In this document: positions 1-64,000 of the stretch, one piece after another
Layout of the letters: each line of letters opens with the position of its first letter
Position numbering within the stretch: the first letter of the stretch is position 1
Source of the DNA: Halomonas beimenensis
Lineage (GTDB): Bacteria > Pseudomonadota > Gammaproteobacteria > Pseudomonadales > Halomonadaceae
NCBI RefSeq assembly: GCF_002549795.1
Contig: NZ_CP021435.1
Span: 3,782,001 to 3,846,000 of the forward strand
Reading direction: 5' to 3'
Length of the DNA stretch: 64,000 bases
The notes under the pieces: generated by a model
What the model was told of the DNA's origin: nothing
The model's input: the letters and a program-made list of their open reading frames with translations, nothing else
Databases searched by the model: none
Position numbers and translations under genes: made by a program

Positions 1-1
1 G

Positions 2-1273
2 GAGGAACTCTTCGATGCCCGCCTCGCCCAGAACGCCCGGCTGCTGGAGGGACTGATGCGTGCCCCGCTGGGCGAGGTCCAGCGAGACGCCCTGCTGGCC
101 AGCCTCGACAGTGCCCTGCAGCGGGCCGAACAGGCCGACCAGCGGATCGCCGGGCACCGTTACGAGGGCAAGGTCGCCTTCCAGATCTGGCGGGGCGAGC
201 GATTGCTGCTGCGCTCCGCAAGCGCTCCCATGGCGCCCTTCACGGCCCGCCGGGACGGCTACGAGGACGTGGGCCTGGACGATCACCAGTGGCGGGTGTT
301 CGCGCTGAGCGGCCCTGGGGACGGCCTGCGGGTGCTGGTCGGCGAGCGGGAGGACGTGCGCGGCGAGCTGGTCACCGCCATCGCCCTGCGCACCCTGGCG
401 CCGGACCTGCTCGGCCTGCCCGTGCTGGCCGGGCTGCTGTGGTGGGCGATCGGCTGGGGGCTCAGGCCGCTGTCGCGCCTGGCCACCCAGATCCAGAGCC
501 GGGACCCCCACAACCTTCGCCCCCTGCCGGACACGCCCCTGCCCCGGGAGCTGGCTACCATCACCCGGGCCCTGAATCGGCTGCTGGCGCGGATCCGCGA
601 CCTGCGAACCCGGGAGAAACGCTTCATCGCCGATGCGGCCCATGAGCTGCGCACGCCCCTGGCCGTGCTCGACCTGCATGCCCAGAACGCCCTGGCCAGC
701 GAGGACCCGGCCGACCGCCGGGAGGCACTGACCCAGCTGCGCGCCGGCGTGGCCCGAGCCACGCGGCTGGTCGCCCAGTTACTGACCCTGGCCCGGCTCG
801 ACCCCGAGCAGGAGGAGGACGCCCCGAGCCAGGCGACCGACCTGCTCCATGAGGTGCGCGAGGCCCTGGCCGAGCTGCTTCCGCTGGCCTCGGAACAGGG
901 CCAGGACATCCGGCTCGACGCCGACGAGGCCGCCGACTGGCGGCTCTCCACCGAACCGGGCGCCATCCTCACCCTGGTGCAGAACCTGGTCGGCAATGCC
1001 TTGCAGCATTCCCCGACCGGGGGACGGGTCGATATCGCCCTGACCCCGGAGCCCGATGCCGTGGTCCTGCGGGTGGACGATCAGGGTCCCGGCATCCCCG
1101 CGGAACGGCGCGGCCGAGTGCTGGCGCGCTTCCACCGCGCCGGGCCCGGCGCCGGCGCCGGCCTGGGCCTGTCCATCGTCGATCGCCCGGTCCCGCGCCA
1201 TGGGGGGCGCCTGAGCCTGGAAGCGGCCCCGGGGGGTGGCCTGCGGGTCGTGGTGCGACTGCCTCGCCCCTGA
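2..1273 (+). CDS. Two-component sensor histidine kinase, QseC/TctE-like (5' end outside window)
   Basis: Membrane sensor kinase of an OmpR-type two-component system. The reading frame is open to the first base, so the true start and first membrane segment lie upstream; the first ATG inside is at 56. Visible parts are the end of a periplasmic region, a membrane segment (about 403-465), a HAMP-like linker, the H-box AAHELRTPL with the phosphoacceptor His, the N-box (QNLVGNALQHSP), the G1 box (DDQGPGIP) and the G2 box GAGLGLSIV. After G2 the sequence reads VDRPVPRHGG where relatives usually have a VxxIVxRHGG-like stretch, a minor divergence. The partner response regulator is probably just upstream, outside the window. 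The signal it senses cannot be told. Confidence 0.9.
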   Translation, partial: EELFDARLAQNARLLEGLMRAPLGEVQRDALLASLDSALQRAEQADQRIAGHRYEGKVAFQIWRGERLLLRSASAPMAPFTARRDGYEDVGLDDHQWRVFALSGPGDGLRVLVGEREDVRGELVTAIALRTLAPDLLGLPVLAGLLWWAIGWGLRPLSRLATQIQSRDPHNLRPLPDTPLPRELATITRALNRLLARIRDLRTREKRFIADAAHELRTPLAVLDLHAQNALASEDPADRREALTQLRAGVARATRLVAQLLTLARLDPEQEEDAPSQATDLLHEVREALAELLPLASEQGQDIRLDADEAADWRLSTEPGAILTLVQNLVGNALQHSPTGGRVDIALTPEPDAVVLRVDDQGPGIPAERRGRVLARFHRAGPGAGAGLGLSIVDRPVPRHGGRLSLEAAPGGGLRVVVRLPRP

Positions 1274-1371
1274 CACCGAACCGTCATCGTTGTTTAAGCC
1301 CGCGTTAAGCCAACGCCGGTATCGTGCTTTCATCTGGAGCCACAACGATAACGACACCGGGACAACTCACC

Positions 1372-1659
1372 ATGAACACGACGCCGATGACGACCCTCCT
1401 GGAAGACACCCTGCACCGCGCCGTCTGGTTGGTGCTGGCCGGCGTGCTGGTGCTCGCCGCGGGCTGGCTGATCGCCTGCTGGGGCGTGGGCGGCATGCCC
1501 CTGGGACTGGCCAGCCTGGCCGCGGCGGCGATCGCCCTGTTGTGGCCGGAGGAGGTCACGCCCGACGACGGCGAGCAAGCGAACGGACGGGAAAGCCGCC
1601 TTCACCATTTCACCCAGGCCAGCCTGCTGACCCTGGTGGCGCTGCAGCTGGCCGCGTGA
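1372..1659 (+). CDS. Small putative membrane protein
   Basis: Predicted 95-residue protein that I do not recognise. It has a hydrophobic hairpin of two likely membrane segments (residues about 14-35 and 40-56), a charged stretch rich in Glu/Asp and a hydrophobic C-terminal tail. The start is taken at ATG 1372 (MNTTPMTTLLED); an upstream in-frame codon at 1324 would add 16 unlikely residues. It lies 98 bases after the sensor kinase and converges on the diheme protein gene. No strong ribosome-binding site is seen, so expression is uncertain. Confidence 0.45.
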   Translation: MNTTPMTTLLEDTLHRAVWLVLAGVLVLAAGWLIACWGVGGMPLGLASLAAAAIALLWPEEVTPDDGEQANGRESRLHHFTQASLLTLVALQLAA

Positions 1660-1677
1660 CCTCGCGACCGCCCCTAT

Positions 1678-3165
1678 TCAAGGCTCGACCACCAGCCGGG
1701 GCGACCCCGCCGGCAGGACCTGCAGGGACTTCAGGAAGGCGATGATCGCCCGGCGCTCCTCGAGCGGCAGGGCGACGAAGGCGTCCCGGCTCGGGCGTCC
1801 CTCCCCGCCATGGGCCCGGATGGCCTCGGTCAGGGTGATCAGGTCGCCTCGATGCCCGTAGGGCGCCGAGTTGCCCGCGTCCCACAGCTTGCGGGTGATG
1901 AAGAACTCCGACCCCGGCAGCTCGCCCTGGTCGGGGCGCCCCTGGTCGAGGTACTCGTTGCAGAAGTGGCGGATCGCGCCCGCCATGCCCGGTGGGTCGC
2001 AGAGGTTGTGACGCTTGAGGTCGGTATAGGCCCGGACGATGGCCCCGCCTTCCGGCCTCGGCTCCAGGTAGGGCCCTTCGCCTTCGCGGGTCATGTCGAA
2101 GGCCACCGACCGCTCCGGATCGCCGAAGAAGCCCGGCGGGTTCAGGGCATAGGGCTCGACGAAGCGCCGGTCCTCCAGGCGCATGGCTGGGACATGGCAG
2201 CCGGTGCAGCCGATGTCCGCGAAGCGCCGCTCGCCCCGGGCGACACTGATGGCCGCTTCCGGATCCAGCGGCAACCGCCGGCCCGGCACCCCCAGGGCCG
2301 CCTGGAAGACGCTGATGGCGGTGATGTCGCCCACCGTCAGCTCCCGCTCGACGCCATCCTCGTCGAAGTCCGCCTCCCGCCCCTTGTCGGGATTGAGGCC
2401 GAAGCCTTCCTCCGCCAGCATGCCGGGATGCTGGATCATGGCATCCACCGTGAACTGGCGAAGCGAACGCTTGACCCCGGCCTGATGGAAGGGCTTGATC
2501 ACCAGGTCCGGATCCACCCCCTCGCTGGCCACGACCTCGCCGTGGGACACCGTCACCGGGAAGTCCACTCCCTTGGAGGTCAGCACCCAGTCGCCGTCCG
2601 CCAGGCCATCGGCCTGGCGCCGCAGGTCGGCGGTCATCTCGCGCCCCAGCATCTCGATGGCGCCGGCCCCGAACATGCCGAGGGTGTTGCGCTCGTTGCT
2701 GAACTCGTGGCGCACGCTGGTGATCACCGGATCCCGCACCTGGGACAGCACGAAGACATTGACGACGAACTCGCCGGCGCCGCCCACCCGGGGCTCGATG
2801 TGGCAGCCCGAGCAGGCGTTGGCGTCGGGCCCCGAGGTGCGGATGAAGGCCGGCTCGTCGGGCGCGCGCTTCTCGCCGATGCCGGTGGCGGCCGGCCGCC
2901 CCTGGCCATCGCAGAGATTGAACTTGGCCACGAAGAGCGCCCGGCCATGGGCGAAGAGTTGGTCGAAGCCGACCTCGCCGGCGTCGATGCTGCGCTGCTC
3001 GAGGTGTTCGGCGAGCGCGGGCGTCTCGGGCAGGTCCGGCGGGCAGGCATGGGGCGCATGGGCCTGGGCCGCGGTCGCCCAGCACGACAGCACCACCGCC
3101 GCCAGGCCACATGACCAGGCGGCACGCCGACGGTGACGCCCCGCTCGACTCGACTCGTCGTTCAT
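1678..3165 (-). CDS. Diheme cytochrome c-type oxidoreductase (DUF1111/DHOR family)
   Basis: Secreted 495-residue c-type cytochrome. A signal peptide with an Arg-rich start and an AQA-like cleavage site near residue 35 is followed by two haem-binding motifs, CSGCH (residues 118-122) and CTGCH (about 320). This is the pattern of the DUF1111 'di-heme thiol oxidoreductase' family, distantly related to MauG/cytochrome c peroxidase; its physiological substrate is not established. The start at ATG 3165 is preceded by GAGGGGAGAG and gives a proper signal peptide; a longer frame to 3252 does not. Family members often sit beside iron-regulated imelysin genes; none is in this window, but a Fur-box-like AT-rich stretch lies upstream. 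Confidence 0.85.
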   Translation of the reverse strand: MNDESSRAGRHRRRAAWSCGLAAVVLSCWATAAQAHAPHACPPDLPETPALAEHLEQRSIDAGEVGFDQLFAHGRALFVAKFNLCDGQGRPAATGIGEKRAPDEPAFIRTSGPDANACSGCHIEPRVGGAGEFVVNVFVLSQVRDPVITSVRHEFSNERNTLGMFGAGAIEMLGREMTADLRRQADGLADGDWVLTSKGVDFPVTVSHGEVVASEGVDPDLVIKPFHQAGVKRSLRQFTVDAMIQHPGMLAEEGFGLNPDKGREADFDEDGVERELTVGDITAISVFQAALGVPGRRLPLDPEAAISVARGERRFADIGCTGCHVPAMRLEDRRFVEPYALNPPGFFGDPERSVAFDMTREGEGPYLEPRPEGGAIVRAYTDLKRHNLCDPPGMAGAIRHFCNEYLDQGRPDQGELPGSEFFITRKLWDAGNSAPYGHRGDLITLTEAIRAHGGEGRPSRDAFVALPLEERRAIIAFLKSLQVLPAGSPRLVVEP

Positions 3166-3334
3166 GCCTCTCCCCTCGACCTGTCGCCTGGCCATGTCAC
3201 GGCCAGCCTCGCTCCGGTCGCCGGCAGCCCCTGGGGCGGAAGGTCGATCCACGATGGCCCCCGGACCGGCGGCCGACGCGAAATCCGTGATCCTCGCGAC
3301 GACCGGCCCACCCCCAGCCCGACGGATGGGTAGT

Positions 3335-3353
3335 GATAATTATAGTTATTCCG
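3335..3353. promoter_or_regulatory. Possible Fur box
   Basis: An AT-rich island (GATAATTATAGTTATTCCG) in otherwise GC-rich DNA matches about 13 of 19 positions of the classical Fur consensus. It is about 170 bases upstream of the diheme protein start, rather far, and upstream of the TPP riboswitch on the other strand. The AT-rich stretch may simply be a -10 region. Assignment is tentative. Confidence 0.3.
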
Positions 3354-3484
3354 GGTTCGGCGCCGGGAGGGCTCCGCTCATGACATTTCGCTCGGGCCTC
3401 ATGTCGATTTCGTCTGGCCCCGGGGCCAGACGCCGCAGACCGGCGGCTTTACAAGCCTCGGGGAAGGGGGGATAGTGAGGCCCG

Positions 3485-3570
3485 ACGACAGGGGCGCCGG
3501 CACGCCACGGCGGACCGGCTGAGACGCACCCTCATCACCTGACCCGGATAATGCCGGCGGAGGGAGTCGT
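3485..3570 (+). promoter_or_regulatory. TPP (THI-box) riboswitch
   Basis: Thiamine pyrophosphate-sensing leader of thiM-thiE. The diagnostic core is present: GGGGCGCC in the left arm, CTGAGA at 3519-3524, ACCTGA at 3537-3542 and GGATAATGCC at 3546-3555. The closing helix P1 is formed by ACGAC (3485-3489) with GTCGT (3566-3570). The aptamer ends about 42 bases before the thiM start. That short distance, with the shared CCAGGAGG ribosome-binding site just before the ATG, suggests control of translation initiation rather than a separate terminator. Confidence 0.93.
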
Positions 3571-3612
3571 GCCGGCCCCCCGGGCCCGCGCCTCCCGCCG
3601 CCAGGAGGCCCG

Positions 3613-4419
3613 ATGCATTCCCTCGATCCCGTCCCGCACCTGACCCGGGTGCGCCGGACCCGACCGCTGGTCCACAACATCACCAACCATGTGGCCATGA
3701 ACCCGATGGCCAACGTCCTGCTGGCCCTGGGCGCCTCGCCGGCCATGGTCCATGCCCGCGAGGAGGCCGCCGAGTTCGCCGGCCTGGCCGACGCCCTGAC
3801 GCTGAACATCGGTACCCTCTCGCCCCACTGGGTGGAGGCCATGGTGGAGGCGGCCCGCGCCGCCTCGGCGGCGGGCACGCCCTGGGTGCTGGACCCGGTG
3901 GCGGTGGGCGCCACCGCCTTTCGCCGCGAGACCGCCGCCCGCCTGCTCGAGCCGGGGCCGACCGTGATTCGCGGCAACGCCTCGGAGATCATGGCCCTGG
4001 CGGCGCGAGGCGCCGGCGGCCGCGGCGTGGACAGCACCGATTCCAGCGAGGCCGCCGAGCGGGCCGCCGTCGACCTGGCTCGCCGGCAGGCGGCCGTGGT
4101 GGCGGTCACCGGCGCGGTGGACCTGATCACCGACGGCCGGCGCCTGGCCCGGGTGGCCGGCGGCCATGCCCTGATGCCCCGGGTGACGGCCCTGGGCTGC
4201 TCGCTGACCGGCGTGGTGGGCGCCTTCCTGGCCGGCGCCGAGGATCCCTTCGAGGCCACGGCGGCGGCCCTGGCGACCTATGCGGCGGCCGGGGAAGAAG
4301 CCGGCAAGAGGGCCCCGGGGCCGGGGAGCTTCGCCGTCGCCTTCCTCGATGCCCTGTACGCCCTCGACGAAGCCACCCTGGCCGACCGTGCCCGCCTGGA
4401 GGTCACCGATGCGCCTTGA
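3613..4419 (+). CDS. thiM: Hydroxyethylthiazole kinase
   Basis: Phosphorylates 4-methyl-5-(2-hydroxyethyl)thiazole so that salvaged thiazole can enter thiamine synthesis; cytoplasmic. The 268-residue protein has the family hallmarks: PLVHNITNHVAMN near the N-terminus, the NIGTL stretch, WVLDPVAVGA, and RGNASEIMALAG-like sequence around residue 120. Length is normal for ThiM. It starts at ATG 3613 after GCCAGGAGG and overlaps thiE by 11 bases, so the two are translationally coupled. The TPP riboswitch just upstream indicates repression by thiamine pyrophosphate. Confidence 0.96.
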   Translation: MHSLDPVPHLTRVRRTRPLVHNITNHVAMNPMANVLLALGASPAMVHAREEAAEFAGLADALTLNIGTLSPHWVEAMVEAARAASAAGTPWVLDPVAVGATAFRRETAARLLEPGPTVIRGNASEIMALAARGAGGRGVDSTDSSEAAERAAVDLARRQAAVVAVTGAVDLITDGRRLARVAGGHALMPRVTALGCSLTGVVGAFLAGAEDPFEATAAALATYAAAGEEAGKRAPGPGSFAVAFLDALYALDEATLADRARLEVTDAP

Positions 4420-5023
4420 TCTCTCCCTCTACCTGGTGACCGATCCCGATCTCTGCGCGGCCCACGGCCTGCAGGAGACGGTCCTGGCGGCGGTGCGCGG
4501 CGGGGTGAGCGTGGTCCAGCTCCGCGACAAGCACGTCTCCGACGCCGAGCTGGTCCCGCTGGCCCGGCGGTTGAAGACCGCCCTGGCCGGCAGCGGCGTG
4601 CCGCTGATCATCAACGACCGCCTGGAGGTGGCCCTGGCCAGCGGCGCCGACGGCCTGCACATCGGCCAGGACGACGGCGAGGTGGCCGACGCCCGAGCCG
4701 CGCTGGGCCCGGAGGCCATCCTCGGCCTCTCGGTGCAGACCCTCGACCAGCTGGCCCGGATCGACAAGGGGCGGCTCGACTACCTGGGACTGGGCCCGGT
4801 CTTCGCCACCCCCACCAAGGGGGATCATGCCGAGCCGCTGGGCTTCGAGGGCCTGGCCGAGCTGGTGGCGGCGAGCCCGCTGCCCTCGGTGGCCATCGGC
4901 GGGCTCAAGGCCGAGCACGTCCCAGCCGTGCGCCGGGCCGGCGCGGATGGCCTGGCGGTGGTGTCCGCCATCTGCGGCACGCCCGATCCCGAGGCCGCCG
5001 CCCGCGCCTTCCCGCGCCGCTGA
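4409..5023 (+). CDS. thiE: Thiamine-phosphate synthase
   Basis: Couples hydroxyethylthiazole phosphate with HMP pyrophosphate to give thiamine phosphate; cytoplasmic TIM-barrel enzyme. The 204-residue protein shows VVQLRDK, LIINDR, the HIGQDD motif, LGLSVQT, YLGLGPVFATPTK and the phosphate-binding AIGG loop, all standard for ThiE. The start at ATG 4409 overlaps the end of thiM (stop at 4417-4419); a longer open frame to 4280 lies inside thiM and is a shadow. Regulated with thiM by the upstream TPP riboswitch. No thiD or thiC is present, so this looks like a salvage unit. Confidence 0.96.
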   Translation: MRLDLSLYLVTDPDLCAAHGLQETVLAAVRGGVSVVQLRDKHVSDAELVPLARRLKTALAGSGVPLIINDRLEVALASGADGLHIGQDDGEVADARAALGPEAILGLSVQTLDQLARIDKGRLDYLGLGPVFATPTKGDHAEPLGFEGLAELVAASPLPSVAIGGLKAEHVPAVRRAGADGLAVVSAICGTPDPEAAARAFPRR

Positions 5024-5041
5024 CCGGCCCGCGCGGGCCGG
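5024..5041. terminator. GC-rich palindrome between convergent genes
   Basis: CCGGCCCGCGCGGGCCGG is a perfect 18-base palindrome directly after the thiE stop and before the end of the convergent DMT transporter gene. It can form a 7-bp hairpin with a CGCG loop. There is no T-run, so intrinsic termination is only a possibility. Confidence 0.35.
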
Positions 5042-5049
5042 CCGCCGGG

Positions 5050-5931
5050 TCAGGCGCCGGATGCGGGGCGCCGATTCAGGGAGGTGCGCCGCTCATGGTA
5101 GGCGATGGCCAGGCCGCTGACGATGATCAGGGTGCCGCCGACGAAGACCCAGAGGTCCGGCACCTCGTCCCAGAACCACCAGCCCAGCAGCACCGCCCAC
5201 AGCAGCGCCGTGTAGTCGAAGGGCGCGGCGAGCGCCGCCGGCGCGTACCGGAACGCCAGGGTCAGGCCGGTCATGGCGCCCACCCCGAGGAAGCCCGCCA
5301 CCACGAAGGCCGGCCAGTGCCAGGGAGCCGGCGTCTGCCACACCCAGGGGAGGGTCACGGCGGAAACCAGCAGGGGCACCAGGGTGGTGTAGAAGACCAT
5401 GGCCCAGAGGTGCTCCCGCGCCCCGTAACGGCGAGCGGTGATCATCGTCAGGGCATAGAAGACCGCCGCGGCGACCACCACCAGGGCGCCGGGCTGGAAG
5501 CTCTCGCCGCCGGGACGCACCACCACCAGCACCCCCAGAAAGCCCAGGGCCGTGGCCATCAGGGTCGGCCGATCGACCCGCTCGCCGAGCAGCGGCACGG
5601 ACAGCAGGGTGACGAACAGCGGCGCGGCGAAGGCGATGGCGGTGGTCTCCGCCAGGGGCAACAGGGTCAGCCCCCACATGAAGCAGATCATGGTGGCGGC
5701 GAAGATCAGTCCCCGCAGCAGGTGCACCCCCGGCCGACGCGTCGCCAGGGTGCGTAGCCCGCCGTTGTAGCGCGCGATCAGGGCGATCAGCGGCAGCGAC
5801 ACCAGGGTGCGGAAGAAGATGATCTGCAGCGGCGAGTGCGTCTCGCCCAGCCACTTGGTGAGGGCGTCCCCCAGGGCCAGGCACAACACGCCCCCGCACA
5901 TGAACAGGATGCCCTTCAGCGACGACGACAT
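5050..5931 (-). CDS. DMT-superfamily (EamA) transporter
   Basis: Ten-helix drug/metabolite-type permease of the inner membrane, 293 residues, built of two EamA repeats of about five helices each. The start is ATG 5931 (MSSSLKGILFMCGG), preceded by AAGGAG; an upstream extension is hydrophilic and unlikely. Features such as ALGDALTKWL in helix 1 and FFRTLVSLPL in helix 2 are typical of the RhaT/EamA group. The substrate cannot be inferred. It is monocistronic, convergent with thiE. Confidence 0.88.
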   Translation of the reverse strand: MSSSLKGILFMCGGVLCLALGDALTKWLGETHSPLQIIFFRTLVSLPLIALIARYNGGLRTLATRRPGVHLLRGLIFAATMICFMWGLTLLPLAETTAIAFAAPLFVTLLSVPLLGERVDRPTLMATALGFLGVLVVVRPGGESFQPGALVVVAAAVFYALTMITARRYGAREHLWAMVFYTTLVPLLVSAVTLPWVWQTPAPWHWPAFVVAGFLGVGAMTGLTLAFRYAPAALAAPFDYTALLWAVLLGWWFWDEVPDLWVFVGGTLIIVSGLAIAYHERRTSLNRRPASGA

Positions 5932-6048
5932 GGCGAACGCCTCCTTGCGTGCTCGTCGGATGGAGACAACGCCACCCCGACGGCAGAGCCGACGGGGTGG
6001 CGGGATCATGAACACGCTAAGGGGTCGTTCCGCAGAGGGCAAGCCCTG

Positions 6049-7440
6049 TCACAGGGAGGCCTGAACCACCATGCACTCCATCCCCTGCGCCTGGAGGCGA
6101 CGACAGGCCTGGCGAGCCTGCCCCTCGTGGAGGTCCACCACCCGGGCCCGATAGACGCCGGCGCCCTCGGCTCGCGGCACGGCGATCCGGGCCTCGGCCA
6201 GTTCCACGGCGAGCCGGGCCGCGGCCCGGTCCGCCAGGCGACGGGCATCCTCGGCATCGCGGAAGGCGCCCACCTGGACGCCCCAGCTGGCGCCCGGGGC
6301 ATCGCCCCCGGCGATCATTTCCCGGATCGGGTCGGCGGCGGGAGCCGAGCCCCCCCTTGCCCCCGACGCCGACGCGGCCACCAGGGTCTCGGTCGCGGAG
6401 GGGCGGACGGGCGTCCCGGTCGGGGGCGAGGTGGACACGGGAGAGGGCGCGGCCACCGTGCTCGACCGGCTGGCCGGGGTGGGCGCCGGCGCCTCGGCCG
6501 CGCCCACGGTGTCCAGGCTGGCCAGCATCCGCTCGCGGGACGGCACGGGGCCGACCGACGCCGGCATCAGCCGGCCGTCGGCGATCCGGGTGTGGGCCAG
6601 CCAACCGTGACCATCGGCCAGGGAGGCACGGACGAAGCCCCGATCCAGCAGGTCGGCCATGTGCGCGTCCCGGGACGCGGCGGTGAAGCCGCCCATCACC
6701 ACGGACAGCATGCGCCGGCCGTCGCGCACCGCCGAGGTGGCCACGTTGAAGCCCGAGGCTCGGATGAAGCCGGTCTTGAGGCCGTCGGCGCCCGGGTAAT
6801 TCGCCAGCAGCCGGTTGTGGCCGCGGTAGGTCTTGCCTCGCCAGCGGAAACTCTGCTTCGCGAAGTAGGGATAGTACTGGGGGAAATCGAGCATCAGGCG
6901 GCGCGCCAGGATCGCCATGTCCCGAGCCGTGGTGACCTGGCGGTCGTCGGGGAGGCCCGAGGCGTTGCGGAAGGTGGTGTCGTGCATCCCCAGTGCCCGG
7001 GCCCGGTCGGTCATCATCCGGGCGAAGTGCGCCTCGCTGCCACCCAGGGCCTCGGCGACCACCACCGCCACGTCATTGGCCGAGCGCACGATCAATGCCT
7101 GGATGGCGGTCTCCACGGAGAGGCGATCGCCGGGCCGGAGATAGAGCTTGGTCGCCGGCATGGCCGCGGCCGTCGGCGAGACCGGCAGCGGCTGCTCGAG
7201 GCTCAGGCTGCGCTCCTCCAGGGCCTCGAAGACGAGGTAGAGGGTCATCATCTTGGTCAGCGACGCGGGGTAGCGCGGCGCGTCGGCGTTCTCGGCATAG
7301 AGGATCTCATGACTGTCGGCGTCGATGACGATGCCGGCATAGCGCGGGTTTTCGGCCTGGGCACTGCCGGCCAGCAGCCAGCCGGCCAGCAGCGCGATGA
7401 CGGCACCGAGACGCCACGGTGAGGTCGTCGTGGGCAGCAT
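6049..7440 (-). CDS. D-alanyl-D-alanine carboxypeptidase (peptidase S11) with C-terminal SPOR domain
   Basis: Periplasmic penicillin-binding protein that trims the terminal D-Ala from peptidoglycan stem peptides. A signal peptide (about 1-29, cleavage after SAQA) precedes the S11 catalytic domain with all three motifs: SLTK (Ser60, Lys63), SAN (120-122) and KTG (222-224). A Ser/Pro/Thr-rich linker (about 320-380) leads to a SPOR domain (about 385-460, starting WGVQVGAF), which binds denuded glycan at the division septum. The C-terminal SPOR replaces the usual PBP5 C-terminal domain and amphipathic anchor. At 463 residues it is longer than PBP5 for this reason. Start has AGGGGAA upstream. Confidence 0.92.
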   Translation of the reverse strand: MLPTTTSPWRLGAVIALLAGWLLAGSAQAENPRYAGIVIDADSHEILYAENADAPRYPASLTKMMTLYLVFEALEERSLSLEQPLPVSPTAAAMPATKLYLRPGDRLSVETAIQALIVRSANDVAVVVAEALGGSEAHFARMMTDRARALGMHDTTFRNASGLPDDRQVTTARDMAILARRLMLDFPQYYPYFAKQSFRWRGKTYRGHNRLLANYPGADGLKTGFIRASGFNVATSAVRDGRRMLSVVMGGFTAASRDAHMADLLDRGFVRASLADGHGWLAHTRIADGRLMPASVGPVPSRERMLASLDTVGAAEAPAPTPASRSSTVAAPSPVSTSPPTGTPVRPSATETLVAASASGARGGSAPAADPIREMIAGGDAPGASWGVQVGAFRDAEDARRLADRAAARLAVELAEARIAVPRAEGAGVYRARVVDLHEGQARQACRRLQAQGMECMVVQASL

Positions 7441-7534
7441 CGATGTTCCCCTGATTTTTCGGTTCCCTGTATCAGTGCATTATGACGCAGGGTCCGAGGC
7501 TGTACAGGGTGAAAAGCGCCTCGCCCGGGCATTT

Positions 7535-10414
7535 TCATGCCTCGTGAGAGGCCAGGCCGGCCTCGACCTTGAGCGCCTCGATGTCCACCGCGTCGACCTG
7601 CTCCGGGGCCAGGAAGCGCCGGGCATAGGCCCGCCAGACGCCGCTGTCGAGCAGCAGCCCGAACACCTCGGGGTCGAGGTGCCCTTCCCGAGCCATGCCC
7701 GCCAGGATCGACAGCGAGCGAGACAGCGTCATGCCCGGCTTGTAGGGGCGATCGGCGGCGGTCAAGGCCTCGAAGACGTCGGCCACGGCCATGATCCGCT
7801 CCTCCAGGCTGGCCTCGGCCAGCACCAGCCGGCGCGGATAGCCCTGGCCGTCCATGCGCTCGTGATGGTTGCCGGCGATGGACGGGACGTGACGCAGATG
7901 GGCCGGCCAGGGCAGGGACTCCAGCATCATGATGGTCTGGACGATGTGTTCCTGGATGCGGAAGCGTTCCACCTCGTTGAGGGTGCCGCGACTCACCCTC
8001 AGGTTGTAGAGCTCCCCCTGGTGACCGGCCACCTCCGGGGGCTGCATGGCGAAGCCCCAGCGGTTGGCGGGATCGTCCGGCGCCACCGGCGGCGGCTTGA
8101 CGGCCCAGTCGATACGATGCCGGGGCCGATCGGCCAGCAGCCGCTCCTCCGCCGGCAGCGTGACCTCCGGCTCCCGGGACGCCCGCTGCGCCTCGTCCTC
8201 GGAAAGCCCGAGCCGGTCGTCGAAGTGCCGCCACCAGCGCCAGTCGGCGATCTCGTCGAGGCGCTGGAGCCGCGTCGCGTCGAGTCGCTCCCCGCCCCGA
8301 TTGATCTCCGCCACCAGGCGGTAGGCCGCCTGAAGCTCCTGCCGGCGCCGTTCCCGGGTCTCGTCCAGGGCCTGGGCGTCCCCGCCCTGGGCGACGCCCC
8401 GCCAGTAGGCGATGTCGGCGTCGCGCCACAGCACCTCGAAGCGGGTGCGGATCTCGTGGATGCGGTTGTAGCGGGTCTCCAGCTTGGTCGCCTTCTCCAT
8501 GACCTCGTCGGGCGTCGTCAGCTTGCCGCAATCGTGCAGCCAGGCCGCCAGATGGAAGGCGGTGCGGCGGTCCTCGTCCACCCGTTCCTCGGCGAAGGGG
8601 CCGCTGCGCGCCCGATCGACGCTCTCCAGCAGCATCTCGGCGAGCTGGGGCACCCGGGAGCAGTGCCCCCCGGTGTGGGGCGACTTGGCATCGGTGGCGC
8701 CGGCGATCAGCTCGACGATGGCATCGAGCAGCCGCTTCTCCCCCTCCAGCAGCCGGCGCATCTCGATGGTCACGGCGGCCGCCCCGGAGATCTCCTCGAC
8801 GAAGCGCCGCCAGGGCTGGTCGTCCCCGCCTTCGGCATCGCCCCGCCTGGCCAGCAGCAGCAGCCCGAGGCGGTGGCCGCTGCGGTTGCGCAGCGGCTGG
8901 ACCAGATAGCCCTTGGCCTCGAGCTCCTGGCCCAGCACCTCCAGGCCGGCCTCCTCGGGCGCCGTCAGGCTCAGACGCTCGGGGAGGGCCTCCCCGTCCA
9001 GGCCGGCCCCGACCTCGGCCAGGCAATCGAAGCGAGAGGCGTCGGCCTCGTCCTCCAGGTAGATGGCGCCATGGCGGCTGGCCGTGATGCGCAGCAGGTC
9101 GTCGAGGATGCCGACGAGCATGGCCTCGAGTCGAGGCTCGCTGCTCAGGGTCCGGGTCATGTGCTGGAAGTCCGAGATGCTGCCGGCCATGTCTTCCAGG
9201 GCCTTGCCCAGTTGCTGGACCTCGCGCACGGGGGAGCCCGTGCCCCGATAGGCCTCGAAGTCGAATCCGGCCAGGGAGCGGACCTGGTCGGCCAGCGAAC
9301 GCAGGGGCCGACCGAGGCGGTGGCCGACCCAGAAGCCCAAGGGGAGCAGGGCCAGCACCAGCCCGCCGGCGACCAAGGAGCGCTGCCAGAGCAGGCGTCG
9401 GCTGCCGGCCATCAGTTCGCGCTCAGGGACCGCCAGCAGCAGATGGGCCTGGGCCCCTTCCAGGGCCCGGAACGGCAGGCGCATCCCGAACCAGGGTTCG
9501 CCCTCGACCCGGAACCGCACCGACTCGCCCTCCTGGCCGAGTCGATTCAGCCGAGCCAGGACCGGGTCGCGTAGTTCCTCCAGGCTGGCCAGTCGCGGGC
9601 CCTCGGGAGCCTCGACCAGCAGTCGCTCGATGTCGGGGTAGGCCAGCAGGCGATCATTGCCGGACACCACCGCCAGTCGCGTCCCGGGGGTCAGCCGCAG
9701 CGAATCCATCTCCCTGCCCAGATCCGCCAGGGAGGCGTCCATCCCCACCACCGCCCGGCCGTCATCGCTGCGCCGGGACAGGGTGACGCCGATCTCACGG
9801 GTGGTGAAGAACACATAGGGATCGGTCAGGCGCTCCCCCTCCCCGGTCATGGCCTCGCGGTACCAGGGTCGGGTACGGGGGTCGAAATCGTAGCCCGGCA
9901 TGGCGCGCCGCCCGAGCAGCGTCAGGTCCGCGTCGTAGAGTCGCCATTCGCCGTAGCGCCGACCGCGCGGATCCCGGGAGACGGCCTGCACCAGATAGCG
10001 GGCCCGCTCGACCCCGGCGATGGGCGGCAGGTGCTCTTCGGCGACCCGCGCCACCGGCCTCAGCAGCAGGAAATCGCCGTTGTCATAGCCGATATAGACG
10101 GCACTGGCCACCTCGTGGGCGTCCAGGGCGGCCGCGAGCAGGGGCAGGGCCGCCAGGCGATCGACCAGGAGCCGTTCCGCGACCAGGTTGTCGCGCGCCA
10201 GCAGGCGAACCACCACCCGGGCCGGGGCGATCAGCCGTCGCGAGCGCTCCTCGGTGGTCTCGGCCAGCTGGCGGCCGGTGTCCCGCACGGCGTTGACCAG
10301 GAGGCGATCCGCTCCCCGGCCGCCGTGCCACAGCAGCACCGTCGCCAGGACCAGCATCAGGCCGACGATCGCCAGGGCGGTCAACGACTGGAGGGAGAAG
10401 GAACGACGCGGCAT
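7535..10414 (-). CDS. Large membrane sensor with HAMP, GAF-like and HD-GYP phosphohydrolase domains
   Basis: Predicted 959-residue sensor. Order: N-terminal membrane helix (about 10-28), a periplasmic Cache-type sensor domain (about 35-300, with RTRPWYREA typical of dCache), a second membrane helix and HAMP, a GAF-like region, then an HD-GYP domain. Catalytic motifs visible are HTGGHCSRV, HDCGK (HD dyad), NHHERMDGQGYP (GYP motif with Gln for the usual Thr) and ADVFEALTAADRPYK. HD-GYP proteins hydrolyse cyclic di-GMP. The spacing between HD and HHE is about 220 residues against about 60 in typical members, so a large insertion interrupts the domain. The start is ATG 10414, after which the first helix begins. 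Single gene; signal unknown. Confidence 0.88.
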   Translation of the reverse strand: MPRRSFSLQSLTALAIVGLMLVLATVLLWHGGRGADRLLVNAVRDTGRQLAETTEERSRRLIAPARVVVRLLARDNLVAERLLVDRLAALPLLAAALDAHEVASAVYIGYDNGDFLLLRPVARVAEEHLPPIAGVERARYLVQAVSRDPRGRRYGEWRLYDADLTLLGRRAMPGYDFDPRTRPWYREAMTGEGERLTDPYVFFTTREIGVTLSRRSDDGRAVVGMDASLADLGREMDSLRLTPGTRLAVVSGNDRLLAYPDIERLLVEAPEGPRLASLEELRDPVLARLNRLGQEGESVRFRVEGEPWFGMRLPFRALEGAQAHLLLAVPERELMAGSRRLLWQRSLVAGGLVLALLPLGFWVGHRLGRPLRSLADQVRSLAGFDFEAYRGTGSPVREVQQLGKALEDMAGSISDFQHMTRTLSSEPRLEAMLVGILDDLLRITASRHGAIYLEDEADASRFDCLAEVGAGLDGEALPERLSLTAPEEAGLEVLGQELEAKGYLVQPLRNRSGHRLGLLLLARRGDAEGGDDQPWRRFVEEISGAAAVTIEMRRLLEGEKRLLDAIVELIAGATDAKSPHTGGHCSRVPQLAEMLLESVDRARSGPFAEERVDEDRRTAFHLAAWLHDCGKLTTPDEVMEKATKLETRYNRIHEIRTRFEVLWRDADIAYWRGVAQGGDAQALDETRERRRQELQAAYRLVAEINRGGERLDATRLQRLDEIADWRWWRHFDDRLGLSEDEAQRASREPEVTLPAEERLLADRPRHRIDWAVKPPPVAPDDPANRWGFAMQPPEVAGHQGELYNLRVSRGTLNEVERFRIQEHIVQTIMMLESLPWPAHLRHVPSIAGNHHERMDGQGYPRRLVLAEASLEERIMAVADVFEALTAADRPYKPGMTLSRSLSILAGMAREGHLDPEVFGLLLDSGVWRAYARRFLAPEQVDAVDIEALKVEAGLASHEA

Positions 10415-10533
10415 GGAGGTCCCGATATCGGCCGGCGGTGATATCCAGCATACGCCATGGTCGCCCCCCTCCGGCCGACGCTTCAGCGGCGGCATTCAAC
10501 GCCCATTGGCCGGGCAGGGGTCGATCAGGCGCC

Positions 10534-11322
10534 TCAGAGCCGCTGGAGGCCCAGCCAGACCAGGCGCAGGGCGAGCAGGGTCAGCGCCAGGCGGAAGACG
10601 CCATCGAAACGCCGGTCGGAGAGTCGGCGCAGGACGTTCAGGCCCAGCCAGGTGCCCAGGAAGCCGGCCGCGACCATGGCCAGGATCAGGCCCAGCCAGT
10701 CGCGGAAGACGAAGCCCGCCACCCCGAACACGAACGCCTTGGTGAGGTGCTGGGCCATCATGCAGGCGGAGAAGGTGGCGACCTTGGCCATCCGGCCTTC
10801 CTGGCGCTGCTTGATGAAGGCGGCGACCGCCGGGCCGCTGGCCCCCACCAGGCTCGACAGCAGCGTGGTGGCGGCCCCCATGACCAGGGTCCCCGGCCCG
10901 CCCAGGGCCCGCCTGGGCAGGCCGGGGCCCCAGAGGGTGAAGAGCACGAAGGCGGCGATGCACAGCTCCAGCACCCCGGCGGGCAGGCGGATCAGCAGCC
11001 AGGCGGCGGCCACCGCCCCCAGCGCGACGCCGGGCAGCGAGGCCAGCAGGGTGGCCCGATCGACGTGGCGCCAGGTCATGGCCATGCGCCCCACGTTGGA
11101 GCCCAGCTGCACCATGCCGTGCACCGGGATCAGGGCCGCCGGCGGCATGACCTGGGCCAGGGCCATGATCATCAGCACGCCGCCCCCGGCCCCGAAGGCC
11201 GCGGTAAACGCGGAGGTCAGCACCGACAGCAGGATCAGCAGCAGGCCGAGGTGGCCGCCGAGGGGAGAGAGGGCGTCGAGCAGCGGCATGGGGATCCCGA
11301 TCCATGGGCGAGTCGACATCAT
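10534..11322 (-). CDS. TauE/SafE-family sulfite/anion exporter
   Basis: Integral membrane permease of 262 residues with about eight hydrophobic segments arranged as two repeats. The glycine-rich AFGAGGGVLMI near the N-terminus and SSLVGASGPAVAAF in the second half are the paired signature loops of the TauE/SafE family. Substrate (sulfite, sulfoacetate or another organic anion) is unknown. Start could also be ATG 11289 (MPLLDAL), which has a slightly better upstream GGGA. It appears to be a single gene following hglS. Confidence 0.82.
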   Translation of the reverse strand: MMSTRPWIGIPMPLLDALSPLGGHLGLLLILLSVLTSAFTAAFGAGGGVLMIMALAQVMPPAALIPVHGMVQLGSNVGRMAMTWRHVDRATLLASLPGVALGAVAAAWLLIRLPAGVLELCIAAFVLFTLWGPGLPRRALGGPGTLVMGAATTLLSSLVGASGPAVAAFIKQRQEGRMAKVATFSACMMAQHLTKAFVFGVAGFVFRDWLGLILAMVAAGFLGTWLGLNVLRRLSDRRFDGVFRLALTLLALRLVWLGLQRL

Positions 11323-11476
11323 AGCCGAGACGCGACCCGGGCGGCCAAGGGGCCGGCCGCATCGGGGGCGCCGGGACGCCGGCGCACGACCATCTCAGCC
11401 TAGCCGCTGGACGCCCACGCGCCAGAGGGAGCGGGCGACACTCCCGTCGCCCCCCAGGATCGGCGGGAGTGCCAGG

Positions 11477-12847
11477 TCATGCTTGGCCCAGGGCCGCGAG
11501 CACCGCCACCCGGGAGGCCCGCTCGCGCTCGGCATAGAGCGCCAGCTCGTCGGTGACCGGGGCGCCCAGGGCCGCCTCGAAGACCTCGCGGTTCGCGTTG
11601 CCGGCGTAGGCCTCGCCGCCGCCGTCCCCCAGGTTGGAGCGGAAGATGCCCGCGGCGCTCACCGGCAGGAAATCCTCGTAGGTGATCGGACGGGCCGCCA
11701 CCAGGCCCCGCGCGATAAGCGCCTCCAGGTCGGTCTCGTCCACCTTGCCGGCGGCGCGGCCCGCCTCGGTGAGACGGTATTCGAAGAAGGCCAGCCCCCG
11801 GCGGCGCAGCTCGGCCTCGTCGTCGGGGAAGTCGGCGAAGACCTGCGCCAGCACGCGCTGGTGCGCCTCGTTGTCGAGCCCCCGGGTCCGCTCGCGGGAG
11901 GCCGTCAGCAGGCTGTCGTAGAGCGCCCGGCCCTCGGCGGTCAGGGCCGCCCCGCGCTGCTCGATCTCGCCGAAGCGCGCGGTGTGGGTGCCCTGTCGCT
12001 CGCCGGCGAAGCGGATCGACTCCTCCAGCGCCTTGAAGCTGGTCTGGCGCAGCAGGATCGGGCATGCCCGGCGGGGCGGTCCCTCGATGACCGCCTTGGG
12101 GTTCATGCCCGCCTCGGGCATGCGCCGCTGGACCTCGTCGATGTCCAGGGTCCGCGGGGTCAGGTGGTTGATGTGCGGCCCGCGGAAGCAGACCACGTCG
12201 GCGATCAGGCGATGCTCGTCATGCAGCGCCTCGTAGGTGGCGAGGTCCACGGTGGCGTCGCGGTGCCAGCGGAAGGTCTCCAGCGCCTCGGCGACGAAGC
12301 GCTCGGCCTGGTCATCGGTGAGCCCGCCCTGCCCCTCGGCGAGCGCGATCAGTTCGCGCACCCCCGGGGTGAAGATGTCGCGCGCCTTGACGATGGCCGC
12401 GGCACGCTCGCGCAGCGCCTCGCTCTCGATCAGCTCGAGGCGCAGCAGCGAGGTGAAGATGCGGAAGGGGTTGCGGGCCAGGGCCGCGTCGTCGATCGGG
12501 CGGAAGGCGGTGGAATGCACCGGGACCCCGGCCTCGGAGAGGTCGTAGTAGCCCACCGGGTACATCCCCATGACGGCGAACAGACGGCGCAGCATGGCCA
12601 GCTCGTCGGCGCTGCCCACGCGGATGGCCCCGTGGCGCTCGACGCCGAGGCGGTCCAGCTCGCCATGGGCGTCCAGCCGCTCGGCCAGGGCGGGATCGCG
12701 TTCCAGGGTCTCGCGGTTCACGCGCTCGACGAGCTCGAGCAGGGTCTCGTACTGGGGTACCTCGGCCTGGTACATGGCCGACATGGCTCGGGAGAAACGG
12801 TCGCGGATCTCGTCGCGAGACACGATATCCGTGGGGGTACTGTTCAT
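11477..12847 (-). CDS. hglS: 2-oxoadipate dioxygenase/decarboxylase (DUF1338, HglS-like)
   Basis: Fe(II)-dependent enzyme of the VOC-like fold that converts 2-oxoadipate to 2-hydroxyglutarate in D-lysine catabolism (known for HglS of Pseudomonas putida). The 456-residue length and motifs match DUF1338: VGYYDL.. then VHSTAFRP with the first metal His, GPHINHLTPR with further His ligands, and the Arg-rich RRACPILLRQTSFKALEE. The start is ATG 12847 with AAGGAC upstream; frame extension to 13027 looks non-coding. No other lysine-degradation genes are in the window, so the pathway assignment rests on family alone. Confidence 0.85.
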   Translation of the reverse strand: MNSTPTDIVSRDEIRDRFSRAMSAMYQAEVPQYETLLELVERVNRETLERDPALAERLDAHGELDRLGVERHGAIRVGSADELAMLRRLFAVMGMYPVGYYDLSEAGVPVHSTAFRPIDDAALARNPFRIFTSLLRLELIESEALRERAAAIVKARDIFTPGVRELIALAEGQGGLTDDQAERFVAEALETFRWHRDATVDLATYEALHDEHRLIADVVCFRGPHINHLTPRTLDIDEVQRRMPEAGMNPKAVIEGPPRRACPILLRQTSFKALEESIRFAGERQGTHTARFGEIEQRGAALTAEGRALYDSLLTASRERTRGLDNEAHQRVLAQVFADFPDDEAELRRRGLAFFEYRLTEAGRAAGKVDETDLEALIARGLVAARPITYEDFLPVSAAGIFRSNLGDGGGEAYAGNANREVFEAALGAPVTDELALYAERERASRVAVLAALGQA

Positions 12848-13059
12848 GCGGGGTCCTTGGCAGTGGTTCCTGCGATGGCGGAACCCCTCGTCGAGGCGGC
12901 TGCCGGCGACGACCGATCGTCGAGGCCGATGGCCGTTGGGTCCGACAGGCTCCGAGGGGCATTGACCGTCCCCATCTAAGCAGAGTCGCCGAAGGCGGCC
13001 TACCGAAAAGGCGACCCCCTTTTTCATCTCTTCCCTGCTTGCCCGACGTCGGCCCCGCC

Positions 13060-13440
13060 TCAGCCCTCCACCTTCAGCCGGGCGATGATCTCGCCGACCC
13101 GCTCGGTGACGGCATCGATGGTGGCCTCGTCGTAGAGCCGCCCCTTGCGCTTCTTCAGGCCATGCTCATAGAGCCGCACGTGCTCGGTGGGCGCGACCCC
13201 GGCGTTGTCCAGGCAGTGGCGGGCGCAGTGCATCTGGCAGCCGTCGATGGCCACGACGGGGCGACCGGAGCGCGCGGTGCGCACCAGCCCGGGCACGCCG
13301 CCGCCCACTCCGGCGATGCAGGACATCTCGGCGAGGCCGCCATGGTCGAGACGCAGGGCCACGTCGTTGGCGAGCTGGGCCACATCGGAGCACCCGGAGC
13401 AGGCATACACCAGGACATCCGGCTTGGTGGGTCGGGACAT
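13060..13440 (-). CDS. DGC-domain putative zinc-binding protein
   Basis: A 126-residue cytosolic protein with CSGCSDV near the N-terminus and DGCQMHCARHC in the middle, the cysteine pattern of the DGC domain family (putative metal-binding). Members are frequently found beside Crp/Fnr regulators and denitrification genes, but no function is proven. It lies 21 bases after the dnr-like gene on the same strand and so is probably the last gene of moaB-moeA-dnr-DGC. A role in metal or Fe-S handling of anaerobic enzymes is only an inference. Confidence 0.8.
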   Translation of the reverse strand: MSRPTKPDVLVYACSGCSDVAQLANDVALRLDHGGLAEMSCIAGVGGGVPGLVRTARSGRPVVAIDGCQMHCARHCLDNAGVAPTEHVRLYEHGLKKRKGRLYDEATIDAVTERVGEIIARLKVEG

Positions 13441-13461
13441 GATACCTCCCTTGGGTTCGGA

Positions 13462-14205
13462 TCAGTCGTCGGCGAGCATGATGTCGCGCAGCTTGCCCTC
13501 GTCGAGCACCACCAGGCGATGACGTTCGACGTTGATGGCGCCGGCTTCGCGCAGTCGCGCCAGCAGTCGGGACAGGGTCTCCGGCGTCATCGCCAGCTGC
13601 GCGGCCAGCCAGCACTTGGGAATCGTCAGGCGCACCACCCGCGGATCGCCGGCGCGGCCCGGGGGCAGCTGGCGCAGGATGTAGCTGACCAGCCGGGCCA
13701 TGGCGTCGGCCTGGGTGAGCAAGGCCAGATCCTCCAGGCGCTCGGTCAGCTCGAGCGCCAACCGGCTCATGAACTCGGCCCGGCAGGCCGGCTGGGCGTC
13801 GAAGAGCTCGCGACAGCGCGCCGCGGGCATCGCCAGTACCTGGGTCCGACGCAACGACTCCGCCGAGTAGAGGTAGCTCCCCTCCCGGGCGACCATGCTC
13901 AGCTCCCCCAGGGGGCCGCCGCGCTCCACGCAACGGATCGTCGCCAGTCCGCCGTCGCCGGCGGCGCGCACCAGCCGCACCGCCCCGCTGATGACGATGT
14001 ACAGCCAGTGGGCCGGGGCATCCTGGCGAAAGAGCCACTCGCGACTCTTCAGGGTGCGGACCCGCGAGTCCGCCAGCAGGCTCGCCAGGCCCTCGTCGTC
14101 GAGGCCCTGCAGCCAGGGCACGCCGCGGACCAGGTCGGTCAGCTGGCGGGGGCGCAGCAGCAGCTCAGTCGAGGAACTGGGTGACGGGACAGTAGCGGTA
14201 GGCAT
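13462..14205 (-). CDS. dnr: Crp/Fnr-family regulator, Dnr-like
   Basis: Transcription factor of 247 residues with a cyclic-nucleotide-binding-like sensor domain (about 35-150) and a C-terminal winged helix. The N-terminus lacks the Cys cluster of Fnr/Anr, so it is unlikely to carry an O2-sensing [4Fe-4S] centre; this fits the Dnr/NNR class, which responds to NO (probably through haem). The recognition helix reads PETLSRLLARLREAG, with the E..SR residues that read TTGAT-N4-ATCAA half-sites. Such boxes precede seven transcription units in this window. Its first 41 bases overlap the end of moeA, so it is read with the molybdenum-cofactor genes. Dnr rather than another Fnr paralogue is a context-based call. 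Confidence 0.82.
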   Translation of the reverse strand: MPTATVPSPSSSTELLLRPRQLTDLVRGVPWLQGLDDEGLASLLADSRVRTLKSREWLFRQDAPAHWLYIVISGAVRLVRAAGDGGLATIRCVERGGPLGELSMVAREGSYLYSAESLRRTQVLAMPAARCRELFDAQPACRAEFMSRLALELTERLEDLALLTQADAMARLVSYILRQLPPGRAGDPRVVRLTIPKCWLAAQLAMTPETLSRLLARLREAGAINVERHRLVVLDEGKLRDIMLADD

Positions 14206-15421
14206 GGCCTTCCTCCACGGGAGTATCGGGATCGATGATCAGGTAGCCATGGGCCTGGCGGGCGGCGCTCAGCATGTGCGAGCCCTGGCCGCCGGCCAGG
14301 CGTGCCACCGGGACCTCCCCGGCCCAGTCCAGGACCACCCGCAGCAGCTCGCGGCGGCCGCGGGGCGCCGAGCGAGAGAAGCCGGCGCGCACCGGGAAGC
14401 GTTGCAGGGGCGGCGGGGTGCGGCCCTGGCGGCCCTGCACCAGCGGCAGGGCCAGGAACTGCCAGCCCACCAGGGAGGCCACCGGATTGCCGGGCAGACC
14501 GACCAGCGGTGTCCCCGTGGCCCGGGAGGCGCCCAGGTAGCCGAGCGCCACGGGCTTGCCGGGCTTGATGGCCACACCGTGGAAGACCAGGCCGCCCAGG
14601 AGCTCCAGCACGGAACGGACGTGATCCTCCTCGCCCACCGAGACGCCGCCGGTGCACAGCACCAGGTCGGCCTCGTCGCGTCCCCGGGTGAAGGCGGCCA
14701 CCAGGGCCTCGGGGGTGTCGGGCGCCGCCCCCAGGTCGAGCACCTCGACGCCCTGGGCGGCGAGCAGGGCGCGCAGCATGGCGGCGTTGCTGTTGTAGAC
14801 GGCGCTCGGCGTCCAGGCCTCGCCGGGTTCGATCAGCTCGTCGCCGGTGCTGATCAGCGCCACCCGGACCCGCCGGCGCACGGTCAGGCTCGCCAGGCCC
14901 TGCCCGGCCAGCTGGGCGATGGCGGCGGGCGTCAGCCGCGTCCCGGCGGGCAGCAGGGGCTCCCCCGCCTCGAGCTCCTCGCCACGACGGCGGATGTTCG
15001 CCCCGGGGGCGATGTCGCCCGGGAAGACCACCCGCCCCGCCCCGTCGAGCTCGACGCGCTCCTGGGGCACCACGGCGTCGGCGCCCCGAGGCACCGGCGC
15101 CCCGGTGAAGATCCGCGCGCAGCCCCCCTCGACCAGCCGCTGCACGCCGGCACCGGCGGGGATGCGCTGGCGGACCGGCAGTGCCCCGCCCTCGTCCCGG
15201 AGGTCCGCGAGGCGCAGGGCATAGCCGTCCATGGCGCTGTTGTCGACGCCGGGCTGGTCCAGCACGGCTCGTACCTCCTCGGCCAGTACCCGGCCCGCGG
15301 CCTCGTCCAGGGAGAGACGCTCGACGCCCGCCACCGGGGTGGCCGCGGCGGTCATCAAGGCCCGGGCATCGAAGAGGTCCAGCAGCCGGGCTCGGGAGAC
15401 GGTGTCACACCCGCAGTTCAT
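14165..15421 (-). CDS. moeA: Molybdopterin molybdenumtransferase
   Basis: Inserts molybdate into adenylylated molybdopterin to give Mo cofactor; cytoplasmic. The 418-residue protein has the MoeA landmarks: VDNSAMDGYAL near residue 60, GAPVPRGADAVVPQE, STGDEL, SNAAMLRALL, CTGGVSVGEEDHV and KPGKPVALG followed by GLPGNPVASLV. Start ATG overlaps the moaB stop by 4 bases (ATGA). Its 3' end overlaps dnr by 41 bases. Mo cofactor is needed for NarG and the YedY-like enzyme in this window. Confidence 0.95.
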   Translation of the reverse strand: MNCGCDTVSRARLLDLFDARALMTAAATPVAGVERLSLDEAAGRVLAEEVRAVLDQPGVDNSAMDGYALRLADLRDEGGALPVRQRIPAGAGVQRLVEGGCARIFTGAPVPRGADAVVPQERVELDGAGRVVFPGDIAPGANIRRRGEELEAGEPLLPAGTRLTPAAIAQLAGQGLASLTVRRRVRVALISTGDELIEPGEAWTPSAVYNSNAAMLRALLAAQGVEVLDLGAAPDTPEALVAAFTRGRDEADLVLCTGGVSVGEEDHVRSVLELLGGLVFHGVAIKPGKPVALGYLGASRATGTPLVGLPGNPVASLVGWQFLALPLVQGRQGRTPPPLQRFPVRAGFSRSAPRGRRELLRVVLDWAGEVPVARLAGGQGSHMLSAARQAHGYLIIDPDTPVEEGHAYRYCPVTQFLD

Positions 15422-15993
15422 GCCTCGACTCCCGGCACGGGGGCCTCGGCCTGGCGGGAGGCGCAGCGCGGCGTCGCCGGCCGAACCATGGCGACGAAGT
15501 TGCAGGGTCGGGTGCGGGCATCCAGCTGCTCGGCCAGGATGCCGTCCCAGGCGGTGGCGCAGGCCCTGGGCGATCCGGGCATGGCGAATACCAGGGTGCG
15601 GTCGATCACCCCGGCCACGGCCCGGGACTGGACGGTGGAGGTCCCGATGCTCTGCAGGGAGAGGTGACGGAACAGCTCGCCGTAGCCATCGATGGCCTTG
15701 TCGAACAGCGGCGCCAGGGCCTCCGGGGTGGTGTCCCGGTCGGTGAAGCCGGTGCCACCGTTGACCAGCACGGCCTGGATGTCGTCACGCACCACCCAGG
15801 CGGAGATGACGGCACGGATGCGGTAGACGTCGTCGGGCACGATGCGACGCTCCACCAGGGCATGGCCGGCGCCGGTGAGGCGCTCGCCGAGCAGGTCGCC
15901 GCTGCCGTCCTCCTCGAAGCCTCGGGTATCGGACACGGTCAGCACGGCGATGCCCAGGGGGACGAAGGGGGCATCGGCGGAAACATGGGACAT
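15418..15993 (-). CDS. moaB: Molybdenum cofactor biosynthesis protein B
   Basis: MogA/MoaB-fold protein (191 residues) that adenylylates molybdopterin before molybdate insertion. Motifs: AVLTVSDTR near the N-terminus, LVNGGTGFTDRDTTPEAL with the catalytic loop, and FAMPGSPRACATAWDGIL. The start ATG 15993 has GAGGAGG about 8 bases upstream. It is the first gene of moaB-moeA-dnr-DGC, translationally coupled to moeA. The preceding intergenic region is dominated by a large palindrome, and no Fnr-type box was found there. Confidence 0.93.
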   Translation of the reverse strand: MSHVSADAPFVPLGIAVLTVSDTRGFEEDGSGDLLGERLTGAGHALVERRIVPDDVYRIRAVISAWVVRDDIQAVLVNGGTGFTDRDTTPEALAPLFDKAIDGYGELFRHLSLQSIGTSTVQSRAVAGVIDRTLVFAMPGSPRACATAWDGILAEQLDARTRPCNFVAMVRPATPRCASRQAEAPVPGVEA

Positions 15994-16047
15994 CAGGGCC
16001 TCCTCGCCGCCCGGCCGCGGGCGGCGTCTGCAGAATCATTCAGGGAC

Positions 16048-16194
16048 TGACTTTCGAGGGGAAAAGTCGACGAGCGATGGCCAGACAAGGCGAGAATCGG
16101 TGAGAATGCGGAGTTTAGATGTGCCTAAATGAGCATTTCGATCCGATTCTCAACGCCGTATGGCCGAGCGCAGGCACTTTTCCACCGAAAGTCA
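16048..16194. repeat. 147-bp imperfect palindrome between nar and moaB operons
   Basis: The arms TGACTTTCG (16048-16056) and CGAAAGTCA (16186-16194) are inverted, as are GAAAAGT/ACTTTTC further in, ATGGCCA-like/TGGCC, GAGAATCGG/CCGATTCTC, AATGC/GCATT and TTTAG/CTAAA around a central ATGTGC loop. The segments nest in order, so the whole region can fold into one long interrupted hairpin. The right end coincides with the TGA stop of the PPIase gene. It could be a terminator for nar or a MITE-like element. Confidence 0.7.
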
Positions 16195-17004
16195 CTGCAT
16201 CAGGGCGCTGGCACTGTCATCGTCCAGCTCGATGCCCTCCACGCCGATCTCCGCCTCCAACGCCAGCAGGTAGTGGCGCAGGGCCCGGCGGGTGGCCTGC
16301 TCCCGCAGGCTGTGGCGGACCCGCTCGGCGACCTCCTCGTAGGGCGGCTCACGGCCCTCCTCCCGGGCATCGATCGAGACCACGTGCCAACCGTAGCGGG
16401 AGGCCAGCGGCCGGCCATGCAGCCCCTCGGGCAGGTGCTGCAGGGCGCGATCCAGCTCGGGCACGGTCTGGCCGGGCACCAGCCAGCCCAGCTCCCCGCC
16501 GTCGTCCCGGGAGGGGCAGTCGGAATGGCGCTGGGCCAGCTCGGTAAAGCGCTGCGGGGCCTCGCGCAACTGCTGGATGAGCTTCTCGCCCAGCCGGTAC
16601 CCCCCGTCGCGATGCCTGGCGTCGTCCGGGGCCGCCGCCAGCAGCACATGGCGAACCCGCAGCCGGGTGGGTTCGCTGAAGCGTGCCGGATGGGCGGCAT
16701 GGAAGCGCCGGCAATCCGCCTCGTCGGGCTCGGGCACGTCCAGTTCCCGCTCCAGCAAGGCGGCGATGGAGGCCTCGACGTCGGCCTCCTCGTCCACCGC
16801 CAGGCCGAGCCGGCCGGCCCGCTGGCGCAGCAGCTCGCGCACCACCAGGGCCCGGGCCGCCTTGAGCTGGGCATCGCCGGCGCTGTCGGCGGGGTGGTAC
16901 TGCATCTCCTGGGCGATGGCGGCCTGGTCGATGCGGGCCTCGCCGACCCGGATCGGGGGCGGCGCGGCGCTCCCCGGAATCTGCTCGATATCGATCTTCT
17001 GCAT
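16192..17004 (-). CDS. PpiC-type peptidylprolyl isomerase of the nar operon (NifM-like)
   Basis: Parvulin-family prolyl isomerase, 270 residues, probably cytoplasmic because there is no signal peptide. An N-terminal helical region with QLKAARALVVRELL and LLERELDVPEPDE precedes a parvulin domain with LRVRHVLLA, FTELAQRHSDCPS, GGELGWLVPGQ and YGWHVVSIDAR. Genes of this type follow narI in other denitrifiers and are often called nifM-like; a role in nitrate reductase maturation is assumed. The start is ATG 17004, with GAGGAA upstream. It lies 76 bases after narI, and its stop is part of the palindrome. Confidence 0.85.
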   Translation of the reverse strand: MQKIDIEQIPGSAAPPPIRVGEARIDQAAIAQEMQYHPADSAGDAQLKAARALVVRELLRQRAGRLGLAVDEEADVEASIAALLERELDVPEPDEADCRRFHAAHPARFSEPTRLRVRHVLLAAAPDDARHRDGGYRLGEKLIQQLREAPQRFTELAQRHSDCPSRDDGGELGWLVPGQTVPELDRALQHLPEGLHGRPLASRYGWHVVSIDAREEGREPPYEEVAERVRHSLREQATRRALRHYLLALEAEIGVEGIELDDDSASALMQ

Positions 17005-17080
17005 GGTCAATTCCTCGAATCTCTTCTCGGCCCGCCTGCGGTCACGGGCCGGTAAAGCCCGGCCCCGTGTCTGCTGGGTC

Positions 17081-17764
17081 TCAGCCCCGCTTGCGAACCA
17101 GCTGGTAGCGGCGGGTGATATAACCCAGCGGCACGCTCCACACGTGCACCAGCCGCGTGAAGGGGAAGAGCAGGATGATGGTCAGCCCCAGGAAGACATG
17201 CAGCTTGTAGATCCAGGAGACCTCGGCCATGTAGTCCGCGGCGCCGCCGCCGAAGAAGACGATGGCCTGGGCCCAGGCGGCCAGGGTCAGCATCATCTCG
17301 CCGTCCAGGTGGCCCAGGGAGAAGAACACCGTGGTGACGCCCAGCGCCGCCTGGAACACCAGCAGCGCCAGGATCAGGGTGTCCATCAGGCTCGAGGAGG
17401 CCCGGACCCGGGGGTTGGTGAGGCGACGATGCAGCAGCATGGCGCCGCCGGCCAGGCACATCACCCCGGCGATGCCGCCCACCACGATGGCGATCACCTG
17501 CTTGGTCCCGGCGCTGAGGAAGGGCGCATAGACCCAGTGGGGCGTCAGCATGCCGAAGAGATGACCGAAGAAGATCACGATGATGCCGATATGGAAGAGG
17601 TTGCTGGCCAGGCGCATGTTCTTCGACGAGAGCATCTGGCTCGAGCCGGTCTTCCAGGTGAACTGGCCCTGGTCGTAGCGCAGCAGGCTGCCGACCAGGA
17701 ACACCGTACCGGCCAGGTAGGGGTAATAGCCGTAGATGAGGTGTTGCAGGTATTCGCCAAACAT
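17081..17764 (-). CDS. narI: Respiratory nitrate reductase, gamma subunit (cytochrome b)
   Basis: Membrane anchor that oxidises quinol and passes electrons through two b haems to NarH. The 227-residue protein has five predicted membrane helices. The histidines expected as haem ligands are in NLFHIGIIVIFFGHLFG (helix 2) and YKLHVFLG...FTRLVHVWS (helix 5). Length is typical. It begins 12 bases after the end of narJ with AAGGAG upstream of ATG 17764. Fourth gene of narGHJI. Confidence 0.97.
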   Translation of the reverse strand: MFGEYLQHLIYGYYPYLAGTVFLVGSLLRYDQGQFTWKTGSSQMLSSKNMRLASNLFHIGIIVIFFGHLFGMLTPHWVYAPFLSAGTKQVIAIVVGGIAGVMCLAGGAMLLHRRLTNPRVRASSSLMDTLILALLVFQAALGVTTVFFSLGHLDGEMMLTLAAWAQAIVFFGGGAADYMAEVSWIYKLHVFLGLTIILLFPFTRLVHVWSVPLGYITRRYQLVRKRG

Positions 17765-17776
17765 GACGGTTCTCCT

Positions 17777-18562
17777 TTAGCGATCGCTCACGGCGCGGGC
17801 GGTCGAGCCGCCGCCGGGCATGATCTTGACGGGGTCGCTCGAGACCTGGTGCTTGCGCTCGACCAGCCGGCGACCTTCCGCCGACTGCAGGGCGCAGTCC
17901 TGGTCGGAGGCGGCGGAGAAGCGGACCGCCTCCTCCTCCCAGACCGCGTCCAGGGCCTCGGGGGTGTCGTCCCGGGTCTCCTCCTTCACGGGCTCCCGGT
18001 GCGCGTCCACGTCCCCCTCGGCGCCGATCAGCGCCAGCAGGGCCAGGGGCGCCAGGGCGTGGTCGGCGTCGCGCTCCTCCAGTCGGGCGGTGAGCCTGGC
18101 CAGGATGTGGCGGATCTCGCCCAGCCAGCGGCCGATCTCGGCCTCGGGCCGCGTGGAGAGGTACTCCAGGAACAGCGGCAGGTAGTCGGGCAGCTCCCGG
18201 GCATCGATCTCGAAGCCGGCGGCGCGATACTCGGCCAGCAGGTCGACCATGGCCTGGCCGCGATCCCGTGACTCGCCGTGGACGTGCTCGAAGAGCAGCA
18301 GCGAGGTGGCGCGGCCGCGGTCGAAGAGCGCCACGTACTCGGCCTGGAGCTCCATCAGCTCGGCCTCGGCCAGGCGCTGGCACCAGTCCATCAGGGCGGT
18401 GCGCAGCGACGCAGACCAGCGCCGTTCGGCATCGAGGAGCTCGATCATCTCCCCGGCGGCGCCCTGGAGCGCCTCCGTGGGATAGTCCAGCAGCCGGGCC
18501 AGCACGCGCAGGCTCAGCATGTCGTCCGCCGGGGCGGTGGCGATGGGGGCGGTCTCAGCCAT
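17777..18562 (-). CDS. narJ: Nitrate reductase molybdenum cofactor assembly chaperone
   Basis: Cytoplasmic TorD/NarJ-family chaperone that binds the NarG N-terminus and holds it for Mo-cofactor and Fe-S insertion. The 261-residue all-helical protein has the NarJ pattern LARLLDYPTEAL, LQAEYVALFDRGRATSLLLFEHVHGESRDRGQAM and PDYLPLFLEYLS. The start is ATG 18562, overlapping the narH stop by 8 bases; an in-frame extension to 18727 lies inside narH. The C-terminal tail beyond about residue 200 is long and polar. Confidence 0.95.
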   Translation of the reverse strand: MAETAPIATAPADDMLSLRVLARLLDYPTEALQGAAGEMIELLDAERRWSASLRTALMDWCQRLAEAELMELQAEYVALFDRGRATSLLLFEHVHGESRDRGQAMVDLLAEYRAAGFEIDARELPDYLPLFLEYLSTRPEAEIGRWLGEIRHILARLTARLEERDADHALAPLALLALIGAEGDVDAHREPVKEETRDDTPEALDAVWEEEAVRFSAASDQDCALQSAEGRRLVERKHQVSSDPVKIMPGGGSTARAVSDR

Positions 18563-20141
18563 GACGGGCCTCCTCGGCTGTCTCATCGCGCCGACCCTCG
18601 CTCTGGGCGTGGGGATCGAAGACCTCCACCGACTTGACGAGGGTGGTGGTCTGCTTGCGGCCACCGAACAGGCTCTGGCCGGTGTCGCCGTGGCAACCGT
18701 CGCCGAAGCTGAAGCCGCAGCCGCCACGCTCGGGGAAGGCCTCGGTGGCCAGCTCCCGATGGCTGGTGGGGATCACGAAGCGATCCTCGTAGTTGGCGAT
18801 GGCGAGATACCGGTACATCTCCTCCACCTGGGCCTCGGTGAGCTCGACCTCGTCGAGCACCGCGGCGTCGGCGGCGCCCTCCACGTGCTTGCCGCGCATG
18901 TAGAGGCGCATGGCCATCAGGCGCTTGAGGGCCAGCACTACCGGTTCCTCCTCGCCGGCGGTGAGCAGGTTGGCCAGGTACTTCACGGGGATGCGCAGCG
19001 ACTCGATCTTCGGCAGCACCCCGTCGTACTCGACCTGGCCGGCCTCGGCCGCCGACTGGATCGGCGACAGCGGTGGCACGTACCAGACCATCGGCAGGGT
19101 GCGGTACTCCGGATGCAGCGGCAGCGCCAGGCCCCAGTCCATTGCCAGCTTGTAGACCGGGCTCTCCTGGGCGGCCTTGATCACGCTGTCGGCCACGCCG
19201 TCCTTCCGGGCCTGGGCGATCACCTCGGGGTCAAAGGGGTCGAGGAAGATCTCGCGCTGGCGGTGGTAGAGGTCACGCTCGTCCGGGGAGCTCGCCACCT
19301 CCTCGATGCGATCGGCGTCGTAGAGCAGCACGCCCAGGTAGCGGATGCGGCCCACGCAGGTCTCGGAGCACACCGTGGGCTGGCCGGCCTCGATGCGCGG
19401 GTAGCAGAAGATGCACTTCTCGGACTTCCCGGTCTTCCAGTTGTAGTAGATCTTCTTGTAGGGGCAGCCGGAGATGCACATCCGCCAGCCGCGGCACTTG
19501 TCCTGGTCGATCAGGACGATGCCGTCCTCCTCGCGCTTGTAGATCGCCCCGCTCGGGCAGGACGCCACGCAGGTGGGGTTCAGGCAGTGCTCGCACAGCC
19601 GCGGCAGGTACATCATGAAGGTGTTCTCGAACTGGCCGTAGATGTCGGCCTGTACCTGCTCGAAGTTGGCGTCGCGGCGGCGCTTGGCGAACTCGGTGCC
19701 GAGGATCTCCTCCCAGTTCGGGCCCCACTCGACCTTGTTCATCCGCTGGCCGGAGATCAGCGAGCGCGGCCGCGCGGTGGGCTGGTGCTCGCCCTGCTTG
19801 GCGGTGTGCAGGTGCTGGTAGTCGAAGGTGAACGGCTCGTAGTAGTCGTCGATCTCCGGCAGGTCGGGGTTGGCGAAGATGTTCGCCAGCACCCGCCACT
19901 TGCCGCCGATGCGCGGTTCGATGCGGCCGTCCTTGCGACGCAGCCAGCCCCCGTTCCACTTCCTCTGGTTCTCCCATTCCTTGGGATAGCCGATGCCGGG
20001 CTTGGTCTCGACGTTGTTGAACCAGGCGTACTCCACGCCCTCGCGGCTGGTCCAGACGTTCTTGCAGGTCACCGAGCAGGTGTGGCAGCCGATGCACTTG
20101 TCGAGGTTCAGGACCATGCCTACCTGGGAACGAATCTTCAT
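18555..20141 (-). CDS. narH: Respiratory nitrate reductase, beta subunit
   Basis: Iron-sulfur subunit (528 residues) carrying electrons from NarI to NarG on the cytoplasmic side. Four cysteine clusters are visible: CIGCHTCSVTCKNVW near the N-terminus, CEHCLNPTCVASCPSGA, CRGWRMCISGCPYKK and CIFCYPR...CSETCVGRIR. The Trp in CRGWRMC replaces a cysteine and marks the [3Fe-4S] centre, as in other NarH. Start overlaps the narG stop by 4 bases (ATGA). Length and sequence are standard. Confidence 0.97.
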   Translation of the reverse strand: MKIRSQVGMVLNLDKCIGCHTCSVTCKNVWTSREGVEYAWFNNVETKPGIGYPKEWENQRKWNGGWLRRKDGRIEPRIGGKWRVLANIFANPDLPEIDDYYEPFTFDYQHLHTAKQGEHQPTARPRSLISGQRMNKVEWGPNWEEILGTEFAKRRRDANFEQVQADIYGQFENTFMMYLPRLCEHCLNPTCVASCPSGAIYKREEDGIVLIDQDKCRGWRMCISGCPYKKIYYNWKTGKSEKCIFCYPRIEAGQPTVCSETCVGRIRYLGVLLYDADRIEEVASSPDERDLYHRQREIFLDPFDPEVIAQARKDGVADSVIKAAQESPVYKLAMDWGLALPLHPEYRTLPMVWYVPPLSPIQSAAEAGQVEYDGVLPKIESLRIPVKYLANLLTAGEEEPVVLALKRLMAMRLYMRGKHVEGAADAAVLDEVELTEAQVEEMYRYLAIANYEDRFVIPTSHRELATEAFPERGGCGFSFGDGCHGDTGQSLFGGRKQTTTLVKSVEVFDPHAQSEGRRDETAEEARHG

Positions 20142-23100
20142 TTCACGGCCTCCTGCTCATAGTCGTTGCCCTCGCCGTCCAGCCAGTCGATCTTCTTCAT
20201 CTTGCGCACGATGACGAACTCGTCGCGGTTGGAGCCGACGGTGCCGTAGTAGTTGAAGCTGTAGGCCAGCTGCGCGTAGCCGCCGATCATGTGGGTCGGC
20301 TTGGGACACACGCGGGTGACCGAGTTGTGGATGCCGCCGCGCGTCCCGGTGACCTCAGAGCCCGGCATGTTCAGGATCCGCTCCTGGGCGTGGTACATCA
20401 TCGCCATGCCGTTCTTGACCCGCTGGCTGACCACCGCCCGGGCGGCGATGGCGCCGTTGGCGTTGTAGAGCTCGATCCAGTCGTTGTCCTCGACGCCGAT
20501 GGCGCGGGCGTCGTCCTCGGACAGCCAGACGATGGGCCCGCCCCGGGACAGCGTCTGCATCAGCAGGTTGTCGCTGTAGGTGGAGTGGATGCCCCACTTC
20601 TGGTGCGGGGTGATCCAGTTCAGGGCGATCTCCGGGTTGCCGTTGCCCTTGGGCTCGGCCAGGCTGACCGCCGCCTTGGTGTCGATGGGTGGCCGGTAGA
20701 CCAGCAGGCTCTCGCCGAAGGCGCGCATCCAGGCGTGATCCTGGTAGAACTGCTGGCGACCGCTGACGGTGCGCCAGGGAATCAGCTCGTGGACGTTGGT
20801 GTAGCCGGCGTTGTAGGAGACGTGCTCGTCCTCGAGGCCGGACCAGGTCGGACTGGAGATGATCTTGCGCGGCTGGGCCACCACGTCGCGGAAGCGGATC
20901 TTCTCCTCTTCCTTGGGCTCGGCGAGGTGGGTGTGATCGCGGCCGGAGATCTTCGAGAGCGCCCCCCAGGCCTTCACCGCCACCTGGCCGTTGGTCTCCG
21001 GGGCCAGGGTGAGGATCACCTCGGCGGCGTCGATCGCCGACTCGATGCGCGGACGCCCCTTGGCCGGCCCCTCGGTCTTGACGTAGTTGAGCTTGCCGAG
21101 CAGCTCGACTTCCTTCTCGGTCTTCCAGCTGATGCCCTTGCCGCCGTTGCCCAGGTTGTCGAGCAGCGGGCCGACGGAGGTGAAGCGCTCATAGGTGGCC
21201 GGGTAGTCGCGCTTGACCTCGATCAGCGCCGGCATGGTCTTGCCGGGAATCGGCTCGCACTCGCCCTTCTTCCAGTCCTTGACCTCGGGCTGGGCCAGCT
21301 CCGCGGGGGAGTCGTGCTGATGCGGCAGGGTGACCAGGTCGGTCTCCTCGCCCAGGTGGCCCACGCAGGCCTTGGAGAAGGCCTTGGCGATGCCCTTGTA
21401 GATCTCCCAGTCGCTGCGCGACTCCCAGGCCGGGTCGGTGGCCGCGGTCAGCGGGTGGATGAAGGGGTGCATGTCCGAGGTGTTGAGGTCGTCCTTCTCG
21501 TACCAGGTCGCCGTGGGCAGCACGATGTCCGAGTACAGGCAGGTGGTGGACATGCGGAAGTCCAGGGTCACCAGCAGGTCGAGCTTGCCCTCCGGGGCCT
21601 GCTCGTGCCACTTCACCTCTTCCGGCTTCTGGCCGCCGTCCTCGCCCAGGTCCTTGCCCTGGATGCCGTGGCGGGTGCCGAGCAGGTACTTGAGCATGTA
21701 CTCGTGGCCCTTGCCGGAGCTGCCCAGCAGGTTGGAGCGCCAGATGAACATGTTGCGCGGGAAGTTCTGCGGGTCGTCCGGGTCCTCGGCGGCGAAGGCC
21801 AGTTCGCCCTTCTTGAGCTGCTCGACGGCATAGTCCTTGGTGGACAGGCCCGCGGCCTCCGCGGCCTTGGCCAGGCGCAGCGGGTTGGTCGCCAGCTGCG
21901 GGGCGGAGGGCAGCCAGCCCATGCGCTCGGAGCGCACGTTGAAGTCGATCAGGCTGCCGGAGTAGTCGGCCGGGTTGGCCAGCGGCGAGAGGATCTCCTT
22001 GACCTCGAGCTTCTCGTAGCGCCACTGGCTGGAGTGGTTGTAGAAGAAGGAGGTGGAGTTCATGTGCCGCGGCGGTCGCTGCCAGTCCAGGCCGAAGGCC
22101 AGCGGCAGCCAGCCGGTCTGCGGGCGCAGCTTCTCCTGGCCCACGTAGTGGGACCACCCGCCGCCGCTCTGGCCGATGCAGCCGCACAGGATCAGCATGT
22201 TGATCAGGCCGCGGTAGTTCATGTCCATGTGGTACCAGTGGTTCATCCCGGCACCGACGATGATCATGGAACGCCCGTGGGTCTTGTCGGCGTTGTCGGC
22301 GAACTCCCGGGCGATGCGCAGGCACTGCTCGGCGGGCACGCCGGTGATCTTCTCCTGCCAGGCCGGGGTGTAGGGCTTGACCTGATCGTAGGAGGTGGCG
22401 CCGTCGTCCTCGCCGAAGCCGCGATCGATGCCGTAGTTGGCGCACATCAGGTCGAACACGGTGACCGCCAGGACCTCGCTGCCGTCGGCCTTGGTCAGGC
22501 GCTTGGCGGGCAGGCTGTGGAACAGCAGCTCGTCGCTGGCGCCGCCGCTCTTCACGTGATCGAAATGCTCGTGGGCGATGCCGCCGAAGTAGGGGAAGGC
22601 CACCCGGGCCACCTCGTCATGGGCCTCGGCCAGGCTCAGCCGCGGCTTGATCTCGTCGCCCTCGGCGTTGCGCGACTCGAGGTTCCACTTGCCCTCCTCG
22701 CCCCAGCGGAAACCGATGGAGCCGCGGGGCACCACCAGCTGGTCGCGGGTCTCGTCCCAGGCCACGGTCTTCCATTCGGGGTTGTTGTCCTGCCCCAGGC
22801 CGTCGGCGAAGTCGCTGGCGCGCAGCTGCTTGCCGGGTGCATGGCTGCCGTCCTCCCGGGCCTCGAGCTCGACCAGGAAGGGCATGTCGGTGTAGCGCCG
22901 CACGTAGTCGGTGAAGTAGGCGCTGGGCTTGTCGAGGTGGAACTCCTTGAGGATGACGTGCCCCATGGCCATGGCCAGCGCCGCGTCGGTGCCCTGCTTG
23001 GCGGACAGCCACTCGTCGGTGAGCTTGGAGACCTCGGCGTAGTCCGGGGTGATGGAGACGGTCTTGGTGCCCTTGTAGCGCACCTCGGTGAAGAAGTGGG

Positions 23101-23893
23101 CATCCGGGGTGCGGGTCTGGGGCACGTTGGAGCCCCAGGCGATGATGTAGCCCGAGTTGTACCAGTCGGCGGACTCCGGCACGTCGGTCTGCTCGCCCCA
23201 GGTCATCGGCGAGGCCGGCGGCAGGTCGCAGTACCAGTCGTAGAAGCTCATGCAGACCCCGCCGATCAGCGACAGGTAGCGGCTGCCGGCGGCGTAGGAG
23301 ACCATCGACATGGCCGGGATCGGCGAGAAGCCGATGATGCGATCCGGACCGTACTGCTTGGCGGTGTAGACGTTGGAGGCGGCGATCAGCTCGTTGAGCT
23401 CGTCCCAGTCGGCACGCACGAAGCCGCCCATGCCCCGGGCCCGCTTGTACTGCTTGGCCTTGGCCGGGTCCTCGACGATGGAGGCCCAGGCGTCCACGGG
23501 ATCGCCCTTGGCCGCGAGGGCCTCGCGCCACAGCTTGAGCAGGGGCTTGCGCACCAGGGGATGCTTCAGGCGGTTGGCGCTGTAGATGTACCAGGAGTAG
23601 CTGGCCCCGCGCGGGCAGCCCCGCGGCTCGTGGTTGGGCAGGTCGGGCCGGGTCCGGGGATAGTCGGTCTGCTGGGTCTCCCAGGTGACCAGGCCGTTCT
23701 TGACGTAGATCTTCCAGCTGCACGACCCGGTGCAGTTCACCCCGTGGGTGGAACGCACGATCTTGTCGTGCTGCCAGCGCTGGCGGTAGCCGTCCTCCCA
23801 GCCCCGGGACTCGCCGCGGAGCTCGCCATGGTCGTTGGCGAAGGGCTCGCGTGCCTTGCGGAAGAAGTTCAGCCGATCGATGAAGTGACTCAT
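20138..23893 (-). CDS. narG: Respiratory nitrate reductase, alpha subunit
   Basis: Catalytic bis-MGD molybdoenzyme (1251 residues) reducing nitrate to nitrite at the inner face of the membrane. The N-terminus MSHFIDRLNFFRK is the NarJ-binding, vestigial Tat-like tail. HGVNCTGSCSWKIYVKNG holds the His-Cys3 ligands of the FS0 cluster. An Asp that should ligate Mo lies in the YNSGYIIAWGSN-type region expected for NarG (not pinned down here). First gene of narGHJI-PPIase. The upstream 426-base gap carries several NarL-type heptamers. Confidence 0.98.
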   Translation of the reverse strand: MSHFIDRLNFFRKAREPFANDHGELRGESRGWEDGYRQRWQHDKIVRSTHGVNCTGSCSWKIYVKNGLVTWETQQTDYPRTRPDLPNHEPRGCPRGASYSWYIYSANRLKHPLVRKPLLKLWREALAAKGDPVDAWASIVEDPAKAKQYKRARGMGGFVRADWDELNELIAASNVYTAKQYGPDRIIGFSPIPAMSMVSYAAGSRYLSLIGGVCMSFYDWYCDLPPASPMTWGEQTDVPESADWYNSGYIIAWGSNVPQTRTPDAHFFTEVRYKGTKTVSITPDYAEVSKLTDEWLSAKQGTDAALAMAMGHVILKEFHLDKPSAYFTDYVRRYTDMPFLVELEAREDGSHAPGKQLRASDFADGLGQDNNPEWKTVAWDETRDQLVVPRGSIGFRWGEEGKWNLESRNAEGDEIKPRLSLAEAHDEVARVAFPYFGGIAHEHFDHVKSGGASDELLFHSLPAKRLTKADGSEVLAVTVFDLMCANYGIDRGFGEDDGATSYDQVKPYTPAWQEKITGVPAEQCLRIAREFADNADKTHGRSMIIVGAGMNHWYHMDMNYRGLINMLILCGCIGQSGGGWSHYVGQEKLRPQTGWLPLAFGLDWQRPPRHMNSTSFFYNHSSQWRYEKLEVKEILSPLANPADYSGSLIDFNVRSERMGWLPSAPQLATNPLRLAKAAEAAGLSTKDYAVEQLKKGELAFAAEDPDDPQNFPRNMFIWRSNLLGSSGKGHEYMLKYLLGTRHGIQGKDLGEDGGQKPEEVKWHEQAPEGKLDLLVTLDFRMSTTCLYSDIVLPTATWYEKDDLNTSDMHPFIHPLTAATDPAWESRSDWEIYKGIAKAFSKACVGHLGEETDLVTLPHQHDSPAELAQPEVKDWKKGECEPIPGKTMPALIEVKRDYPATYERFTSVGPLLDNLGNGGKGISWKTEKEVELLGKLNYVKTEGPAKGRPRIESAIDAAEVILTLAPETNGQVAVKAWGALSKISGRDHTHLAEPKEEEKIRFRDVVAQPRKIISSPTWSGLEDEHVSYNAGYTNVHELIPWRTVSGRQQFYQDHAWMRAFGESLLVYRPPIDTKAAVSLAEPKGNGNPEIALNWITPHQKWGIHSTYSDNLLMQTLSRGGPIVWLSEDDARAIGVEDNDWIELYNANGAIAARAVVSQRVKNGMAMMYHAQERILNMPGSEVTGTRGGIHNSVTRVCPKPTHMIGGYAQLAYSFNYYGTVGSNRDEFVIVRKMKKIDWLDGEGNDYEQEAVK

Positions 23894-24319
23894 GGTCGCT
23901 CTCCAGGCTCCTCGAATTGATGCGTGACCCCTCGGTCACCCGTCCTGCGCCGTCGCCTTCACGGCCAGGGTCGCTGGAGCCGATTCTGGGTGATCGCCAC
24001 GCCGATTACTGCCTGGTTACCTCCATATACCTCGCCGCTACCCCCAAGGGGATAGGCAGGCCTTTCGCCTGGGGATAAGCCCCTGGCGGGAGGGGCGGAA
24101 GGCGGCAGGAACAGGCTCGGTCCCGCCGCATCCGAAGGCTTGCCGATGGCGCAGCGGAGCCGGATGCCCCAGGGGGTAGCCTTCCGTGCGGACGTTCTCT
24201 TCGGAGCCGGTCCGGCGCATCGGCGATGGCGCCGCCGACGCCCGGACCAGGCCGAGGCATATCGCCAAGCGGAGCTGCGTTCCCACGTCAGCCGGGGGTG
24301 TGACGCTAAATCTGCGAAG
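23894..24319. other. narG upstream intergenic region
   Basis: A 426-base gap between narG and the co-oriented MFS gene. It holds the NarL-like heptamer cluster described separately, an AT-richer start near narG with TTGAT at 23917-23921 but no matching second half-site, and several short GC-rich inverted repeats near 24055-24100 (for example around AGGCCTTTCGCCT). I see no open frame with coding character and no convincing Fnr-type box. Confidence 0.5.
24018..24054. promoter_or_regulatory. NarL-type heptamer cluster upstream of narG
   Basis: Three TACC-type heptamers lie in helical register: TACCTCC (24018), TACCTCG (24028) and TACCCCC (24039). The last pairs with GGGGATA (24048-24054) in a 7-2-7 arrangement. 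A further inverted heptamer GGGGGTA is at 24172-24178. The consensus NarL half-site is TACYYMT. The cluster is about 125-160 bases upstream of the narG start. Confidence 0.6.
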
Positions 24320-25621
24320 TCAGGGGCGAGGGCCGCGGGCATGATCGGCGAGCATCACCAGCATGCAGGCCACCAGGGCGGCGTAGAGGAACATGAAGCC
24401 GGCGGTGGACAGCCCTGTCCAGGCGCTGCCGAGCACGAACACCGGCGGCAGCAGGGCGGCGAAGAGCCCGCCCAGGGTCAGGGCCAGGCCGGCCACCAGG
24501 GCCATGTCGTCACCGTGGTCCCGATGGATCAGTCGCATCAGGCTGCCCAGGCCCAGGCCCATGGCCAGCCCCATCAGGACGAGGAGCAGCTCGAACCCCC
24601 AGAGGGGGGCGTCGTAGCGCAGCGCCAGGGGACCATGGACGCCATGGATCACCATCTCGAAGGGGGGGTAGGAAAGCAGGAAGAGACAGACCAGCACGAA
24701 GGCACTCACCCACCAGCGCAGGCTGCGGAAGTCGCGGCGATCGGCCAGGGCGCCGCCCAGCACCTGCCCCGCCCCGACCGCCAGCGGGAAGGGCAACGCC
24801 CAGAGGGCCGCGGCCTGCAGGGAGAGGCCGTAGCGGGCCGTCAGTTCGCCGGGCAGCCACAGCGCCAGGCCGACGAAGGCCCCGAAGAAGAAGCCGTAGG
24901 TCACCGCCAGCCGCCACAGCGTCCAGTCCTGGAGGCGGCGCAGCCCGGCGGACAGCGCCGCCGCCAGGCCCGGTTCGCGCCCGGACCGCGGGGCCTCGGC
25001 GTCGTCGGCGAACAGCCAGAGCAGGCCCGCCACCAGCACGACCGGCAGCAGGTAGAGCAGCGGCGCGACCCGCCAGCCATAGGCCTGGCTGACCAGCGGC
25101 AGCAGCAGATAGCCGAGTCCCGCGCCGACCATGCCCGCCCCGTAGAGCCCCAGGGCCAGGCCCACATGCCGGGAGGGCCCCAGCCTCGCCACGTGCACCA
25201 GCCCGGCGGCCAGCGCCCCGGCCCCCACGCCCATCCCCAGGCCGGCCAGCAGGAACTCCGGGTAGTGCCGGGCATGGCCGATCCACCACAGGAAGGGACA
25301 GATCACCAGCAGGCAAGCGAGCATGACCCGGCGTCCCCCCAGCCGCCTGGCCAGCAGGGCCGCCGGCAGGCTGGCGAGTGCCCCGGCCAGCAACGGCATG
25401 GCCAGCAGGCCGGCGAAGGCCAGCGGGGGCAGCGCCAGGTCGCGCCGCAGCTCGAGGCCGAGCACGGCGAACAGGGTCCAGCAGGCGAACACCAGCGCGA
25501 AGGCCAGCGGCGAGAGCACCACCACCACCAGGGCACGATAGCCCAGCGGCGGCGACGGCTCGCCCTGGCGCTCCGGCACGGGCACTCCTCCGGGAACGAG
25601 GGCGGAATCGGCGCGTTTCAT
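24320..25621 (-). CDS. MFS transporter, NarK-like (divergent)
   Basis: Twelve-helix major facilitator protein of 433 residues. Its second half has FGAFVGLALWLPGELTARYGL, recalling the FGxFVALxxYLP stretch of NarK1-type nitrate transporters, and the first half has LALGLYGAGMVGAGLGY where NarK1 has GIFGAGNAGAA. It is much less conserved than the two plus-strand narK genes, so nitrate or nitrite transport is likely but not certain. It lies upstream of narG on the same strand, separated by 426 bases, and is divergent from narX. No clear ribosome-binding site before ATG 25621. Confidence 0.7.
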   Translation of the reverse strand: MKRADSALVPGGVPVPERQGEPSPPLGYRALVVVVLSPLAFALVFACWTLFAVLGLELRRDLALPPLAFAGLLAMPLLAGALASLPAALLARRLGGRRVMLACLLVICPFLWWIGHARHYPEFLLAGLGMGVGAGALAAGLVHVARLGPSRHVGLALGLYGAGMVGAGLGYLLLPLVSQAYGWRVAPLLYLLPVVLVAGLLWLFADDAEAPRSGREPGLAAALSAGLRRLQDWTLWRLAVTYGFFFGAFVGLALWLPGELTARYGLSLQAAALWALPFPLAVGAGQVLGGALADRRDFRSLRWWVSAFVLVCLFLLSYPPFEMVIHGVHGPLALRYDAPLWGFELLLVLMGLAMGLGLGSLMRLIHRDHGDDMALVAGLALTLGGLFAALLPPVFVLGSAWTGLSTAGFMFLYAALVACMLVMLADHARGPRP

Positions 25622-25686
25622 GGTCGGGACTCACGGGACGATACCCGAATTCTCGTGAGCGCCGGGAGGGGCGTCAAAAGGGCATG

Positions 25687-25728
25687 GGAGGTATGCCTTT
25701 GAGGGAGCGACACCTACCTACTAGGGTA
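25687..25728. promoter_or_regulatory. Possible NarL-type sites between the MFS gene and narX
   Basis: GGAGGTA (25687-25693) is an inverted TACCTCC heptamer. TACCTAC (25715-25721) abuts TAGGGTA (25722-25728), giving a palindrome without the usual 2-base spacer. Evidence is weaker than at narK and narG; it may indicate autoregulation of narXL or control of the divergent transporter. Confidence 0.35.
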
Positions 25729-25837
25729 TAGTGGCATTCAGGAGCCACGATTCGTTGAATGGTGGGCGGTCGCCACACCGGCGATGCCCCCTCGTAACAC
25801 CGCTCCTGCCCACGCTTCGCGTCCTCCCGGAGGTCCC

Positions 25838-27700
25838 ATGAAACTGCTCCAGCGTTCCCTGGTGGCTCGGATCATCGGCTCGCTGCTGGCGATCAGCGCC
25901 ATGGCGCTGGTGAGCATCGCCGTGACCGCCTGGATCGCCGGCAGCAGCCGGGGCGACGCCGCCGCCATCAACCTGGCCGGCTCGCTGCGCATGAACACCT
26001 ATCAGGTCGTCGCCGCCCTGCAGCGCTATGACCGGGCGCCGAGCGCCGAGCGCCGCGATCGCGTCGAGACGCTGGCCGAGCGCTTCGCCGAGCGCCTCGA
26101 CAGTCCCGACCTGACCGGCGCCCTGCCGGGGGCCGAGGGACACCGCTTGCTGACCCAGTATCACCGACTCGAGGCTCGCTGGGCCGGCGAGCTGGCACCG
26201 CGCGTCGTCGAGGCCGTCGCCGGCGGGGACGCCGCGATCCCTCCCCTGACCCGCGAACTGGAGGGGCTGGTGGACGAGATCGATCGCCTGGTGAGCCTGC
26301 TCGAGCAGAACAGCGAGGCCAAGATCCAGCTGCTCGGCGCCCTGCAGATCCTCTTTTTGGCGTTGACCGTGGTCGTGGTGGCCATCGCCCTCTACGACAT
26401 CCGCTACAACCTGGTTCGGCCATTGCACCAGCTGGTGGTCCAGGCCCGGGAAGCCGGCCGCCGCAACTTCGGCTACCGCACCCGACTCTCGGGGAGCGAC
26501 GAGCTGGCCCTGCTCGGCCGGACCCTGGACACCATGGCCACGGAACTCGGCGCCAGCTACGCCGAGCTCGAGGCCCGGGTCTCGCACAAGCAGCGTCAGC
26601 TGGCCCGCAGCAACGAGGCCATGCAGATCCTCCATGACGGCAGCCGGGCCCTCTACGGCGGGGGCAACGATCTCTGTGCCAGTGCCGCCCCCATGCTGCG
26701 TCGTCTGGAGGATCTGCTGGGGATCGGCCCGATGGGACTGGCGCTTCACGATCCCTATGACCAGCGCGAGGTCCCCATCCTGGCGACCCATTCCCGGTCC
26801 CGGCCCACCTATTGCCGGGACCACGACTGCCATGCCTGCCTGCTCGATCCCGAGCCGCTGTCGCTGGCGGAGAACGACGAGGCGGAGTGCCTGCTGCTGC
26901 CGGTCAGCGTCGGCGACACCCTGCTCGGTACCCTGGAGGTCTGGTATCCCCGGGACACCGGCCTCGACGACAGCACCCGACGCCTGCTCTACACCCTCAC
27001 CGACCAGCTGGCCACGGCGGTCTACCTGCAGCGGCGCATCGAGGAGGAGCAGCAGGTGACGCTGATGAACGAGCGCACCATCATCGCGCGGGAACTGCAC
27101 GACTCCCTGGCCCAGTCGCTGTCCTACCTGAAGATGCAGGTCGCCCGGCTCGAGCGCATGCAGGCCAAGGAGCTCCCGAGGGAGACCCAGGCGCCGGTGT
27201 TCGACGAGCTGCGCACCGGGCTCGACAGCGCCTACCGTCAGCTTCGCGAACTGCTCACCACCTTCCGGCTGCGCCTCGATGGCCCCGGCCTGCAGAGCGC
27301 GCTGCGCCAGACCACGCTGGAGTTCAGCGAGCGCCTGGGCTTCCCGGTCGAGCTGTTCTTCGACGTGCCTCCCCACCTGCTCAACCCCAACGAGGAGATC
27401 CATGTCCTGCAGGTGGTGCGCGAGGCCCTGGCCAACGTGCACAAGCATGCCCGGGCCCACTGGGCCGCCGTCACGGTGCGCTTCGCCGAGGCCCGCCTCG
27501 AGGTGATGGTCGAGGACGACGGCATCGGGCTGGAGGATGACACCTCGCCCCCCATGCACTATGGCCTGGTCATCATGCGCGACCGCGCGGATACCCTGGG
27601 CGGCGACTTCCAGGTGCGCAATCGCCAGGCCGGCGGTACCCTCGTCTCGGTCGGCTTCACGCCCCAGACGGCTAGACTGATCACCCAGCAACCCGCCTAG
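25838..27700 (+). CDS. narX: Nitrate/nitrite sensor histidine kinase
   Basis: Inner-membrane sensor (620 residues) that phosphorylates NarL when nitrate is bound. Order: membrane helix 1 (about 10-34), periplasmic P-box (about 40-57, [13 protein letters not shown]), four-helix sensor domain, membrane helix 2 (about 170-190), HAMP, a GAF-like cysteine-containing module with CRDHDCHAC, and a HisKA_3-type kinase domain with [16 protein letters not shown] (His421) and the ATP-binding [10 protein letters not shown]. The cysteine cluster CxxxxCxxC in the central module is a feature of NarX. Start ATG 25838 follows GGAGG; the open frame extends to 25784 without signals. Followed after 85 bases by narL. 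Confidence 0.95.
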
Positions 27701-27785
27701 GAGGATCCGGACTCATGGCTGCGCCCGATGTCGCTCGGCGTCTTCCTCCAGGTGGCCCGCTCATTCCTCGACAGGGACCCACAGG

Positions 27786-28448
27786 ATGACCCGCACCGCC
27801 CAAGACAGCGCCTCGATCCTGATCATCGACGACCATCCCCTGCTGCGCCGTGGAGTCACCCAGTTGCTCGAGCTGGAGGATGACATGACCCTGGCCGGCG
27901 AGGCCGGCGAACCCGAGGAAGGGCTGCGCCTGGCGAAGGCGCTCGACCCCGACCTGATCCTGCTCGACCTCAACATGCCGGGCATGGACGGCATCGAGAC
28001 CCTCAAGCGACTGCGCGAGGACGGTTTCGCCGGTCGCATCGTGATGTTCACCGTGTCCGACCACGAGGAGGACGTGGTGGCCGCCCTGCGCGCCGGGGCC
28101 GATGGCTATCTGCTCAAGGACATGGATCCGGACGACATGGTCCACCAGCTGCGCCAGGCGGCACTCGGCCGCATGGTGATCAGCGACAGCCTCACCGCCC
28201 TGCTCGCCGAGGCGCTGCGCAACCAGCGCAGCCAGCCGGCCACCCCCGATATCCACAGCCTGACCCAACGGGAGCGGGAGATCCTGCGCGAGCTCGCCGC
28301 GGGGCTGTCCAACAAGCTGATCGCCCGCAAGCTCGACATCACCGAGGGCACGGTCAAGGTCCACGTCAAGCACCTGCTCAAGAAGCTCAACCTGCGCTCC
28401 CGGGTCGAGGCCGCGGTGTGGGCCGTGCAGGAGGGTGTGGACAAGTAG
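27786..28448 (+). CDS. narL: Nitrate/nitrite response regulator
   Basis: Response regulator of 220 residues. The receiver domain has the acidic pair DD (15-16), the phosphoacceptor Asp61 in [12 protein letters not shown] and a conserved Lys in YLLKDMD. The C-terminal LuxR-type helix-turn-helix ([25 protein letters not shown], split here by position about 155-205) ends with the [12 protein letters not shown] recognition region. NarL recognises TACYYMT heptamers, and such heptamers are found upstream of narG, narK2 and narK1 here. Transcribed with narX. Confidence 0.95.
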
Positions 28449-28473
28449 GCCGCCCGACCGTCTGACGCATCGA

Positions 28474-28530
28474 TCGGGCGACGCCCGGGGTTCTGTGTGG
28501 ATACCTCCAATGCCCCCGGGCGTCGCCCGA
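28474..28530. terminator. Perfect 17-bp inverted repeat after narL
   Basis: TCGGGCGACGCCCGGGG (28474-28490) is exactly complementary to 28514-28530, with a 23-base loop. It follows the narL stop by 26 bases and precedes narK2. No U-tract follows, so it is either a Rho-aided or weak terminator or a structural repeat. Confidence 0.6.
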
Positions 28531-28590
28531 GGGCTCCCCCACCCCGGGCCCGGTTCGGCTAAGCCCTTGATATGGCGGGCAAGCGACGCC

Positions 28591-28616
28591 TACCCCCGAC
28601 TACCCCTCTAGTGGTA
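28591..28616. promoter_or_regulatory. NarL binding sites upstream of narK2
   Basis: TACCCCT (28601-28607), two bases, then AGTGGTA (28610-28616) form a textbook 7-2-7 NarL/NarP site. A further TACCCCC heptamer is at 28591-28597, ten bases upstream. The site is about 115-130 bases before the narK2 start. Confidence 0.75.
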
Positions 28617-28730
28617 TCCCGCTGTTTTCCTGGCATTTTCAGCCCGTTTCGCCAGTCCTGTCCCCGGCGTATCTTTCGCTGCAAAGCCCCATGACGGGGC
28701 CCACCGAAAGACCATCAAGGGGGACACACC

Positions 28731-30377
28731 ATGAGCCGAGAGAGTGCCGATTCCGCCCGCTGGGAAGGCGAGCCGAAGCGCCCGCCGGGCCGGGCCAACG
28801 CCGACCTCGACCACTGGGACGTCGAGGATCCGACGTTCTGGGAACGCACCGGACGGCGGATCGCCAATCGCAACCTGTGGATCTCCATCCCCAGCCTGCT
28901 GATGGGCTTCGCCGTCTGGCTGATGTGGGGCATGATCACCACCCAGATGCGCAACCTGGGCTTTCCCTTCACGGTGGACCAGCTGTTCACCCTGACCGCC
29001 ATCGCCGGCCTGTCCGGGGCCACCCTGCGCATCCCGGCGTCCTTCATGATCCGCATCGCCGGCGGGCGCAACACCATCTTCCTGACCACCGCCCTGCTGA
29101 TGCTGCCGGCGCTCGGCACCGGGGTGGCGCTGATGAACCCGGGCACGCCCTTCTGGGTCTTCCAGGCGCTGGCGCTGCTCTCGGGGATCGGCGGCGGCAA
29201 CTTCGCCAACTCGATGAGCAACATCTCGACCTTCTACCCGAAGAAGCAGCAGGGCTATGCGCTGGGGATGAACGCCGGCCTGGGCAACTTCGGCGTCACC
29301 ACCATGCAGATCCTGATCCCGCTGGTGATGACCGTCGGCCTGTTCGGCGCCCTGGGCGGCGAGCCGATGGAGCTGCAGAAGGCCAGCGGCACCCTGATCG
29401 GCCGCATCGAGGCGGGCACCGACACCTGGATCCAGAACGCCGGCCTGATCTGGCTGGTCTTCCTGATTCCGCTGGCCTTCGCCGGCTGGTTCGGCATGAA
29501 CAACATCCGCGCCATCACCCCCAACCCCGGCTCGCCCCTGCAGGCCTTCGGCAAGATCCTCGGCCTCTACGGCGTGGGCCTGATCACCGCGGTGATCGGC
29601 GTGGCGGCCCTGGGCTGGCTCAACATGTGGCTCGCCCTGCCGCTGACCATCGCCCTGACCCTGGGCCTGCTGCGGCTGATTCCCGGTGACATCAAGCCCA
29701 ACATCCAGAAGCAGTTCGCAATCTTCTCCAACAAGCACACCTGGGCGATGACGGTGCTCTACATCGCCACCTTCGGCTCCTTCATCGGCTTCTCCGCCGC
29801 CCTGCCGCTGTCGATCACCGTGATCTTCGGCAACATGATGGAGGTGGCCGCCGACGGCACCGTCACCCGCGTGGCCAATCCCGACGCCCCCAGCGCCCTG
29901 ACCTGGGCCTGGATGGGGCCCTTCGTCGGCGCCCTGATCCGCCCGGTGGGCGGCTGGATCTCCGACAAGGTCGGCGGCGCCATCGTCACCCAGGCCATCT
30001 CCGTGGTGATGGTCCTGGCCTCCGCCGCGGTGGGCTACGTGATGATGCTGGCCTACAACGCCACCGACCCGAACCAGTACTTCTGGATGTTCCTGCTGCT
30101 GTTCATCGTGCTGTTCGCCGCCAGCGGCATCGGCAACGGCTCCACCTTCCGCAGCATCGGCTTCATCTTCGACCTGCAGCAGAAGGGCCCGGTGCTCGGC
30201 TGGACCTCCGCGGTGGCCGCCTACGGCGCCTTCATCGCCCCGCGGGTGATGGGCGAGCAGATCAAGGCCGGCACCCCGGAGATGGCCATGTATGGCTTCG
30301 CGGTCTTCTACGCCCTGTGCCTGGTGGTCAACTGGTGGTTCTACCTGCGCCGCAACGCCTACGTGAAGAACCCCTGA
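28731..30377 (+). CDS. narK2: Nitrate/nitrite MFS transporter, NarK2 (NarU/NarK) type
   Basis: Twelve-helix transporter of 548 residues that exchanges nitrite for nitrate across the inner membrane. It carries the nitrate signature GGNFANSMSNISTFYPKK in helix 5 and a second signature (FAASGIGNGSTFRSIGFIF) in helix 11, both with GG/GxG motifs that bind the anion. A hydrophilic N-terminal extension of about 40 residues precedes helix 1. Type II assignment follows resemblance to E. coli NarK. Start ATG 28731 follows AAGGGGG. NarL sites lie upstream. It is separate from, not fused to, the type I transporter that follows. Confidence 0.93.
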   Translation: MSRESADSARWEGEPKRPPGRANADLDHWDVEDPTFWERTGRRIANRNLWISIPSLLMGFAVWLMWGMITTQMRNLGFPFTVDQLFTLTAIAGLSGATLRIPASFMIRIAGGRNTIFLTTALLMLPALGTGVALMNPGTPFWVFQALALLSGIGGGNFANSMSNISTFYPKKQQGYALGMNAGLGNFGVTTMQILIPLVMTVGLFGALGGEPMELQKASGTLIGRIEAGTDTWIQNAGLIWLVFLIPLAFAGWFGMNNIRAITPNPGSPLQAFGKILGLYGVGLITAVIGVAALGWLNMWLALPLTIALTLGLLRLIPGDIKPNIQKQFAIFSNKHTWAMTVLYIATFGSFIGFSAALPLSITVIFGNMMEVAADGTVTRVANPDAPSALTWAWMGPFVGALIRPVGGWISDKVGGAIVTQAISVVMVLASAAVGYVMMLAYNATDPNQYFWMFLLLFIVLFAASGIGNGSTFRSIGFIFDLQQKGPVLGWTSAVAAYGAFIAPRVMGEQIKAGTPEMAMYGFAVFYALCLVVNWWFYLRRNAYVKNP

Positions 30378-30474
30378 GCCGGGCGACACCCACCCCGCCA
30401 CTCACGACCGGGCCCCGCGGCCCGGTCGTCGCGGTTCACGCCCCGGCAGGACGCCGAAGGGGGCAGGCCCGACC

Positions 30475-30511
30475 TACCTCCAAGGAGATAGGCCTGGAAT
30501 ATCAAGGGGTA
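30475..30511. promoter_or_regulatory. NarL-type sites upstream of narK1
   Basis: TACCTCC (30475-30481), AA, GGAGATA (30484-30490) make a 7-2-7 inverted pair. AGGGGTA at 30505-30511 is a further inverted heptamer. The sites are immediately upstream of the Fnr/Dnr box at 30526. Confidence 0.6.
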
Positions 30512-30525
30512 GCGGCAGCGCAGAC

Positions 30526-30539
30526 TTGATACACGTCAA
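30526..30539. promoter_or_regulatory. Fnr/Dnr box upstream of narK1
   Basis: TTGATACACGTCAA matches TTGAT-N4-ATCAA with one mismatch. It is centred 73 bases before the narK1 start, consistent with a class II activator site near -41.5 and a short leader. Confidence 0.85.
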
Positions 30540-30605
30540 TATCCTCCGTCCCCCGCCTGCCAGTCTGGAAGACGACCATTCATGCATCGCCGAAGGAGGC
30601 TCGAC

Positions 30606-31982
30606 ATGAAACACCTCGAGGGGGTGACCCGGCCACAGCAGATCCGGGCGCTGACACTCAGTACCTTGGCGTTCACCACCTGCTTCGCGGTGTGGACGAT
30701 CTTTTCCATCATCGGCATCAAGATCAAGCAGGACCTGGGCCTCAACGAGACCCAGTTCGGCATCCTGGTGGCCACCCCGATTCTCACCGGCTCGATCAGC
30801 CGGCTCTTCCTCGGCATCTGGACCGAACAGTTCGGCGGTCACCGGGTGTTCAGCGTGCTGATGCTGGTCACCGCGGCCTGCGTCTTCCTGCTGTCCTACG
30901 TCGAATCCTACGCGATGTTCCTGGTCGCCGCCCTCGGCGTGGGCCTGGCCGGCGGCTCCTTCATCGTCGGCATCGCCTACACCTCCTACTGGTTCGAGAA
31001 GGAGAAGCAGGGTACCGCGCTGGGCATCTTCGGCGCCGGCAACGCCGGGGCCGCGGTGACCAACTTCGCCGCCCCCTTCCTGCTGCTGGCCCTGGGCTGG
31101 GAGCAGACCGCGGTGGTCTACGCCATCGTGCTGGCGGTGGTCGCCGTGGGCTTCTGGGTGTTCGCCAAGGAGGACCCGCTGACCCGCGCCCGGCGCGGCG
31201 CGGGCGGCAAGGCCACCTCCGCCAAGGCGCAACTGGAGCCGCTGAAGTACCTGCAGGTGTGGCGCTTCGCCCTCTACTACTTCTTCGTCTTCGGCGCCTT
31301 CGTCGCCCTGGCCTCCTACCTGCCGCGCTACTACGTGGGCGCCTATGACGTCAGCATCGCCGTGGCCGGGTCCCTGGCCGCCCTCTACACCCTGCCGGCC
31401 AGCGTCTTCCGCGCCCTGGGCGGCTGGCTGTCCGACCGCTACGGCGCCCGGTCGATCATGTACCTGACCTTCATCGCCTCGCTGGTCTGCCTCTTCCTGC
31501 TCGCCTATCCCGAGACCCATTACGTGGTGGAGGGCAAGGAGGGCCAGATCGCCTTCTCCCTGGCGATGCCGCTGTGGGGCGTGGTGGTGCTGACCGTGCT
31601 GCTGGGCTTCTTCATGTCCCTGGGCAAGGCCGCGGTCTACAAGCACATCCCGGTCTACTATCCGGAGAACGTGGGGTCGGTGGGCGGCCTGGTCGGCATG
31701 ATCGGCGGCCTGGGCGGCTTCTTCCTGCCGATCATCTTCGGCGCGGTGCTCGACCTCACCGGCGTCTGGACCAGCTCCTACATGGTGCTCTTCGTGCTGG
31801 TGGCCGTGTCGCTGCTCTGGATGCACGGCGCCATCCGCCGCATGGAACGCCGCCGCCTGCCGGAGCTCGGTGAGGAACGCTACCGCTACCTGCCGGAGAT
31901 CCAGGATGTCGGCAACCGTCCTCCGCTCCGTGACGAGCGGGCCGCGTCATCGGCGCGACCGGGCCACGAGGCCGGGGCCTGA
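30606..31982 (+). CDS. narK1: Nitrate MFS transporter, NarK1 (type I) type
   Basis: Twelve-helix transporter of 458 residues, expected to import nitrate with protons. Signatures: GGSFIVGIAYTSYWFEKEKQ in helix 5, GIFGAGNAGAAVTN, FGAFVALASYLPRYY and SLGKAAVYKHIPVYYPENVG in helices 10-11. These mark type I (NarK1/NasA-like) proteins as opposed to the type II narK2 upstream. The start is ATG 30606 after GAAGGAGG; an in-frame codon at 30582 is upstream of that ribosome-binding site. A hydrophilic tail of about 45 residues closes the protein. A strong Dnr box and NarL sites lie upstream and a terminator follows. Confidence 0.93.
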   Translation: MKHLEGVTRPQQIRALTLSTLAFTTCFAVWTIFSIIGIKIKQDLGLNETQFGILVATPILTGSISRLFLGIWTEQFGGHRVFSVLMLVTAACVFLLSYVESYAMFLVAALGVGLAGGSFIVGIAYTSYWFEKEKQGTALGIFGAGNAGAAVTNFAAPFLLLALGWEQTAVVYAIVLAVVAVGFWVFAKEDPLTRARRGAGGKATSAKAQLEPLKYLQVWRFALYYFFVFGAFVALASYLPRYYVGAYDVSIAVAGSLAALYTLPASVFRALGGWLSDRYGARSIMYLTFIASLVCLFLLAYPETHYVVEGKEGQIAFSLAMPLWGVVVLTVLLGFFMSLGKAAVYKHIPVYYPENVGSVGGLVGMIGGLGGFFLPIIFGAVLDLTGVWTSSYMVLFVLVAVSLLWMHGAIRRMERRRLPELGEERYRYLPEIQDVGNRPPLRDERAASSARPGHEAGA

Positions 31983-32001
31983 TCCCCGTCCCCGACGCCG
32001 T

Positions 32002-32031
32002 GAATGCCGCCTGCGGGCGGCATTCTTGTTT
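32002..32031 (+). terminator. Rho-independent terminator after narK1
   Basis: GAATGCCGCC (32002-32011), loop TGCG, GGCGGCATTC (32016-32025), then TTGTTT. A 10-bp perfect stem with a T-rich tail, 20 bases after the narK1 stop. Confidence 0.88.
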
Positions 32032-32043
32032 CCGCCTGCCGAC

Positions 32044-32057
32044 TTGATCCAGGACAG
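32044..32057. promoter_or_regulatory. Weak Fnr/Dnr-like box upstream of the norE unit
   Basis: TTGATCCAGGACAG has a perfect left half-site but only a partial right half (GACAG against ATCAA). Its centre is 69 bases before the next start codon, a spacing like that of the better boxes. Confidence 0.3.
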
Positions 32058-32119
32058 GGACGATCCTGGCTCCGATCGCATAAAGTGCCATTTCAAACAC
32101 TTCTTCAAGGAGGTGCGCC

Positions 32120-32551
32120 ATGCCCGCTCATCTCGCCGACGCCCCGGCCACCCTGCAGAAGTCTCCCGGACGCGGCACCGCACTGATCGTCTATGGGCTC
32201 TTCCTGGGCAGCGTCATGGCGGTGATCACCGCCCCGCTCGGCGCGGTCATCGCGCACCGGCGTCGGGGCCGGGTGGCCGGCTGGATCGACAGCCACCTGC
32301 GCTTCCAGATCCGCACCTTCTGGCTCGGCGCCGCGGGCGGCGCCCTGGGCCTGGGCGCCTGGCAGCTGCTGGGATGGCTCGGCCTGCCCGCCGCCGTGTC
32401 CTGGAGCTACGGCTATCTGTTCTTCACCGCCTGCCTGGCCTGGATGGTGGGCCGCTGCGGCGTCGGCCTCCACCGCCTGCTGGCGAACCGGCCCATCGCC
32501 CACCCGGAGAGTCTCGCCTTCGGCGGTGCCGCCGTCACCCTGGAGGGCTGA
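32120..32551 (+). CDS. Conserved membrane protein (DUF4870-like) upstream of norE
   Basis: A 143-residue membrane protein with three to four hydrophobic segments. The pattern IVYGLFLGSVMAVITAPLGAVIAH followed by WIDSHLRFQIRTFW recalls the DUF4870/YidH-like family, where a polar helix with SHxxxQIRTFW lies between membrane segments. Function unknown. Start ATG 32120 has AAGGAGG upstream; its stop (32549-32551) is 2 bases before the GTG start of norE, so it is probably co-expressed with norEF. A role in NO reductase assembly is only suggested by position. Confidence 0.8.
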   Translation: MPAHLADAPATLQKSPGRGTALIVYGLFLGSVMAVITAPLGAVIAHRRRGRVAGWIDSHLRFQIRTFWLGAAGGALGLGAWQLLGWLGLPAAVSWSYGYLFFTACLAWMVGRCGVGLHRLLANRPIAHPESLAFGGAAVTLEG

Positions 32552-32553
32552 CG

Positions 32554-33138
32554 GTGTCGGAGGCCCGCCCCCACGGCGATGGGCTGCCGAATCCCGGCTG
32601 GGGACCGTTCGCCGCCCTGCCCGGCAATCCCTTGATGTGGGTGCTGATCCTCAGCGAACTGCTGGTCTTCGCCGCCTTCTTCGCCCTGTACGCCTGGCAG
32701 CGCGCCGCCGCCCCGGCCCGGGTCGACGCCGCCCAGCGCCACCTCGACCCGCTGATGGGCGGGCTCAATACCCTGGTGCTGCTCACCAGCGGGCTCGCCG
32801 CCGCCCTGGCCGTGGAGGCCATCGCCGCCGGCCGGCGACGCCACGCCCGCCGCTGGCTGGGCGCCGCCCTGGGGCTCGGCGCGGTCTTCTGCACGATCAA
32901 GGGGCTGGAGTACGCCGACAAGCTGGCCGCCGGCCTCACCCCGGAGACCAACCTCTTCTTCGGCTTCTACTATGGCCTGACCGCCTTCCACTTCGCCCAC
33001 GTGCTGTTCGGGATGGCGCTGCTGGCACTGGTGACCTGGCGCCTGTCGACGGACAACGTCGAGACCGCCGCCGCCTTCTGGCACCTGGTGGACCTGATCT
33101 GGATCCTGCTCTACCCGCTGCTCTATCTCTTGCGCTAA
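32554..33138 (+). CDS. norE: NO reductase accessory protein NorE (cytochrome oxidase subunit III family)
   Basis: A 194-residue, five-helix membrane protein of the haem-copper oxidase subunit III family. Motifs: NPLMWVLILSELLVFAAFF near the N-terminus, LEYADKLAAGLTPETNLFFGFYYGLTAFH and AAAFWHLVDLIWILLYPLLYL at the C-terminus. NorE is required for full NO reductase activity in some denitrifiers but is not part of the isolated NorBC complex. Start is GTG 32554 with GGAGGG 8 bases upstream; the open frame runs far upstream in the previous gene, but that part is a shadow. Confidence 0.9.
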   Translation: MSEARPHGDGLPNPGWGPFAALPGNPLMWVLILSELLVFAAFFALYAWQRAAAPARVDAAQRHLDPLMGGLNTLVLLTSGLAAALAVEAIAAGRRRHARRWLGAALGLGAVFCTIKGLEYADKLAAGLTPETNLFFGFYYGLTAFHFAHVLFGMALLALVTWRLSTDNVETAAAFWHLVDLIWILLYPLLYLLR

Positions 33139-33197
33139 GGGCGCTCTCCTTTGCTGAAGGCGCCCTGCGTCGCCGACGTCGCTCCGATGAGGTAACC

Positions 33198-33503
33198 ATG
33201 ACGACACTGCCCGGCGCCCGCCGCCTGCTCATCGCCTGGGCCACGCTGATGGTCCTGACGCTGGTCTCCATGCTCTCGGCACGCCTGGAGGAAGCGGCCC
33301 AGTGGCAGGCCCTGCCGCTCTGGTCGGCGGGCCTGGTGCTGCTGGCCACCGCCTTCAAGGCGCACCGGCTGCTGATGGTCTACCTGAACCTGCGCGCCGC
33401 CGGCTCCGCCTGGCGGGGTGCCTTCGTCGGGCTGCTGGCCCTGACCCTGGCGCTGATCGCCGGCGGTTACCTGGCCGCGCGCTGGGGGATCTCGCCCGGC
33501 TAA
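33198..33503 (+). CDS. norF: NO reductase accessory protein NorF (cytochrome oxidase subunit IV family)
   Basis: A small membrane protein (101 residues) with three predicted helices, LLIAWATLMVLTLVSML, LVLLATAFKAHRLLMVYLNL and LLALTLALIAGGYL. The FKAHRLLMVYL stretch is typical of the prokaryotic Cox4/NorF family. It follows norE by 59 bases with GATGAGGT upstream of ATG 33198. Function is accessory to NO reductase. Its stop overlaps the stop of the convergent small gene by 4 bases. Confidence 0.85.
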   Translation: MTTLPGARRLLIAWATLMVLTLVSMLSARLEEAAQWQALPLWSAGLVLLATAFKAHRLLMVYLNLRAAGSAWRGAFVGLLALTLALIAGGYLAARWGISPG

Positions 33504-33709
33504 GGGCCGTCCGGTGGCGGCGGTGTGCGAGCCCAGGCCTCCAGGCCCCGGCCCAGCCACAGCAGGCCGTAGACCGCCACGGGCACCGCCAGCATCAGCG
33601 CCACGCCCCAGTCCCGGGTATGGATCCCCCAGGCCAGCGGCAGCGTCACCGCGGTGGCGGCGAGCAGCCAGGCCACCACGGCCAGGGCGAGTCGGACATG
33701 GGATGGCAT
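33500..33709 (-). CDS. Small membrane protein between norF and norD
   Basis: A 69-residue protein with two membrane segments (about 7-26 and 34-53) and a proline-rich tail (RTPPPPDGP). ATG 33709 has GAGGAGG 7 bases upstream, and it begins 22 bases after norD on the same strand, so it is probably the last gene of norCB-QD. It overlaps the end of norF tail-to-tail by 4 bases. I do not recognise a family. Confidence 0.65.
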   Translation of the reverse strand: MPSHVRLALAVVAWLLAATAVTLPLAWGIHTRDWGVALMLAVPVAVYGLLWLGRGLEAWARTPPPPDGP

Positions 33710-33731
33710 GGCGAACCTCCTCGGGGATGCC

Positions 33732-35675
33732 TCAGGTGGCGATGATCTGGCGGTAGATGCCCGGCAACGCCAGCGACAGGTGCTCGGGACGCTGCACGAT
33801 GGCGTAGCCCCCGCGGCCGAACAGGTGCGGCAGGTAGCGCCCCGCCTCCCGGTCGATGGTCACGCCGAACACCCGCACCTCCTGGCGCCGGGCCTCGAGC
33901 ACCGACTTGCGGGTGTCCTCGATGCCGTAGCGCCCCTCGTAGTAGTCGGTGTCGTTGGGCTTGCCGTCGGTGAGCAGCAGCAGCAGGCGGTGCCGGTTGG
34001 GCCGCTCGGCCAGTTCGCGGGTGAGGTGACGGATGGCCGGGCCCATGCGGGTGTAGTGGCCGGGCCGCAGGGCCGCGACGCGCCGCTCCACCCGCTCGCC
34101 CATGGGCTCGTCGAAGCCCTTGAGGGTGTTCACCCAGACCCTGTGGCGTCGCTGGGAGGTGAAGGTGTGGATGGCGTAGTCGTCGCCGCAGCCGGCCAGG
34201 CCGTGGCCGAGCGCCAGCAGCGCCTCCTTGGCCACGTCCAGCACCCGGCGGTCCTCCAGCCAGGCCTCGGTGGACAGCGAGACATCCACCAGGATCGACA
34301 CCGCCAGATCCCGGGCCTGGGCGCGGCTGTCCAGGTAGCAGCGGTCGCTGGCCTCGCCGGTGGCGGCCAGGTCGCAGCGCGAGCGGATCAGCGCGTCCGT
34401 GTCCAGCTCATGACCGTCGAGCTGGCCGCGCAGGGTCTCGCGCCTGGGCCGCAGCGCCTCGAACTCGCGCCGCACCCGGCGGATGCGGCGCCGGCTGGTC
34501 TCGTCGAGCGACCAGGCCTCTCCCTCTTCGTCCTGGAGACCGCTGATCACCACGCAATGGTCGGGCAGGTAGGCCTGCCGACGATGGTTCCACTCCGGAT
34601 AGGTGTGTCGCCCGCGAAGCCGATCGCCGACGGCCTCGCCCGGCGCCAGGTCGAGGTCGAGCTTGAGCCGCGAGCCGGCCCGCTTGCGATGCGGGCTGAG
34701 CACGATCTCGTCGATCTGGTCGGCGGCCTGGCGCGCCTCTTCCTCCTCCTCGTCCTCCACGTGCCGATTGAGGTTCACCATCTCGGCCCAGGAAAGCATC
34801 TTCTCCGAGGCGTTGAGGATCAGCGGATCGTCCCGGTCGGCCTGATCCTGTTCGCGACGGTCGGCCCGGCGCTTGCCATGATCGTCCTCCCGGGCATCCG
34901 GCGACAGTCCCGGAACCTCGTCCTCCCCCGCTTCGGGGCGACTCGCCTCCCGGGTGCCCAAACGCTCGGCCCGGCCCCACAGCGGCACCGGCAGTGGCGG
35001 CCGATAGCCCCGCGGCGCCTGGAAGCCCGCCAGGTCCAGCGTCTCGTCGACGACGACGCGGTGCATGGCCCCGGCCCAGCCGTCCGTCGGCGGCGCCTCG
35101 CCGAGTTCGGCCCGCAGCGCCGCCTCCAGCGCCGCCTCCAGGGGAGGCAGCCGCCGGCGCCAAGGGCGGATTCCCAGCAGGGCCCGGCACAGCCGGGCAT
35201 GGCGCGCGGCGAGGCCGGGGAAGCGGGCCAGGGCCTTCCCGGTGGTGCGGCGAGCCTCGCGCAGCCTCAGCAGGTCGGCCTGCAGCGGATCGTCCGGCGG
35301 CTCGATCGGCCGCGCCTCGGCCAGGTAGGCGGTGAGCCAGAGATAAAGGTCCCGGTTCAGGGCCGCCTGGTCGAACAGGGCGATGCGGGGCGGGAGCAGC
35401 AGGTGCTCCTCGTCGCGGCGCGCCTGGTCGAGCACCTCCTCGTCGAGGCCGAGGCGCTGGCGCAGGCTCAGCCGATGGGCGGAGGCCCGGGCGGCGATGG
35501 CCCCCACCTCGATGCCGGCCTCGCCGCCGCCGGCGCGGAAGAAGACCCCGAGCACGGGGCGCAGCGTCTCCAGCCGCACCGCCGCCTCGGGGTGGTCGGG
35601 GTAGCTCGCCGCGCCTGAGGCCCAGCGGTGCCAGTGCCGGCCGACGAACTCCTCGACCTCCAGAAAATCGAGCAT
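33732..35675 (-). CDS. norD: NO reductase activation protein NorD (von Willebrand factor A domain)
   Basis: Cytoplasmic 647-residue protein that works with the MoxR-type ATPase NorQ in assembling or inserting metal into NorB. The C-terminal third is a VWA domain with MIDAS residues in DVSLST and LLTDGKPND. The central region has long Arg/Glu/Asp-rich charged stretches, including EDEEEEEAR. N-terminal MLDFLEVEEFVGRHWHRW is typical of NorD. Start has GAGGAG upstream. It is separated from norQ by 284 bases holding repeat copy A. Confidence 0.93.
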   Translation of the reverse strand: MLDFLEVEEFVGRHWHRWASGAASYPDHPEAAVRLETLRPVLGVFFRAGGGEAGIEVGAIAARASAHRLSLRQRLGLDEEVLDQARRDEEHLLLPPRIALFDQAALNRDLYLWLTAYLAEARPIEPPDDPLQADLLRLREARRTTGKALARFPGLAARHARLCRALLGIRPWRRRLPPLEAALEAALRAELGEAPPTDGWAGAMHRVVVDETLDLAGFQAPRGYRPPLPVPLWGRAERLGTREASRPEAGEDEVPGLSPDAREDDHGKRRADRREQDQADRDDPLILNASEKMLSWAEMVNLNRHVEDEEEEEARQAADQIDEIVLSPHRKRAGSRLKLDLDLAPGEAVGDRLRGRHTYPEWNHRRQAYLPDHCVVISGLQDEEGEAWSLDETSRRRIRRVRREFEALRPRRETLRGQLDGHELDTDALIRSRCDLAATGEASDRCYLDSRAQARDLAVSILVDVSLSTEAWLEDRRVLDVAKEALLALGHGLAGCGDDYAIHTFTSQRRHRVWVNTLKGFDEPMGERVERRVAALRPGHYTRMGPAIRHLTRELAERPNRHRLLLLLTDGKPNDTDYYEGRYGIEDTRKSVLEARRQEVRVFGVTIDREAGRYLPHLFGRGGYAIVQRPEHLSLALPGIYRQIIAT

Positions 35676-35718
35676 CTAAACGCTCCTCTTCACCACCGGA
35701 CGCAAGAGACAAGAGATG

Positions 35719-35922
35719 AGCTTTTCCGGCGCCAAGCCCCGGTGTGCCGGACCATCGCGAGGGCGCTGTGAACCCTCCCTGGGCGCTACTTTTGCCCTGC
35801 GGCGCTCTCGCATCCTGCGCCGCTTGCAGGGCCGGTGTTGGCCATCCATGGCCAACCCGTTCGGCGGAACCCGCCTCACCCCTGGTCAAAAGACCCTCGC
35901 TCCGCCTTGCCCCCGGCGCTCA
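35719..35922 (+). repeat. Dispersed intergenic repeat, copy A (between norQ and norD)
   Basis: About 204 bases that recur in inverted orientation at 38235-38469. Shared landmarks are CTTTTCCGGCG at the start, CCGGTGTGCCGGACCATCGC, GAGGGCGCTGTGAACCC, GGGCGCTAC.TTTGCCCTGC, GCATCCTGCG.CGCTTGCAGGG, GGCC-CCATC-TGGCCA-CCCG-TCGGCGG and CCCTCGCT-CGCCTTG. The repeat includes short hairpins, such as CCTGCGCCGCTTGCAGG. It occupies most of the norQ-norD gap. Confidence 0.85.
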
Positions 35923-35959
35923 TCTCAACGCGCTTGGCAGCCAGTTCTAATTCCACCCT

Positions 35960-36772
35960 TTAGCCGAAGGTGGCGCGAATGGCTTCCAGCAGCCCGTCCT
36001 GCACGTCGACGTCGTCGGAGAGCGGCTCCACCAGGGTGGCCCGGGCCGCCTCCAGGATCGGCATGCCGCCCTGGATCAGGGTGGCGCAATAGACCAGCAG
36101 CCGGGTGGAGACGCCTTCCTCCAGGTCCTGGCCCTTCATGGCGCGCAGGCTGGCGGCCAGGTTGACCAGGGCCGCACAGCGCTCGGCGGCCAGGCCGCTC
36201 TCCCGGGCGATGATGTCGCGCTCCACGCCGGGGGGCGGGAAGTCGAAGGCCATCGCCACGAAGCGCTGGCGGGTGCTGGGCTTGAGCGACTTGAGGATGT
36301 GCTGGTAGCCGGGGTTGTAGGACACCACCAGCATGAAGTCGTCCGGCGCCTCGAGCAGCTCGCCGGTACGCTCCAGGGGCAGCAGGCGACGGTCGTCGGT
36401 GAGCGGGTGCAGCACCACGCTGACGTCCTTGCGGGCCTCCACCACCTCGTCGAGGTAGCAGATCCCCCCCTCGCGCACCGCCCGGGTCAGGGGCCCGTCG
36501 ACCCAGCGGGTCTCGCCGCCCTGCAGCAGGTAGCGGCCGGTGAGGTCGGCGGCGGTCAGGTCGTCGTGGCAGGCGACCGTGTAGAGCGGCTTGCCGAGCC
36601 TGGCGGCCATGTGGTGGACGAAGCGGGTCTTGCCGCAGCCGGTCGGGCCCTTGAGCAGCAGCGGCAGGCGCTGGCGAAAGGCCTGCTCGAACAGGCCGCA
36701 TTCGTTGCCGACGCTCCGGTAGAAGGGGGCCTCGCGCTCGCCGGAGGCGGCGGCCAGTGAGGAAACGGACAT
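35960..36772 (-). CDS. norQ: NO reductase activation ATPase NorQ (MoxR-type AAA+)
   Basis: Cytoplasmic AAA+ ATPase (270 residues) partnering NorD. Walker A GPTGCGKTRF (about 42-50), Walker B-type GGICYLDEVVEA (about 103) and sensor/arginine-finger region VVSYNPGYQHILKSLKPSTRQRF. The protein is also called NirQ in relatives. The start is ATG 36772 with GGGAGAG upstream; the open frame beyond it is a shadow of norB. It follows norB by 53 bases. Confidence 0.94.
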   Translation of the reverse strand: MSVSSLAAASGEREAPFYRSVGNECGLFEQAFRQRLPLLLKGPTGCGKTRFVHHMAARLGKPLYTVACHDDLTAADLTGRYLLQGGETRWVDGPLTRAVREGGICYLDEVVEARKDVSVVLHPLTDDRRLLPLERTGELLEAPDDFMLVVSYNPGYQHILKSLKPSTRQRFVAMAFDFPPPGVERDIIARESGLAAERCAALVNLAASLRAMKGQDLEEGVSTRLLVYCATLIQGGMPILEAARATLVEPLSDDVDVQDGLLEAIRATFG

Positions 36773-36825
36773 GAGATCTCTCCCGAGTCGGTGAAGCGCG
36801 GATGGCCCCCGGGGGCCATCCCGAG

Positions 36826-38181
36826 TCAGAGCGGGCCGGTCCCGGCGGTCAACTGGGTGCCGCCGGCCGGCACCTGCTCGCGCGCCCGGCCGAAGAAGGC
36901 GACGATCAGCAGCACCGCCCCGACGGCCACCGCCCGGGCGGCCCCCAGGCGCATGAGGTAGAAGAGCTCGAGCTGGCCCTGCACCTCCATGTAGTTCATG
37001 CCCAGCACCCGCTGCAGATGGGTCTGCACCACCCCGGCGAAGGTCAGGGTGAAGGTCATGAAGCACATGGCCGAGGTCATGATCCAGAAGCCCCACATGT
37101 TCATCACCTGGTTGTAGGGCTGGGTGCGCCGCAGCGACGGCATGGCGAAGGTGATCACGCCGAGGATCAGCATCACGTAGGCGCCGTAGAAGGCCAGGTG
37201 GCCGTGGGCCGCGGTGACCTGGGTGCCGTGGCTGTAGTAGTTGATGAACGACAGGGTGTGCATGAACCCCCAGACCCCGGCGCCGAAGAAGGCGATGGTC
37301 GGGCAGCCCAGCGTCCAGAGCATGGCGGCCTTGTTGGGATGGTTGCGGCTGCCCTTCCAGAACATCACGAAGGCGAAGACCACCATGGCGAAGAAGGGGA
37401 TCACCTCCAGGGTGGAGAAGATGCTGCCGATGGGTTGCCAGTAGCTCGGCGCGCCGATCCAGTAGTAATGGTGGCCGGTGCCCAGCAGGCCGGAGAACAG
37501 CGACAGGCCGACGATGACGTACAGCCATTTCTCGATCACCTCACGATCGACCCCGGTCATCTTGATCAGCAGGTAGCCCAGCAGCGAGGCCATGATCAGC
37601 TCCCAGACGCCCTCCACCCAGAGGTGCACGACCCACCACCAGTAGAGCTTGTCCACGGCCAGGTTGGACGGGTTGTAGAAGGCGAACAGCCAGAACACCG
37701 CGGCCAGCCACAGGCCCAGCATCAGCACCCGGTTGATGGCGGTCCTGCGCCCCTTGGCGAGGGTCATGCTGGTGTTGAAGAGGAACATCAGGAAGGAAAT
37801 CGTGATCAGCACCTTGACCCAGAAGGGCTGCTCGAGGAACTCGCGGCCCTCGTGGATCCCGAACTGGTAGCCGACCAGGGCGGCGGCCCCGGCGAAGGCG
37901 AAGATCGCCAGCTGCAGGTAGGCCAGTCCGGGGCTGTGGATCTCCTGCTCGGCCTCCTCGGGCATCAGGTAGTAGGTGCAGCCCATGAAGCCGATCAGCA
38001 GCCAGACGATCAGCAGGTTGGTGTGGCTGACGCGCATGATGTTGAAGGGCATCAGCTGGGCCATGAACTCCGGCCAGGCATAGACGGTGGCGGCCAGCAG
38101 CCCGAAGACGATCTGCAGCGCGAACAGCGCCATCGCCACCATGAAGAAGGGCAGGGCCACCCTCTGGGTTTCGTATCTCAT
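36826..38181 (-). CDS. norB: Nitric oxide reductase large subunit (cNor)
   Basis: Catalytic haem b/b3-FeB subunit of cytochrome c-dependent NO reductase, converting 2 NO to N2O in the inner membrane. 451 residues with twelve predicted helices. Visible landmarks: MRVSHTNLLIVWLL (haem b His), YWWWVVHLWVEGVWELI (FeB His and Glu), LLGTGHHYYWIG (two further FeB His), and GHLAFYGAYVM with the haem ligands. It lacks the N-terminal extension of quinol-type NorZ, consistent with a NorC partner. Start ATG 38181 follows AAGGAG. Unusually it is separated from norC by 320 bases that contain repeat copy B. Confidence 0.96.
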   Translation of the reverse strand: MRYETQRVALPFFMVAMALFALQIVFGLLAATVYAWPEFMAQLMPFNIMRVSHTNLLIVWLLIGFMGCTYYLMPEEAEQEIHSPGLAYLQLAIFAFAGAAALVGYQFGIHEGREFLEQPFWVKVLITISFLMFLFNTSMTLAKGRRTAINRVLMLGLWLAAVFWLFAFYNPSNLAVDKLYWWWVVHLWVEGVWELIMASLLGYLLIKMTGVDREVIEKWLYVIVGLSLFSGLLGTGHHYYWIGAPSYWQPIGSIFSTLEVIPFFAMVVFAFVMFWKGSRNHPNKAAMLWTLGCPTIAFFGAGVWGFMHTLSFINYYSHGTQVTAAHGHLAFYGAYVMLILGVITFAMPSLRRTQPYNQVMNMWGFWIMTSAMCFMTFTLTFAGVVQTHLQRVLGMNYMEVQGQLELFYLMRLGAARAVAVGAVLLIVAFFGRAREQVPAGGTQLTAGTGPL

Positions 38182-38234
38182 CGCGGTGATTCTCCTTGCG
38201 TCATCCGAAGCTCGCATTGCCGGACTCCCTGGGG

Positions 38235-38469
38235 TAATGGGCGCCGGGGACAAGGCGAAGCGAGGGTCCTTTACCCATGGGCGAGGCGGAAAGTGAAGAA
38301 CGTCCAGCGAATGTTCTTCCCGCCGAGCGGGCTGGCCACGGATGGTCAGCCCAGGCCCTGCAAGCGACGCAGGATGCGTTAGCGATGCAGGGCAAAGGTA
38401 GCGCCCATGGAAGGGTTCACAGCGCCCTCGCGATGGTCCGGCACACCGGGACTTGTCGCCGGAAAAGCC
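38235..38469 (-). repeat. Dispersed intergenic repeat, copy B (between norC and norB)
   Basis: The inverted counterpart of the repeat at 35719-35922; read on the minus strand it starts with GCTTTTCCGGCGACAAG and ends near CTTGTCCCCGGCGCCC. It matches copy A by eye over nearly its whole length, with an extra 30-base segment containing GAAGAACATTCG...CGTTCTTC, itself a hairpin. It fills the gap between norC and norB. Confidence 0.85.
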
Positions 38470-38501
38470 CGACTCCAACGGTCGAATCCGGAACGAAGCG
38501 C

Positions 38502-38954
38502 TCAGCCGGCGGGGTGCGGTGGCCAGTCCTGGTCGTCGATGCCGTCGGTCCATTGCAGGAAGTCGATCAGGGCATCCATCTCCTCGTCATCGAGGTCGAA
38601 CTGTGGCATCTGGCGCCGTCCCGGCGCCCCCAGGGGCTGGGCGCGCATCCAGGCGGCCAGGCCGGCGCGGGCCGCCTCGGGGTTCTCGCGTCCGCCGTAG
38701 CGCGTCCAGACGTTGGCGAGCTCCGGCGCGAAGTAGGCGCCCTCGCCCATGATGCTGTGGCAGTTGATGCACATGTTCTCCTCCCAGACCTCCTTGCCGT
38801 GCTTCACGGACTCGCTGAGCCCGGCCTGGTCGGTGGACTCGGAGACCATGTACCAGTGGCTGTGCGCCGTCAGGGCGGCGAACAGCAGGAAGAAGAACAG
38901 CGACCCGCCATAGAAGATGTTGCGGGCCGCCGACTTGGTGAGACCTTCGGCCAT
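38502..38954 (-). CDS. norC: Nitric oxide reductase cytochrome c subunit
   Basis: Membrane-anchored c-type cytochrome (150 residues) delivering electrons to NorB. An uncleaved N-terminal helix (about 12-30, IFYGGSLFFFLLFAALTAHSHW) is followed by the periplasmic domain with haem motif CINCH (about 62-66) and a Met ligand in the RRQMPQF region. First gene of norCB-QD. ATG 38954 follows GGGGGAAGG. The upstream region has a Dnr box (39055) and an NsrR palindrome (39002), so expression should need NO and anoxia. Confidence 0.96.
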   Translation of the reverse strand: MAEGLTKSAARNIFYGGSLFFFLLFAALTAHSHWYMVSESTDQAGLSESVKHGKEVWEENMCINCHSIMGEGAYFAPELANVWTRYGGRENPEAARAGLAAWMRAQPLGAPGRRQMPQFDLDDEEMDALIDFLQWTDGIDDQDWPPHPAG

Positions 38955-39001
38955 GGACCTTCCCCCTCGCTCGCTGGGCGCCGCCGTCGGGCCGCGCCAT
39001 T

Positions 39002-39024
39002 AACATGTATTGGAAATGCATGTT
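39002..39024. promoter_or_regulatory. NsrR operator upstream of norC
   Basis: An 11-1-11 palindrome: left half AACATGTATTG, one base, right half AAATGCATGTT. Against AAGATGYATTT-N-AAATGCATCTT the match is about 19 of 22. The centre is 59 bases before the norC start and 48 bases downstream of the centre of the Dnr box, so it would sit over the transcription start. Confidence 0.85.
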
Positions 39025-39054
39025 AATGGTAGCGCCCCGGGGCCCTGGAACACC

Positions 39055-39068
39055 ATGACATCGATCAA
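39055..39068. promoter_or_regulatory. Fnr/Dnr box upstream of norC
   Basis: ATGACATCGATCAA; read on the minus strand it is TTGAT-CGAT-GTCAT, a full left half and 3 of 5 in the right. The centre is 107 bases before norC, the same spacing as at hemN and cytochrome c. Confidence 0.8.
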
Positions 39069-39129
39069 GAAGTGGGGATTGGGGGCGAACCGCCGGGCGG
39101 TGATGTCGCCCGGCCGGAATCGGGGGGAA

Positions 39130-39450
39130 TCAGGCGTCGTCGGTGATGTCGCCGATCCAGGTCAGCGCCGCCACGCCCGCGGGCAGTCCCAGGGTGGGAA
39201 TGCCCAGCAGGGCCACCTGCTTGAGGGCCTCGGGGGACTCGCCCTCCGCCAGGGCCCGACGGACGTGGGAATGCACCGCCCCTTCGGATCCCTTGCCTAC
39301 CGCCAGGGCGAGCTTGACCAGGCGACGGGTGCGCTCGTCCAGGGGGCCGGTCTCGGCGCAGGCCTTGCCGAGAGCCGTGAAGGCCTCCCAGACCTCGGGA
39401 TACTGCTCGGCGACCTGGCCGGCGCCGGCGGGAAGCTCCTGTTTGGCCAT
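39130..39450 (-). CDS. Carboxymuconolactone decarboxylase family (AhpD-like) protein
   Basis: A 106-residue helical protein of the CMD superfamily. The motif EGAVHSHVRRAL is typical of a widespread subgroup in which the AhpD Cys-x-x-Cys pair is replaced by His residues, so peroxidase activity is unlikely. Length is normal. ATG 39450 has no strong SD. It is a single gene between SirB2 and norC; its 3' end is 62 bases upstream of the norC Dnr box. Function unknown. Confidence 0.8.
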   Translation of the reverse strand: MAKQELPAGAGQVAEQYPEVWEAFTALGKACAETGPLDERTRRLVKLALAVGKGSEGAVHSHVRRALAEGESPEALKQVALLGIPTLGLPAGVAALTWIGDITDDA

Positions 39451-39501
39451 TCGGACATCCTTCTGAGGGGGAATGTGCCACCCAGTATAGGAAGCGCCCG
39501 C

Positions 39502-39888
39502 TCAGGCCAGCCAGGACCAGGGGCTATGCTGGATGGCCGCCCCCGCCATGTAGGCGAAGGTGGCCAGGGCGGCCAGCGCCGCCACCCCGCGCCCCACGGG
39601 CGTTCGCCCGCGCTTGATGGCCAGGGTCCCCAGGCCGATGTAGGCGACCAGGGCGAGCAGCTTGGCAGCCAGCCAGGGCTGCTGGTGGGGCCAGAGTGCG
39701 AGGCTCGCCATCAGCCAGACGCCGAGCCCCAGCAGGGCGGTGTCGATCAGGTGAGGGAGCACCCGGACCCAGCGCCGGCCGAGCCGGGGCGAGCCACGTA
39801 CCGCCCACCAGGCCCGCACCAGGAAGAAGGTGATGCTCAGCCCGGCCAGGGTCATGTGGAGGTGCTTGATCAGGAAATAGTGCTCCAT
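39502..39888 (-). CDS. SirB2-family membrane protein
   Basis: A 128-residue protein with four membrane helices. MEHYFLIKHLHMTLAGLSITFFLVR and the following LPHLIDTALLGLGVWLM match the SirB family, first described as an invasion regulator in Salmonella but with no defined activity. Here it follows nnrS by 4 bases, so it is read in the NsrR-controlled nnrS unit. The His in KHLHMTLA and in LPHLIDT are conserved. Start is ATG 39888; the upstream frame is inside nnrS. Confidence 0.85.
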   Translation of the reverse strand: MEHYFLIKHLHMTLAGLSITFFLVRAWWAVRGSPRLGRRWVRVLPHLIDTALLGLGVWLMASLALWPHQQPWLAAKLLALVAYIGLGTLAIKRGRTPVGRGVAALAALATFAYMAGAAIQHSPWSWLA

Positions 39889-39892
39889 GCGG

Positions 39893-41089
39893 TCAGCCGT
39901 CCTTGCCGTCGACCCTCGGGGTCGCGAGGGGCACCCCATAGTGCAGCAGGAAGATGGCATAGGCCAGACACCACAGGATGATGGTCACGCTGTAGGTCAG
40001 GTGAGTGAGGCCGGGGAAGAGCGCCAGCACCGGCGAACGCAGCAGTGCGGCGGCGACCAGCAGCCCCAGGGCCACGCCGATGCCCGGCAGGGTCTCGATG
40101 GCACGTCCCGTATGCCCGAGCGAGACTCGGGACATCATGGCCAGCATCATGGTGCCCATGCCGCCGATGGTCAGGGCATGCACGGCGAGCTCTACCCGCA
40201 AGAGGCCGAGGGCCGCCAGGGCCCACATGCCCAACCCGACCGGGATGGCGGCATAGCTGGCATGCAGCCCCCAGAGCAGCGGCTCGCCCAGGGTATGAAT
40301 CCCGCCCCAGCGCGCCAGGCGAAGGGTGTTGGCCAGCGCCGCCACCCCCATCAGGCCGGCGATCGCTTCGCCGGGCAGCGCGGCCCCCAGCAGGACGGCG
40401 AGCTGGGCGACCAGCACCGCGGCCATGCCGACGAGCGCCAGGCCTTCCAGCCAGGGAAGCGGCCTAGGCTTGGCGCGCCCCAGCCGGTTGGCGGTGAACA
40501 TCGGGATCACCCGGCCGCCGAGGACGACCATCAGGGCGGTGATCAGCAGCACCGCCAGGTGGGCTCCCTGACGCACCAGCAGGCCATCGCCCTGGAGGAT
40601 CCCCAGGTGCATGGCCAGGTTGGCCAGGATCAGCAAGGCCACCACCGGCAGCAGGATCAGGTTGCGCCAGCGCCGAGCGACGATCACCAGGCGAGCCACC
40701 ACCCCGGCCACCACCGCCAGGAAGCTCGCGTCGATCAGCATCGGCCCCCAGGCCGGCAGTCCCATGGGGAAGGCCAGCACCCAGCGCGCGGCCAACCAGA
40801 GCATCACCAGCGCCAGCAGGGGCCCCCCGCGCAGGCTCGGGCGTCCGGTCCAGTTCTGCACCGCGGTGAGCAGGAAGCCCGCCACCACGGCGGCCCCGAA
40901 GCCGAACAGCATCTCGTGCTGGTGCCACCAGAGCATGCCGCCGTGGGGACGCAGCAGGACATCCCCGTGCCAGAAGGCCAGCCACACCATCAGCGCGGCG
41001 ATGCCGAACAGGGCGGCCAGCAGGAAGAAGGGACGGAAGGCCAGGCGGGCCAGGGCCAGGCGCGAGACGGAAAAGGGGATGGCGGTCAT
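39893..41089 (-). CDS. nnrS: NnrS family haem/copper membrane protein
   Basis: A polytopic membrane protein (398 residues, about twelve helices) of the NnrS family, which protects against NO-related stress and is regulated by NO in several bacteria. N-terminal FRPFFLLAALFG, WWHQHEMLFGFGAAVVAGFLLTAVQNWTG and RVIPMFTAN are the family signatures; several His residues may bind haem or copper. The start is taken at ATG 41089 (MTAIPFSV); ATG 41125 would add 12 residues. It begins just downstream of an NsrR palindrome (41155) and is followed by SirB2. Confidence 0.92.
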   Translation of the reverse strand: MTAIPFSVSRLALARLAFRPFFLLAALFGIAALMVWLAFWHGDVLLRPHGGMLWWHQHEMLFGFGAAVVAGFLLTAVQNWTGRPSLRGGPLLALVMLWLAARWVLAFPMGLPAWGPMLIDASFLAVVAGVVARLVIVARRWRNLILLPVVALLILANLAMHLGILQGDGLLVRQGAHLAVLLITALMVVLGGRVIPMFTANRLGRAKPRPLPWLEGLALVGMAAVLVAQLAVLLGAALPGEAIAGLMGVAALANTLRLARWGGIHTLGEPLLWGLHASYAAIPVGLGMWALAALGLLRVELAVHALTIGGMGTMMLAMMSRVSLGHTGRAIETLPGIGVALGLLVAAALLRSPVLALFPGLTHLTYSVTIILWCLAYAIFLLHYGVPLATPRVDGKDG

Positions 41090-41154
41090 GACGGGTACCC
41101 GACGGAAACGCTTGGACAAGGCCATTGTGCGTCAGGCCGAGAGGCCGGCACTAT

Positions 41155-41177
41155 GACATGCATCAAATATGCATCTT
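41155..41177. promoter_or_regulatory. NsrR operator upstream of nnrS
   Basis: Left half GACATGCATCA, one base, right half ATATGCATCTT, an 11-1-11 palindrome with ATGCAT in both arms. It abuts the stop codon of the globin gene and precedes nnrS by 30-66 bases depending on start. Confidence 0.8.
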
Positions 41178-41629
41178 TATGTCGCAGGCGGGGCCTCGCC
41201 ATGGTCCACCACGTCGTCGCGGTCGTAGTGGAACTTCATGTAGACGATGCCCGGGGCCATCACCAGCCGCCAGGCCAGCTCCACCTCGTCCGAGCATTCC
41301 GGATCATAGTCCCGGAGCGTCGCCAACAGGGTCTCCAGCCACAGGTCGTAGAGGCCCGGGCGGATATCGAGGTGATGGCGACCATGCCGGATGGCGACCT
41401 GATCCAGGTAGTGGTCGGCGTGGCTCGAGGCATAGAGGGACACCAGATGATAGAAGGCCTTCTTGAGCATGGCCTGCTGGCGGTGCATGTCGGTGTGGCG
41501 AAACTTCTCCGCGACTTCCGGGGAGGCGGCCAGGAAGCGCGCATAGAAGGCATCGAAGAAGCCGTGCCCCTGGATCTCCCGTGCCAGGGCGCGGGCAAAG
41601 CTCGCATCGAAGATCTTGATGATGTCCAC
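41177..41629 (-). CDS. Single-domain haemoglobin
   Basis: A globin of 150 residues without a reductase domain, resembling Vitreoscilla-type and Hmp N-terminal globins. GFFDAFYARFL carries a Tyr at B10, and AIRHGRHHLDIRPGLYDLWLETLL carries the proximal His (F8) within the EF corner. Such proteins bind O2 or NO and can detoxify NO with a partner reductase. It starts with GTG 41629, preceded by GAGGAGGGAGC. It is divergent from hmp, sharing a 214-base region with a Dnr box and an NsrR site. Stop at 41177 touches the nnrS operator. Confidence 0.85.
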   Translation of the reverse strand: MDIIKIFDASFARALAREIQGHGFFDAFYARFLAASPEVAEKFRHTDMHRQQAMLKKAFYHLVSLYASSHADHYLDQVAIRHGRHHLDIRPGLYDLWLETLLATLRDYDPECSDEVELAWRLVMAPGIVYMKFHYDRDDVVDHGEAPPAT

Positions 41630-41724
41630 GCTCCCTCCTCGGGCCTTGCACCGGCCGGCCCTGTCTTCAGCCTAGCCCGGCCCGTACCGCTCCGGGAGCG
41701 GCAGGGAGATTGAGCCCGCCAACC

Positions 41725-41738
41725 TTGACCGACATCAA
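41725..41738. promoter_or_regulatory. Fnr/Dnr box between globin gene and hmp
   Basis: TTGACCGACATCAA differs from TTGAT-N4-ATCAA by one base. The centre is 102 bases from the globin start and 112 from the hmp start. The spacing to the globin gene matches norC and hemN, so it may mainly serve that gene. Confidence 0.82.
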
Positions 41739-41794
41739 GGCAATCGCCGCCTGCGACAATCTGCCCCGGGTGCGGGGTCGCGGTCGCGCCCCAA

Positions 41795-41817
41795 TAGATG
41801 TATTTTTTATGCCTCTT
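41795..41817. promoter_or_regulatory. NsrR operator upstream of hmp
   Basis: Left half TAGATGTATTT, one base, right half TTATGCCTCTT; about 18 of 22 matches to the NsrR consensus. The centre is 38 bases before the hmp ATG. Confidence 0.8.
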
Positions 41818-41843
41818 TAATAACGCAACACAATGGAGCCCCC

Positions 41844-43013
41844 ATGCTGACACCGGACCAGGAACGCCTGATCGAGACCACCGCCCCGGTGGTCGCCGAA
41901 CACCTCGATGCCATCACCCAGCGGTTCTACCCGCTGATGTTCTCGCGCTACCCCGAGGTCAAGTCGCTGTTCAACCAGGCCCACCAGGCCGGCGCCGGCG
42001 AGCCCAGGGCGCTCGCCGGGGCGGTGCTGGCCTACGTCGGGCTGCGCGGGAATCCCGCCGGCGCCCGGGAGGCCCTGGCCACCGCGGTCAGCAAGCATGT
42101 CTCCCTGGACATCCGTCCCGAGCAGTATCCCATCGTCGGCGAATGCCTGATGGCCGCCATCGGCGAGGTCCTGGGGGATGCCGTGACGCCGGAGATCGCC
42201 GACGCCTGGGGCGCGCTCTACGAGGAGCTGGCCGGACTGCTGATCGAGCTGGAGGAGCATCGCTATCGCGACTTCGAGCAGCAGGCGGGCGGCTGGCGCG
42301 GCCCGCGGGAGTTCCGCATCGCCGCGATCCGTCAGGAGAGCGCGGTGATCCGTTCCTTCGTGCTCGCCCCGACCGACGGCGCCCCGGTGGCCGACCACCA
42401 GCCCGGCCAGTACATCGGCGTACGACTGGTCATCGACGGCGAGCCGGTCTATCGCCACTACAGCTTGTCGGCGACGCCCAACGGCGAGACGTACCGCATC
42501 TCGGTCAAGCGCGAGCCGGAAGGCCACGCCAGTCGTCACCTGCATGACGTGCTGGGCGTGGGCGACACCCTGGAGCTGCTGCCCCCCGCCGGCGACCTGA
42601 CCCTGGTGGACGGCGACGATCCCTTGCTGCTGGCCAGCGGCGGCGTGGGCCAGACGCCGCTGCTGCCGATCGCTCGGCAGGCCCTCAGCCAGGGGCGCGA
42701 GGTGGTCTACCTCCACGCCGCCCTGGATGCCGAGCACCAGGCTTTCGCCGAGGAGGTGGCCACCCTGGCCGCCGAGCATCCCGAGCGGCTGACCGCCGTG
42801 ACCGTTCACGAGCGCGGCGACGGTGCCGACCACGCCGGCCGCATCGATCGCGAACTGCTGGCCCGCTACCTGCCCGCGGACGCCCGCTGCTACTTCGTCG
42901 GCCCCCAGGGCTTCATGACCGCCATCGACCAGTCCCTGGAGACTCTTGGCGTTCCGGCCGAGCGCCGTCACTTCGAGCACTTCGGCCCGTCCCGGCCCCT
43001 CGACGCGGCCTGA
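41844..43013 (+). CDS. hmp: Flavohaemoprotein (NO dioxygenase)
   Basis: Cytoplasmic NO dioxygenase of 389 residues that turns NO into nitrate using O2 and NAD(P)H. The globin domain (1-140) has FYPLMFSRYPEVKSLFNQ and SKHVSLDIRPEQYPIVGECLM with the proximal His. The FAD domain has YRHYSLSATP, and the NAD domain has LLASGGVGQTPLLP and the C-terminal CYFVGPQGFM. Length is typical. The start follows TGGAGCC. An NsrR site is 38 bases upstream. Confidence 0.96.
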   Translation: MLTPDQERLIETTAPVVAEHLDAITQRFYPLMFSRYPEVKSLFNQAHQAGAGEPRALAGAVLAYVGLRGNPAGAREALATAVSKHVSLDIRPEQYPIVGECLMAAIGEVLGDAVTPEIADAWGALYEELAGLLIELEEHRYRDFEQQAGGWRGPREFRIAAIRQESAVIRSFVLAPTDGAPVADHQPGQYIGVRLVIDGEPVYRHYSLSATPNGETYRISVKREPEGHASRHLHDVLGVGDTLELLPPAGDLTLVDGDDPLLLASGGVGQTPLLPIARQALSQGREVVYLHAALDAEHQAFAEEVATLAAEHPERLTAVTVHERGDGADHAGRIDRELLARYLPADARCYFVGPQGFMTAIDQSLETLGVPAERRHFEHFGPSRPLDAA

Positions 43014-43022
43014 TCGCTCCCC

Positions 43023-43047
43023 GGCCCGGGCGCCCGGCGCCCGGGCC
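43023..43047 (+). terminator. GC-rich hairpin after hmp
   Basis: GGCCCGGGCGC (43023-43033) pairs with GCGCCCGGGCC (43037-43047) with a 3-base loop, 10 bases after the hmp stop. The following GCTTCGATTC is only weakly T-rich. Confidence 0.6.
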
Positions 43048-43204
43048 GCTTCGATTCAGCGGCCCCCGATCGCCTCGGCCCACCGATCCCTGGCCGGAAA
43101 CGGGCGATCGGCAGCCCGTCGTGATATCGCCCATCCGCGGCCTTCTCCGTCGGGAACGGGGCGCCGAACGGCCGTCTCGACCGTGCGCTTCGCCCCAACC
43201 CTCG

Positions 43205-43627
43205 TCATTCGGCAGAGAGTTCGGGCCAGCCGGGCAGGTGAAACTCCTCCTGGAGATGATGCAGCTCCGGCTGGTGCCGCTCGGCGATGCACCGTGCCAG
43301 CTCGGCGCCCCGGGACAGCAGGTGCACCTCCATCCGGCGACGATCCGCCCGTCCAGGCCGGCGCTCGACCAGCGACAGCTCCTCACAGCGATCCACCAGC
43401 ATGACGGTGCCGTGGTGCTTGGCCTGGAGGCGCTCCGCCAGCTCCCCCACCGTGGCCCATTCACGGCCCTCGAATCCCATCAGGTGCAGCAGCAGCTGGT
43501 ACTGGAGGGGTGTCAGCCCATGCTCCCGGCAGATGTCCTCGCTCTGCCTGAGAAAGCAGCGCAGCTGATAGCGAAAGTGCGACAGGCGCTGGAAATCCTG
43601 CTTGGTCAGGGGAGACGCATCCGGCAT
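43205..43627 (-). CDS. MarR-family transcriptional regulator
   Basis: A 140-residue winged-helix regulator. FRYQLRCFLRQSEDICREHGLTPLQYQLLLHLMGF, ATVGELAERLQAKHHGTVMLVDRCEELSLVERR and DRRRMEVHLLSRGAELA follow the MarR fold (helices 1-2, recognition helix, beta wing). Two Cys in the N-terminal helix (residues about 23 and 32) could be redox-sensing, but this is unproven. The start is ATG 43627, with GGAG upstream. It is divergent from the Yip1-family gene across a 129-base gap with a palindrome at 43700. Confidence 0.87.
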   Translation of the reverse strand: MPDASPLTKQDFQRLSHFRYQLRCFLRQSEDICREHGLTPLQYQLLLHLMGFEGREWATVGELAERLQAKHHGTVMLVDRCEELSLVERRPGRADRRRMEVHLLSRGAELARCIAERHQPELHHLQEEFHLPGWPELSAE

Positions 43628-43699
43628 GGCATGCTCCAGTGATGGCGGCGCTTCCCGCCTTGACAGAAGGCCTGACGGGGCATAAACCTGATCATAAAG

Positions 43700-43714
43700 T
43701 ATCATGAGATGATA
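43700..43714. promoter_or_regulatory. Candidate MarR operator
   Basis: TATCAT-GAG-ATGATA is a perfect 6-3-6 palindrome in an AT-rich stretch of the gap between the divergent MarR and Yip1-family genes. A second overlapping inverted element TGATCA lies just upstream (43689-43694). Confidence 0.5.
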
Positions 43715-43756
43715 TTTTTTTGCCAACCCGGAAACGAACAGACGCGAGGCCGGACC

Positions 43757-44323
43757 ATGAACCCCATCACCGTCATCCGATTGCCCTTCACCCGTCTGGC
43801 GGGTTGGAAGGAGCTGCAGAAACGCAAGCCCTCGATCGCGACCCTGGCCTGGGGCGTGGTGCTGCCCATGTCGCTGCTGCCGCCGCTGCTGCTCTACTAT
43901 GCCGGCACTCATTACGGCGACGCCTTCGTGGCCGGCTTCGCCGAGCGCCAGTGGCGCTTCATCACCACCATCCTCTTCCTGGCCGAACTGTTGACCTTCT
44001 TCGTCATGGGCTGGCTGATCCATGCCGTGGTCAACGCGACCCGGGAGCTGTCCATCGACTATCACGATGCCTATCTGCTGGCGGCCCTGGCCCCGCTGCC
44101 GCTGTGGTCCTCGGCGATCGTGCTGCTGATCCCCAGCCTCCTGCTCAATGTGCTGGCGGTGCTGGTGGCGCTGGGCATCTCCTGCAGCCTGGTCTACCAC
44201 GGCCTCCAGGCCCTCTGCGAACGCGAGGAAAATGACGTGGTCACCCAGTCCGTGACCTACACGGTGATGGCCTCCGGCGTGCTGGCCTGGGGGCTGCTGA
44301 TGGCCATCGTCTGGGTCTTCTGA
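43757..44323 (+). CDS. Yip1-family membrane protein
   Basis: A 188-residue protein with five membrane helices, matching the Yip1 domain family (DUF1282-like): ITVIRLPFTRLAGWKELQKRKPSIATLAWGVVLPMSLLPPLLLYYAG begins with a cytoplasmic stretch before helix 1 (shown here by features only). Function unknown in bacteria. The start is ATG 43757; an upstream codon at 43709 lies in the operator region. Divergent from marR, followed after 40 bases by DUF488. Confidence 0.8.
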   Translation: MNPITVIRLPFTRLAGWKELQKRKPSIATLAWGVVLPMSLLPPLLLYYAGTHYGDAFVAGFAERQWRFITTILFLAELLTFFVMGWLIHAVVNATRELSIDYHDAYLLAALAPLPLWSSAIVLLIPSLLLNVLAVLVALGISCSLVYHGLQALCEREENDVVTQSVTYTVMASGVLAWGLLMAIVWVF

Positions 44324-44363
44324 GGGCCCGGCCCCGCATCACACGATCGAGGCGAGCCGAACC

Positions 44364-44717
44364 ATGGGTATCGTCCTCAAGCGGGCCTTCGACCCGCCCG
44401 AGCCGGCGGATGGCTACCGCGTGCTGGTCGACCGGATCTGGCCGAGGGGGGTCCCCAAGGCTCAGGCGCGCATCGACGAATGGCCCAAGGAGGCGGCCCC
44501 GAGCGCTGAACTGCGCCGGGCCTTTCATGGCGGCGAGCTGTCCTGGGGGGAGTTTCGGCGCCGCTATCTGTCCGAACTGCGCGCCTGCCGCGGGCGCCTG
44601 CGCGGCCTGGCGGAGCGCGCGCGAAAGCAGCGGGTGACGCTGGTGTACGCCTCCCGCGACGAGCGGCACAACAATGCCATGGTGCTGAAGCAGTATCTCC
44701 GGATGCTGAACCGCTGA
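44364..44717 (+). CDS. DUF488 family protein
   Basis: A 117-residue protein with VLVDRIWPRGVPKAQARIDEWPKE and LVYASRDERHNNAMVLKQYL, the signatures of the DUF488/YeaO-type family. The Arg/Cys-poor fold resembles a small phosphatase-like barrel, but no activity is known. Full length. It follows the Yip1 gene in the same direction, probably co-transcribed. Confidence 0.88.
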   Translation: MGIVLKRAFDPPEPADGYRVLVDRIWPRGVPKAQARIDEWPKEAAPSAELRRAFHGGELSWGEFRRRYLSELRACRGRLRGLAERARKQRVTLVYASRDERHNNAMVLKQYLRMLNR

Positions 44718-44857
44718 CCCCGCCTGCCGGGGATACGGCGTGCTCGACCGGCGGGCCGACGATCCGCTTCCCGCCGTCGGGTCGGCGGAGCCGGCTGTCG
44801 GGCGCTTCCGCCGGACGGCGGCGCCGAGGCGCCCCGTCAGCGAGCCCCGATCGCGGC

Positions 44858-45250
44858 CTACTGGAAGCTGACCACCTCGCCCTGACGATCGAAGGCCAGG
44901 AAGCGGTCGATGTTGCCCATCTTCAGCGACTCCACCATCCGCTGCAGCTGTGGCTCCACGTCGGCCTCCCTCCCGGGGTCATCCAGGGCTCCGACGAAGG
45001 CGATATCCCAGTCGACCCCCGTCGCGCAGGCCTCCTCGACGAGGGGGGCCATGCCGGTGAGTTCGTCGGGCGTCTTGTCGACGCACAGCACCGGTGTCAG
45101 CACGCCCCCCTCTCCCGCCTCGAAGCGCGCTCGCTGCGCCTCGCTGGGGTGATCGGGCAGCTCGGCGCGCACCATCACGAACAGCAGGCGCTGCGGCTCG
45201 GCCTGGCGACGCGCCTCCTCGAGCAGGTCGACGAAATTCTGGATGGCCAT
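44858..45250 (-). CDS. Conserved hypothetical protein (often mislabelled RNR alpha)
   Basis: A 130-residue soluble protein with a central EPQRLLFVMVRAELPD stretch, TPVLCVDKTPDELTGMAPLVEEA and a C-terminal LAFDRQGEVVSFQ. Close relatives in databases are often named 'ribonucleotide reductase subunit alpha', but it is far too short and has no RNR motifs. Function unknown. ATG 45250 has GAGGAG upstream. Divergent from ubiU. Confidence 0.78.
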   Translation of the reverse strand: MAIQNFVDLLEEARRQAEPQRLLFVMVRAELPDHPSEAQRARFEAGEGGVLTPVLCVDKTPDELTGMAPLVEEACATGVDWDIAFVGALDDPGREADVEPQLQRMVESLKMGNIDRFLAFDRQGEVVSFQ

Positions 45251-45365
45251 GGGACTCCTCGGAAGACTTGGGGACCGTTGACGGCAGGGTAGTCTCCGTT
45301 GCCTCCCCCGGGAAAGCCCGGCGACATGGCGTCATGCCGATCCGCGCCCTCAACAAGGGACCGCC

Positions 45366-45379
45366 ATGACCCGGGTCAA
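45366..45379. promoter_or_regulatory. Fnr/Dnr box upstream of ubiU
   Basis: ATGACCCGGGTCAA, a near-symmetric box (2 mismatches in the left half, 1 in the right). The centre is 64 bases before ubiU. Confidence 0.75.
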
Positions 45380-45436
45380 TGGCGATGAAGGTATGGGCGA
45401 CTAGCATGGTCGGGTATTCATCGCCAGGAGACCGCC

Positions 45437-46432
45437 ATGGAGCTCGTCTGCCCCGCCGGCAACCTGCCCGCCCTCAAGCGCGCCGTGGATGAGGGGGCCG
45501 ACGCCGTCTACTTCGGCTTCCGAAACGCCACCAACGCCCGCCAGTTCGCCGGCCTCAACTTCACCGACCAGCGCGCCCGGGACGGCATCGCCTACGCCCA
45601 GGCCCGGGGCAGGCGGGTGTTCTGCGCGATCAACACCTATCCCCAGCCCGACGGCTGGGGCCAGTGGGCCCGCGCCGTCGACCAGGCCGCCGATCTCGGC
45701 GTCGACGCCCTGATCCTGGCCGACATGGGACTGCTGGAGTATGCCGCGACCCGCCACCCGGATCTCCCGCGTCACCTCTCGGTGCAGGGCTCGGCCACCA
45801 GCCACGCGGCGCTACGCTTCTACCACGATCACTTCGGCATCAAGCGTGCCGTGCTGCCGCGGGTGCTGTCGATCACCCAGGTCCGCGACCTGGCGAAGCA
45901 GAGCCCGGTGGAGCTGGAGGTCTTCGCCTTCGGCAGCCTGTGCATCATGGCCGAGGGACGCTGCTACCTGTCCTCCTACCTCACCGGCGAGTCGCCCAAC
46001 ACCCGCGGCGTCTGCTCGCCGGCCGGACACGTCCGCTGGGAGGAGACGCCCGACGGGCTCGAGTCGCGGCTCGGTGGCGTGCTCATCGACCGCTATGCGG
46101 ACGACGAACGGGCCGGCTACCCGACCCTGTGCAAGGGGCGCTTCGCGGTGGACGGCGAGACGTACCACGCCATCGAGGAACCCACCAGCCTCAATACCCT
46201 GGAGCTGCTGCCGGAGCTCGCCGAGCTCGGCATCAGCGCGGTAAAGATCGAGGGGCGCCAGCGCAGCCCGGCCTATGTGTCGAAGGTGGCCGGCATCTGG
46301 CGCCAGGCCCTGGACCGCCTCGCGCGGGAGCCGGCGCGTTTCCATCCCGACCCCGCCTGGCTCGCCGGCCTCGGCGGCGTCGCCGAGGGCACCACCACCA
46401 CCCTGGGCGCCTACGAGCGTCGCTGGAAATAG
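45437..46432 (+). CDS. ubiU: O2-independent ubiquinone hydroxylation protein UbiU (peptidase U32 family)
   Basis: Partner of UbiV in the anaerobic hydroxylation steps of ubiquinone synthesis; cytoplasmic. The 331-residue U32-family protein starts MELVCPAGNLPALK, the UbiU hallmark. Cysteines for its [4Fe-4S] centre are in LCIMAEGRCYLSSYL, RGVCSPAGHVRW and LCKGRF. It is led by CCAGGAG. First gene of ubiU-ubiV-nrdG under a Dnr box. Confidence 0.94.
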   Translation: MELVCPAGNLPALKRAVDEGADAVYFGFRNATNARQFAGLNFTDQRARDGIAYAQARGRRVFCAINTYPQPDGWGQWARAVDQAADLGVDALILADMGLLEYAATRHPDLPRHLSVQGSATSHAALRFYHDHFGIKRAVLPRVLSITQVRDLAKQSPVELEVFAFGSLCIMAEGRCYLSSYLTGESPNTRGVCSPAGHVRWEETPDGLESRLGGVLIDRYADDERAGYPTLCKGRFAVDGETYHAIEEPTSLNTLELLPELAELGISAVKIEGRQRSPAYVSKVAGIWRQALDRLAREPARFHPDPAWLAGLGGVAEGTTTTLGAYERRWK

Positions 46433-46441
46433 GAGTCCGCC

Positions 46442-47362
46442 ATGCGTGACACGCCACTGGAACTGACCCTGGGGCCGGTGCTCTTCTACTGGTCCCGGGA
46501 GCGCTACGAGGCCTTCTATCGGGAGGCCGCCGACTGGCCGGTCGACACCGTCACCCTGGGGGAAAGCGTCTGCTCGCGGCGTCGCGACATGAAGCTCGAC
46601 GACTGGCTCGGCCTCGGCCGCGAACTGGCCCAGGCCGGCAAGCGGGTGGTGCTGGCCTCCCAGACGCTGATCGAGTCCGAGGCCGACCTTCGCGACCTGC
46701 GCAAGCTATGCGACAACGGCGACTTCCTGGTGGAGGCCAACGACCAGAGCGCCCTCCAGGGACTGATCGAGCGCGGGCTGCCCTTCGTCGGTGGCGCCGC
46801 CCTCAACCTCTACAACCGCCAGGCCATCGCGGTGCTCGAACGCGCCGGCATGCAGGCCTGGCAGGCCCCGGTGGAGATGTCCCGGGAGGCCCTGTCGACA
46901 CTGCTCGAGGACTGTCGCGCCCAGGGCGTCGAGTCGCCCTGCGAGGTGTTCGCCCATGGGCACCTACCGCTGGCCTGGTCCTCACGCTGCTTCACCGCCC
47001 GGCGCCACCGGCGTCCCAAGGATCGCTGCGGCTTCGTCTGTCAGGACTATCCCGAGGGCCTGGCGCTGCGTTCCCAGGAAGGCCAGGAAGTGTTCACCTT
47101 GAACGGCATCCAGACCCTGTCCGGCGCCTGCCAGGACCTGCGCCACGAGCTGCCGGCCATGCAGGCCATGGGCGTGGCCGCCGCCCGCCTGAGCCCCCGG
47201 GCGGCAGGCATGGCGGAGATCGTGGCGGCCTATGATGCGGCTCGCCGTGGCGAGCCGCCGGCCCCCGACCCGTTGCGCCTGGTCGATGCCAGCCTCTGCG
47301 ACGGCTACTGGCACGGCGGGGCGGGCATGGCCCGCCGCACCGAGGAGGCATCGTCATGCTGA
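46442..47362 (+). CDS. ubiV: O2-independent ubiquinone hydroxylation protein UbiV (peptidase U32 family)
   Basis: A 306-residue U32-family partner of UbiU, also an Fe-S protein. GESVCSRRRDMKLDDWLGLG and RCFTARRHRRPKDRCGFVCQDYPEG contain the four cysteine ligands. LYNRQAIAVLERAG and ARLSPRAAGM are typical. AGGAG precedes ATG by 7 bases, and its stop overlaps nrdG by 7 bases, so translation is coupled. Confidence 0.94.
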   Translation: MRDTPLELTLGPVLFYWSRERYEAFYREAADWPVDTVTLGESVCSRRRDMKLDDWLGLGRELAQAGKRVVLASQTLIESEADLRDLRKLCDNGDFLVEANDQSALQGLIERGLPFVGGAALNLYNRQAIAVLERAGMQAWQAPVEMSREALSTLLEDCRAQGVESPCEVFAHGHLPLAWSSRCFTARRHRRPKDRCGFVCQDYPEGLALRSQEGQEVFTLNGIQTLSGACQDLRHELPAMQAMGVAAARLSPRAAGMAEIVAAYDAARRGEPPAPDPLRLVDASLCDGYWHGGAGMARRTEEASSC

Positions 47363-48102
47363 TCCCCGCCCTGTCCCTGGACACCGAGCCCGCCCGGGCC
47401 CTGCGCCTGCCCCTGGCCGGGTTCACCACCCTGGACGCCGAGGCCTTCCCGGGCCGCCGCGCGGCGGTGATCTACCTGCAGGGCTGCCCGCTGCAATGCG
47501 GCTACTGCGAGAACGGCACCATGATGGCCCCGCGCCGAGGGGAAAGCGGCGAGTGGGAGGCCGTGGAAACGTACCTGGCCAGCCGCCTGGATCGCCTGGA
47601 GGCGGTGGTCTTCAGCGGCGGCGAGCCGACCCTGCACGCCGATCTCCCCGAGGCCGTGGCCCGGGTACGCGGCCTGGGACTGTCGGTGGGCCTGCACACG
47701 GCGGGCCCCTATCCCGAGCGTCTGGCGCGACTGCTGCCCTGGCTGGACTGGGTGGCGCTGGACGTCAAGGGAAGGGGACATGACTTCGACCGCATCGGCG
47801 GCCGGCCGGGGGTCTGGCGACGCCATGCCCGCAGCCTGGAGGCCCTGCTGGCCGGCGACGTCGCCTTCGAGTGCCGCACCACGGTGCACTGGCGGGACTT
47901 CGAGCTGGCCGACGTCGAACGCCTGGCGATGACCCTGGCCGACTGCGGCGTGCGCCGCTATGCGCTGCAGGTGGCCCGCACCGAACGCTGCCAGGATCCC
48001 GACTACTGCCGGCCGGTTCCAGGGGCCCCCTCCCGGGAAACCCTGGAGGCCCTGGCGCGGCGGCTGTGCCCGCATTTCGACCATCTGGCCCTGCGCCACT
48101 GA
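47356..48102 (+). CDS. nrdG: Anaerobic ribonucleotide reductase-activating protein (NrdG2-type radical SAM)
   Basis: A 248-residue radical-SAM protein with CPLQCGYC (Cx3Cx2C) binding the [4Fe-4S] cluster, VVFSGGEPTLH and LHTAGPYPERL. It matches the TIGR02495-type NrdG2 family, named as activators of class III RNR. No NrdD (class III) gene is here; the nearby reductase is class II, which needs no activase. The true partner may be elsewhere, or it has another glycyl-radical or anaerobic substrate. Third gene of ubiU-ubiV-nrdG. Confidence 0.85.
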   Translation: MLIPALSLDTEPARALRLPLAGFTTLDAEAFPGRRAAVIYLQGCPLQCGYCENGTMMAPRRGESGEWEAVETYLASRLDRLEAVVFSGGEPTLHADLPEAVARVRGLGLSVGLHTAGPYPERLARLLPWLDWVALDVKGRGHDFDRIGGRPGVWRRHARSLEALLAGDVAFECRTTVHWRDFELADVERLAMTLADCGVRRYALQVARTERCQDPDYCRPVPGAPSRETLEALARRLCPHFDHLALRH

Positions 48103-48116
48103 GCTCCCGGCCATGA

Positions 48117-48135
48117 CGCCCGCCGGAGGCGGGCG
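48117..48135. terminator. Hairpin between convergent nrdG and nrdJb
   Basis: CGCCCGCC (48117-48124), a GGA loop, GGCGGGCG (48128-48135). A perfect 8-bp stem in the 42-base gap between the convergent genes; it could terminate both. Confidence 0.6.
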
Positions 48136-48144
48136 CCGCTGCAC

Positions 48145-48885
48145 TCAGCCGCACTTGGACCAGCCGCAACCCGCGTAGCAGGTGGGGCAGCCGTCCATCA
48201 TGATCAGGTCCCCCCGGCACTCGGGACACTGCCCCACCACCGTCGGCTTGCCCTGCTTCGCCTCGGCATCGCGCTCGGCCTGGGCCTGCTCCTCCGGGCT
48301 CGGCGGCTGCCAGGGGTGGCCGCTGGCCAGTCGCTGGGCATGGCGGTGCACCAGTTCCTCCACCGGCACCTGATGGCCGTCCTGATCCAGGAAACCGCGA
48401 CGATAGAGGATCTGCTGGATCGACCAGGCGATGGCGGCGACCTCGGAGTCGTGGAACATCGGCTTGCCCCAGCGGTTCATGCCGCAGCGCACCAGCCCCT
48501 TGTCCCAGGCCACCTTGCGCAGGTCGGCCACCGCCTGGGTGACATAGCCGCCCCGCGCGGCCAACGACAGGCTGCGCATGGTGGCGGTGATCCACTGGTG
48601 CTCGCTGGACAGCTGCCCGGAGGGAAAGAAGAACTCCACCGGGCGCTCGATGACCACCCGCTTGCCGCCCAGCACGCCCTCCACCGGCATGAAGGACACC
48701 AGCAGGTAGACCTTCTTGCGGCCCTCGGCGCCGACGTAGGAGATCTTCTCCGAGACGGCCTCCAGGGTGCCCTCGGGGCGCGAGGGGATGCGGACCGTCA
48801 AGGGGTTCTCGTCGGCCAGCGGCGGCTCCTCCACCGCCTTCTTGACGCTGTAGGACACGATCTTCGAGGTGATCTCGACGGTCAT
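48145..48885 (-). CDS. nrdJb: Class II ribonucleotide reductase, C-terminal subunit
   Basis: The second polypeptide of the split B12-dependent RNR (246 residues). It ends with a cysteine-rich tail, CPECRGDLIMMDGCPTCYAGCGWSKCG by parts: a zinc-ribbon-like CxxC...CxxC and the terminal redox CGWSKC that reduces the active site. The TSCavenger NrdJ module is continued by the 'FFPSGQLSSEHQWITATMRSL' stretch. Starts 78 bases after nrdJa. Split NrdJa/NrdJb occurs in Pseudomonas and relatives. Confidence 0.92.
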   Translation of the reverse strand: MTVEITSKIVSYSVKKAVEEPPLADENPLTVRIPSRPEGTLEAVSEKISYVGAEGRKKVYLLVSFMPVEGVLGGKRVVIERPVEFFFPSGQLSSEHQWITATMRSLSLAARGGYVTQAVADLRKVAWDKGLVRCGMNRWGKPMFHDSEVAAIAWSIQQILYRRGFLDQDGHQVPVEELVHRHAQRLASGHPWQPPSPEEQAQAERDAEAKQGKPTVVGQCPECRGDLIMMDGCPTCYAGCGWSKCG

Positions 48886-48963
48886 CGACGGGCTCCTTGA
48901 AATAGGGAATCAGGGATCGCGCGAGGCCGGCTCACAGTCGTGACGCGCCCCGAGGGGCGTGGC

Positions 48964-51075
48964 TTACCACTTGCCATAGGTCCCCTCCTTGAGTCCTTCG
49001 TAGAGGTTCGCCGCGGTGTGCTCCTCGCCCTCGTAGAGGACCTTCTCGTCCCCGGCCAGCTCGACGGTCTCGCCGTTCTCCAGCTCGAAGACATAGGTGG
49101 TGTTCTTGAGATCGTCCTCGCGTACCAGCACCCCCTGGAAGGCCTCGGGGTTGAAGCGGAAGGTGGTACAGCCCTTGAGCTGGCTGTCGTAGGCGTCCAG
49201 GTAGAGGTCCTTGAAGTCCGCGAAGGCGAAGTCGGTGGGCACGTTGACCGTCTTGGAGATTGCCGAGTCCACCCAGGCCTGGGCGGCGGCCTGCACCGCC
49301 ACGTGCTGGGCGGGCGAGACGGCATCGGCGGTGACGAAGTAGTCCGGCAGCTCGCTCTCCACCGCCTCCGGCGCGACGACGTGCCGATAGGCGGCGAGCT
49401 CGAAGGACACCACCTCGACCTGGTCCTTGGTCTTGCGCCCGGCGCGGATGACGTTGCGGTAGTAGCGGTGGGAGAAGGACGGTTCGATGCCGTTGGAGGC
49501 GTTGTTGCCCAGCGACAGCGAGATGGTGCCGGTGGGCGCGATGGAGCTGTGATGGGTGAAACGGGCGCCATGCTCGGCGAGCTCGGCCACCAGCTCGGGC
49601 TCGACCTCGGCGACCTTCTGCATGTAGCGACTGTAGCGGGCGTGCAGGATGCGCCCGGGGAGCCGATCGCCCACCTCGTAGCCGTCGTTCGCCAGCTCCG
49701 GCCGCTCGCGCAGCATCTTCGGGGTGATGGCGAAGTCCTCGGCGAGGATCGGTGCCATGCCCTTCTCCCGGGAGAGTTCGAGGGCCTGCTTCCAGCCCTC
49801 GACGGCCATCACCCGGCTGACCTCCTCGGTAAAGGCCAGCGACTCCGGCGAGCCATAGGGCATCTTGAGCATGGTCAGCGCCGAGCCCAGCCCCAGGAAG
49901 CCCATGCCGTGGCGTCGCTTGGCCTCGATCTCGCGGCGCTGGCCCTCCAGCGGCAGGCCGCTGATCTCCACCACGTTGTCGAGCATGCGGGTGAAGATGG
50001 CCACCACCTGCCGGTAGCGCGCCCAGTCGAAGCGCGGCGTGTCGCCGAAGGGGTCGAGGACGAAGCGCGTCAGGTTGATCGAGCCCAGCAGGCAGGCGCC
50101 TTCCGGCGGAAGCGGCTGTTCCCCGCACGGATTGGTCGCGCGGATCTCCTCGCAGAACCAGTTGTTGTTCATCCGGTTGACCTGGTCGATCAGGATGAAG
50201 CCCGGCTCGGCGAAGTCGTAGGTGGAGCGCATGATGGTGTCCCAGAGCTCGCGGGCCCGGACCACCTCGACGATGCGGCAGGCGACCCGTCCCTGGTCGT
50301 CCAGGGTGTAGCCCTCCTCGATCACCGGCCAGTCCCGATAGACCAGCTCGTCTTCCTCGACGTCGTCCTTCTCCTTCGGGTGCAGGGGGAAGGCCAGGGG
50401 CCAGTCGGCGTCGCCGCGCACCGCCTCCATGAACTCGTCGGTGATCAGCAGGCTGAGGTTGAACTGGCGAAGGCGACCCGCCTCACGCTTGGCCTCGATG
50501 AAGGCCCGCACGTCCGGATGCCCGACGTCGAAGGTCGCCATCTGCGCCCCGCGACGCCCGCCCGCCGAGGCCACCGTGAAGCACATCTTGTCGTAGATAT
50601 CCATGAACGCCAGGGGGCCGTTGGTGCCGGCACCGGCGCCGAACACGAAGGCGCCCTTGTGGCGCAGGGTGGAAAACTCGTAACCGATGCCGCAGCCCGC
50701 CTTGAGCGTCATGCCGGCATCCACCACGGCTTCCAGGATGTCGCGCATGGAGTCGCGGATGGTCCGCGACACCGTGCAATTGATCAGGCTGACCTCGGGC
50801 TTGACGTGCTCGGCGCCGGCGTTGGCGACGATACGGCCGGCGGGAATGGCGCCGTTGTCCAGCGCCCAGCGGAACTTCGGTAGCCAGGCGTCGGCCGCCT
50901 CGCCTTCCACCGCGGCCAGCGCCCGGGCCACCCGCTCGCGGGTGGCGGCGAGGTCCGCGTCCACCGGACGGCCGTGGCGGTCCTTGAGACGATACTTGGT
51001 ATCCCAGATGTCGAGCGAGGGCGCCTGGATGGGCACCTCCTCGACGGCAGGGGCATCCTTGGCGGATGTAGACAT
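48964..51075 (-). CDS. nrdJa: Class II (B12-dependent) ribonucleotide reductase, catalytic subunit
   Basis: Adenosylcobalamin-dependent reductase of ribonucleotides that does not require O2. 703 residues. NPCGEQPLPPEGACLLGSINL has the radical Cys and catalytic Glu/Asn region, SLINCT holds the first redox Cys, and CGIGYEFSTLR and PTGTISLSLGNNASNGIEP are family signatures. The C-terminal redox tail is in the separate nrdJb. Second gene of ubiT-nrdJa-nrdJb, 28 bases after ubiT. No cobalamin riboswitch was recognised upstream. Confidence 0.95.
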   Translation of the reverse strand: MSTSAKDAPAVEEVPIQAPSLDIWDTKYRLKDRHGRPVDADLAATRERVARALAAVEGEAADAWLPKFRWALDNGAIPAGRIVANAGAEHVKPEVSLINCTVSRTIRDSMRDILEAVVDAGMTLKAGCGIGYEFSTLRHKGAFVFGAGAGTNGPLAFMDIYDKMCFTVASAGGRRGAQMATFDVGHPDVRAFIEAKREAGRLRQFNLSLLITDEFMEAVRGDADWPLAFPLHPKEKDDVEEDELVYRDWPVIEEGYTLDDQGRVACRIVEVVRARELWDTIMRSTYDFAEPGFILIDQVNRMNNNWFCEEIRATNPCGEQPLPPEGACLLGSINLTRFVLDPFGDTPRFDWARYRQVVAIFTRMLDNVVEISGLPLEGQRREIEAKRRHGMGFLGLGSALTMLKMPYGSPESLAFTEEVSRVMAVEGWKQALELSREKGMAPILAEDFAITPKMLRERPELANDGYEVGDRLPGRILHARYSRYMQKVAEVEPELVAELAEHGARFTHHSSIAPTGTISLSLGNNASNGIEPSFSHRYYRNVIRAGRKTKDQVEVVSFELAAYRHVVAPEAVESELPDYFVTADAVSPAQHVAVQAAAQAWVDSAISKTVNVPTDFAFADFKDLYLDAYDSQLKGCTTFRFNPEAFQGVLVREDDLKNTTYVFELENGETVELAGDEKVLYEGEEHTAANLYEGLKEGTYGKW

Positions 51076-51103
51076 TCGGTCTCTCCCGTTCGCGGTATGG
51101 GCG

Positions 51104-51571
51104 TCAACGATCTCGGCGGGCCAGGCGCTCCAGGCGCACCAGCCATTCTCCCAGCCGCCCCTGGGCCAGCCCCTCCTCCAGCCCGTCGAGCAGATTCTTG
51201 ACCGTCAGTCCCAGCTCGGTATCCCCCTCCAGGGACAGGCGACGCTGGAAGAAGAGGGAATCGGGGTCTTCTCCCCGGGTCGCCAGGCACAGGAACTCCC
51301 GCCAGCCCCCCCGGATGGCCGCCTCGCCGGGGGCATCGGTCAGCGACAGGCGCCCCCGGGCCAGGGTCAGGGTCAGGGAGAGCCCCAGGTCGGTCACCTG
51401 CAGCCGGACGCGCCGACCCTCGAGCGCGTCGAATTCCCCCTCCGCCAGGGGAACGGCGAAGCTGCGATTGAGCCAGGGCTCGACCAACGGGCGCCTGACG
51501 GCCAGGGGAAGCGTGCCCAGCAAGCGCGCCGGTGCGGTCGCGGTGGGCAGGGGCAAGGCGGGCAAGGGCAT
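51104..51571 (-). CDS. ubiT: SCP2-domain protein UbiT, O2-independent ubiquinone synthesis
   Basis: A 155-residue protein with an SCP2 lipid-binding domain (LNRSFAVPLAEGEFDALEGRRVRLQV, IRGGWREFLCLATRGEDPDSLFFQRRLSLEGDTELGLTVKNLLDGL, described by parts). UbiT binds hydrophobic ubiquinone precursors for UbiU/UbiV. The start is ATG 51571, with AAAGGAG upstream; frames to 51604 or 51637 run into the Dnr box. The box at 51631 is centred 66 bases upstream, as at ubiU. Confidence 0.9.
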   Translation of the reverse strand: MPLPALPLPTATAPARLLGTLPLAVRRPLVEPWLNRSFAVPLAEGEFDALEGRRVRLQVTDLGLSLTLTLARGRLSLTDAPGEAAIRGGWREFLCLATRGEDPDSLFFQRRLSLEGDTELGLTVKNLLDGLEEGLAQGRLGEWLVRLERLARRDR

Positions 51572-51630
51572 GGCATGGGCTCCTTTGGGGACGAAGACCC
51601 CCATGCTAGGACGCCGCATCGGGAGCGGCA

Positions 51631-51644
51631 CTGACACGCGTCAA
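51631..51644. promoter_or_regulatory. Fnr/Dnr box upstream of ubiT
   Basis: CTGACACGCGTCAA; on the minus strand it reads TTGAC-GCGT-GTCAG. The centre is 66 bases from the ubiT start, mirroring ubiU. Confidence 0.75.
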
Positions 51645-51741
51645 CTCATCCCCGTATCGCGGCTCTCGACTACCATATATAGTTCATCATCACGATCGAC
51701 ACACCTTATCTTGGGCCTGGTCGCCGAGCGGAGCTCTAACG

Positions 51742-51773
51742 AAAAAGGCGCCCGGCTGGCTGGCCGGGCGCCT
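51742..51773 (-). terminator. Rho-independent terminator of the Gly/Asp-rich gene
   Basis: On the minus strand AGGCGCCCGGC, a 6-base loop, GCCGGGCGCCT, then TTTT. The 11-bp perfect stem (51746-51756/51763-51773) with T-tract (51742-51746) is 36 bases after the stop of the Gly/Asp-rich gene. Confidence 0.92.
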
Positions 51774-51808
51774 CTGAGATTGCGAGCCGTCGCAGGAACG
51801 GGGATCGG

Positions 51809-52729
51809 TCAGCCTCCGGCGCTTCCGCCACCGATGCCGCCGCCCGCTCCGGAACCGGTGCCACCGGCGCCCCCTCCCGCTCCCGGGCTGCCGCCATCGC
51901 CTCCGGCTCCATCACGATCGCCGCCACCGCCGGCACCGCCGCCGGTACCACCGGAACCACTACCGCCGGTACCACCACCGGCACCACCGGACCCGGCATC
52001 GCCTCCGTCACCGCCGCCGCTGCCGCCACCGTCACCACCGGCGCCGGCATCGCCGCCGTCGCTGCCACCACCGGCACCACCGGAACCGGCATCGCCGCCG
52101 TCGCCGCCGCCAGTACCACCACCGGCACCACCGGAGCCGGCATCGCCGCCGTCACCGCCACCGGTACCACCGCCGCCGCCACCGGAACCTCCGTCGCCGC
52201 CGTTACCGCCGTCGCCGCCTCCGTTGCCGCCGTCGTCGCCGTTGCCGCCGTCATCCCCTCCGTCGTCACCTCCGTCACCGTCATCACCGCCGTCGTCATC
52301 ACCGCCGTCGTCGTCGTCGCCGTCATCGGGCGGCTCATCGACGGGCGGCGCCACGGCCACGGCACTGAGGAAGGGCGCACTGTCACAACCCTCCAGGGAA
52401 CCGCCTCCTCCGCCGCAGCCTCCGCCGCCGCCACCGCCGGCGGCAGGCGGCGGCAGGTTTTCCAGCAACCTGGCAATCTGCTCGTCGGTCAGCGCCTCGC
52501 CTTCAGGACCGGTCCTGAGCAGCTGAGTGATCTCCTCGTCGCTCAGGGTCCGATCGGCCCCTTCCCCTGATCGCGTCGTTTCCGTCAGCCTGTCGTTGGC
52601 GATTCTGGACAGCTCCTCGTCCGACAGCACGGTGCCGGTACTACTGTCCGTGACCGATTGCGCCATCGCCCCCGAGACTGACGCACAGCCTATCGCCATC
52701 ACCAAGGCAGCCAACTTGAACCCTTGCAT
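51809..52729 (-). CDS. Secreted Gly/Asp-rich low-complexity protein
   Basis: A 306-residue protein with an N-terminal signal peptide (cleavage near SGAMA-Q, about 23), three spaced repeats with LSDEELSRIA, LSDEEITQLL and LTDEQIARLL (about 35-105), a poly-Gly segment with a Cys (GGGCGGGGG), a short normal region (SLEGCDSAPFLSAVAVAPP), then about 180 residues made only of Gly, Asp, Ser, Ala, Thr and Asn. The tail has recurring GGDGGDAGSGGAGGGxGGG units of about 20 residues. I do not recognise a function; the acidic Gly tail might bind Ca2+ or be a matrix/spacer. GC skewed repeats in the DNA make it recombination-prone. A terminator follows. Start ATG 52729 has GAGGG upstream. Confidence 0.75.
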   Translation of the reverse strand: MQGFKLAALVMAIGCASVSGAMAQSVTDSSTGTVLSDEELSRIANDRLTETTRSGEGADRTLSDEEITQLLRTGPEGEALTDEQIARLLENLPPPAAGGGGGGGCGGGGGSLEGCDSAPFLSAVAVAPPVDEPPDDGDDDDGGDDDGGDDGDGGDDGGDDGGNGDDGGNGGGDGGNGGDGGSGGGGGGTGGGDGGDAGSGGAGGGTGGGDGGDAGSGGAGGGSDGGDAGAGGDGGGSGGGDGGDAGSGGAGGGTGGSGSGGTGGGAGGGGDRDGAGGDGGSPGAGGGAGGTGSGAGGGIGGGSAGG

Positions 52730-53141
52730 AGCCACCCCCTCCCTCGCCGCCAGGAGGCCTGCTCCCGCGGCAGAATGCACAAAGACACATTTTGTTACAT
52801 GCCTTCATAGCATCGTTATCCAATGAAAAGTTCTCCATCGGAAACTCGGCTGAATATTCGATCGAAAAACAGCAGGAAAGGATGGAGAGGAAGAGGGAGA
52901 AACCTGATATAGGCGCCCTGAGAGGATTCAGCCTCGGTCCAGGGAGACCGAGGCCGACGAATGGGGCAGGCTGCCAGGAGTCTGTCGGGTTTGACCGATC
53001 GTCACGAGAATCACGGACTTAGAGTCAAATTCATCGATCGATTGAGACGAATAGCGCGCTATATAACGAAATGGATCGATGAAGTTGGCCAACAACCCGG
53101 GATTCGCAGTAGATCAGCGTTAAGCCCGACAGGCGCCTAGA
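52730..53141. other. AT-richer intergenic region left of the IS element
   Basis: A 412-base gap, noticeably lower in GC than its surroundings. It holds a hairpin GCCTCGGTC/GACCGAGGC (52931-52939 and 52946-52954, loop 6) without a T-tail, and AT-rich stretches that could be promoters of the Gly/Asp-rich gene. A 76-codon open frame (52792-53022) has no coding character. It is what was next to hemN before the IS inserted. Confidence 0.5.
53136..53141. repeat. IS481 target-site duplication (left)
   Basis: CCTAGA immediately before the left inverted repeat; an identical copy is at 54170-54175. The core CTAG fits the NCTAGN target of IS481. Confidence 0.85.
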
Positions 53142-54169
53142 TGTGATCTCTCGGTAGGTTGTTCATCCGGAACCTACCCGGACAATTGGAGGTGCGACCC
53201 AAACCAACCTCCAGGAGGCCCGGATGAACACCCATAAGAATGCCCGTCTCACAGTGCATGGTCGAGCCCTGCTGGTCCGCCGAGTCATCAGGGAAGGGCT
53301 TCGGCCAGCGGAGGTGGCCCAGGCGCAAGGCGTCAGTGTGCGGACGGTCTACAAGTGGGTACGCCGTTACAGGGACGAGGGCGAGGCCGGTCTCCTGGAC
53401 CGTTCTTCTCGCCCATGCCGTTGTCCTCATGAGACCCCAGACGCGATCCGCGCGCAGGTCATCGCACGCCGCCGGCAGCGCCAGACCTACCGCCAGATTG
53501 CCGAACAGGTGGGCATCGGACACAGTACGGTCGCGCGACTCCTTGAGCGCGAGGGGCTGAATCGTCTCTCGGTCTTGGCGCCCGCTCCTCTCGAGAACCG
53601 CTACGAGCATGACGCCCCGGGAGAGCTCCTGCACCTGGACATCAAGAAGCTCGGCCGCTTCGAGCGCCCAGGGCATCGTGTCACCGGCAATCGCCAGCAG
53701 AACACACGAGGCGCTGGCTGGGAGTACGTCCATGTGGCCATCGACGACCACTCGCGAGTGGCCTTCAGCACCATCCTGCCGGATGAGACCAAGTGGAGCG
53801 CTTGCCGTGCGCTGCTGCAGGCCGTGCGGTACTACAGGCGTCTGGGGGTCCACTTTAGCCGGGTACTGACCGACAATGGCGGATGCTACAAGTCCAAGCC
53901 ATTCCGCCGCCTGTGCCGCCGATTAGGGCTGAAACGCAAGCGCACTCGCCCCTTTACGCCCCGTACCAATGGCAAGGCAGAGCGGTTCATTCAAACCGCC
54001 CTGCGCGAATGGGCCTATGCCTGGTCTTATCAGAGCTCAGAGCAACGAGGCGAGCATCTGCCCGCCTGGCTCCACCAGTACAACTGGCATCGGCCACATG
54101 CCAGTCTGAATTATCAGCCTCCGATTAGTCGGCTGGGACTTTCCGTGAACAACCTGGTGGGTTTACACA
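53142..54169 (+). mobile_element. IS481-family insertion sequence, intact
   Basis: A 1028-bp element. The left end begins TGTGATCTCTCGGTAGG and the right end, read inward on the minus strand, begins TGTGTAAACCCACCAGG; both continue with TTGTTCA at the same distance, giving imperfect terminal inverted repeats of about 24 bp. It is flanked by CCTAGA duplications and carries one transposase gene. It has inserted one base past the hemN stop codon region, leaving hemN intact. Confidence 0.9.
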
Positions 54170-54174
54170 CCTAG
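53224..54174 (+). CDS. IS481-family transposase
   Basis: A 316-residue DDE transposase. N-terminal helix-turn-helix (EVAQAQGVSVRTVYKWVRRYRDEG), then an IS481-type rve domain with ELLHLDIKKLGRF, HVAIDDHSRVAF, TDNGGCY and TPRTNGKAERFIQTALREWAYA containing the DDE residues (LDI Asp, TDNG Asp, KAERF Glu). ATG 53224 has CAGGAGG. The gene has no stop within the element: TAG is at 54172-54174, in the target-site duplication. It appears complete and potentially active. Confidence 0.92.
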   Translation: MNTHKNARLTVHGRALLVRRVIREGLRPAEVAQAQGVSVRTVYKWVRRYRDEGEAGLLDRSSRPCRCPHETPDAIRAQVIARRRQRQTYRQIAEQVGIGHSTVARLLEREGLNRLSVLAPAPLENRYEHDAPGELLHLDIKKLGRFERPGHRVTGNRQQNTRGAGWEYVHVAIDDHSRVAFSTILPDETKWSACRALLQAVRYYRRLGVHFSRVLTDNGGCYKSKPFRRLCRRLGLKRKRTRPFTPRTNGKAERFIQTALREWAYAWSYQSSEQRGEHLPAWLHQYNWHRPHASLNYQPPISRLGLSVNNLVGLHT

Positions 54175-54175
54175 A
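54170..54175. repeat. IS481 target-site duplication (right), carrying two stop codons
   Basis: CCTAGA following the right end. TAG on the plus strand (54172-54174) ends the transposase, and TAG on the minus strand (54171-54173) ends hemN, both from the self-complementary CTAG. Confidence 0.85.
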
Positions 54176-55556
54176 CGGTGCGCGAGTAGCGGCCCTGGCC
54201 GGCGGCCAGGTAGGCATCGAAGGCCATGGCGACATTGCGCATCATCAGACGCCCGGCCGGCAGCACCTCGAGACGATCGCTCGTGAGGGCGATCAGGCCG
54301 TCCTCCTGCATCTCCGTCAGCGTCTCGAGGGGCTCGGCGAAGTAGGTCCGGAAGTCGATGCCGTAGCGAGCCCCGATCTCGGCGAAGTCGACGGCGCCGT
54401 GGCACATCAGGGCATGGATCACGTCGCGCCGCAGCCGGTCATCGTCGCTGAGCCGGTAGCCTCGCATCACCGGCAACCGCCCCGCCTCAAGGCGTGCCTG
54501 GTACTGGGCGGTGTCCTTGACGTTCTGGCTGTAGCTGTCGCCGACCTTGCCGATGGCGGTGATGCCGAGCCCGATCATGTCGCAGTCGGCCTGGGTGGAA
54601 TAGCCCTGGAAATTGCGCTGCAGGGTGCCGTCCTCCCGGGCCCGGCTGAGCTCGTCCTCCGGCAGGGCGAAGTGATCCATGCCGATGTAGACGTAGCCGG
54701 CCTCGGTGAGCCGGCGAATGGTCAGCTCCAGCAGTTCCAGCTTGCGCTCGGGGGGCGGCATGTCCTCGGGGCGGATCAGCCGCTGAGCCTTGAACAGCTC
54801 GGGCAGGTGAGCATAACTGTAGGCGGCGATCCGATCCGGCCTCAGGGCGATGATCTTGTCGAGGGTGGCATCGAAGCTGGCCACCGTCTGCAGGGGCAGG
54901 CCGTAGATCAGGTCGACGCTTACCGACCGGAAGCCGGCCTCACGGGCGGCGGCCACCAGCTCGACCACCTGGGCCTCGCTCTGTACCCGGTTGACCGCCT
55001 GCTGGACATCGGGATCGAAGTCCTGCACGCCGAAGCTCAGGCGATTGAAGCCGAGAGCGCGCAGCTCATGGATCTGAGCCGGCGTCACGGTGCGGGGATC
55101 GACTTCCAGGGAGAACTCGCGCGCCTCGAGCGGGGCGAAATGGAAGGCATCCTCCAGGGCCGCCATCAGCTCCCCGAGCTGGGCGTTGCTCAGGTAGGTG
55201 GGAGTGCCGCCCCCCAGGTGCAGCTGGGTCAGGCGACGATCGTCGTCGAACAGGGCGGCCTGCAGCTCGATCTCGCGCTTGAGCCAGTCGAGATAGGCGG
55301 CGGCCCGCTCGGTGTTGTGAGTGATGATCTTGTTGCAGGCGCAGTAGTAGCAGAGGCTGTGACAGAAGGGGATGTGCACATACACCGACAGGGGCTTGGG
55401 CGTTTCCTGGCGATGGCTGCGTTCGGCCGCCGCGCGGTACTCGTCCTCGGCGAAGGCGGCGTGGAACTGCGGCGCCGTGGGGTAGGACGTATAGCGGGGA
55501 CCGGGCCGGTCGTACTTCTCCACCAGGGGACGGTCGAAGGTCAGGGAATCTTGCAT
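54171..55556 (-). CDS. hemN: Oxygen-independent coproporphyrinogen III oxidase
   Basis: Radical-SAM enzyme (461 residues) making protoporphyrinogen IX without O2, needed for haem under anoxia. YVHIPFCHSLCYYCACNKI contains Cx3Cx2C followed by a fourth Cys, and LHLGGGTPTYL, FSLEVDPRTVT, and YYMGMDHFALP-type stretches are as in HemN. RPGPRYTSYPTA at the N-terminus is the family signature. The start is ATG 55556; the frame to 55880 runs over nsrR. The last residues (..YSRTV) end at a TAG inside the IS target duplication. A Dnr box is 107 bases upstream. Confidence 0.95.
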   Translation of the reverse strand: MQDSLTFDRPLVEKYDRPGPRYTSYPTAPQFHAAFAEDEYRAAAERSHRQETPKPLSVYVHIPFCHSLCYYCACNKIITHNTERAAAYLDWLKREIELQAALFDDDRRLTQLHLGGGTPTYLSNAQLGELMAALEDAFHFAPLEAREFSLEVDPRTVTPAQIHELRALGFNRLSFGVQDFDPDVQQAVNRVQSEAQVVELVAAAREAGFRSVSVDLIYGLPLQTVASFDATLDKIIALRPDRIAAYSYAHLPELFKAQRLIRPEDMPPPERKLELLELTIRRLTEAGYVYIGMDHFALPEDELSRAREDGTLQRNFQGYSTQADCDMIGLGITAIGKVGDSYSQNVKDTAQYQARLEAGRLPVMRGYRLSDDDRLRRDVIHALMCHGAVDFAEIGARYGIDFRTYFAEPLETLTEMQEDGLIALTSDRLEVLPAGRLMMRNVAMAFDAYLAAGQGRYSRTV

Positions 55557-55656
55557 GATCGGTCGTTGCCTCTGGAAGCCGTGGGCGGGGTCCCCCGCCC
55601 TGTTCGGGGCAGTATGCCACCGGCACCGGCGGGCGTCGGTACCCTTCTCGAGGTAG

Positions 55657-55670
55657 CTGACCCAGGTCAA
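55657..55670. promoter_or_regulatory. Fnr/Dnr box upstream of hemN
   Basis: CTGACCCAGGTCAA; on the minus strand TTGAC-CTGG-GTCAG. The centre is 107 bases from the hemN start. Confidence 0.78.
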
Positions 55671-55714
55671 TTCGAGGTAGATCGGCGCCTCGCGCCTTGC
55701 CTGCGAGCCTCGGC

Positions 55715-55743
55715 TATAATATCTGGCATTCAATATGAATCTT
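55715..55743 (+). promoter_or_regulatory. nsrR promoter with probable NsrR autoregulatory site
   Basis: TATAAT (55715-55720) is immediately followed by an 11-1-11 site whose right half ATATGAATCTT matches the NsrR consensus at 9 of 11 and left half ATCTGGCATTC at 6 of 11. It is about 110 bases before nsrR. A -35 element is not clear. The site overlaps the likely transcription start, so would repress nsrR itself. Confidence 0.45.
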
Positions 55744-55849
55744 TTATAGCGAAGGCGAGCCAGGATCCGACTCAACGGTCTGTCAATGATAGAATCCCGG
55801 CATCCGCCCGGGAGTCCTGCGCTCCCCTGCCCGTCGACCAGGAAGCCCC

Positions 55850-56317
55850 ATGCACCTGACCCGCTACACCGACTACTCACTACGCGTCCTGATCTATCTC
55901 GCCATTCGCGGCGAGGAGCGCTCGACCATCACCGAGATCGCCGAGCGCTTCGCGATTTCACGCAACCATCTGATGAAGGTGGTGCAGGATCTCAACCACC
56001 GGGGTTACATCACCGCCATCCGCGGCAAGCACGGCGGCCTGCTGCTCCGACGGGCCCCGGCCGACATCTGCCTGGGCGCCCTGGTGCGGGACACCGAGCG
56101 CGACCTGGGGCTGGTGGAATGCTTCGGTGACGACAACGACTGCGTCATCACCCCTTCCTGCCGGCTCAAGCCGATCCTCGCCGAGGCCCTGGCGGCCTTC
56201 CTCGGCGTGCTCGACCGCTACACCCTCGCCGACCTGCTGGGCCCCCAGCGCACCGGCCTGATCCAGCTGCTGCACCTCGAGGATCCACTGCCCGACGCCG
56301 CCGACCCTCAGGCCTGA
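55850..56317 (+). CDS. nsrR: NO-sensing transcriptional repressor NsrR (Rrf2 family)
   Basis: A 155-residue Rrf2-family regulator whose [Fe-S] cluster reacts with NO. MHLTRYTDYSLRVLIYLA is the NsrR N-terminus, with ISRNHLMKVVQDL as recognition helix and GYITAIRGKHGGLLL as wing. Three cysteines, in VECFGDDNDCVITPSCRL, are the cluster ligands (C-x6-C-x5-C). Candidate operators lie at norC, nnrS and hmp and weakly at its own promoter. Its end overlaps the convergent kinase by 10 bases. Confidence 0.95.
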   Translation: MHLTRYTDYSLRVLIYLAIRGEERSTITEIAERFAISRNHLMKVVQDLNHRGYITAIRGKHGGLLLRRAPADICLGALVRDTERDLGLVECFGDDNDCVITPSCRLKPILAEALAAFLGVLDRYTLADLLGPQRTGLIQLLHLEDPLPDAADPQA

Positions 56318-57825
56318 GCCGCGTCACCCGGCCCGTGAAGGGTATCGGCGAGCGGCAACCAGAGGCTCACCGTGGTCCCCCGCCCGGGGACGCTGTCGAT
56401 GGCCAGGCGGGTACCATGACGCTCGGCGATCTCGCTGACGATCGACAGGCCAAGTCCGGAGCCTTCGCCCCGGGCCCGACCGTCGCGAGTGCGATGGAAC
56501 CGCTGGGTGACCAGGGGCAGTTCGTCCGGGGCGATGCCGACACCGTCGTCGCTCACCGCGACCCGCACCCCGTCCCCGGGCTCGGCCCGAGCCCACAGCC
56601 AGACCCGCCCGCCGGGCGTCGTCGCCTTCATCGCGTTGTCGATCAGGTTGGCCAACGCCCGGTCGATCAGTCCCAGGTCCGCCTCGACACGGGGCAGGCC
56701 GGGATCGCACGTCACCTCCAGGGCGATGTTCCGGCGCCTCGCCTGGTCCTGGAACTTGCCGGCGATGTCGTGGGCGAGTTCGGCGAGCGAGAAGGCTTCG
56801 CGCTGCAACGGCCGGTCGTGGGCATCGAGTCGCGACAGGGTCGAGAGCTGGTCGGCCAGCCGTGTCAGCCGCCCGACGTTGTCGAGGATCCCGGTCAATC
56901 GCCGCCGGCGCTCCTCGACCGTCAGGTCCTCGCGCTCGAGCAGATGCTCCACGTTGCCGCGCAGCGACGTCAGGGGCGTGCGGAAGTCGTGGGAGAGATT
57001 GGCCACCAGCTCGCGTCGTTGACGATCGGTCTCGCGCAATGCCAGTAGCTGCGCCTCGATGGTGCCGGCCATGTCGTTGAAGGCCCGCCCCAGCCGTCCC
57101 AGCTCATCGCGACCGGGATCGACGAGGCGCGCCTGGAACTCGCCCCGGGCGAAGCGCTGGACGGCGCCGGTCAGCCGCGAGAAGCGCCGGGTCAGCAGGG
57201 CGAACCAGACCAGGCCGAGCAGTCCGGCGATCAGCACCGCCAGCCCCCCCGCCGCCACCAGGGTGCGGGTGATGGAACTGGTGCGAAGCATGGCGACCAT
57301 CGAGGCCTCGCTGGCCTTGTTCAGGTCGGCATAGAGGTAGCCCGGCCGGCCCTCGGGTCCGTAACGGATCCTCGCCACCGAGAAGACGCCCGGTTCCCCG
57401 CCGCAGGGCGAGGAGGCCAGCACCGGCAGCATCGGCGACTCCCCCAGCAGCGCCTCGATGGCCGCGAGCTCGACCCGGCTGCCGAGGCCACAGGGCGGCC
57501 GCGCATAGTCGGCGATCACCCGGCCCCGGTCGTCGAGCACGTAGAGCGACAGCGAGGGATTGATGGCGACGATATGGCGCGCCATGCGCCGGGCAGCGGG
57601 GCTGTCCGCCCCCGCGTCCAGGGCAGGCGCCATGACCCGGGCCAGGTTGCCGGCCAGTCCCGCTTCCTGCCGTTGCTGGAACTCGCGGCTCAGCTGGTCG
57701 AACTGGCTGGTGGCCAGCCAGGCGACCGCCACCGAGAGCAGCAGCAGCCCGCTCAGGTAGACGAGGGCGATCCGGGCATAGAGGCTGCGCGCCCAGCCGG
57801 CCAGGCGGTTCGACAGGGCGCTCAT
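56308..57825 (-). CDS. Sensor histidine kinase of the Met-rich peptide/YedY-like cluster
   Basis: A 505-residue membrane sensor. Helix 1 (about 15-37), a periplasmic domain of about 170 residues with two Cys (PPCGLG and SSPCGGEPG), helix 2, HAMP (TRRFSRLTGAVQRFARGEF), H-box SHDFRTPLTSLRG, N-box ALANLIDNAMKATTPGG, G-boxes DDGVGIAPDELP and GSGLGLSIV. The start is ATG 57825, overlapping the response-regulator stop by 4 bases. The signal is unknown; the two periplasmic Cys and the neighbours (Met-rich peptide, YedY-like enzyme) hint at oxidant or metal stress, as with HprSR. Confidence 0.9.
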   Translation of the reverse strand: MSALSNRLAGWARSLYARIALVYLSGLLLLSVAVAWLATSQFDQLSREFQQRQEAGLAGNLARVMAPALDAGADSPAARRMARHIVAINPSLSLYVLDDRGRVIADYARPPCGLGSRVELAAIEALLGESPMLPVLASSPCGGEPGVFSVARIRYGPEGRPGYLYADLNKASEASMVAMLRTSSITRTLVAAGGLAVLIAGLLGLVWFALLTRRFSRLTGAVQRFARGEFQARLVDPGRDELGRLGRAFNDMAGTIEAQLLALRETDRQRRELVANLSHDFRTPLTSLRGNVEHLLEREDLTVEERRRRLTGILDNVGRLTRLADQLSTLSRLDAHDRPLQREAFSLAELAHDIAGKFQDQARRRNIALEVTCDPGLPRVEADLGLIDRALANLIDNAMKATTPGGRVWLWARAEPGDGVRVAVSDDGVGIAPDELPLVTQRFHRTRDGRARGEGSGLGLSIVSEIAERHGTRLAIDSVPGRGTTVSLWLPLADTLHGPGDAAQA

Positions 57826-58541
57826 GCCTCCTCCGGGACCACGAAGCGGTAGCCCACGCCCCACACGGTCTGGATGAAGCGCGGCTGGGCCGGATCGTCC
57901 TCGAGCTTGTTGCGCAGGCGGTTGATGTGGGTGTTCACGGTGTGGTCGAAGCCATCGAACTCCTCCCCCCATACCCGATCGAGCAGCTCGCCTCGGCTGA
58001 AGCTGTGACCGGGATGGCGGGCGAACAGCGTCAGCAGGGCGAATTCCTTGCCGGTCAGCTGGATCGGGCGCCCGGCCAGGGTGACCCGGTGCTGATCGAC
58101 ATCGATGATCAGGGGCCCCTGGACGATGGGGGCCGGGGGAGTGAGCTCCTCCCGCGCCGCGCCCTGCAGCCGGCGCAGCAGGGCCTGGACCCGGGCCAGC
58201 AGGATCGGCAGCTGGAAGGGCTTGGTGACATAGTCATCGGCGCCGATCTCGAGCCCGCTCACCACGTCCCGCATCGACGCCTTGGCGGTCACCATCAGCA
58301 CGGGCGTCCGCGCATCGTGCCGGCGCAGCCGGCGACACACCTCCAGGCCGTCGAGGCCCGGGAGCATCAGGTCCAGCATCACCAGATCGTAACGCGCCTC
58401 GGGGGAGGCGGCGTCCAGCGCCGCCAGGGCCGCCTCGCCGTCGGTGACCCAGTCACAGCGATAGCCGGCCTCGCCGAGACGCTCGGCGAGCAGCTTGCCG
58501 ATGTCGGGATTGTCCTCGACGCAGAGAATCCGGTAGGGCAT
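57822..58541 (-). CDS. OmpR-family response regulator
   Basis: A 239-residue regulator with receiver domain (ED at 9-10, phosphoacceptor Asp57 in VMLDLMLPGLDG, Lys in YVTKPF) and a winged-helix domain (LTGKEFALLTLFARHPGHSFSRGELLDRVWG, VNTHINRLRNKLE, VWGVGYRF). Coupled to the kinase by ATGA. It is divergent from the Met-rich peptide gene; an inverted set of TCAC/GTGA repeats lies between (58599-58639). The start is ATG 58541. Confidence 0.93.
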   Translation of the reverse strand: MPYRILCVEDNPDIGKLLAERLGEAGYRCDWVTDGEAALAALDAASPEARYDLVMLDLMLPGLDGLEVCRRLRRHDARTPVLMVTAKASMRDVVSGLEIGADDYVTKPFQLPILLARVQALLRRLQGAAREELTPPAPIVQGPLIIDVDQHRVTLAGRPIQLTGKEFALLTLFARHPGHSFSRGELLDRVWGEEFDGFDHTVNTHINRLRNKLEDDPAQPRFIQTVWGVGYRFVVPEEA

Positions 58542-58598
58542 GGGCTGACCTTGTAGGGCGGTTCGGCATTCCACTCTAGAACCACGAGGCTCCGGATG

Positions 58599-58639
58599 CA
58601 TCACGAAACCGTCACCACGGCCGTGATGATTTCGTGATG
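58599..58639. promoter_or_regulatory. Candidate response-regulator operator
   Basis: CATCACGAAA (58599-58608) and TTTCGTGATG (58630-58639) are exactly inverted, and a second pair, GTCACCACGG with CCGTGATGA, lies between them. This tandem inverted array sits in the gap between the divergent response regulator and Met-rich peptide genes, about 60 bases before the former and 80-120 before the latter. Confidence 0.65.
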
Positions 58640-58720
58640 AATACGCCGGGACGGCCGACTAGCGTGAAAGCTGCCATGTCGGCATTCCGCCGCTGGCTCG
58701 GACAAGCCTGGAGGTATGCG

Positions 58721-59017
58721 ATGTTGATTCGAGAGCGCGCCCGTCCCGCCACGTTCGCCATCCTGCTGCTCGGCGGTGCCCTGCTGCTGCCGGCCGCCGC
58801 CCTGGCCGACCATCACGAGGACGCCATGCAGCAAGGCGACAGCATGATGCAGCAAGGCGACGGCATGGAGCAGGACGCCATGGCCGGTGAAGCGATGACC
58901 GGCGAGGCCATGAAGGGTGAGGCGATGAGCGAGGAGCTGCCCATGAAGCCGGAAGATGACGACGCGATGCCGATGGAAGAAGAAGGGGAGACGATGGAGG
59001 GCGAGGGCGAGATGTGA
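58721..59017 (+). CDS. Met-rich periplasmic peptide (MrpX-like)
   Basis: A 98-residue precursor with a signal peptide cleaved after ALA29, giving a mature acidic peptide of about 69 residues with 13 Met and no Cys. It contains the pentapeptide array AGEAM-TGEAM-KGEAM and MQQGD/MMQQGD repeats. Such peptides (MrpX of Azospira, 'pentapeptide MxKDx' proteins) scavenge hypochlorite by Met oxidation and are reduced again by a YedY/MsrP-type enzyme. Cu(I) binding is another possibility. The start is ATG 58721 after GGAGG; the in-frame extension to 58634 is unlikely. Followed by cytochrome b and the YedY-like gene. Confidence 0.78.
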   Translation: MLIRERARPATFAILLLGGALLLPAAALADHHEDAMQQGDSMMQQGDGMEQDAMAGEAMTGEAMKGEAMSEELPMKPEDDDAMPMEEEGETMEGEGEM

Positions 59018-59104
59018 GGCTCGGCGCCCGCGATCGGCCGCCGGGCCCGTCTCCCGGCCGGCCGCCCCGTTTCCCGCCCCTGGCCGTCCCGGAGAGGCTA
59101 CGAC

Positions 59105-59959
59105 ATGTCCGCCATGCACCATCCCACCCGCGACCGCTCGAAGACGGTGATCCGCCGACACTCGCTGTTCACGCGGCTCTGGCACTGGCTTACCGTCCTC
59201 TGCCTGGTCATCCTGCTGATGAGCGGGTTGCAGATATTCAATGCCCATCCGGCCCTCTACTGGGGCAAGGATTCGCATTTCGACAGCCCCGCCCTGTCGA
59301 TCGGCGCGGAGCGACAGGACGGCGAGTGGCGGGGGATCACGCAACTCGGCGGCTGGCGGTTCGATACCACCGGCCTGCTGGGAGTCTCCGGTCCCGAGGG
59401 GGACCGCGACCGGCGCGCCTTTCCCGCCTGGGCCACCCTGCCCGGTCCGCGCTGGCTGGCCATGGGCCGACAGTGGCACTTCCTGGCCGCCTGGCTCTTC
59501 GTGCCCCTGCTGGTCGCCTACCTGCTCTACCTGGTGATCGGCGGCCGGCTCCGCCGCCGGCTGTTGCCCCGCACCACGGAATGGCGCCACCTCGGCACCC
59601 TCCTCATCGACCATCTGCGCCTGCGCTTCCCCCGGGGCGAGGCGGCCCGCCACTACAATCTCCTGCAGAAGCTGGCCTACCTGACGGTGCTGTTCGTGCT
59701 GGCCCCGCTGGTGGTGCTCACCGGCCTGACCATGTCGCCGACGATGGACGCCGCCTGGCCCTGGCTGCTGGACGTCTTCGGCGGCCGTCAGAGCGCCCGC
59801 ACCCTCCATTTCCTCTGCGCCGTCGCCCTGCTGGCCTTCTTCGTGATCCATGTGTCGATGGTGCTGGCCTCCGGCGTCGTCAACAACCTGCGATCGATGA
59901 TCACGGGGCGCTATGTGCTGCCCCCGGAAGAGGAGTCTCGCCATGACCCGACCTCCTGA
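59105..59959 (+). CDS. Cytochrome b/b6-type membrane subunit
   Basis: A 284-residue inner-membrane di-haem cytochrome b with four helices (family of FdnI/HyaC/CybH type). Histidines in RHSLFTRLWHWLTVL (helix 1), MGRQWHFLAAW (helix 2), LHFLCAVALLAFFVIHVSMV (helix 4) are likely haem ligands. It has a sizeable loop between helices 1 and 2 (about 50-110). It should donate quinol electrons to the YedY-like enzyme, replacing YedZ/MsrQ, which has six helices. Overlaps the next gene by 17 bases. Start has GGAGAGGCTACGAC. Confidence 0.88.
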   Translation: MSAMHHPTRDRSKTVIRRHSLFTRLWHWLTVLCLVILLMSGLQIFNAHPALYWGKDSHFDSPALSIGAERQDGEWRGITQLGGWRFDTTGLLGVSGPEGDRDRRAFPAWATLPGPRWLAMGRQWHFLAAWLFVPLLVAYLLYLVIGGRLRRRLLPRTTEWRHLGTLLIDHLRLRFPRGEAARHYNLLQKLAYLTVLFVLAPLVVLTGLTMSPTMDAAWPWLLDVFGGRQSARTLHFLCAVALLAFFVIHVSMVLASGVVNNLRSMITGRYVLPPEEESRHDPTS

Positions 59960-60713
59960 TGAGCGGCGCCGCCGGTTCCTGGCGGGCTCCCTGCTGGCCA
60001 CCGGCAGCCTGCTGCTGGGCGGCTGCGACCGCCTCTCGCGCAGCGGCACCCTGCAGCCGCTGTTCGACGCCAGCGAGGCCCTGACCCAACGGGCCCACCG
60101 GCTGCTCGCCTCCCGGGAGGCCCTAGCCCGGGAATACACGCCCGCCGACATCGCTCCGACCTTCCGCCCCAACGGCACCACCTTCCCCCGGGAACGGGCC
60201 TACATGCGGCTGGCGGCGGGCCACTTCCGGGCCTGGCGCCTGGAGGTGGACGGCCTGGTCGAGCGCCCCCAGGCCTTCTCGCTGGAGGCGCTCCGGGCCC
60301 TGCCCTCGCGCACCCAGATCACTCGGCACGACTGCGTCGAGGGCTGGAGCTGCATCGGCCAGTGGACCGGCGTGGTGCTGGGGGACCTGCTGGCCCGGGT
60401 GGGGGTGAAGGACGAGGCCCGCTTCGTGGTCTTCCACTGCGCCGACCGCTTCCCCGGCGGGGATCGCTACTACGAGAGCCTGGACATGCGCGAGGCCTAT
60501 CATCCCCAGACCCTGCTGGCCTACGCGCTGAACGGCGCCCCCCTGCCCATCGCCAATGGCGCCCCCCTGCGCCTGCGCGCCGAACGCCAGCTGGGCTACA
60601 AGATGGCCAAGTACCTGATGCGCCTGGAACTGGTGGACAGCTTCGCGCACATCGGCGGCGGCCGAGGCGGCTTCTGGGAGGACCGCGGCTACCGCTGGTG
60701 GGCCGGCATCTGA
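59943..60713 (+). CDS. YedY/MsrP-like molybdopterin-dependent oxidoreductase, Tat lipoprotein
   Basis: A 256-residue periplasmic molybdoenzyme of the sulfite oxidase/MsrP fold. Twin-arginine signal RRRRFLAGS with a lipobox (LLLGGC, Cys28), so probably a Tat-exported lipoprotein. The expected Mo-ligating Cys is Cys131 in HDCVEGWSCIGQW. GDRYYESLDM and NGAPLRLRAERQLGYKMAKY are typical. MsrP reduces periplasmic protein Met sulfoxide; here the Met-rich peptide is an obvious substrate (inference). E. coli MsrP is soluble, so the lipobox is unusual. Overlaps the cytochrome b gene by 17 bases. Confidence 0.85.
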   Translation: MTRPPDERRRRFLAGSLLATGSLLLGGCDRLSRSGTLQPLFDASEALTQRAHRLLASREALAREYTPADIAPTFRPNGTTFPRERAYMRLAAGHFRAWRLEVDGLVERPQAFSLEALRALPSRTQITRHDCVEGWSCIGQWTGVVLGDLLARVGVKDEARFVVFHCADRFPGGDRYYESLDMREAYHPQTLLAYALNGAPLPIANGAPLRLRAERQLGYKMAKYLMRLELVDSFAHIGGGRGGFWEDRGYRWWAGI

Positions 60714-60751
60714 GTGACCAGGATGCCCGGGAAGGGACGTCTCGCCGGAAA

Positions 60752-60765
60752 GTGATCCAGGTCAA
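60752..60765. promoter_or_regulatory. Fnr/Dnr box upstream of cytochrome c-nosR
   Basis: GTGATCCAGGTCAA, one mismatch in each half. The centre is 111 bases before the cytochrome c start. Confidence 0.78.
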
Positions 60766-60869
60766 GCGTCAGGCTCGGGTGGGCTGGCAAGATGAAGGCA
60801 TCCGCCCGGGGCAGCAACGCCGATGCCGGGTTTCTTTCAGCACAAAAAGATGCATTCTGGAGGCTCGTT

Positions 60870-61187
60870 ATGAAGACGCTTGCGATCCTGGCCCTCATCG
60901 GCTGCAGCGCCCTGGCCGTCGATGCCCTTGCCGCCGGAGACTCGGCCGCCGGCGAAACCAAGGCGACCGCCTGCGCCGCCTGCCATGGCACCGACGGCAA
61001 GGGAACGTCGCCCATCTATCCCAACCTCGCCGGCCAGTCCGCCACCTACCTGGAGAGCGCCCTCAAGGCCTACCGGGCCGGGGAGCGCGGCGGCGGCATG
61101 TCCGCCATCATGAGCCCCCAGGCTCAGGCGCTTTCCGACGAGGACATCGCCGACATCGCCGCCTACTACGCCAGCCTGACGCCCTGA
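60870..61187 (+). CDS. Periplasmic class I cytochrome c
   Basis: A 105-residue precursor: signal peptide (about 1-22), haem motif CAACH (about 36), and an axial Met likely in GGGMSAIM, as in cytochrome c553/c554 type proteins. It is probably an electron donor to nitric oxide or nitrous oxide reductase. ATG 60870 follows CTGGAGG. A Dnr box is upstream, nosR begins 90 bases downstream. Confidence 0.9.
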
Positions 61188-61277
61188 CCTCCCGGCCGCT
61201 TCGCCGCCCCGGCTCGCCGGTCGGCGAAGCGACCGGCGGCCGTCACGCCCCAGCCCCTCCGTCTCGGGATCCCTCTC

Positions 61278-63419
61278 ATGCCGCTTCCCTGGCCCCGATG
61301 CTCGTTCATGCTCCGCCGGCTGCTGCTGTGCCTGATCGGCGTCTGCCTGACCTTCCCGGCCCTGGCGATGACGGCGAGCGAGGTGCACAGCGGCTTTCCC
61401 GGTGCCGACCGCCTGGCCCCGGCCGCGACCGAGTCCCCGGTCAACGAGGTCTATGCCGGCGACGAGCTGCTCGGCTACGCCTTCGAGACCGTCGACATCG
61501 CGCCCATCCCGGCCTATTCCGGCAAACCGGTCAACCTCCTGGTCGGCATCGATCCCGACGGCCGGCTGACCATGGCCAGGGTCCTCGACCACGCCGAGCC
61601 GATCATGCTGGTGGGGATTCCCGACCGAAAGCTCCAGGACTTCGCCGGTGCCCACGTGCCCCATCATGTCACCGACGCCCTCAAGATCGGTGACAACCTC
61701 GACGCGATTTCCGGGGCAACGGTCACGGTCATCGTCGTCAATGACACCATCATGCGCGCCGCCCGCCGCGTCGCCGCCGACCTGGGCCTCATCGAGGATC
61801 CCTCGGCACAGCCCGCGGCGACCGTCCGGCCCGACGTCTTCCGCGAGGCCGACTGGCAGGCGCTGACCGGGGACGGCACCATCCGCCGCCTGCGGCTGAC
61901 CCACGGCGAGGTCGACGCCGCCTTCGTCGGCACCCCTGCCGAGGACTACCTGCACACGCCCGAGGCCCCGGACAAGACCTTCATCGACCTCTACTACAGC
62001 TACCTGAACGCGCCCACCGCCGGACGCAACCTGCTGGGGGAGCGGGGCTACGATCGGCTGATGGCCGAGCTCGAGGCCGGCGAGCATGCCATCGCCCTGA
62101 TGGCCAGTGGCGACTACTCCTTCAAGGGCTCGGGCTATGTGCGAGGGGGCATCTTCGACCGCATCGAGGTGAGCCAGGACGGCCGGACCATCACCTTCCA
62201 CGACCGGGACCACCAGCGGCTCGGCCGGCTCGCCCTCGACGGCATGCCGCGCATGACCGAGAAGGACATCTTCGTCATCCGCGAGGAGGCCGGGTTCGAC
62301 CCTGGCCGCCCCTGGCAGCTCAACCTGCTGGTCCGTCGCGCCTCGGGACCGCTGGATACGGAGTTCACGCGGTTCAGCGCCGATTACCGGGTGCCCGATG
62401 CCTATGTGGAGCGCCCCGAGCCGGTGGTCGAGCGTCCCGTCTGGGTACGGGTGTGGCACGACAAGGCCTTCCAGATCGGCGTGCTCGGCGCCGGCCTGCT
62501 GGTGCTCACCGGGATCATGCTGTTCCAGGACGTGCTGGTGCGCTATCCGCGAGTCCTGGCCCCGCTCCGCCTCGGCTTCCTCGTCTACACCCTGGTCTTC
62601 ATCGGCTGGTATGGCCTGGCCCAGCTCTCGGTGGTCAACGTCCTGACCTTCACCAACGCCTTGATCACCGACTTCAGCTGGTCGTCGTTTTTGATCGACC
62701 CGATGATGTTCATCCTCTGGTGCTTCGTGGCCGTCAGCCTGCTGCTGTGGGGACGCGGGGTCTACTGCGGCTGGCTGTGTCCCTTCGGCGCCCTGCAGGA
62801 CCTCGTCAACAAGGCCGCCCGCCGGCTGGGGGTGAAGCAGATCCAGATCCCCTTCGGCCTCCACGAGCGGCTCTGGGCCATCAAGTACATCATCCTGCTG
62901 GGACTGTTCGCCCTCTCGCTGCACTCCCTCGGCACCGCCGAACGCTACGCCGAGGTGGAACCCTTCAAGACCGCCATCACCCTGCGCTTCCAGCGCGACT
63001 GGCCCTTCGTGCTCTATGCCCTGGGCCTGGTGGCGGTCTCGGCGTTCAACCACAAGTTCTACTGCCGCTATGTCTGTCCCCTGGGAGCGGGCCTGGCGGT
63101 GCCCGCCCGCCTTCGCCTCTTCGACTGGCTCAAGCGCCATCGCGGCAGCTGTGGCACGCCCTGCCAGATCTGCGCCAACGAGTGCGAGGTGGCGGCCATC
63201 CACCCCGACGGTCGCATCAACGCCAACGAGTGCCACTACTGTCTCGATTGCCAGGTCACCTATCACGACGACCGGCGCTGTCCGCCGATGATCAAGCGCC
63301 GCAAGCGCTACGAGAAGGCGGCACGCCTGGCGGGTGCCCGTCCAGGCGCCGAGACCCACGACTCCGGCCAGGCCGGATCCTCGAAGCTGCAGCCAATCCC
63401 GATTCACCAGGAGGACTGA
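61278..63419 (+). CDS. nosR: Nitrous oxide reductase regulatory/maturation flavoprotein NosR
   Basis: A polytopic membrane iron-sulfur flavoprotein (713 residues) needed for N2O reduction. Signal-like N-terminus, periplasmic FMN-binding domain with SGATVTVI (FMN attached to Thr), several helices, two cytoplasmic CGWLCPFGALQDLV and CRYVCPLGAG motifs (CxxxCP), then CQICANECEVAAIHP and CHYCLDCQVTYHDDRRC as [4Fe-4S] ligands. The start could also be ATG 61308. It is followed 3 bases later by nosZ. Confidence 0.93.
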   Translation: MPLPWPRCSFMLRRLLLCLIGVCLTFPALAMTASEVHSGFPGADRLAPAATESPVNEVYAGDELLGYAFETVDIAPIPAYSGKPVNLLVGIDPDGRLTMARVLDHAEPIMLVGIPDRKLQDFAGAHVPHHVTDALKIGDNLDAISGATVTVIVVNDTIMRAARRVAADLGLIEDPSAQPAATVRPDVFREADWQALTGDGTIRRLRLTHGEVDAAFVGTPAEDYLHTPEAPDKTFIDLYYSYLNAPTAGRNLLGERGYDRLMAELEAGEHAIALMASGDYSFKGSGYVRGGIFDRIEVSQDGRTITFHDRDHQRLGRLALDGMPRMTEKDIFVIREEAGFDPGRPWQLNLLVRRASGPLDTEFTRFSADYRVPDAYVERPEPVVERPVWVRVWHDKAFQIGVLGAGLLVLTGIMLFQDVLVRYPRVLAPLRLGFLVYTLVFIGWYGLAQLSVVNVLTFTNALITDFSWSSFLIDPMMFILWCFVAVSLLLWGRGVYCGWLCPFGALQDLVNKAARRLGVKQIQIPFGLHERLWAIKYIILLGLFALSLHSLGTAERYAEVEPFKTAITLRFQRDWPFVLYALGLVAVSAFNHKFYCRYVCPLGAGLAVPARLRLFDWLKRHRGSCGTPCQICANECEVAAIHPDGRINANECHYCLDCQVTYHDDRRCPPMIKRRKRYEKAARLAGARPGAETHDSGQAGSSKLQPIPIHQED

Positions 63420-63422
63420 ACC

Positions 63423-64000
63423 ATGAGCGAGAAGAAGAAGGACATCGAGAACCTCGGCCGCCGGCACTTCCTGCGCAACAGCGCGGTAACCGGCGTGGCC
63501 GGCGCCGGCCTGGCCGGCGGCTTCGGTGCCGGCGCCTTGATCAACAGCCGCCAGGCGCGTGCCGCCGGCGAGGACGGCATCGAGGTCGCCCCGGGCGAGC
63601 TGGACGAGTACTACGGCTTCTGGAGCGGCGGACACCAGGGCGAGGTCCGGGTGCTGGGGGTGCCGTCCATGCGCGAGCTGATGCGCATCCCGGTGTTCAA
63701 CGTCGACAGCGCCAGCGGCTGGGGCATCACCAACGAATCCAAGCGGGTACTGGGCGAGTCGAGCCGCTTCCTCAATGGCGATGCCCACCACCCGCACGTC
63801 TCCATGACCGACGGCCGCTACGACGGCAAGTACCTGTTCATCAACGACAAGGCCAACACCCGGGTGGCACGGATCCGTCTCGACATCATGAAGACGGACA
63901 AGATCATCACCATCCCCAACGTCCAGGCGATCCACGGCCTGCGCCTGCAGAAGGTACCGCACACCAAGTACGTCTTCGCCAACGCCGAGCTGCCGATCCC
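63423..64000 (+). CDS. nosZ: Nitrous oxide reductase (3' end outside window)
   Basis: Periplasmic copper enzyme reducing N2O to N2; only the first 192 residues are here. Tat signal GRRHFLRNSAVTGVAG, then GWGITNESKRVLGE and the CuZ histidine-containing DAHHPHVSMTDGRYDGKYLFINDKANTRVARI of clade I NosZ. Starts at ATG 63423, 3 bases after the nosR stop, after GGAGG. The frame stays open to the last base. Confidence 0.96.
   Translation, partial: MSEKKKDIENLGRRHFLRNSAVTGVAGAGLAGGFGAGALINSRQARAAGEDGIEVAPGELDEYYGFWSGGHQGEVRVLGVPSMRELMRIPVFNVDSASGWGITNESKRVLGESSRFLNGDAHHPHVSMTDGRYDGKYLFINDKANTRVARIRLDIMKTDKIITIPNVQAIHGLRLQKVPHTKYVFANAELPI

Follow-up and report, generated by a model that had tools for sequence, protein, structure and literature searches.

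In a 64,000-bp stretch of Halomonas beimenensis DNA (the window; all coordinates below count from its first base), we identified, from the window sequence and Pfam matches, a peptide-cytochrome-enzyme operon that is divergent from a response regulator/kinase gene pair. Its first gene (58,721-59,017, forward strand), preceded by a GGAGG ribosome binding site at 58,710-58,714 (forward strand), was recognized by ORF scan and by its conservation in the genus, and encodes a methionine-rich acidic peptide of 98 aa that is predicted to be secreted, with a signal at about residues 1-29. An intercistronic stem-loop region (59,018-59,075, forward strand) separates it from the gene of a membrane cytochrome b (59,105-59,959, forward strand), which is followed, with an overlap of 17 nt, by the gene of a Mo-pterin enzyme of the YedY/MsrP fold (59,943-60,713, forward strand). 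The genes of the OmpR/PhoB-type response regulator (239 aa; 57,822-58,541, reverse strand) and the sensor histidine kinase (505 aa; 56,308-57,825, reverse strand) overlap by 4 nt. The initial annotation had likened the organization to that of MrpX-YedY, pointing to a small acidic peptide with 13 Met and no Cys, followed by a cytochrome and a YedY/MsrP-like enzyme; this gene content is confirmed in the window sequence, and the peptide, the cytochrome, the YedY-fold enzyme and the conserved synteny bear out the likeness. It also holds that the operon has its own two-component system: the divergent OmpR-type regulator and the kinase are present, and their likely operator occurs as a single copy.

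Cytochrome b and Molybdenum Enzyme

The cytochrome matches the b561 superfamily model PF01292 (91.6 bits; gathering cut-off, 30.1), and the formate dehydrogenase gamma/FdnI models score under their cut-offs; it is therefore of the b561/PF01292 type, instead of the FdnI type first assigned to it. Seven histidines are invariant in the 25 rows of its alignment, and a cytochrome gene lies near the enzyme gene in 81 of 81 related loci.

The enzyme matches PF00174 (123.3 bits), and its best solved relative is YedY both by sequence (profile search; 1xdq, E = 2.9e-24) and by fold (YedY/MsrP, E = 1e-14); its model has the YedY fold. Residues R128, H129, D130, and C131 are invariant in all 63 aligned relatives, and C131 would be the Mo-ligand cysteine. 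Because the enzyme scores under the cut-off of the MsrP equivalog model NF003767 (98.1 bits vs. 207), the proposal of methionine sulfoxide as its substrate rests on fold and context.

By reading, the N-terminus of the enzyme carries a Tat-like motif (RRRFL) and an LLGGC lipobox with Asp at position +2 (LGGCD). The NCBIfam Tat-signal model gives 11.4 bits (cut-off 16.7), and the twin-arginine pattern was matched in 35 of the 63 enzyme rows, some rows starting past the motif; the lipobox Cys is present in 62 of the 63 aligned enzymes, and the Asp at +2 in 59. By a rule from enterobacteria, Asp at +2 after the lipobox retains a lipoprotein in the inner membrane, and the enzyme is accordingly predicted, from sequence, to be an inner-membrane-anchored lipoprotein. 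The Tat-like motif and lipobox claimed for the enzyme are thus present, but their supposed peculiarity is not: we rejected the lipobox as a variant trait, since it is the norm of the family (Cys in 62/63) and is also found in C3567 of uropathogenic Escherichia coli (UPEC; by reading). The literature matches listed held nothing relevant on a lipidated YedY, which does not establish its absence from print.

The Methionine-Rich Peptide and the Distribution of the Operon

Translation of the peptide starts at the ATG at 58,721; the precursor contains 14 Met (13 after the signal, which by inspection is of the Sec type and ends in ...AAALA), and the peptide has no Cys and a net charge of about -21. 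It is the sole one of the 304 ORFs of 45-260 aa in the window with a hydrophobic segment followed by at least 15% and at least 8 Met. The same scan, run over all ORFs around related enzymes (the best 80 of at least 592 loci), gave 19 matches in the core region (200 kb-strand; the enzyme strand from -1750 to +750 nt of the enzyme, limits fixed after a first look) and 2 matches in the 2172 kb-strand outside it, both antisense to the same peptide gene; a weak methionine-rich ORF that overlaps the enzyme gene at one locus (L047) was left uncounted.

The peptides of 25 loci (without the relic L156) contain 17-25% Met and few hydrophobic residues (1.7% FWYILV) and have net charges of -20 to -37; their sequences diverge, and the Met fraction is kept while charge and length vary. 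Ten SigF-type peptides contain 16-22% Met with net charges of +2 to +5, values obtained after their mature parts were recut, since in a first comparison the halophile and SigF mature parts had been cut by different rules, of which the SigF rule favored high Met. The model of MXKDX-repeat proteins, TIGR02953, gives 27.3 bits for the window peptide (under its 41-bit cut-off) and 53.6 bits, above the cut-off, for a homologue from Modicisalibacter; these pentapeptide proteins have Lys in the repeat, whereas the window peptide is acidic.

The peptide is present in all 22 orthologous loci of the genus, and the cytochrome, regulator, and kinase in 21 of them, the exception being a decayed copy (L156) that is included in the 22; L141 and L142 (about 510 aa) were excluded as another family. 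The linkage is thus conserved across the genus, where its absence had been named as grounds against the initial proposal, and the operon set is also found in Modicisalibacter and Salinisphaera. Counts over 25 loci omit L044, which very likely is the same contig as L146, and the tree omits L146 and the relic. L054, where the regulator and kinase matches are weaker (116 and 98 bits, on the same strand) and a methionine-rich peptide is lacking, and L080, L049, and L053, with single weak matches farther off, were labelled as loci without this two-component system. In several lineages the partner of the enzyme/cytochrome pair is a different conserved protein, probably secreted and not rich in methionine. 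A nucleotide search for E. coli counterparts found none.

Canonical MsrP (above cut-off) occurs in 2 of the 22 genus genomes with the system vs. 39 of the 68 without it (p = 6e-5, with genomes counted regardless of phylogeny and the decayed copy included in the 22); the two genomes hold both the operon and canonical MsrP. This near mutual exclusion suggests that the operon has replaced canonical MsrP in part of the genus.

In 61 of the 80 related enzyme loci the scan detected no methionine-rich peptide, which means that the enzyme/cytochrome pair must act on other substrates too; the 80 are the best of at least 592, the core region is incomplete in 4 of them, and their proportions should not be read as natural frequencies. 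Alternatively, the peptide could be a docking or reporter protein, for example one whose oxidized state the kinase reads, and the enzyme could mainly repair other envelope proteins, as MsrPQ does. The loci lacking a detected peptide, the alternative secreted partner, and the near exclusion with canonical MsrP would all fit such a role, but the peptide is kept in every genus locus, its Met fraction is conserved though charge and length vary, and Azospira MrpX is reported to be sacrificial (as cited in the available portions of PMC8315932 and PMC8550376); we consider this role unlikely and prefer a sacrificial peptide.

Operator, Promoter, and Stem-Loop

The region marked out in the initial annotation starts at 58,599, exactly where a 41-bp palindrome begins (58,599-58,639, no strand assigned; CATCACGAAA ... 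GTGATGATTTCGTGATG), which pattern search and conservation in 25 loci indicate as the predicted operator of the regulator; its promoter-proximal side contains two GTGATGA half-sites 11 bp apart. The pattern has one exact match in the window vs. none in 100 shuffles; the 4.05-Mb genome, searched also with the half pattern, has just this one exact copy, and both arms, in a loose pattern, are found in 25 of 25 related intergenic regions. In the window, a CTAGCGT block begins 25 nt downstream of the first base of the last GTGATGA; this distance is 25 nt in 22 of the 25 loci and 26 nt in the other three, and the block holds the predicted -10 box of the peptide operon (TAGCGT, 58,660-58,665, forward strand). 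A possible -10 box of the divergent regulator promoter (TCTAGA, 58,575-58,580, reverse strand), read from the sequence and recurrent in the intergenic alignment, where many Halomonas rows show it, is tentative; the -10 patterns were chosen after viewing the alignment. Folding of the gap between the peptide and cytochrome genes in 26 loci (including the relic L156, which is left out of the operator set) gave a mean z of -2.2, with 22 of 26 below -1 and differing arm sequences; for the copy in the window itself, z is -0.04, which is not significant.

Kinase and Regulator

The kinase consists of a transmembrane segment, a periplasmic PAS/Cache-like sensor, a second transmembrane segment, and HAMP, HisKA, and HATPase domains (Pfam). 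Residues C112, M132, and C141 are invariant in the sensor alignment of 25 loci (without the relic). The kinase model is of low confidence (mean pLDDT 66.5): Foldseek found no match of its sensor under E = 0.001, and the best VIA-align matches were a ligand-binding receptor (Z = 9.9) and CitA (Z = 8.8), middling matches that are compatible with a PAS/Cache domain. The regulator shares 47% identity with UPEC OrhR, and with OrhR as the query (a one-way search) it is the best match in this genome (208 bits vs. 153 for the next). A search of 4.5 kb upstream and 3.3 kb downstream found no SigF/NrsF in the window; the regulator and kinase occupy that place.

Methionine-rich motifs can bind Cu(I)/Ag(I), as in CusF and SilE, and the peptide might be a periplasmic sponge for these ions, with the kinase as a metal sensor and the Mo-enzyme repairing methionines oxidized in copper stress. 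The sensor model has numerous weak fold matches, CusS among them, and a model of the cop/sil class of metal-sensor kinases matches the kinase, but with only 143 bits against a cut-off of 293. E. coli MsrP has been studied in copper stress and CusF repair (available text of PMC9302797), which would favor metal buffering, whereas the closest characterized relative of the regulator among those compared, OrhR, controls an oxidative-stress operon; we therefore judge metal buffering improbable and retain oxidant defense as the preferred reading.

Genomic Context of Denitrification

The genes directly downstream of the operon encode a cytochrome c and NosR, and the window also contains COX1-family/NorC-like genes and a flavohaemoglobin-type gene, a context in which nitrosative stress had been proposed as the trigger and the operon could be part of the window's denitrification/NO response. 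The distribution does not follow this proposal: NosR adjoins only 5 of the 22 orthologous loci and is not enriched with the system (12 of 22 genomes with it vs. 48 of 68 without, p = 0.20). In addition, NO is among the weaker activators of E. coli HprSR-msrPQ compared with HOCl (available text of PMC10151825), and we regard a nitrosative trigger as very improbable.

A Proposed Methionine Redox Cycle

We propose that the operon encodes a self-contained cycle of methionine oxidation and reduction in the cell envelope (probability about 0.7), for which we infer the oxidant, substrate, electron path, sensing, and stoichiometry. The kinase would detect an oxidant in the periplasm (most likely hypohalous acid or a reactive chlorine or bromine species related to it, possibly peroxide), plausibly by means of the two cysteines and one methionine that are invariant in its sensor; the regulator would bind the GTGATGA repeats, which overlap the -35 position, and switch the operon on. 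The exported, probably disordered peptide would be oxidized in place of other envelope proteins, and the Mo-enzyme, a predicted inner-membrane lipoprotein that would leave the cytoplasm by the Tat route, would reduce the methionine sulfoxides of the peptide with electrons passing from the quinone pool through the cytochrome b. The stem-loop after the peptide gene may allow the sink to be made in excess over the enzyme. The operon probably protects the envelope from bleach-like oxidants, with the peptide taking the damage and the enzyme repairing it.

A more specific version is conceivable but doubtful: the kinase may be a thiol-based periplasmic oxidant sensor, unlike the methionine-sensing HprS, in which a C112/C141 disulfide flanking M132 would be formed or broken on hypohalous stress; it would drive one operon whose acidic, Cys-free methionine sink would be adapted to high salt, and this inner-membrane-anchored module would have taken the place of MsrPQ in part of the genus.

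Comparison with Known Systems

Methionine-sink/repair systems are already known (MrpX-YedY, BcrXQP, and OrhKR-C3566-C3568), and the operon in the window is a halophile variant of this kind. Several features look new: the operator, which is present as a single copy and is conserved in 25 loci with a constant spacing to the -10 box; the two invariant Cys and one Met of the kinase sensor, all of them absent from OrhK; the peptides with 17-25% Met and net charges of -20 to -37, compared with the positive SigF-type peptides; the Asp that 59 of 63 enzymes have at +2 of the lipobox, a predicted inner-membrane anchor; and the fact that, within the genus, the operon and canonical MsrP almost exclude each other (2/22 vs. 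39/68).

To our knowledge, MsrPQ includes no peptide, and MsrQ is not a PF01292 cytochrome. The window cytochrome is a PF01292 protein, and the window enzyme, unlike that of MsrPQ, scores under the MsrP cut-off and has the lipobox with Asp at +2; canonical MsrP is, moreover, distributed inversely to the window system in the genus. The MsrPQ (YedYZ)/HprSR system of E. coli (available text of PMC10151825) shares with it the YedY fold and a Mo-enzyme/haem-protein repair pair under two-component control. For Halomonas, the literature matches listed for Msr, hypochlorite, or hypobromite held nothing relevant, which does not establish absence from print; in its available text, a paper on salinity in Halomonas elongata (PMC9006882) treats MsrA/B/C and leaves MsrP, YedY, methionine-rich proteins, and hypochlorite unmentioned.

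The initial annotation had placed the novelty in a kinase/regulator pair instead of SigF/NrsF, and we rejected this, because an operon of cytochrome b, YedY-like enzyme, and methionine-rich peptide driven by a two-component system, OrhKR-C3566-C3568, is already in print for UPEC (available text of PMC8550376), and the best match of OrhR here is the window regulator. According to the same text (PMC8550376), OrhKR directly activates c3566-c3568, the operon is co-transcribed with downstream genes, and C3566/C3567 protect against a peroxide. As in the window, the CFT073 locus has a divergent OmpR-type two-component system, a cytochrome b, a YedY-like enzyme with a lipobox, and a small methionine-rich peptide, with identities of 47% for the regulator (OrhR), 31% for the kinase (OrhK), and 35% for the enzyme (C3567); its intergenic region contains a GTGATGAA-type element, and TCAC/GTGATGAA half-sites are common to both regions, although their spacing differs. 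The two enzymes fall into separate deep clades (SH-aLRT 100, quick tree), the UPEC peptide gene is placed after the enzyme gene whereas that of the window precedes the cytochrome gene, and the UPEC peptide is neutral with 2 Cys whereas the window peptide is acidic and Cys-free. The CFT073 cytochrome gene is flagged as frameshifted in RefSeq.

Azospira MrpX was reportedly described by Melnyk in 2015 as a sacrificial methionine peptide. The SigF/NrsF-MrpX-YedY1 system of Azospira (by description) and BcrS/AbcS-BcrXQP of Brucella (available text of PMC8315932) resemble the window in that a single operon encodes a secreted methionine-rich peptide, a cytochrome, and a YedY-like enzyme and adjoins a dedicated regulator; BcrXQP is induced by HOCl and contributes to HOCl resistance (PMC8315932, same text). 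Ten alphaproteobacterial SigF/NrsF loci likewise encode peptide, cytochrome, and enzyme in that order, with an enzyme of the same family (55-60% identity), but differ in having a sigma/anti-sigma regulator instead of a two-component system and positively charged peptides, with 2 Cys in 8 of 10, instead of a strongly acidic, Cys-free one.

These comparisons suggest that the methionine-sink defense described in perchlorate reducers and in pathogens is built like a modular kit, with an enzyme/cytochrome core and exchangeable regulators (two-component or sigma/anti-sigma), and TetR-linked relatives of the core have a different partner; they also suggest that the peptide sequence is almost free save for its Met content, with a charge of opposite sign among the halophiles. 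How envelope methionine oxidation is sensed and what a sacrificial protein requires can be approached directly through the conserved cysteines of the kinase, the lone operator, and the inverse occurrence of MsrP, and halophiles would be a sensible place to seek hypobromite as the natural oxidant.

Organization and conservation of the operon

The operon lies in a closed genome of 4.05 Mb; it is genuine and conserved, with clear bounds. On the plus strand it encodes a signal-bearing peptide of 98 aa (58,721-59,017), a b561-type cytochrome (59,105-59,959), and an Oxidored_molyb protein of 256 aa (the enzyme; 59,943-60,713), whose gene begins before that of the cytochrome has ended. Divergent from these, on the minus strand, are genes for an OmpR-type response regulator (58,541-57,822) and a histidine kinase (57,825-56,308), the two-component system (TCS). 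Immediately past the kinase gene is an Rrf2-family regulator (55,850-56,317), which we take to be NsrR-like; an IS481-type transposase (53,224-54,174) adjoins a hemN-like gene, 2 kb ahead of the kinase region.

An enzyme profile built from eight orthologs was searched against 90 same-genus genomes (E<=1e-40). It matched in 24 of them, and 22 matches were taken as orthologs (the other two, proteins of about 510 aa from a different family, were dropped). A Met-rich peptide is upstream of the enzyme in all 22 loci and the cytochrome, regulator, and kinase are present in 21, so the synteny of peptide, enzyme, and kinase expected from the initial annotation is indeed conserved. In the exception, L156 (bases 7495-8753 of the oriented stretch in genome G067), nothing matched the cytochrome, regulator, or kinase; the first cytochrome codons fuse with the enzyme, the predicted operator has eroded, and the peptide ORF is still open. 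From its sequence, L156 appears to be a decayed copy, in a single draft genome where assembly error is possible. An ORF resembling the window's Rrf2-family regulator directly adjoins the L156 peptide.

The full set also occurs in Modicisalibacter muralis, two Salinisphaera species, H. heilongjiangensis (the nearest named relative among the matches listed, 81% in the enzyme), Halomonas sp. PA16-9, and one more genome of the window's family (L178). Among genomes sampled from the window's family, genus members counted, 39 of 151 contain the enzyme family (E<=1e-60); for genomes sampled from the class the figure is 13 of 370 (E<=1e-40).

Enzyme, export, and cytochrome

The closest solved relative of the enzyme is YedY/MsrP (1xdq; sequence profile E 2.9e-24), which Foldseek also matches to the AlphaFold model (mean pLDDT 81.5; E 1e-14); the enzyme scores under the MsrP equivalog cut-off (98.1 vs 207). 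R128, H129, D130, and C131 are invariant in 63/63 enzymes. The proposed combination of a Tat motif and a lipobox held for the lipobox, whose Cys is found in 62/63 enzymes, and less firmly for the Tat motif: the twin-Arg is seen by eye, but the Tat-signal model gives 11.4 against a cut-off of 16.7, and the pattern occurs in 35/63 rows, some rows starting past the motif. The residue following the Cys is Asp in 59/63; Asp at +2 is an inner-membrane retention signal in enterobacteria, and would here keep the enzyme next to the cytochrome. The cytochrome is a PF01292 member in which seven His are invariant across 25 rows.

The Met-rich peptide

The window peptide has 13 Met past the signal and no Cys, the rest being mainly Asp, Glu, Gly, Ala, Gln, and Ser, which bears out its first description as acidic and Cys-free; it was the only pass among 304 ORFs of 45-260 aa in a scan of the window for Met-rich secreted proteins. 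Across 25 halophile loci the mature peptides contain 17-25% Met, with means of 39% acidic and 2% basic residues and net charges of -20 to -37, and all 25 lack Cys. In contrast, ten peptides from loci with the SigF/NrsF sigma/anti-sigma pair contain 17-22% Met, 15% acidic, and 23% basic residues (net +2 to +7; an alternative cutting rule gives 16-22% Met and a net charge of +2 to +5), with two Cys in 8/10, and the peptide of uropathogenic E. coli CFT073 (UPEC) is neutral with two Cys. Thus Met content is kept and charge is inverted. It is reasonable to regard the acidic peptide as an adaptation to salt, albeit one read from a single origin, because the acidic peptides stem from essentially one halophile clade. 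Against the NCBIfam MXKDX family the window peptide scores 27.3 bits (cut-off 41) and the Modicisalibacter peptide 53.6.

A stem-loop 3′ of the peptide stop codon is found in most of 26 loci (mean z -2.2; 22/26 under -1), with arms that differ in sequence; the window's own, in a very GC-rich stretch, has z -0.04. Such a stem-loop would fit a peptide made in excess of the enzyme.

Predicted operator and sensor kinase

The 179-bp regulator-peptide intergenic region contains a palindrome, the predicted operator CATCACGAAA...TTTCGTGATG (58,599-58,639), with one exact match in the window and none in 100 shuffles; it is the sole exact palindrome of its kind in the whole genome, where the half pattern (<=3 mismatches) finds the operator site on both strands and one weak other place. 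This near-uniqueness suggests a one-operon regulon, the regulator controlling a single operon. Both arms occur, as a loose pattern, in 25/25 related intergenic regions; variants are CATTACA on the left (L124, L155) and GTGAGGA as the last right half-site (L122, L146, L154). The start of the last half-site is 25 nt from a -10-like block in 22 loci and 26 nt in three, the -10 patterns having been picked after the alignment had been seen. A second half-site 11 bp off accompanies the right arm in 10 loci, the left arm in 9, and neither in the other 6; an 11-bp repeat is known for PhoB/OmpR-type regulators. The UPEC intergenic region contains a related GTGATGAA element whose spacing is unlike that of the window operator. 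The UPEC regulator OrhR finds its best match in this genome in the window regulator, at 208 bits against 153 for the runner-up (47% identity), and its kinase, OrhK, shares 31% identity with the window kinase.

Among 25 kinases (44-80% sensor identity to the window), 33 of 143 aligned sensor columns are invariant, including C112, M132, and C141; OrhK retains 18 of the 33, and none of these three. In E. coli, msrPQ is controlled by HprS, which reportedly senses by two periplasmic Met, with a transmembrane Cys required for signal transduction (PMC10151825); the Cys pair conserved in the periplasmic sensor here thus offers a candidate chemistry of another kind. Confidence in the sensor model is low (mean pLDDT 66.5), and the model's likeness to PAS/Cache sensors such as CitA reaches middling scores only.

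Partners and regulators across the enzyme family

We surveyed the window and 80 named relatives, the best of at least 592 (4/80 loci incomplete in the core region). A cytochrome match adjoins the enzyme in 81/81 loci, and 19/80 relatives have a Met-rich peptide: four with a divergent TCS as in the window, ten with the peptide upstream and SigF/NrsF, and five with the peptide downstream of the enzyme, one of these with a weak SigF/NrsF match. In 14/80 loci the enzyme is accompanied by a TetR gene and by a different conserved protein, which has a signal-like N-terminus and is not Met-rich; the single member scanned (L041) lacks a Pfam match.

Several neighbors stood out. A protein of about 200-320 aa, signal-like at its start and ending in PPM, adjoins the enzyme/cytochrome pair in rhizobia, Bordetella-like bacteria, and Salinicola (L041:6380-7030, L043:8820-10516, L062:8866-9495, and similar), often with a TetR gene, and may be a further substrate or partner of the enzyme. 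Rhizobial loci (L066, 8805-9077; L074, L085, L091, L094) have a secreted peptide directly 3′ of the enzyme, with 24-27% Met and with Cys; that of L066 has no family match in Pfam or NCBIfam. In L175, a gammaproteobacterium with a same-strand two-component pair nearby, a Met-rich secreted protein ∼1.4 kb upstream of the enzyme has EF-hand-like DxNKDG motifs (by eye), and is possibly a calcium-binding Met sink.

Seven partner/regulator classes were mapped onto a 114-row enzyme tree (quick method). They require 16 changes, where shuffling gives a mean of 55, so the classes cluster yet have been swapped repeatedly. The halophile TCS rows form one clade (27 rows, SH-aLRT 87), including one row (L181) without a detected partner. 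The UPEC enzyme C3567 belongs to a separate deep clade (SH-aLRT 100), alongside the enzymes of two SigF/NrsF loci and of two others in which a Met-rich peptide is downstream. Both clades have Met-rich peptides; the arrangement is therefore common to them.

Relation to MsrP and denitrification

Of the 90 genus genomes, 41 have a canonical MsrP above the cut-off: 2/22 with the operon (decayed copy counted) vs 39/68 without (Fisher p = 6e-5), or 2/22 vs 35/59 (p = 4e-5) after removal of genomes <90% complete, p-values that overstate the independent events because the genomes are related. The rarity of MsrP alongside the operon fits a common role, and suggests that the operon may stand in for MsrP.

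The initial annotation had also linked the operon to a denitrification island, and this did not hold across the genus: NosR is in 12/22 genomes with the operon vs 48/68 without (p = 0.20), and adjoins it in 5/22 loci only, so the denitrification neighborhood is local to the window. The window also has, at 36,826-51,075, anaerobic/NO-related genes for a COX1-family protein, a NorC-like cytochrome c, a globin-FAD-NAD (flavohaemoglobin) protein, a U32 protein pair (presumably UbiU/UbiV-like), and a large ribonucleotide reductase.

Comparison with known systems

No publication on the operon in Halomonas or relatives was among the matches listed from the open-licence literature, and in the one Halomonas physiology study among them that deals with Met sulfoxide reductases, a term search of the text found neither MsrP nor YedY nor any methionine-rich protein (PMC9006882). 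Related systems have been reported elsewhere: sigF/nrsF-yedYZ-mrpX on perchlorate islands (PMC4623255); Brucella BcrXQP, which is HOCl-inducible, sigma/anti-sigma controlled, and part of HOCl resistance (PMC8315932); and UPEC OrhKR, a TCS directly controlling a cytochrome, an MsrP-like protein, and a Met-rich peptide, of which the cytochrome and MsrP-like protein have a peroxide phenotype (PMC8550376). We consider it likely (probability about 0.7) that the operon is a halophile system for methionine sink and repair under TCS control, sharing this general mechanism. The general type has thus already been described, and the halophile form differs from it as a variant.
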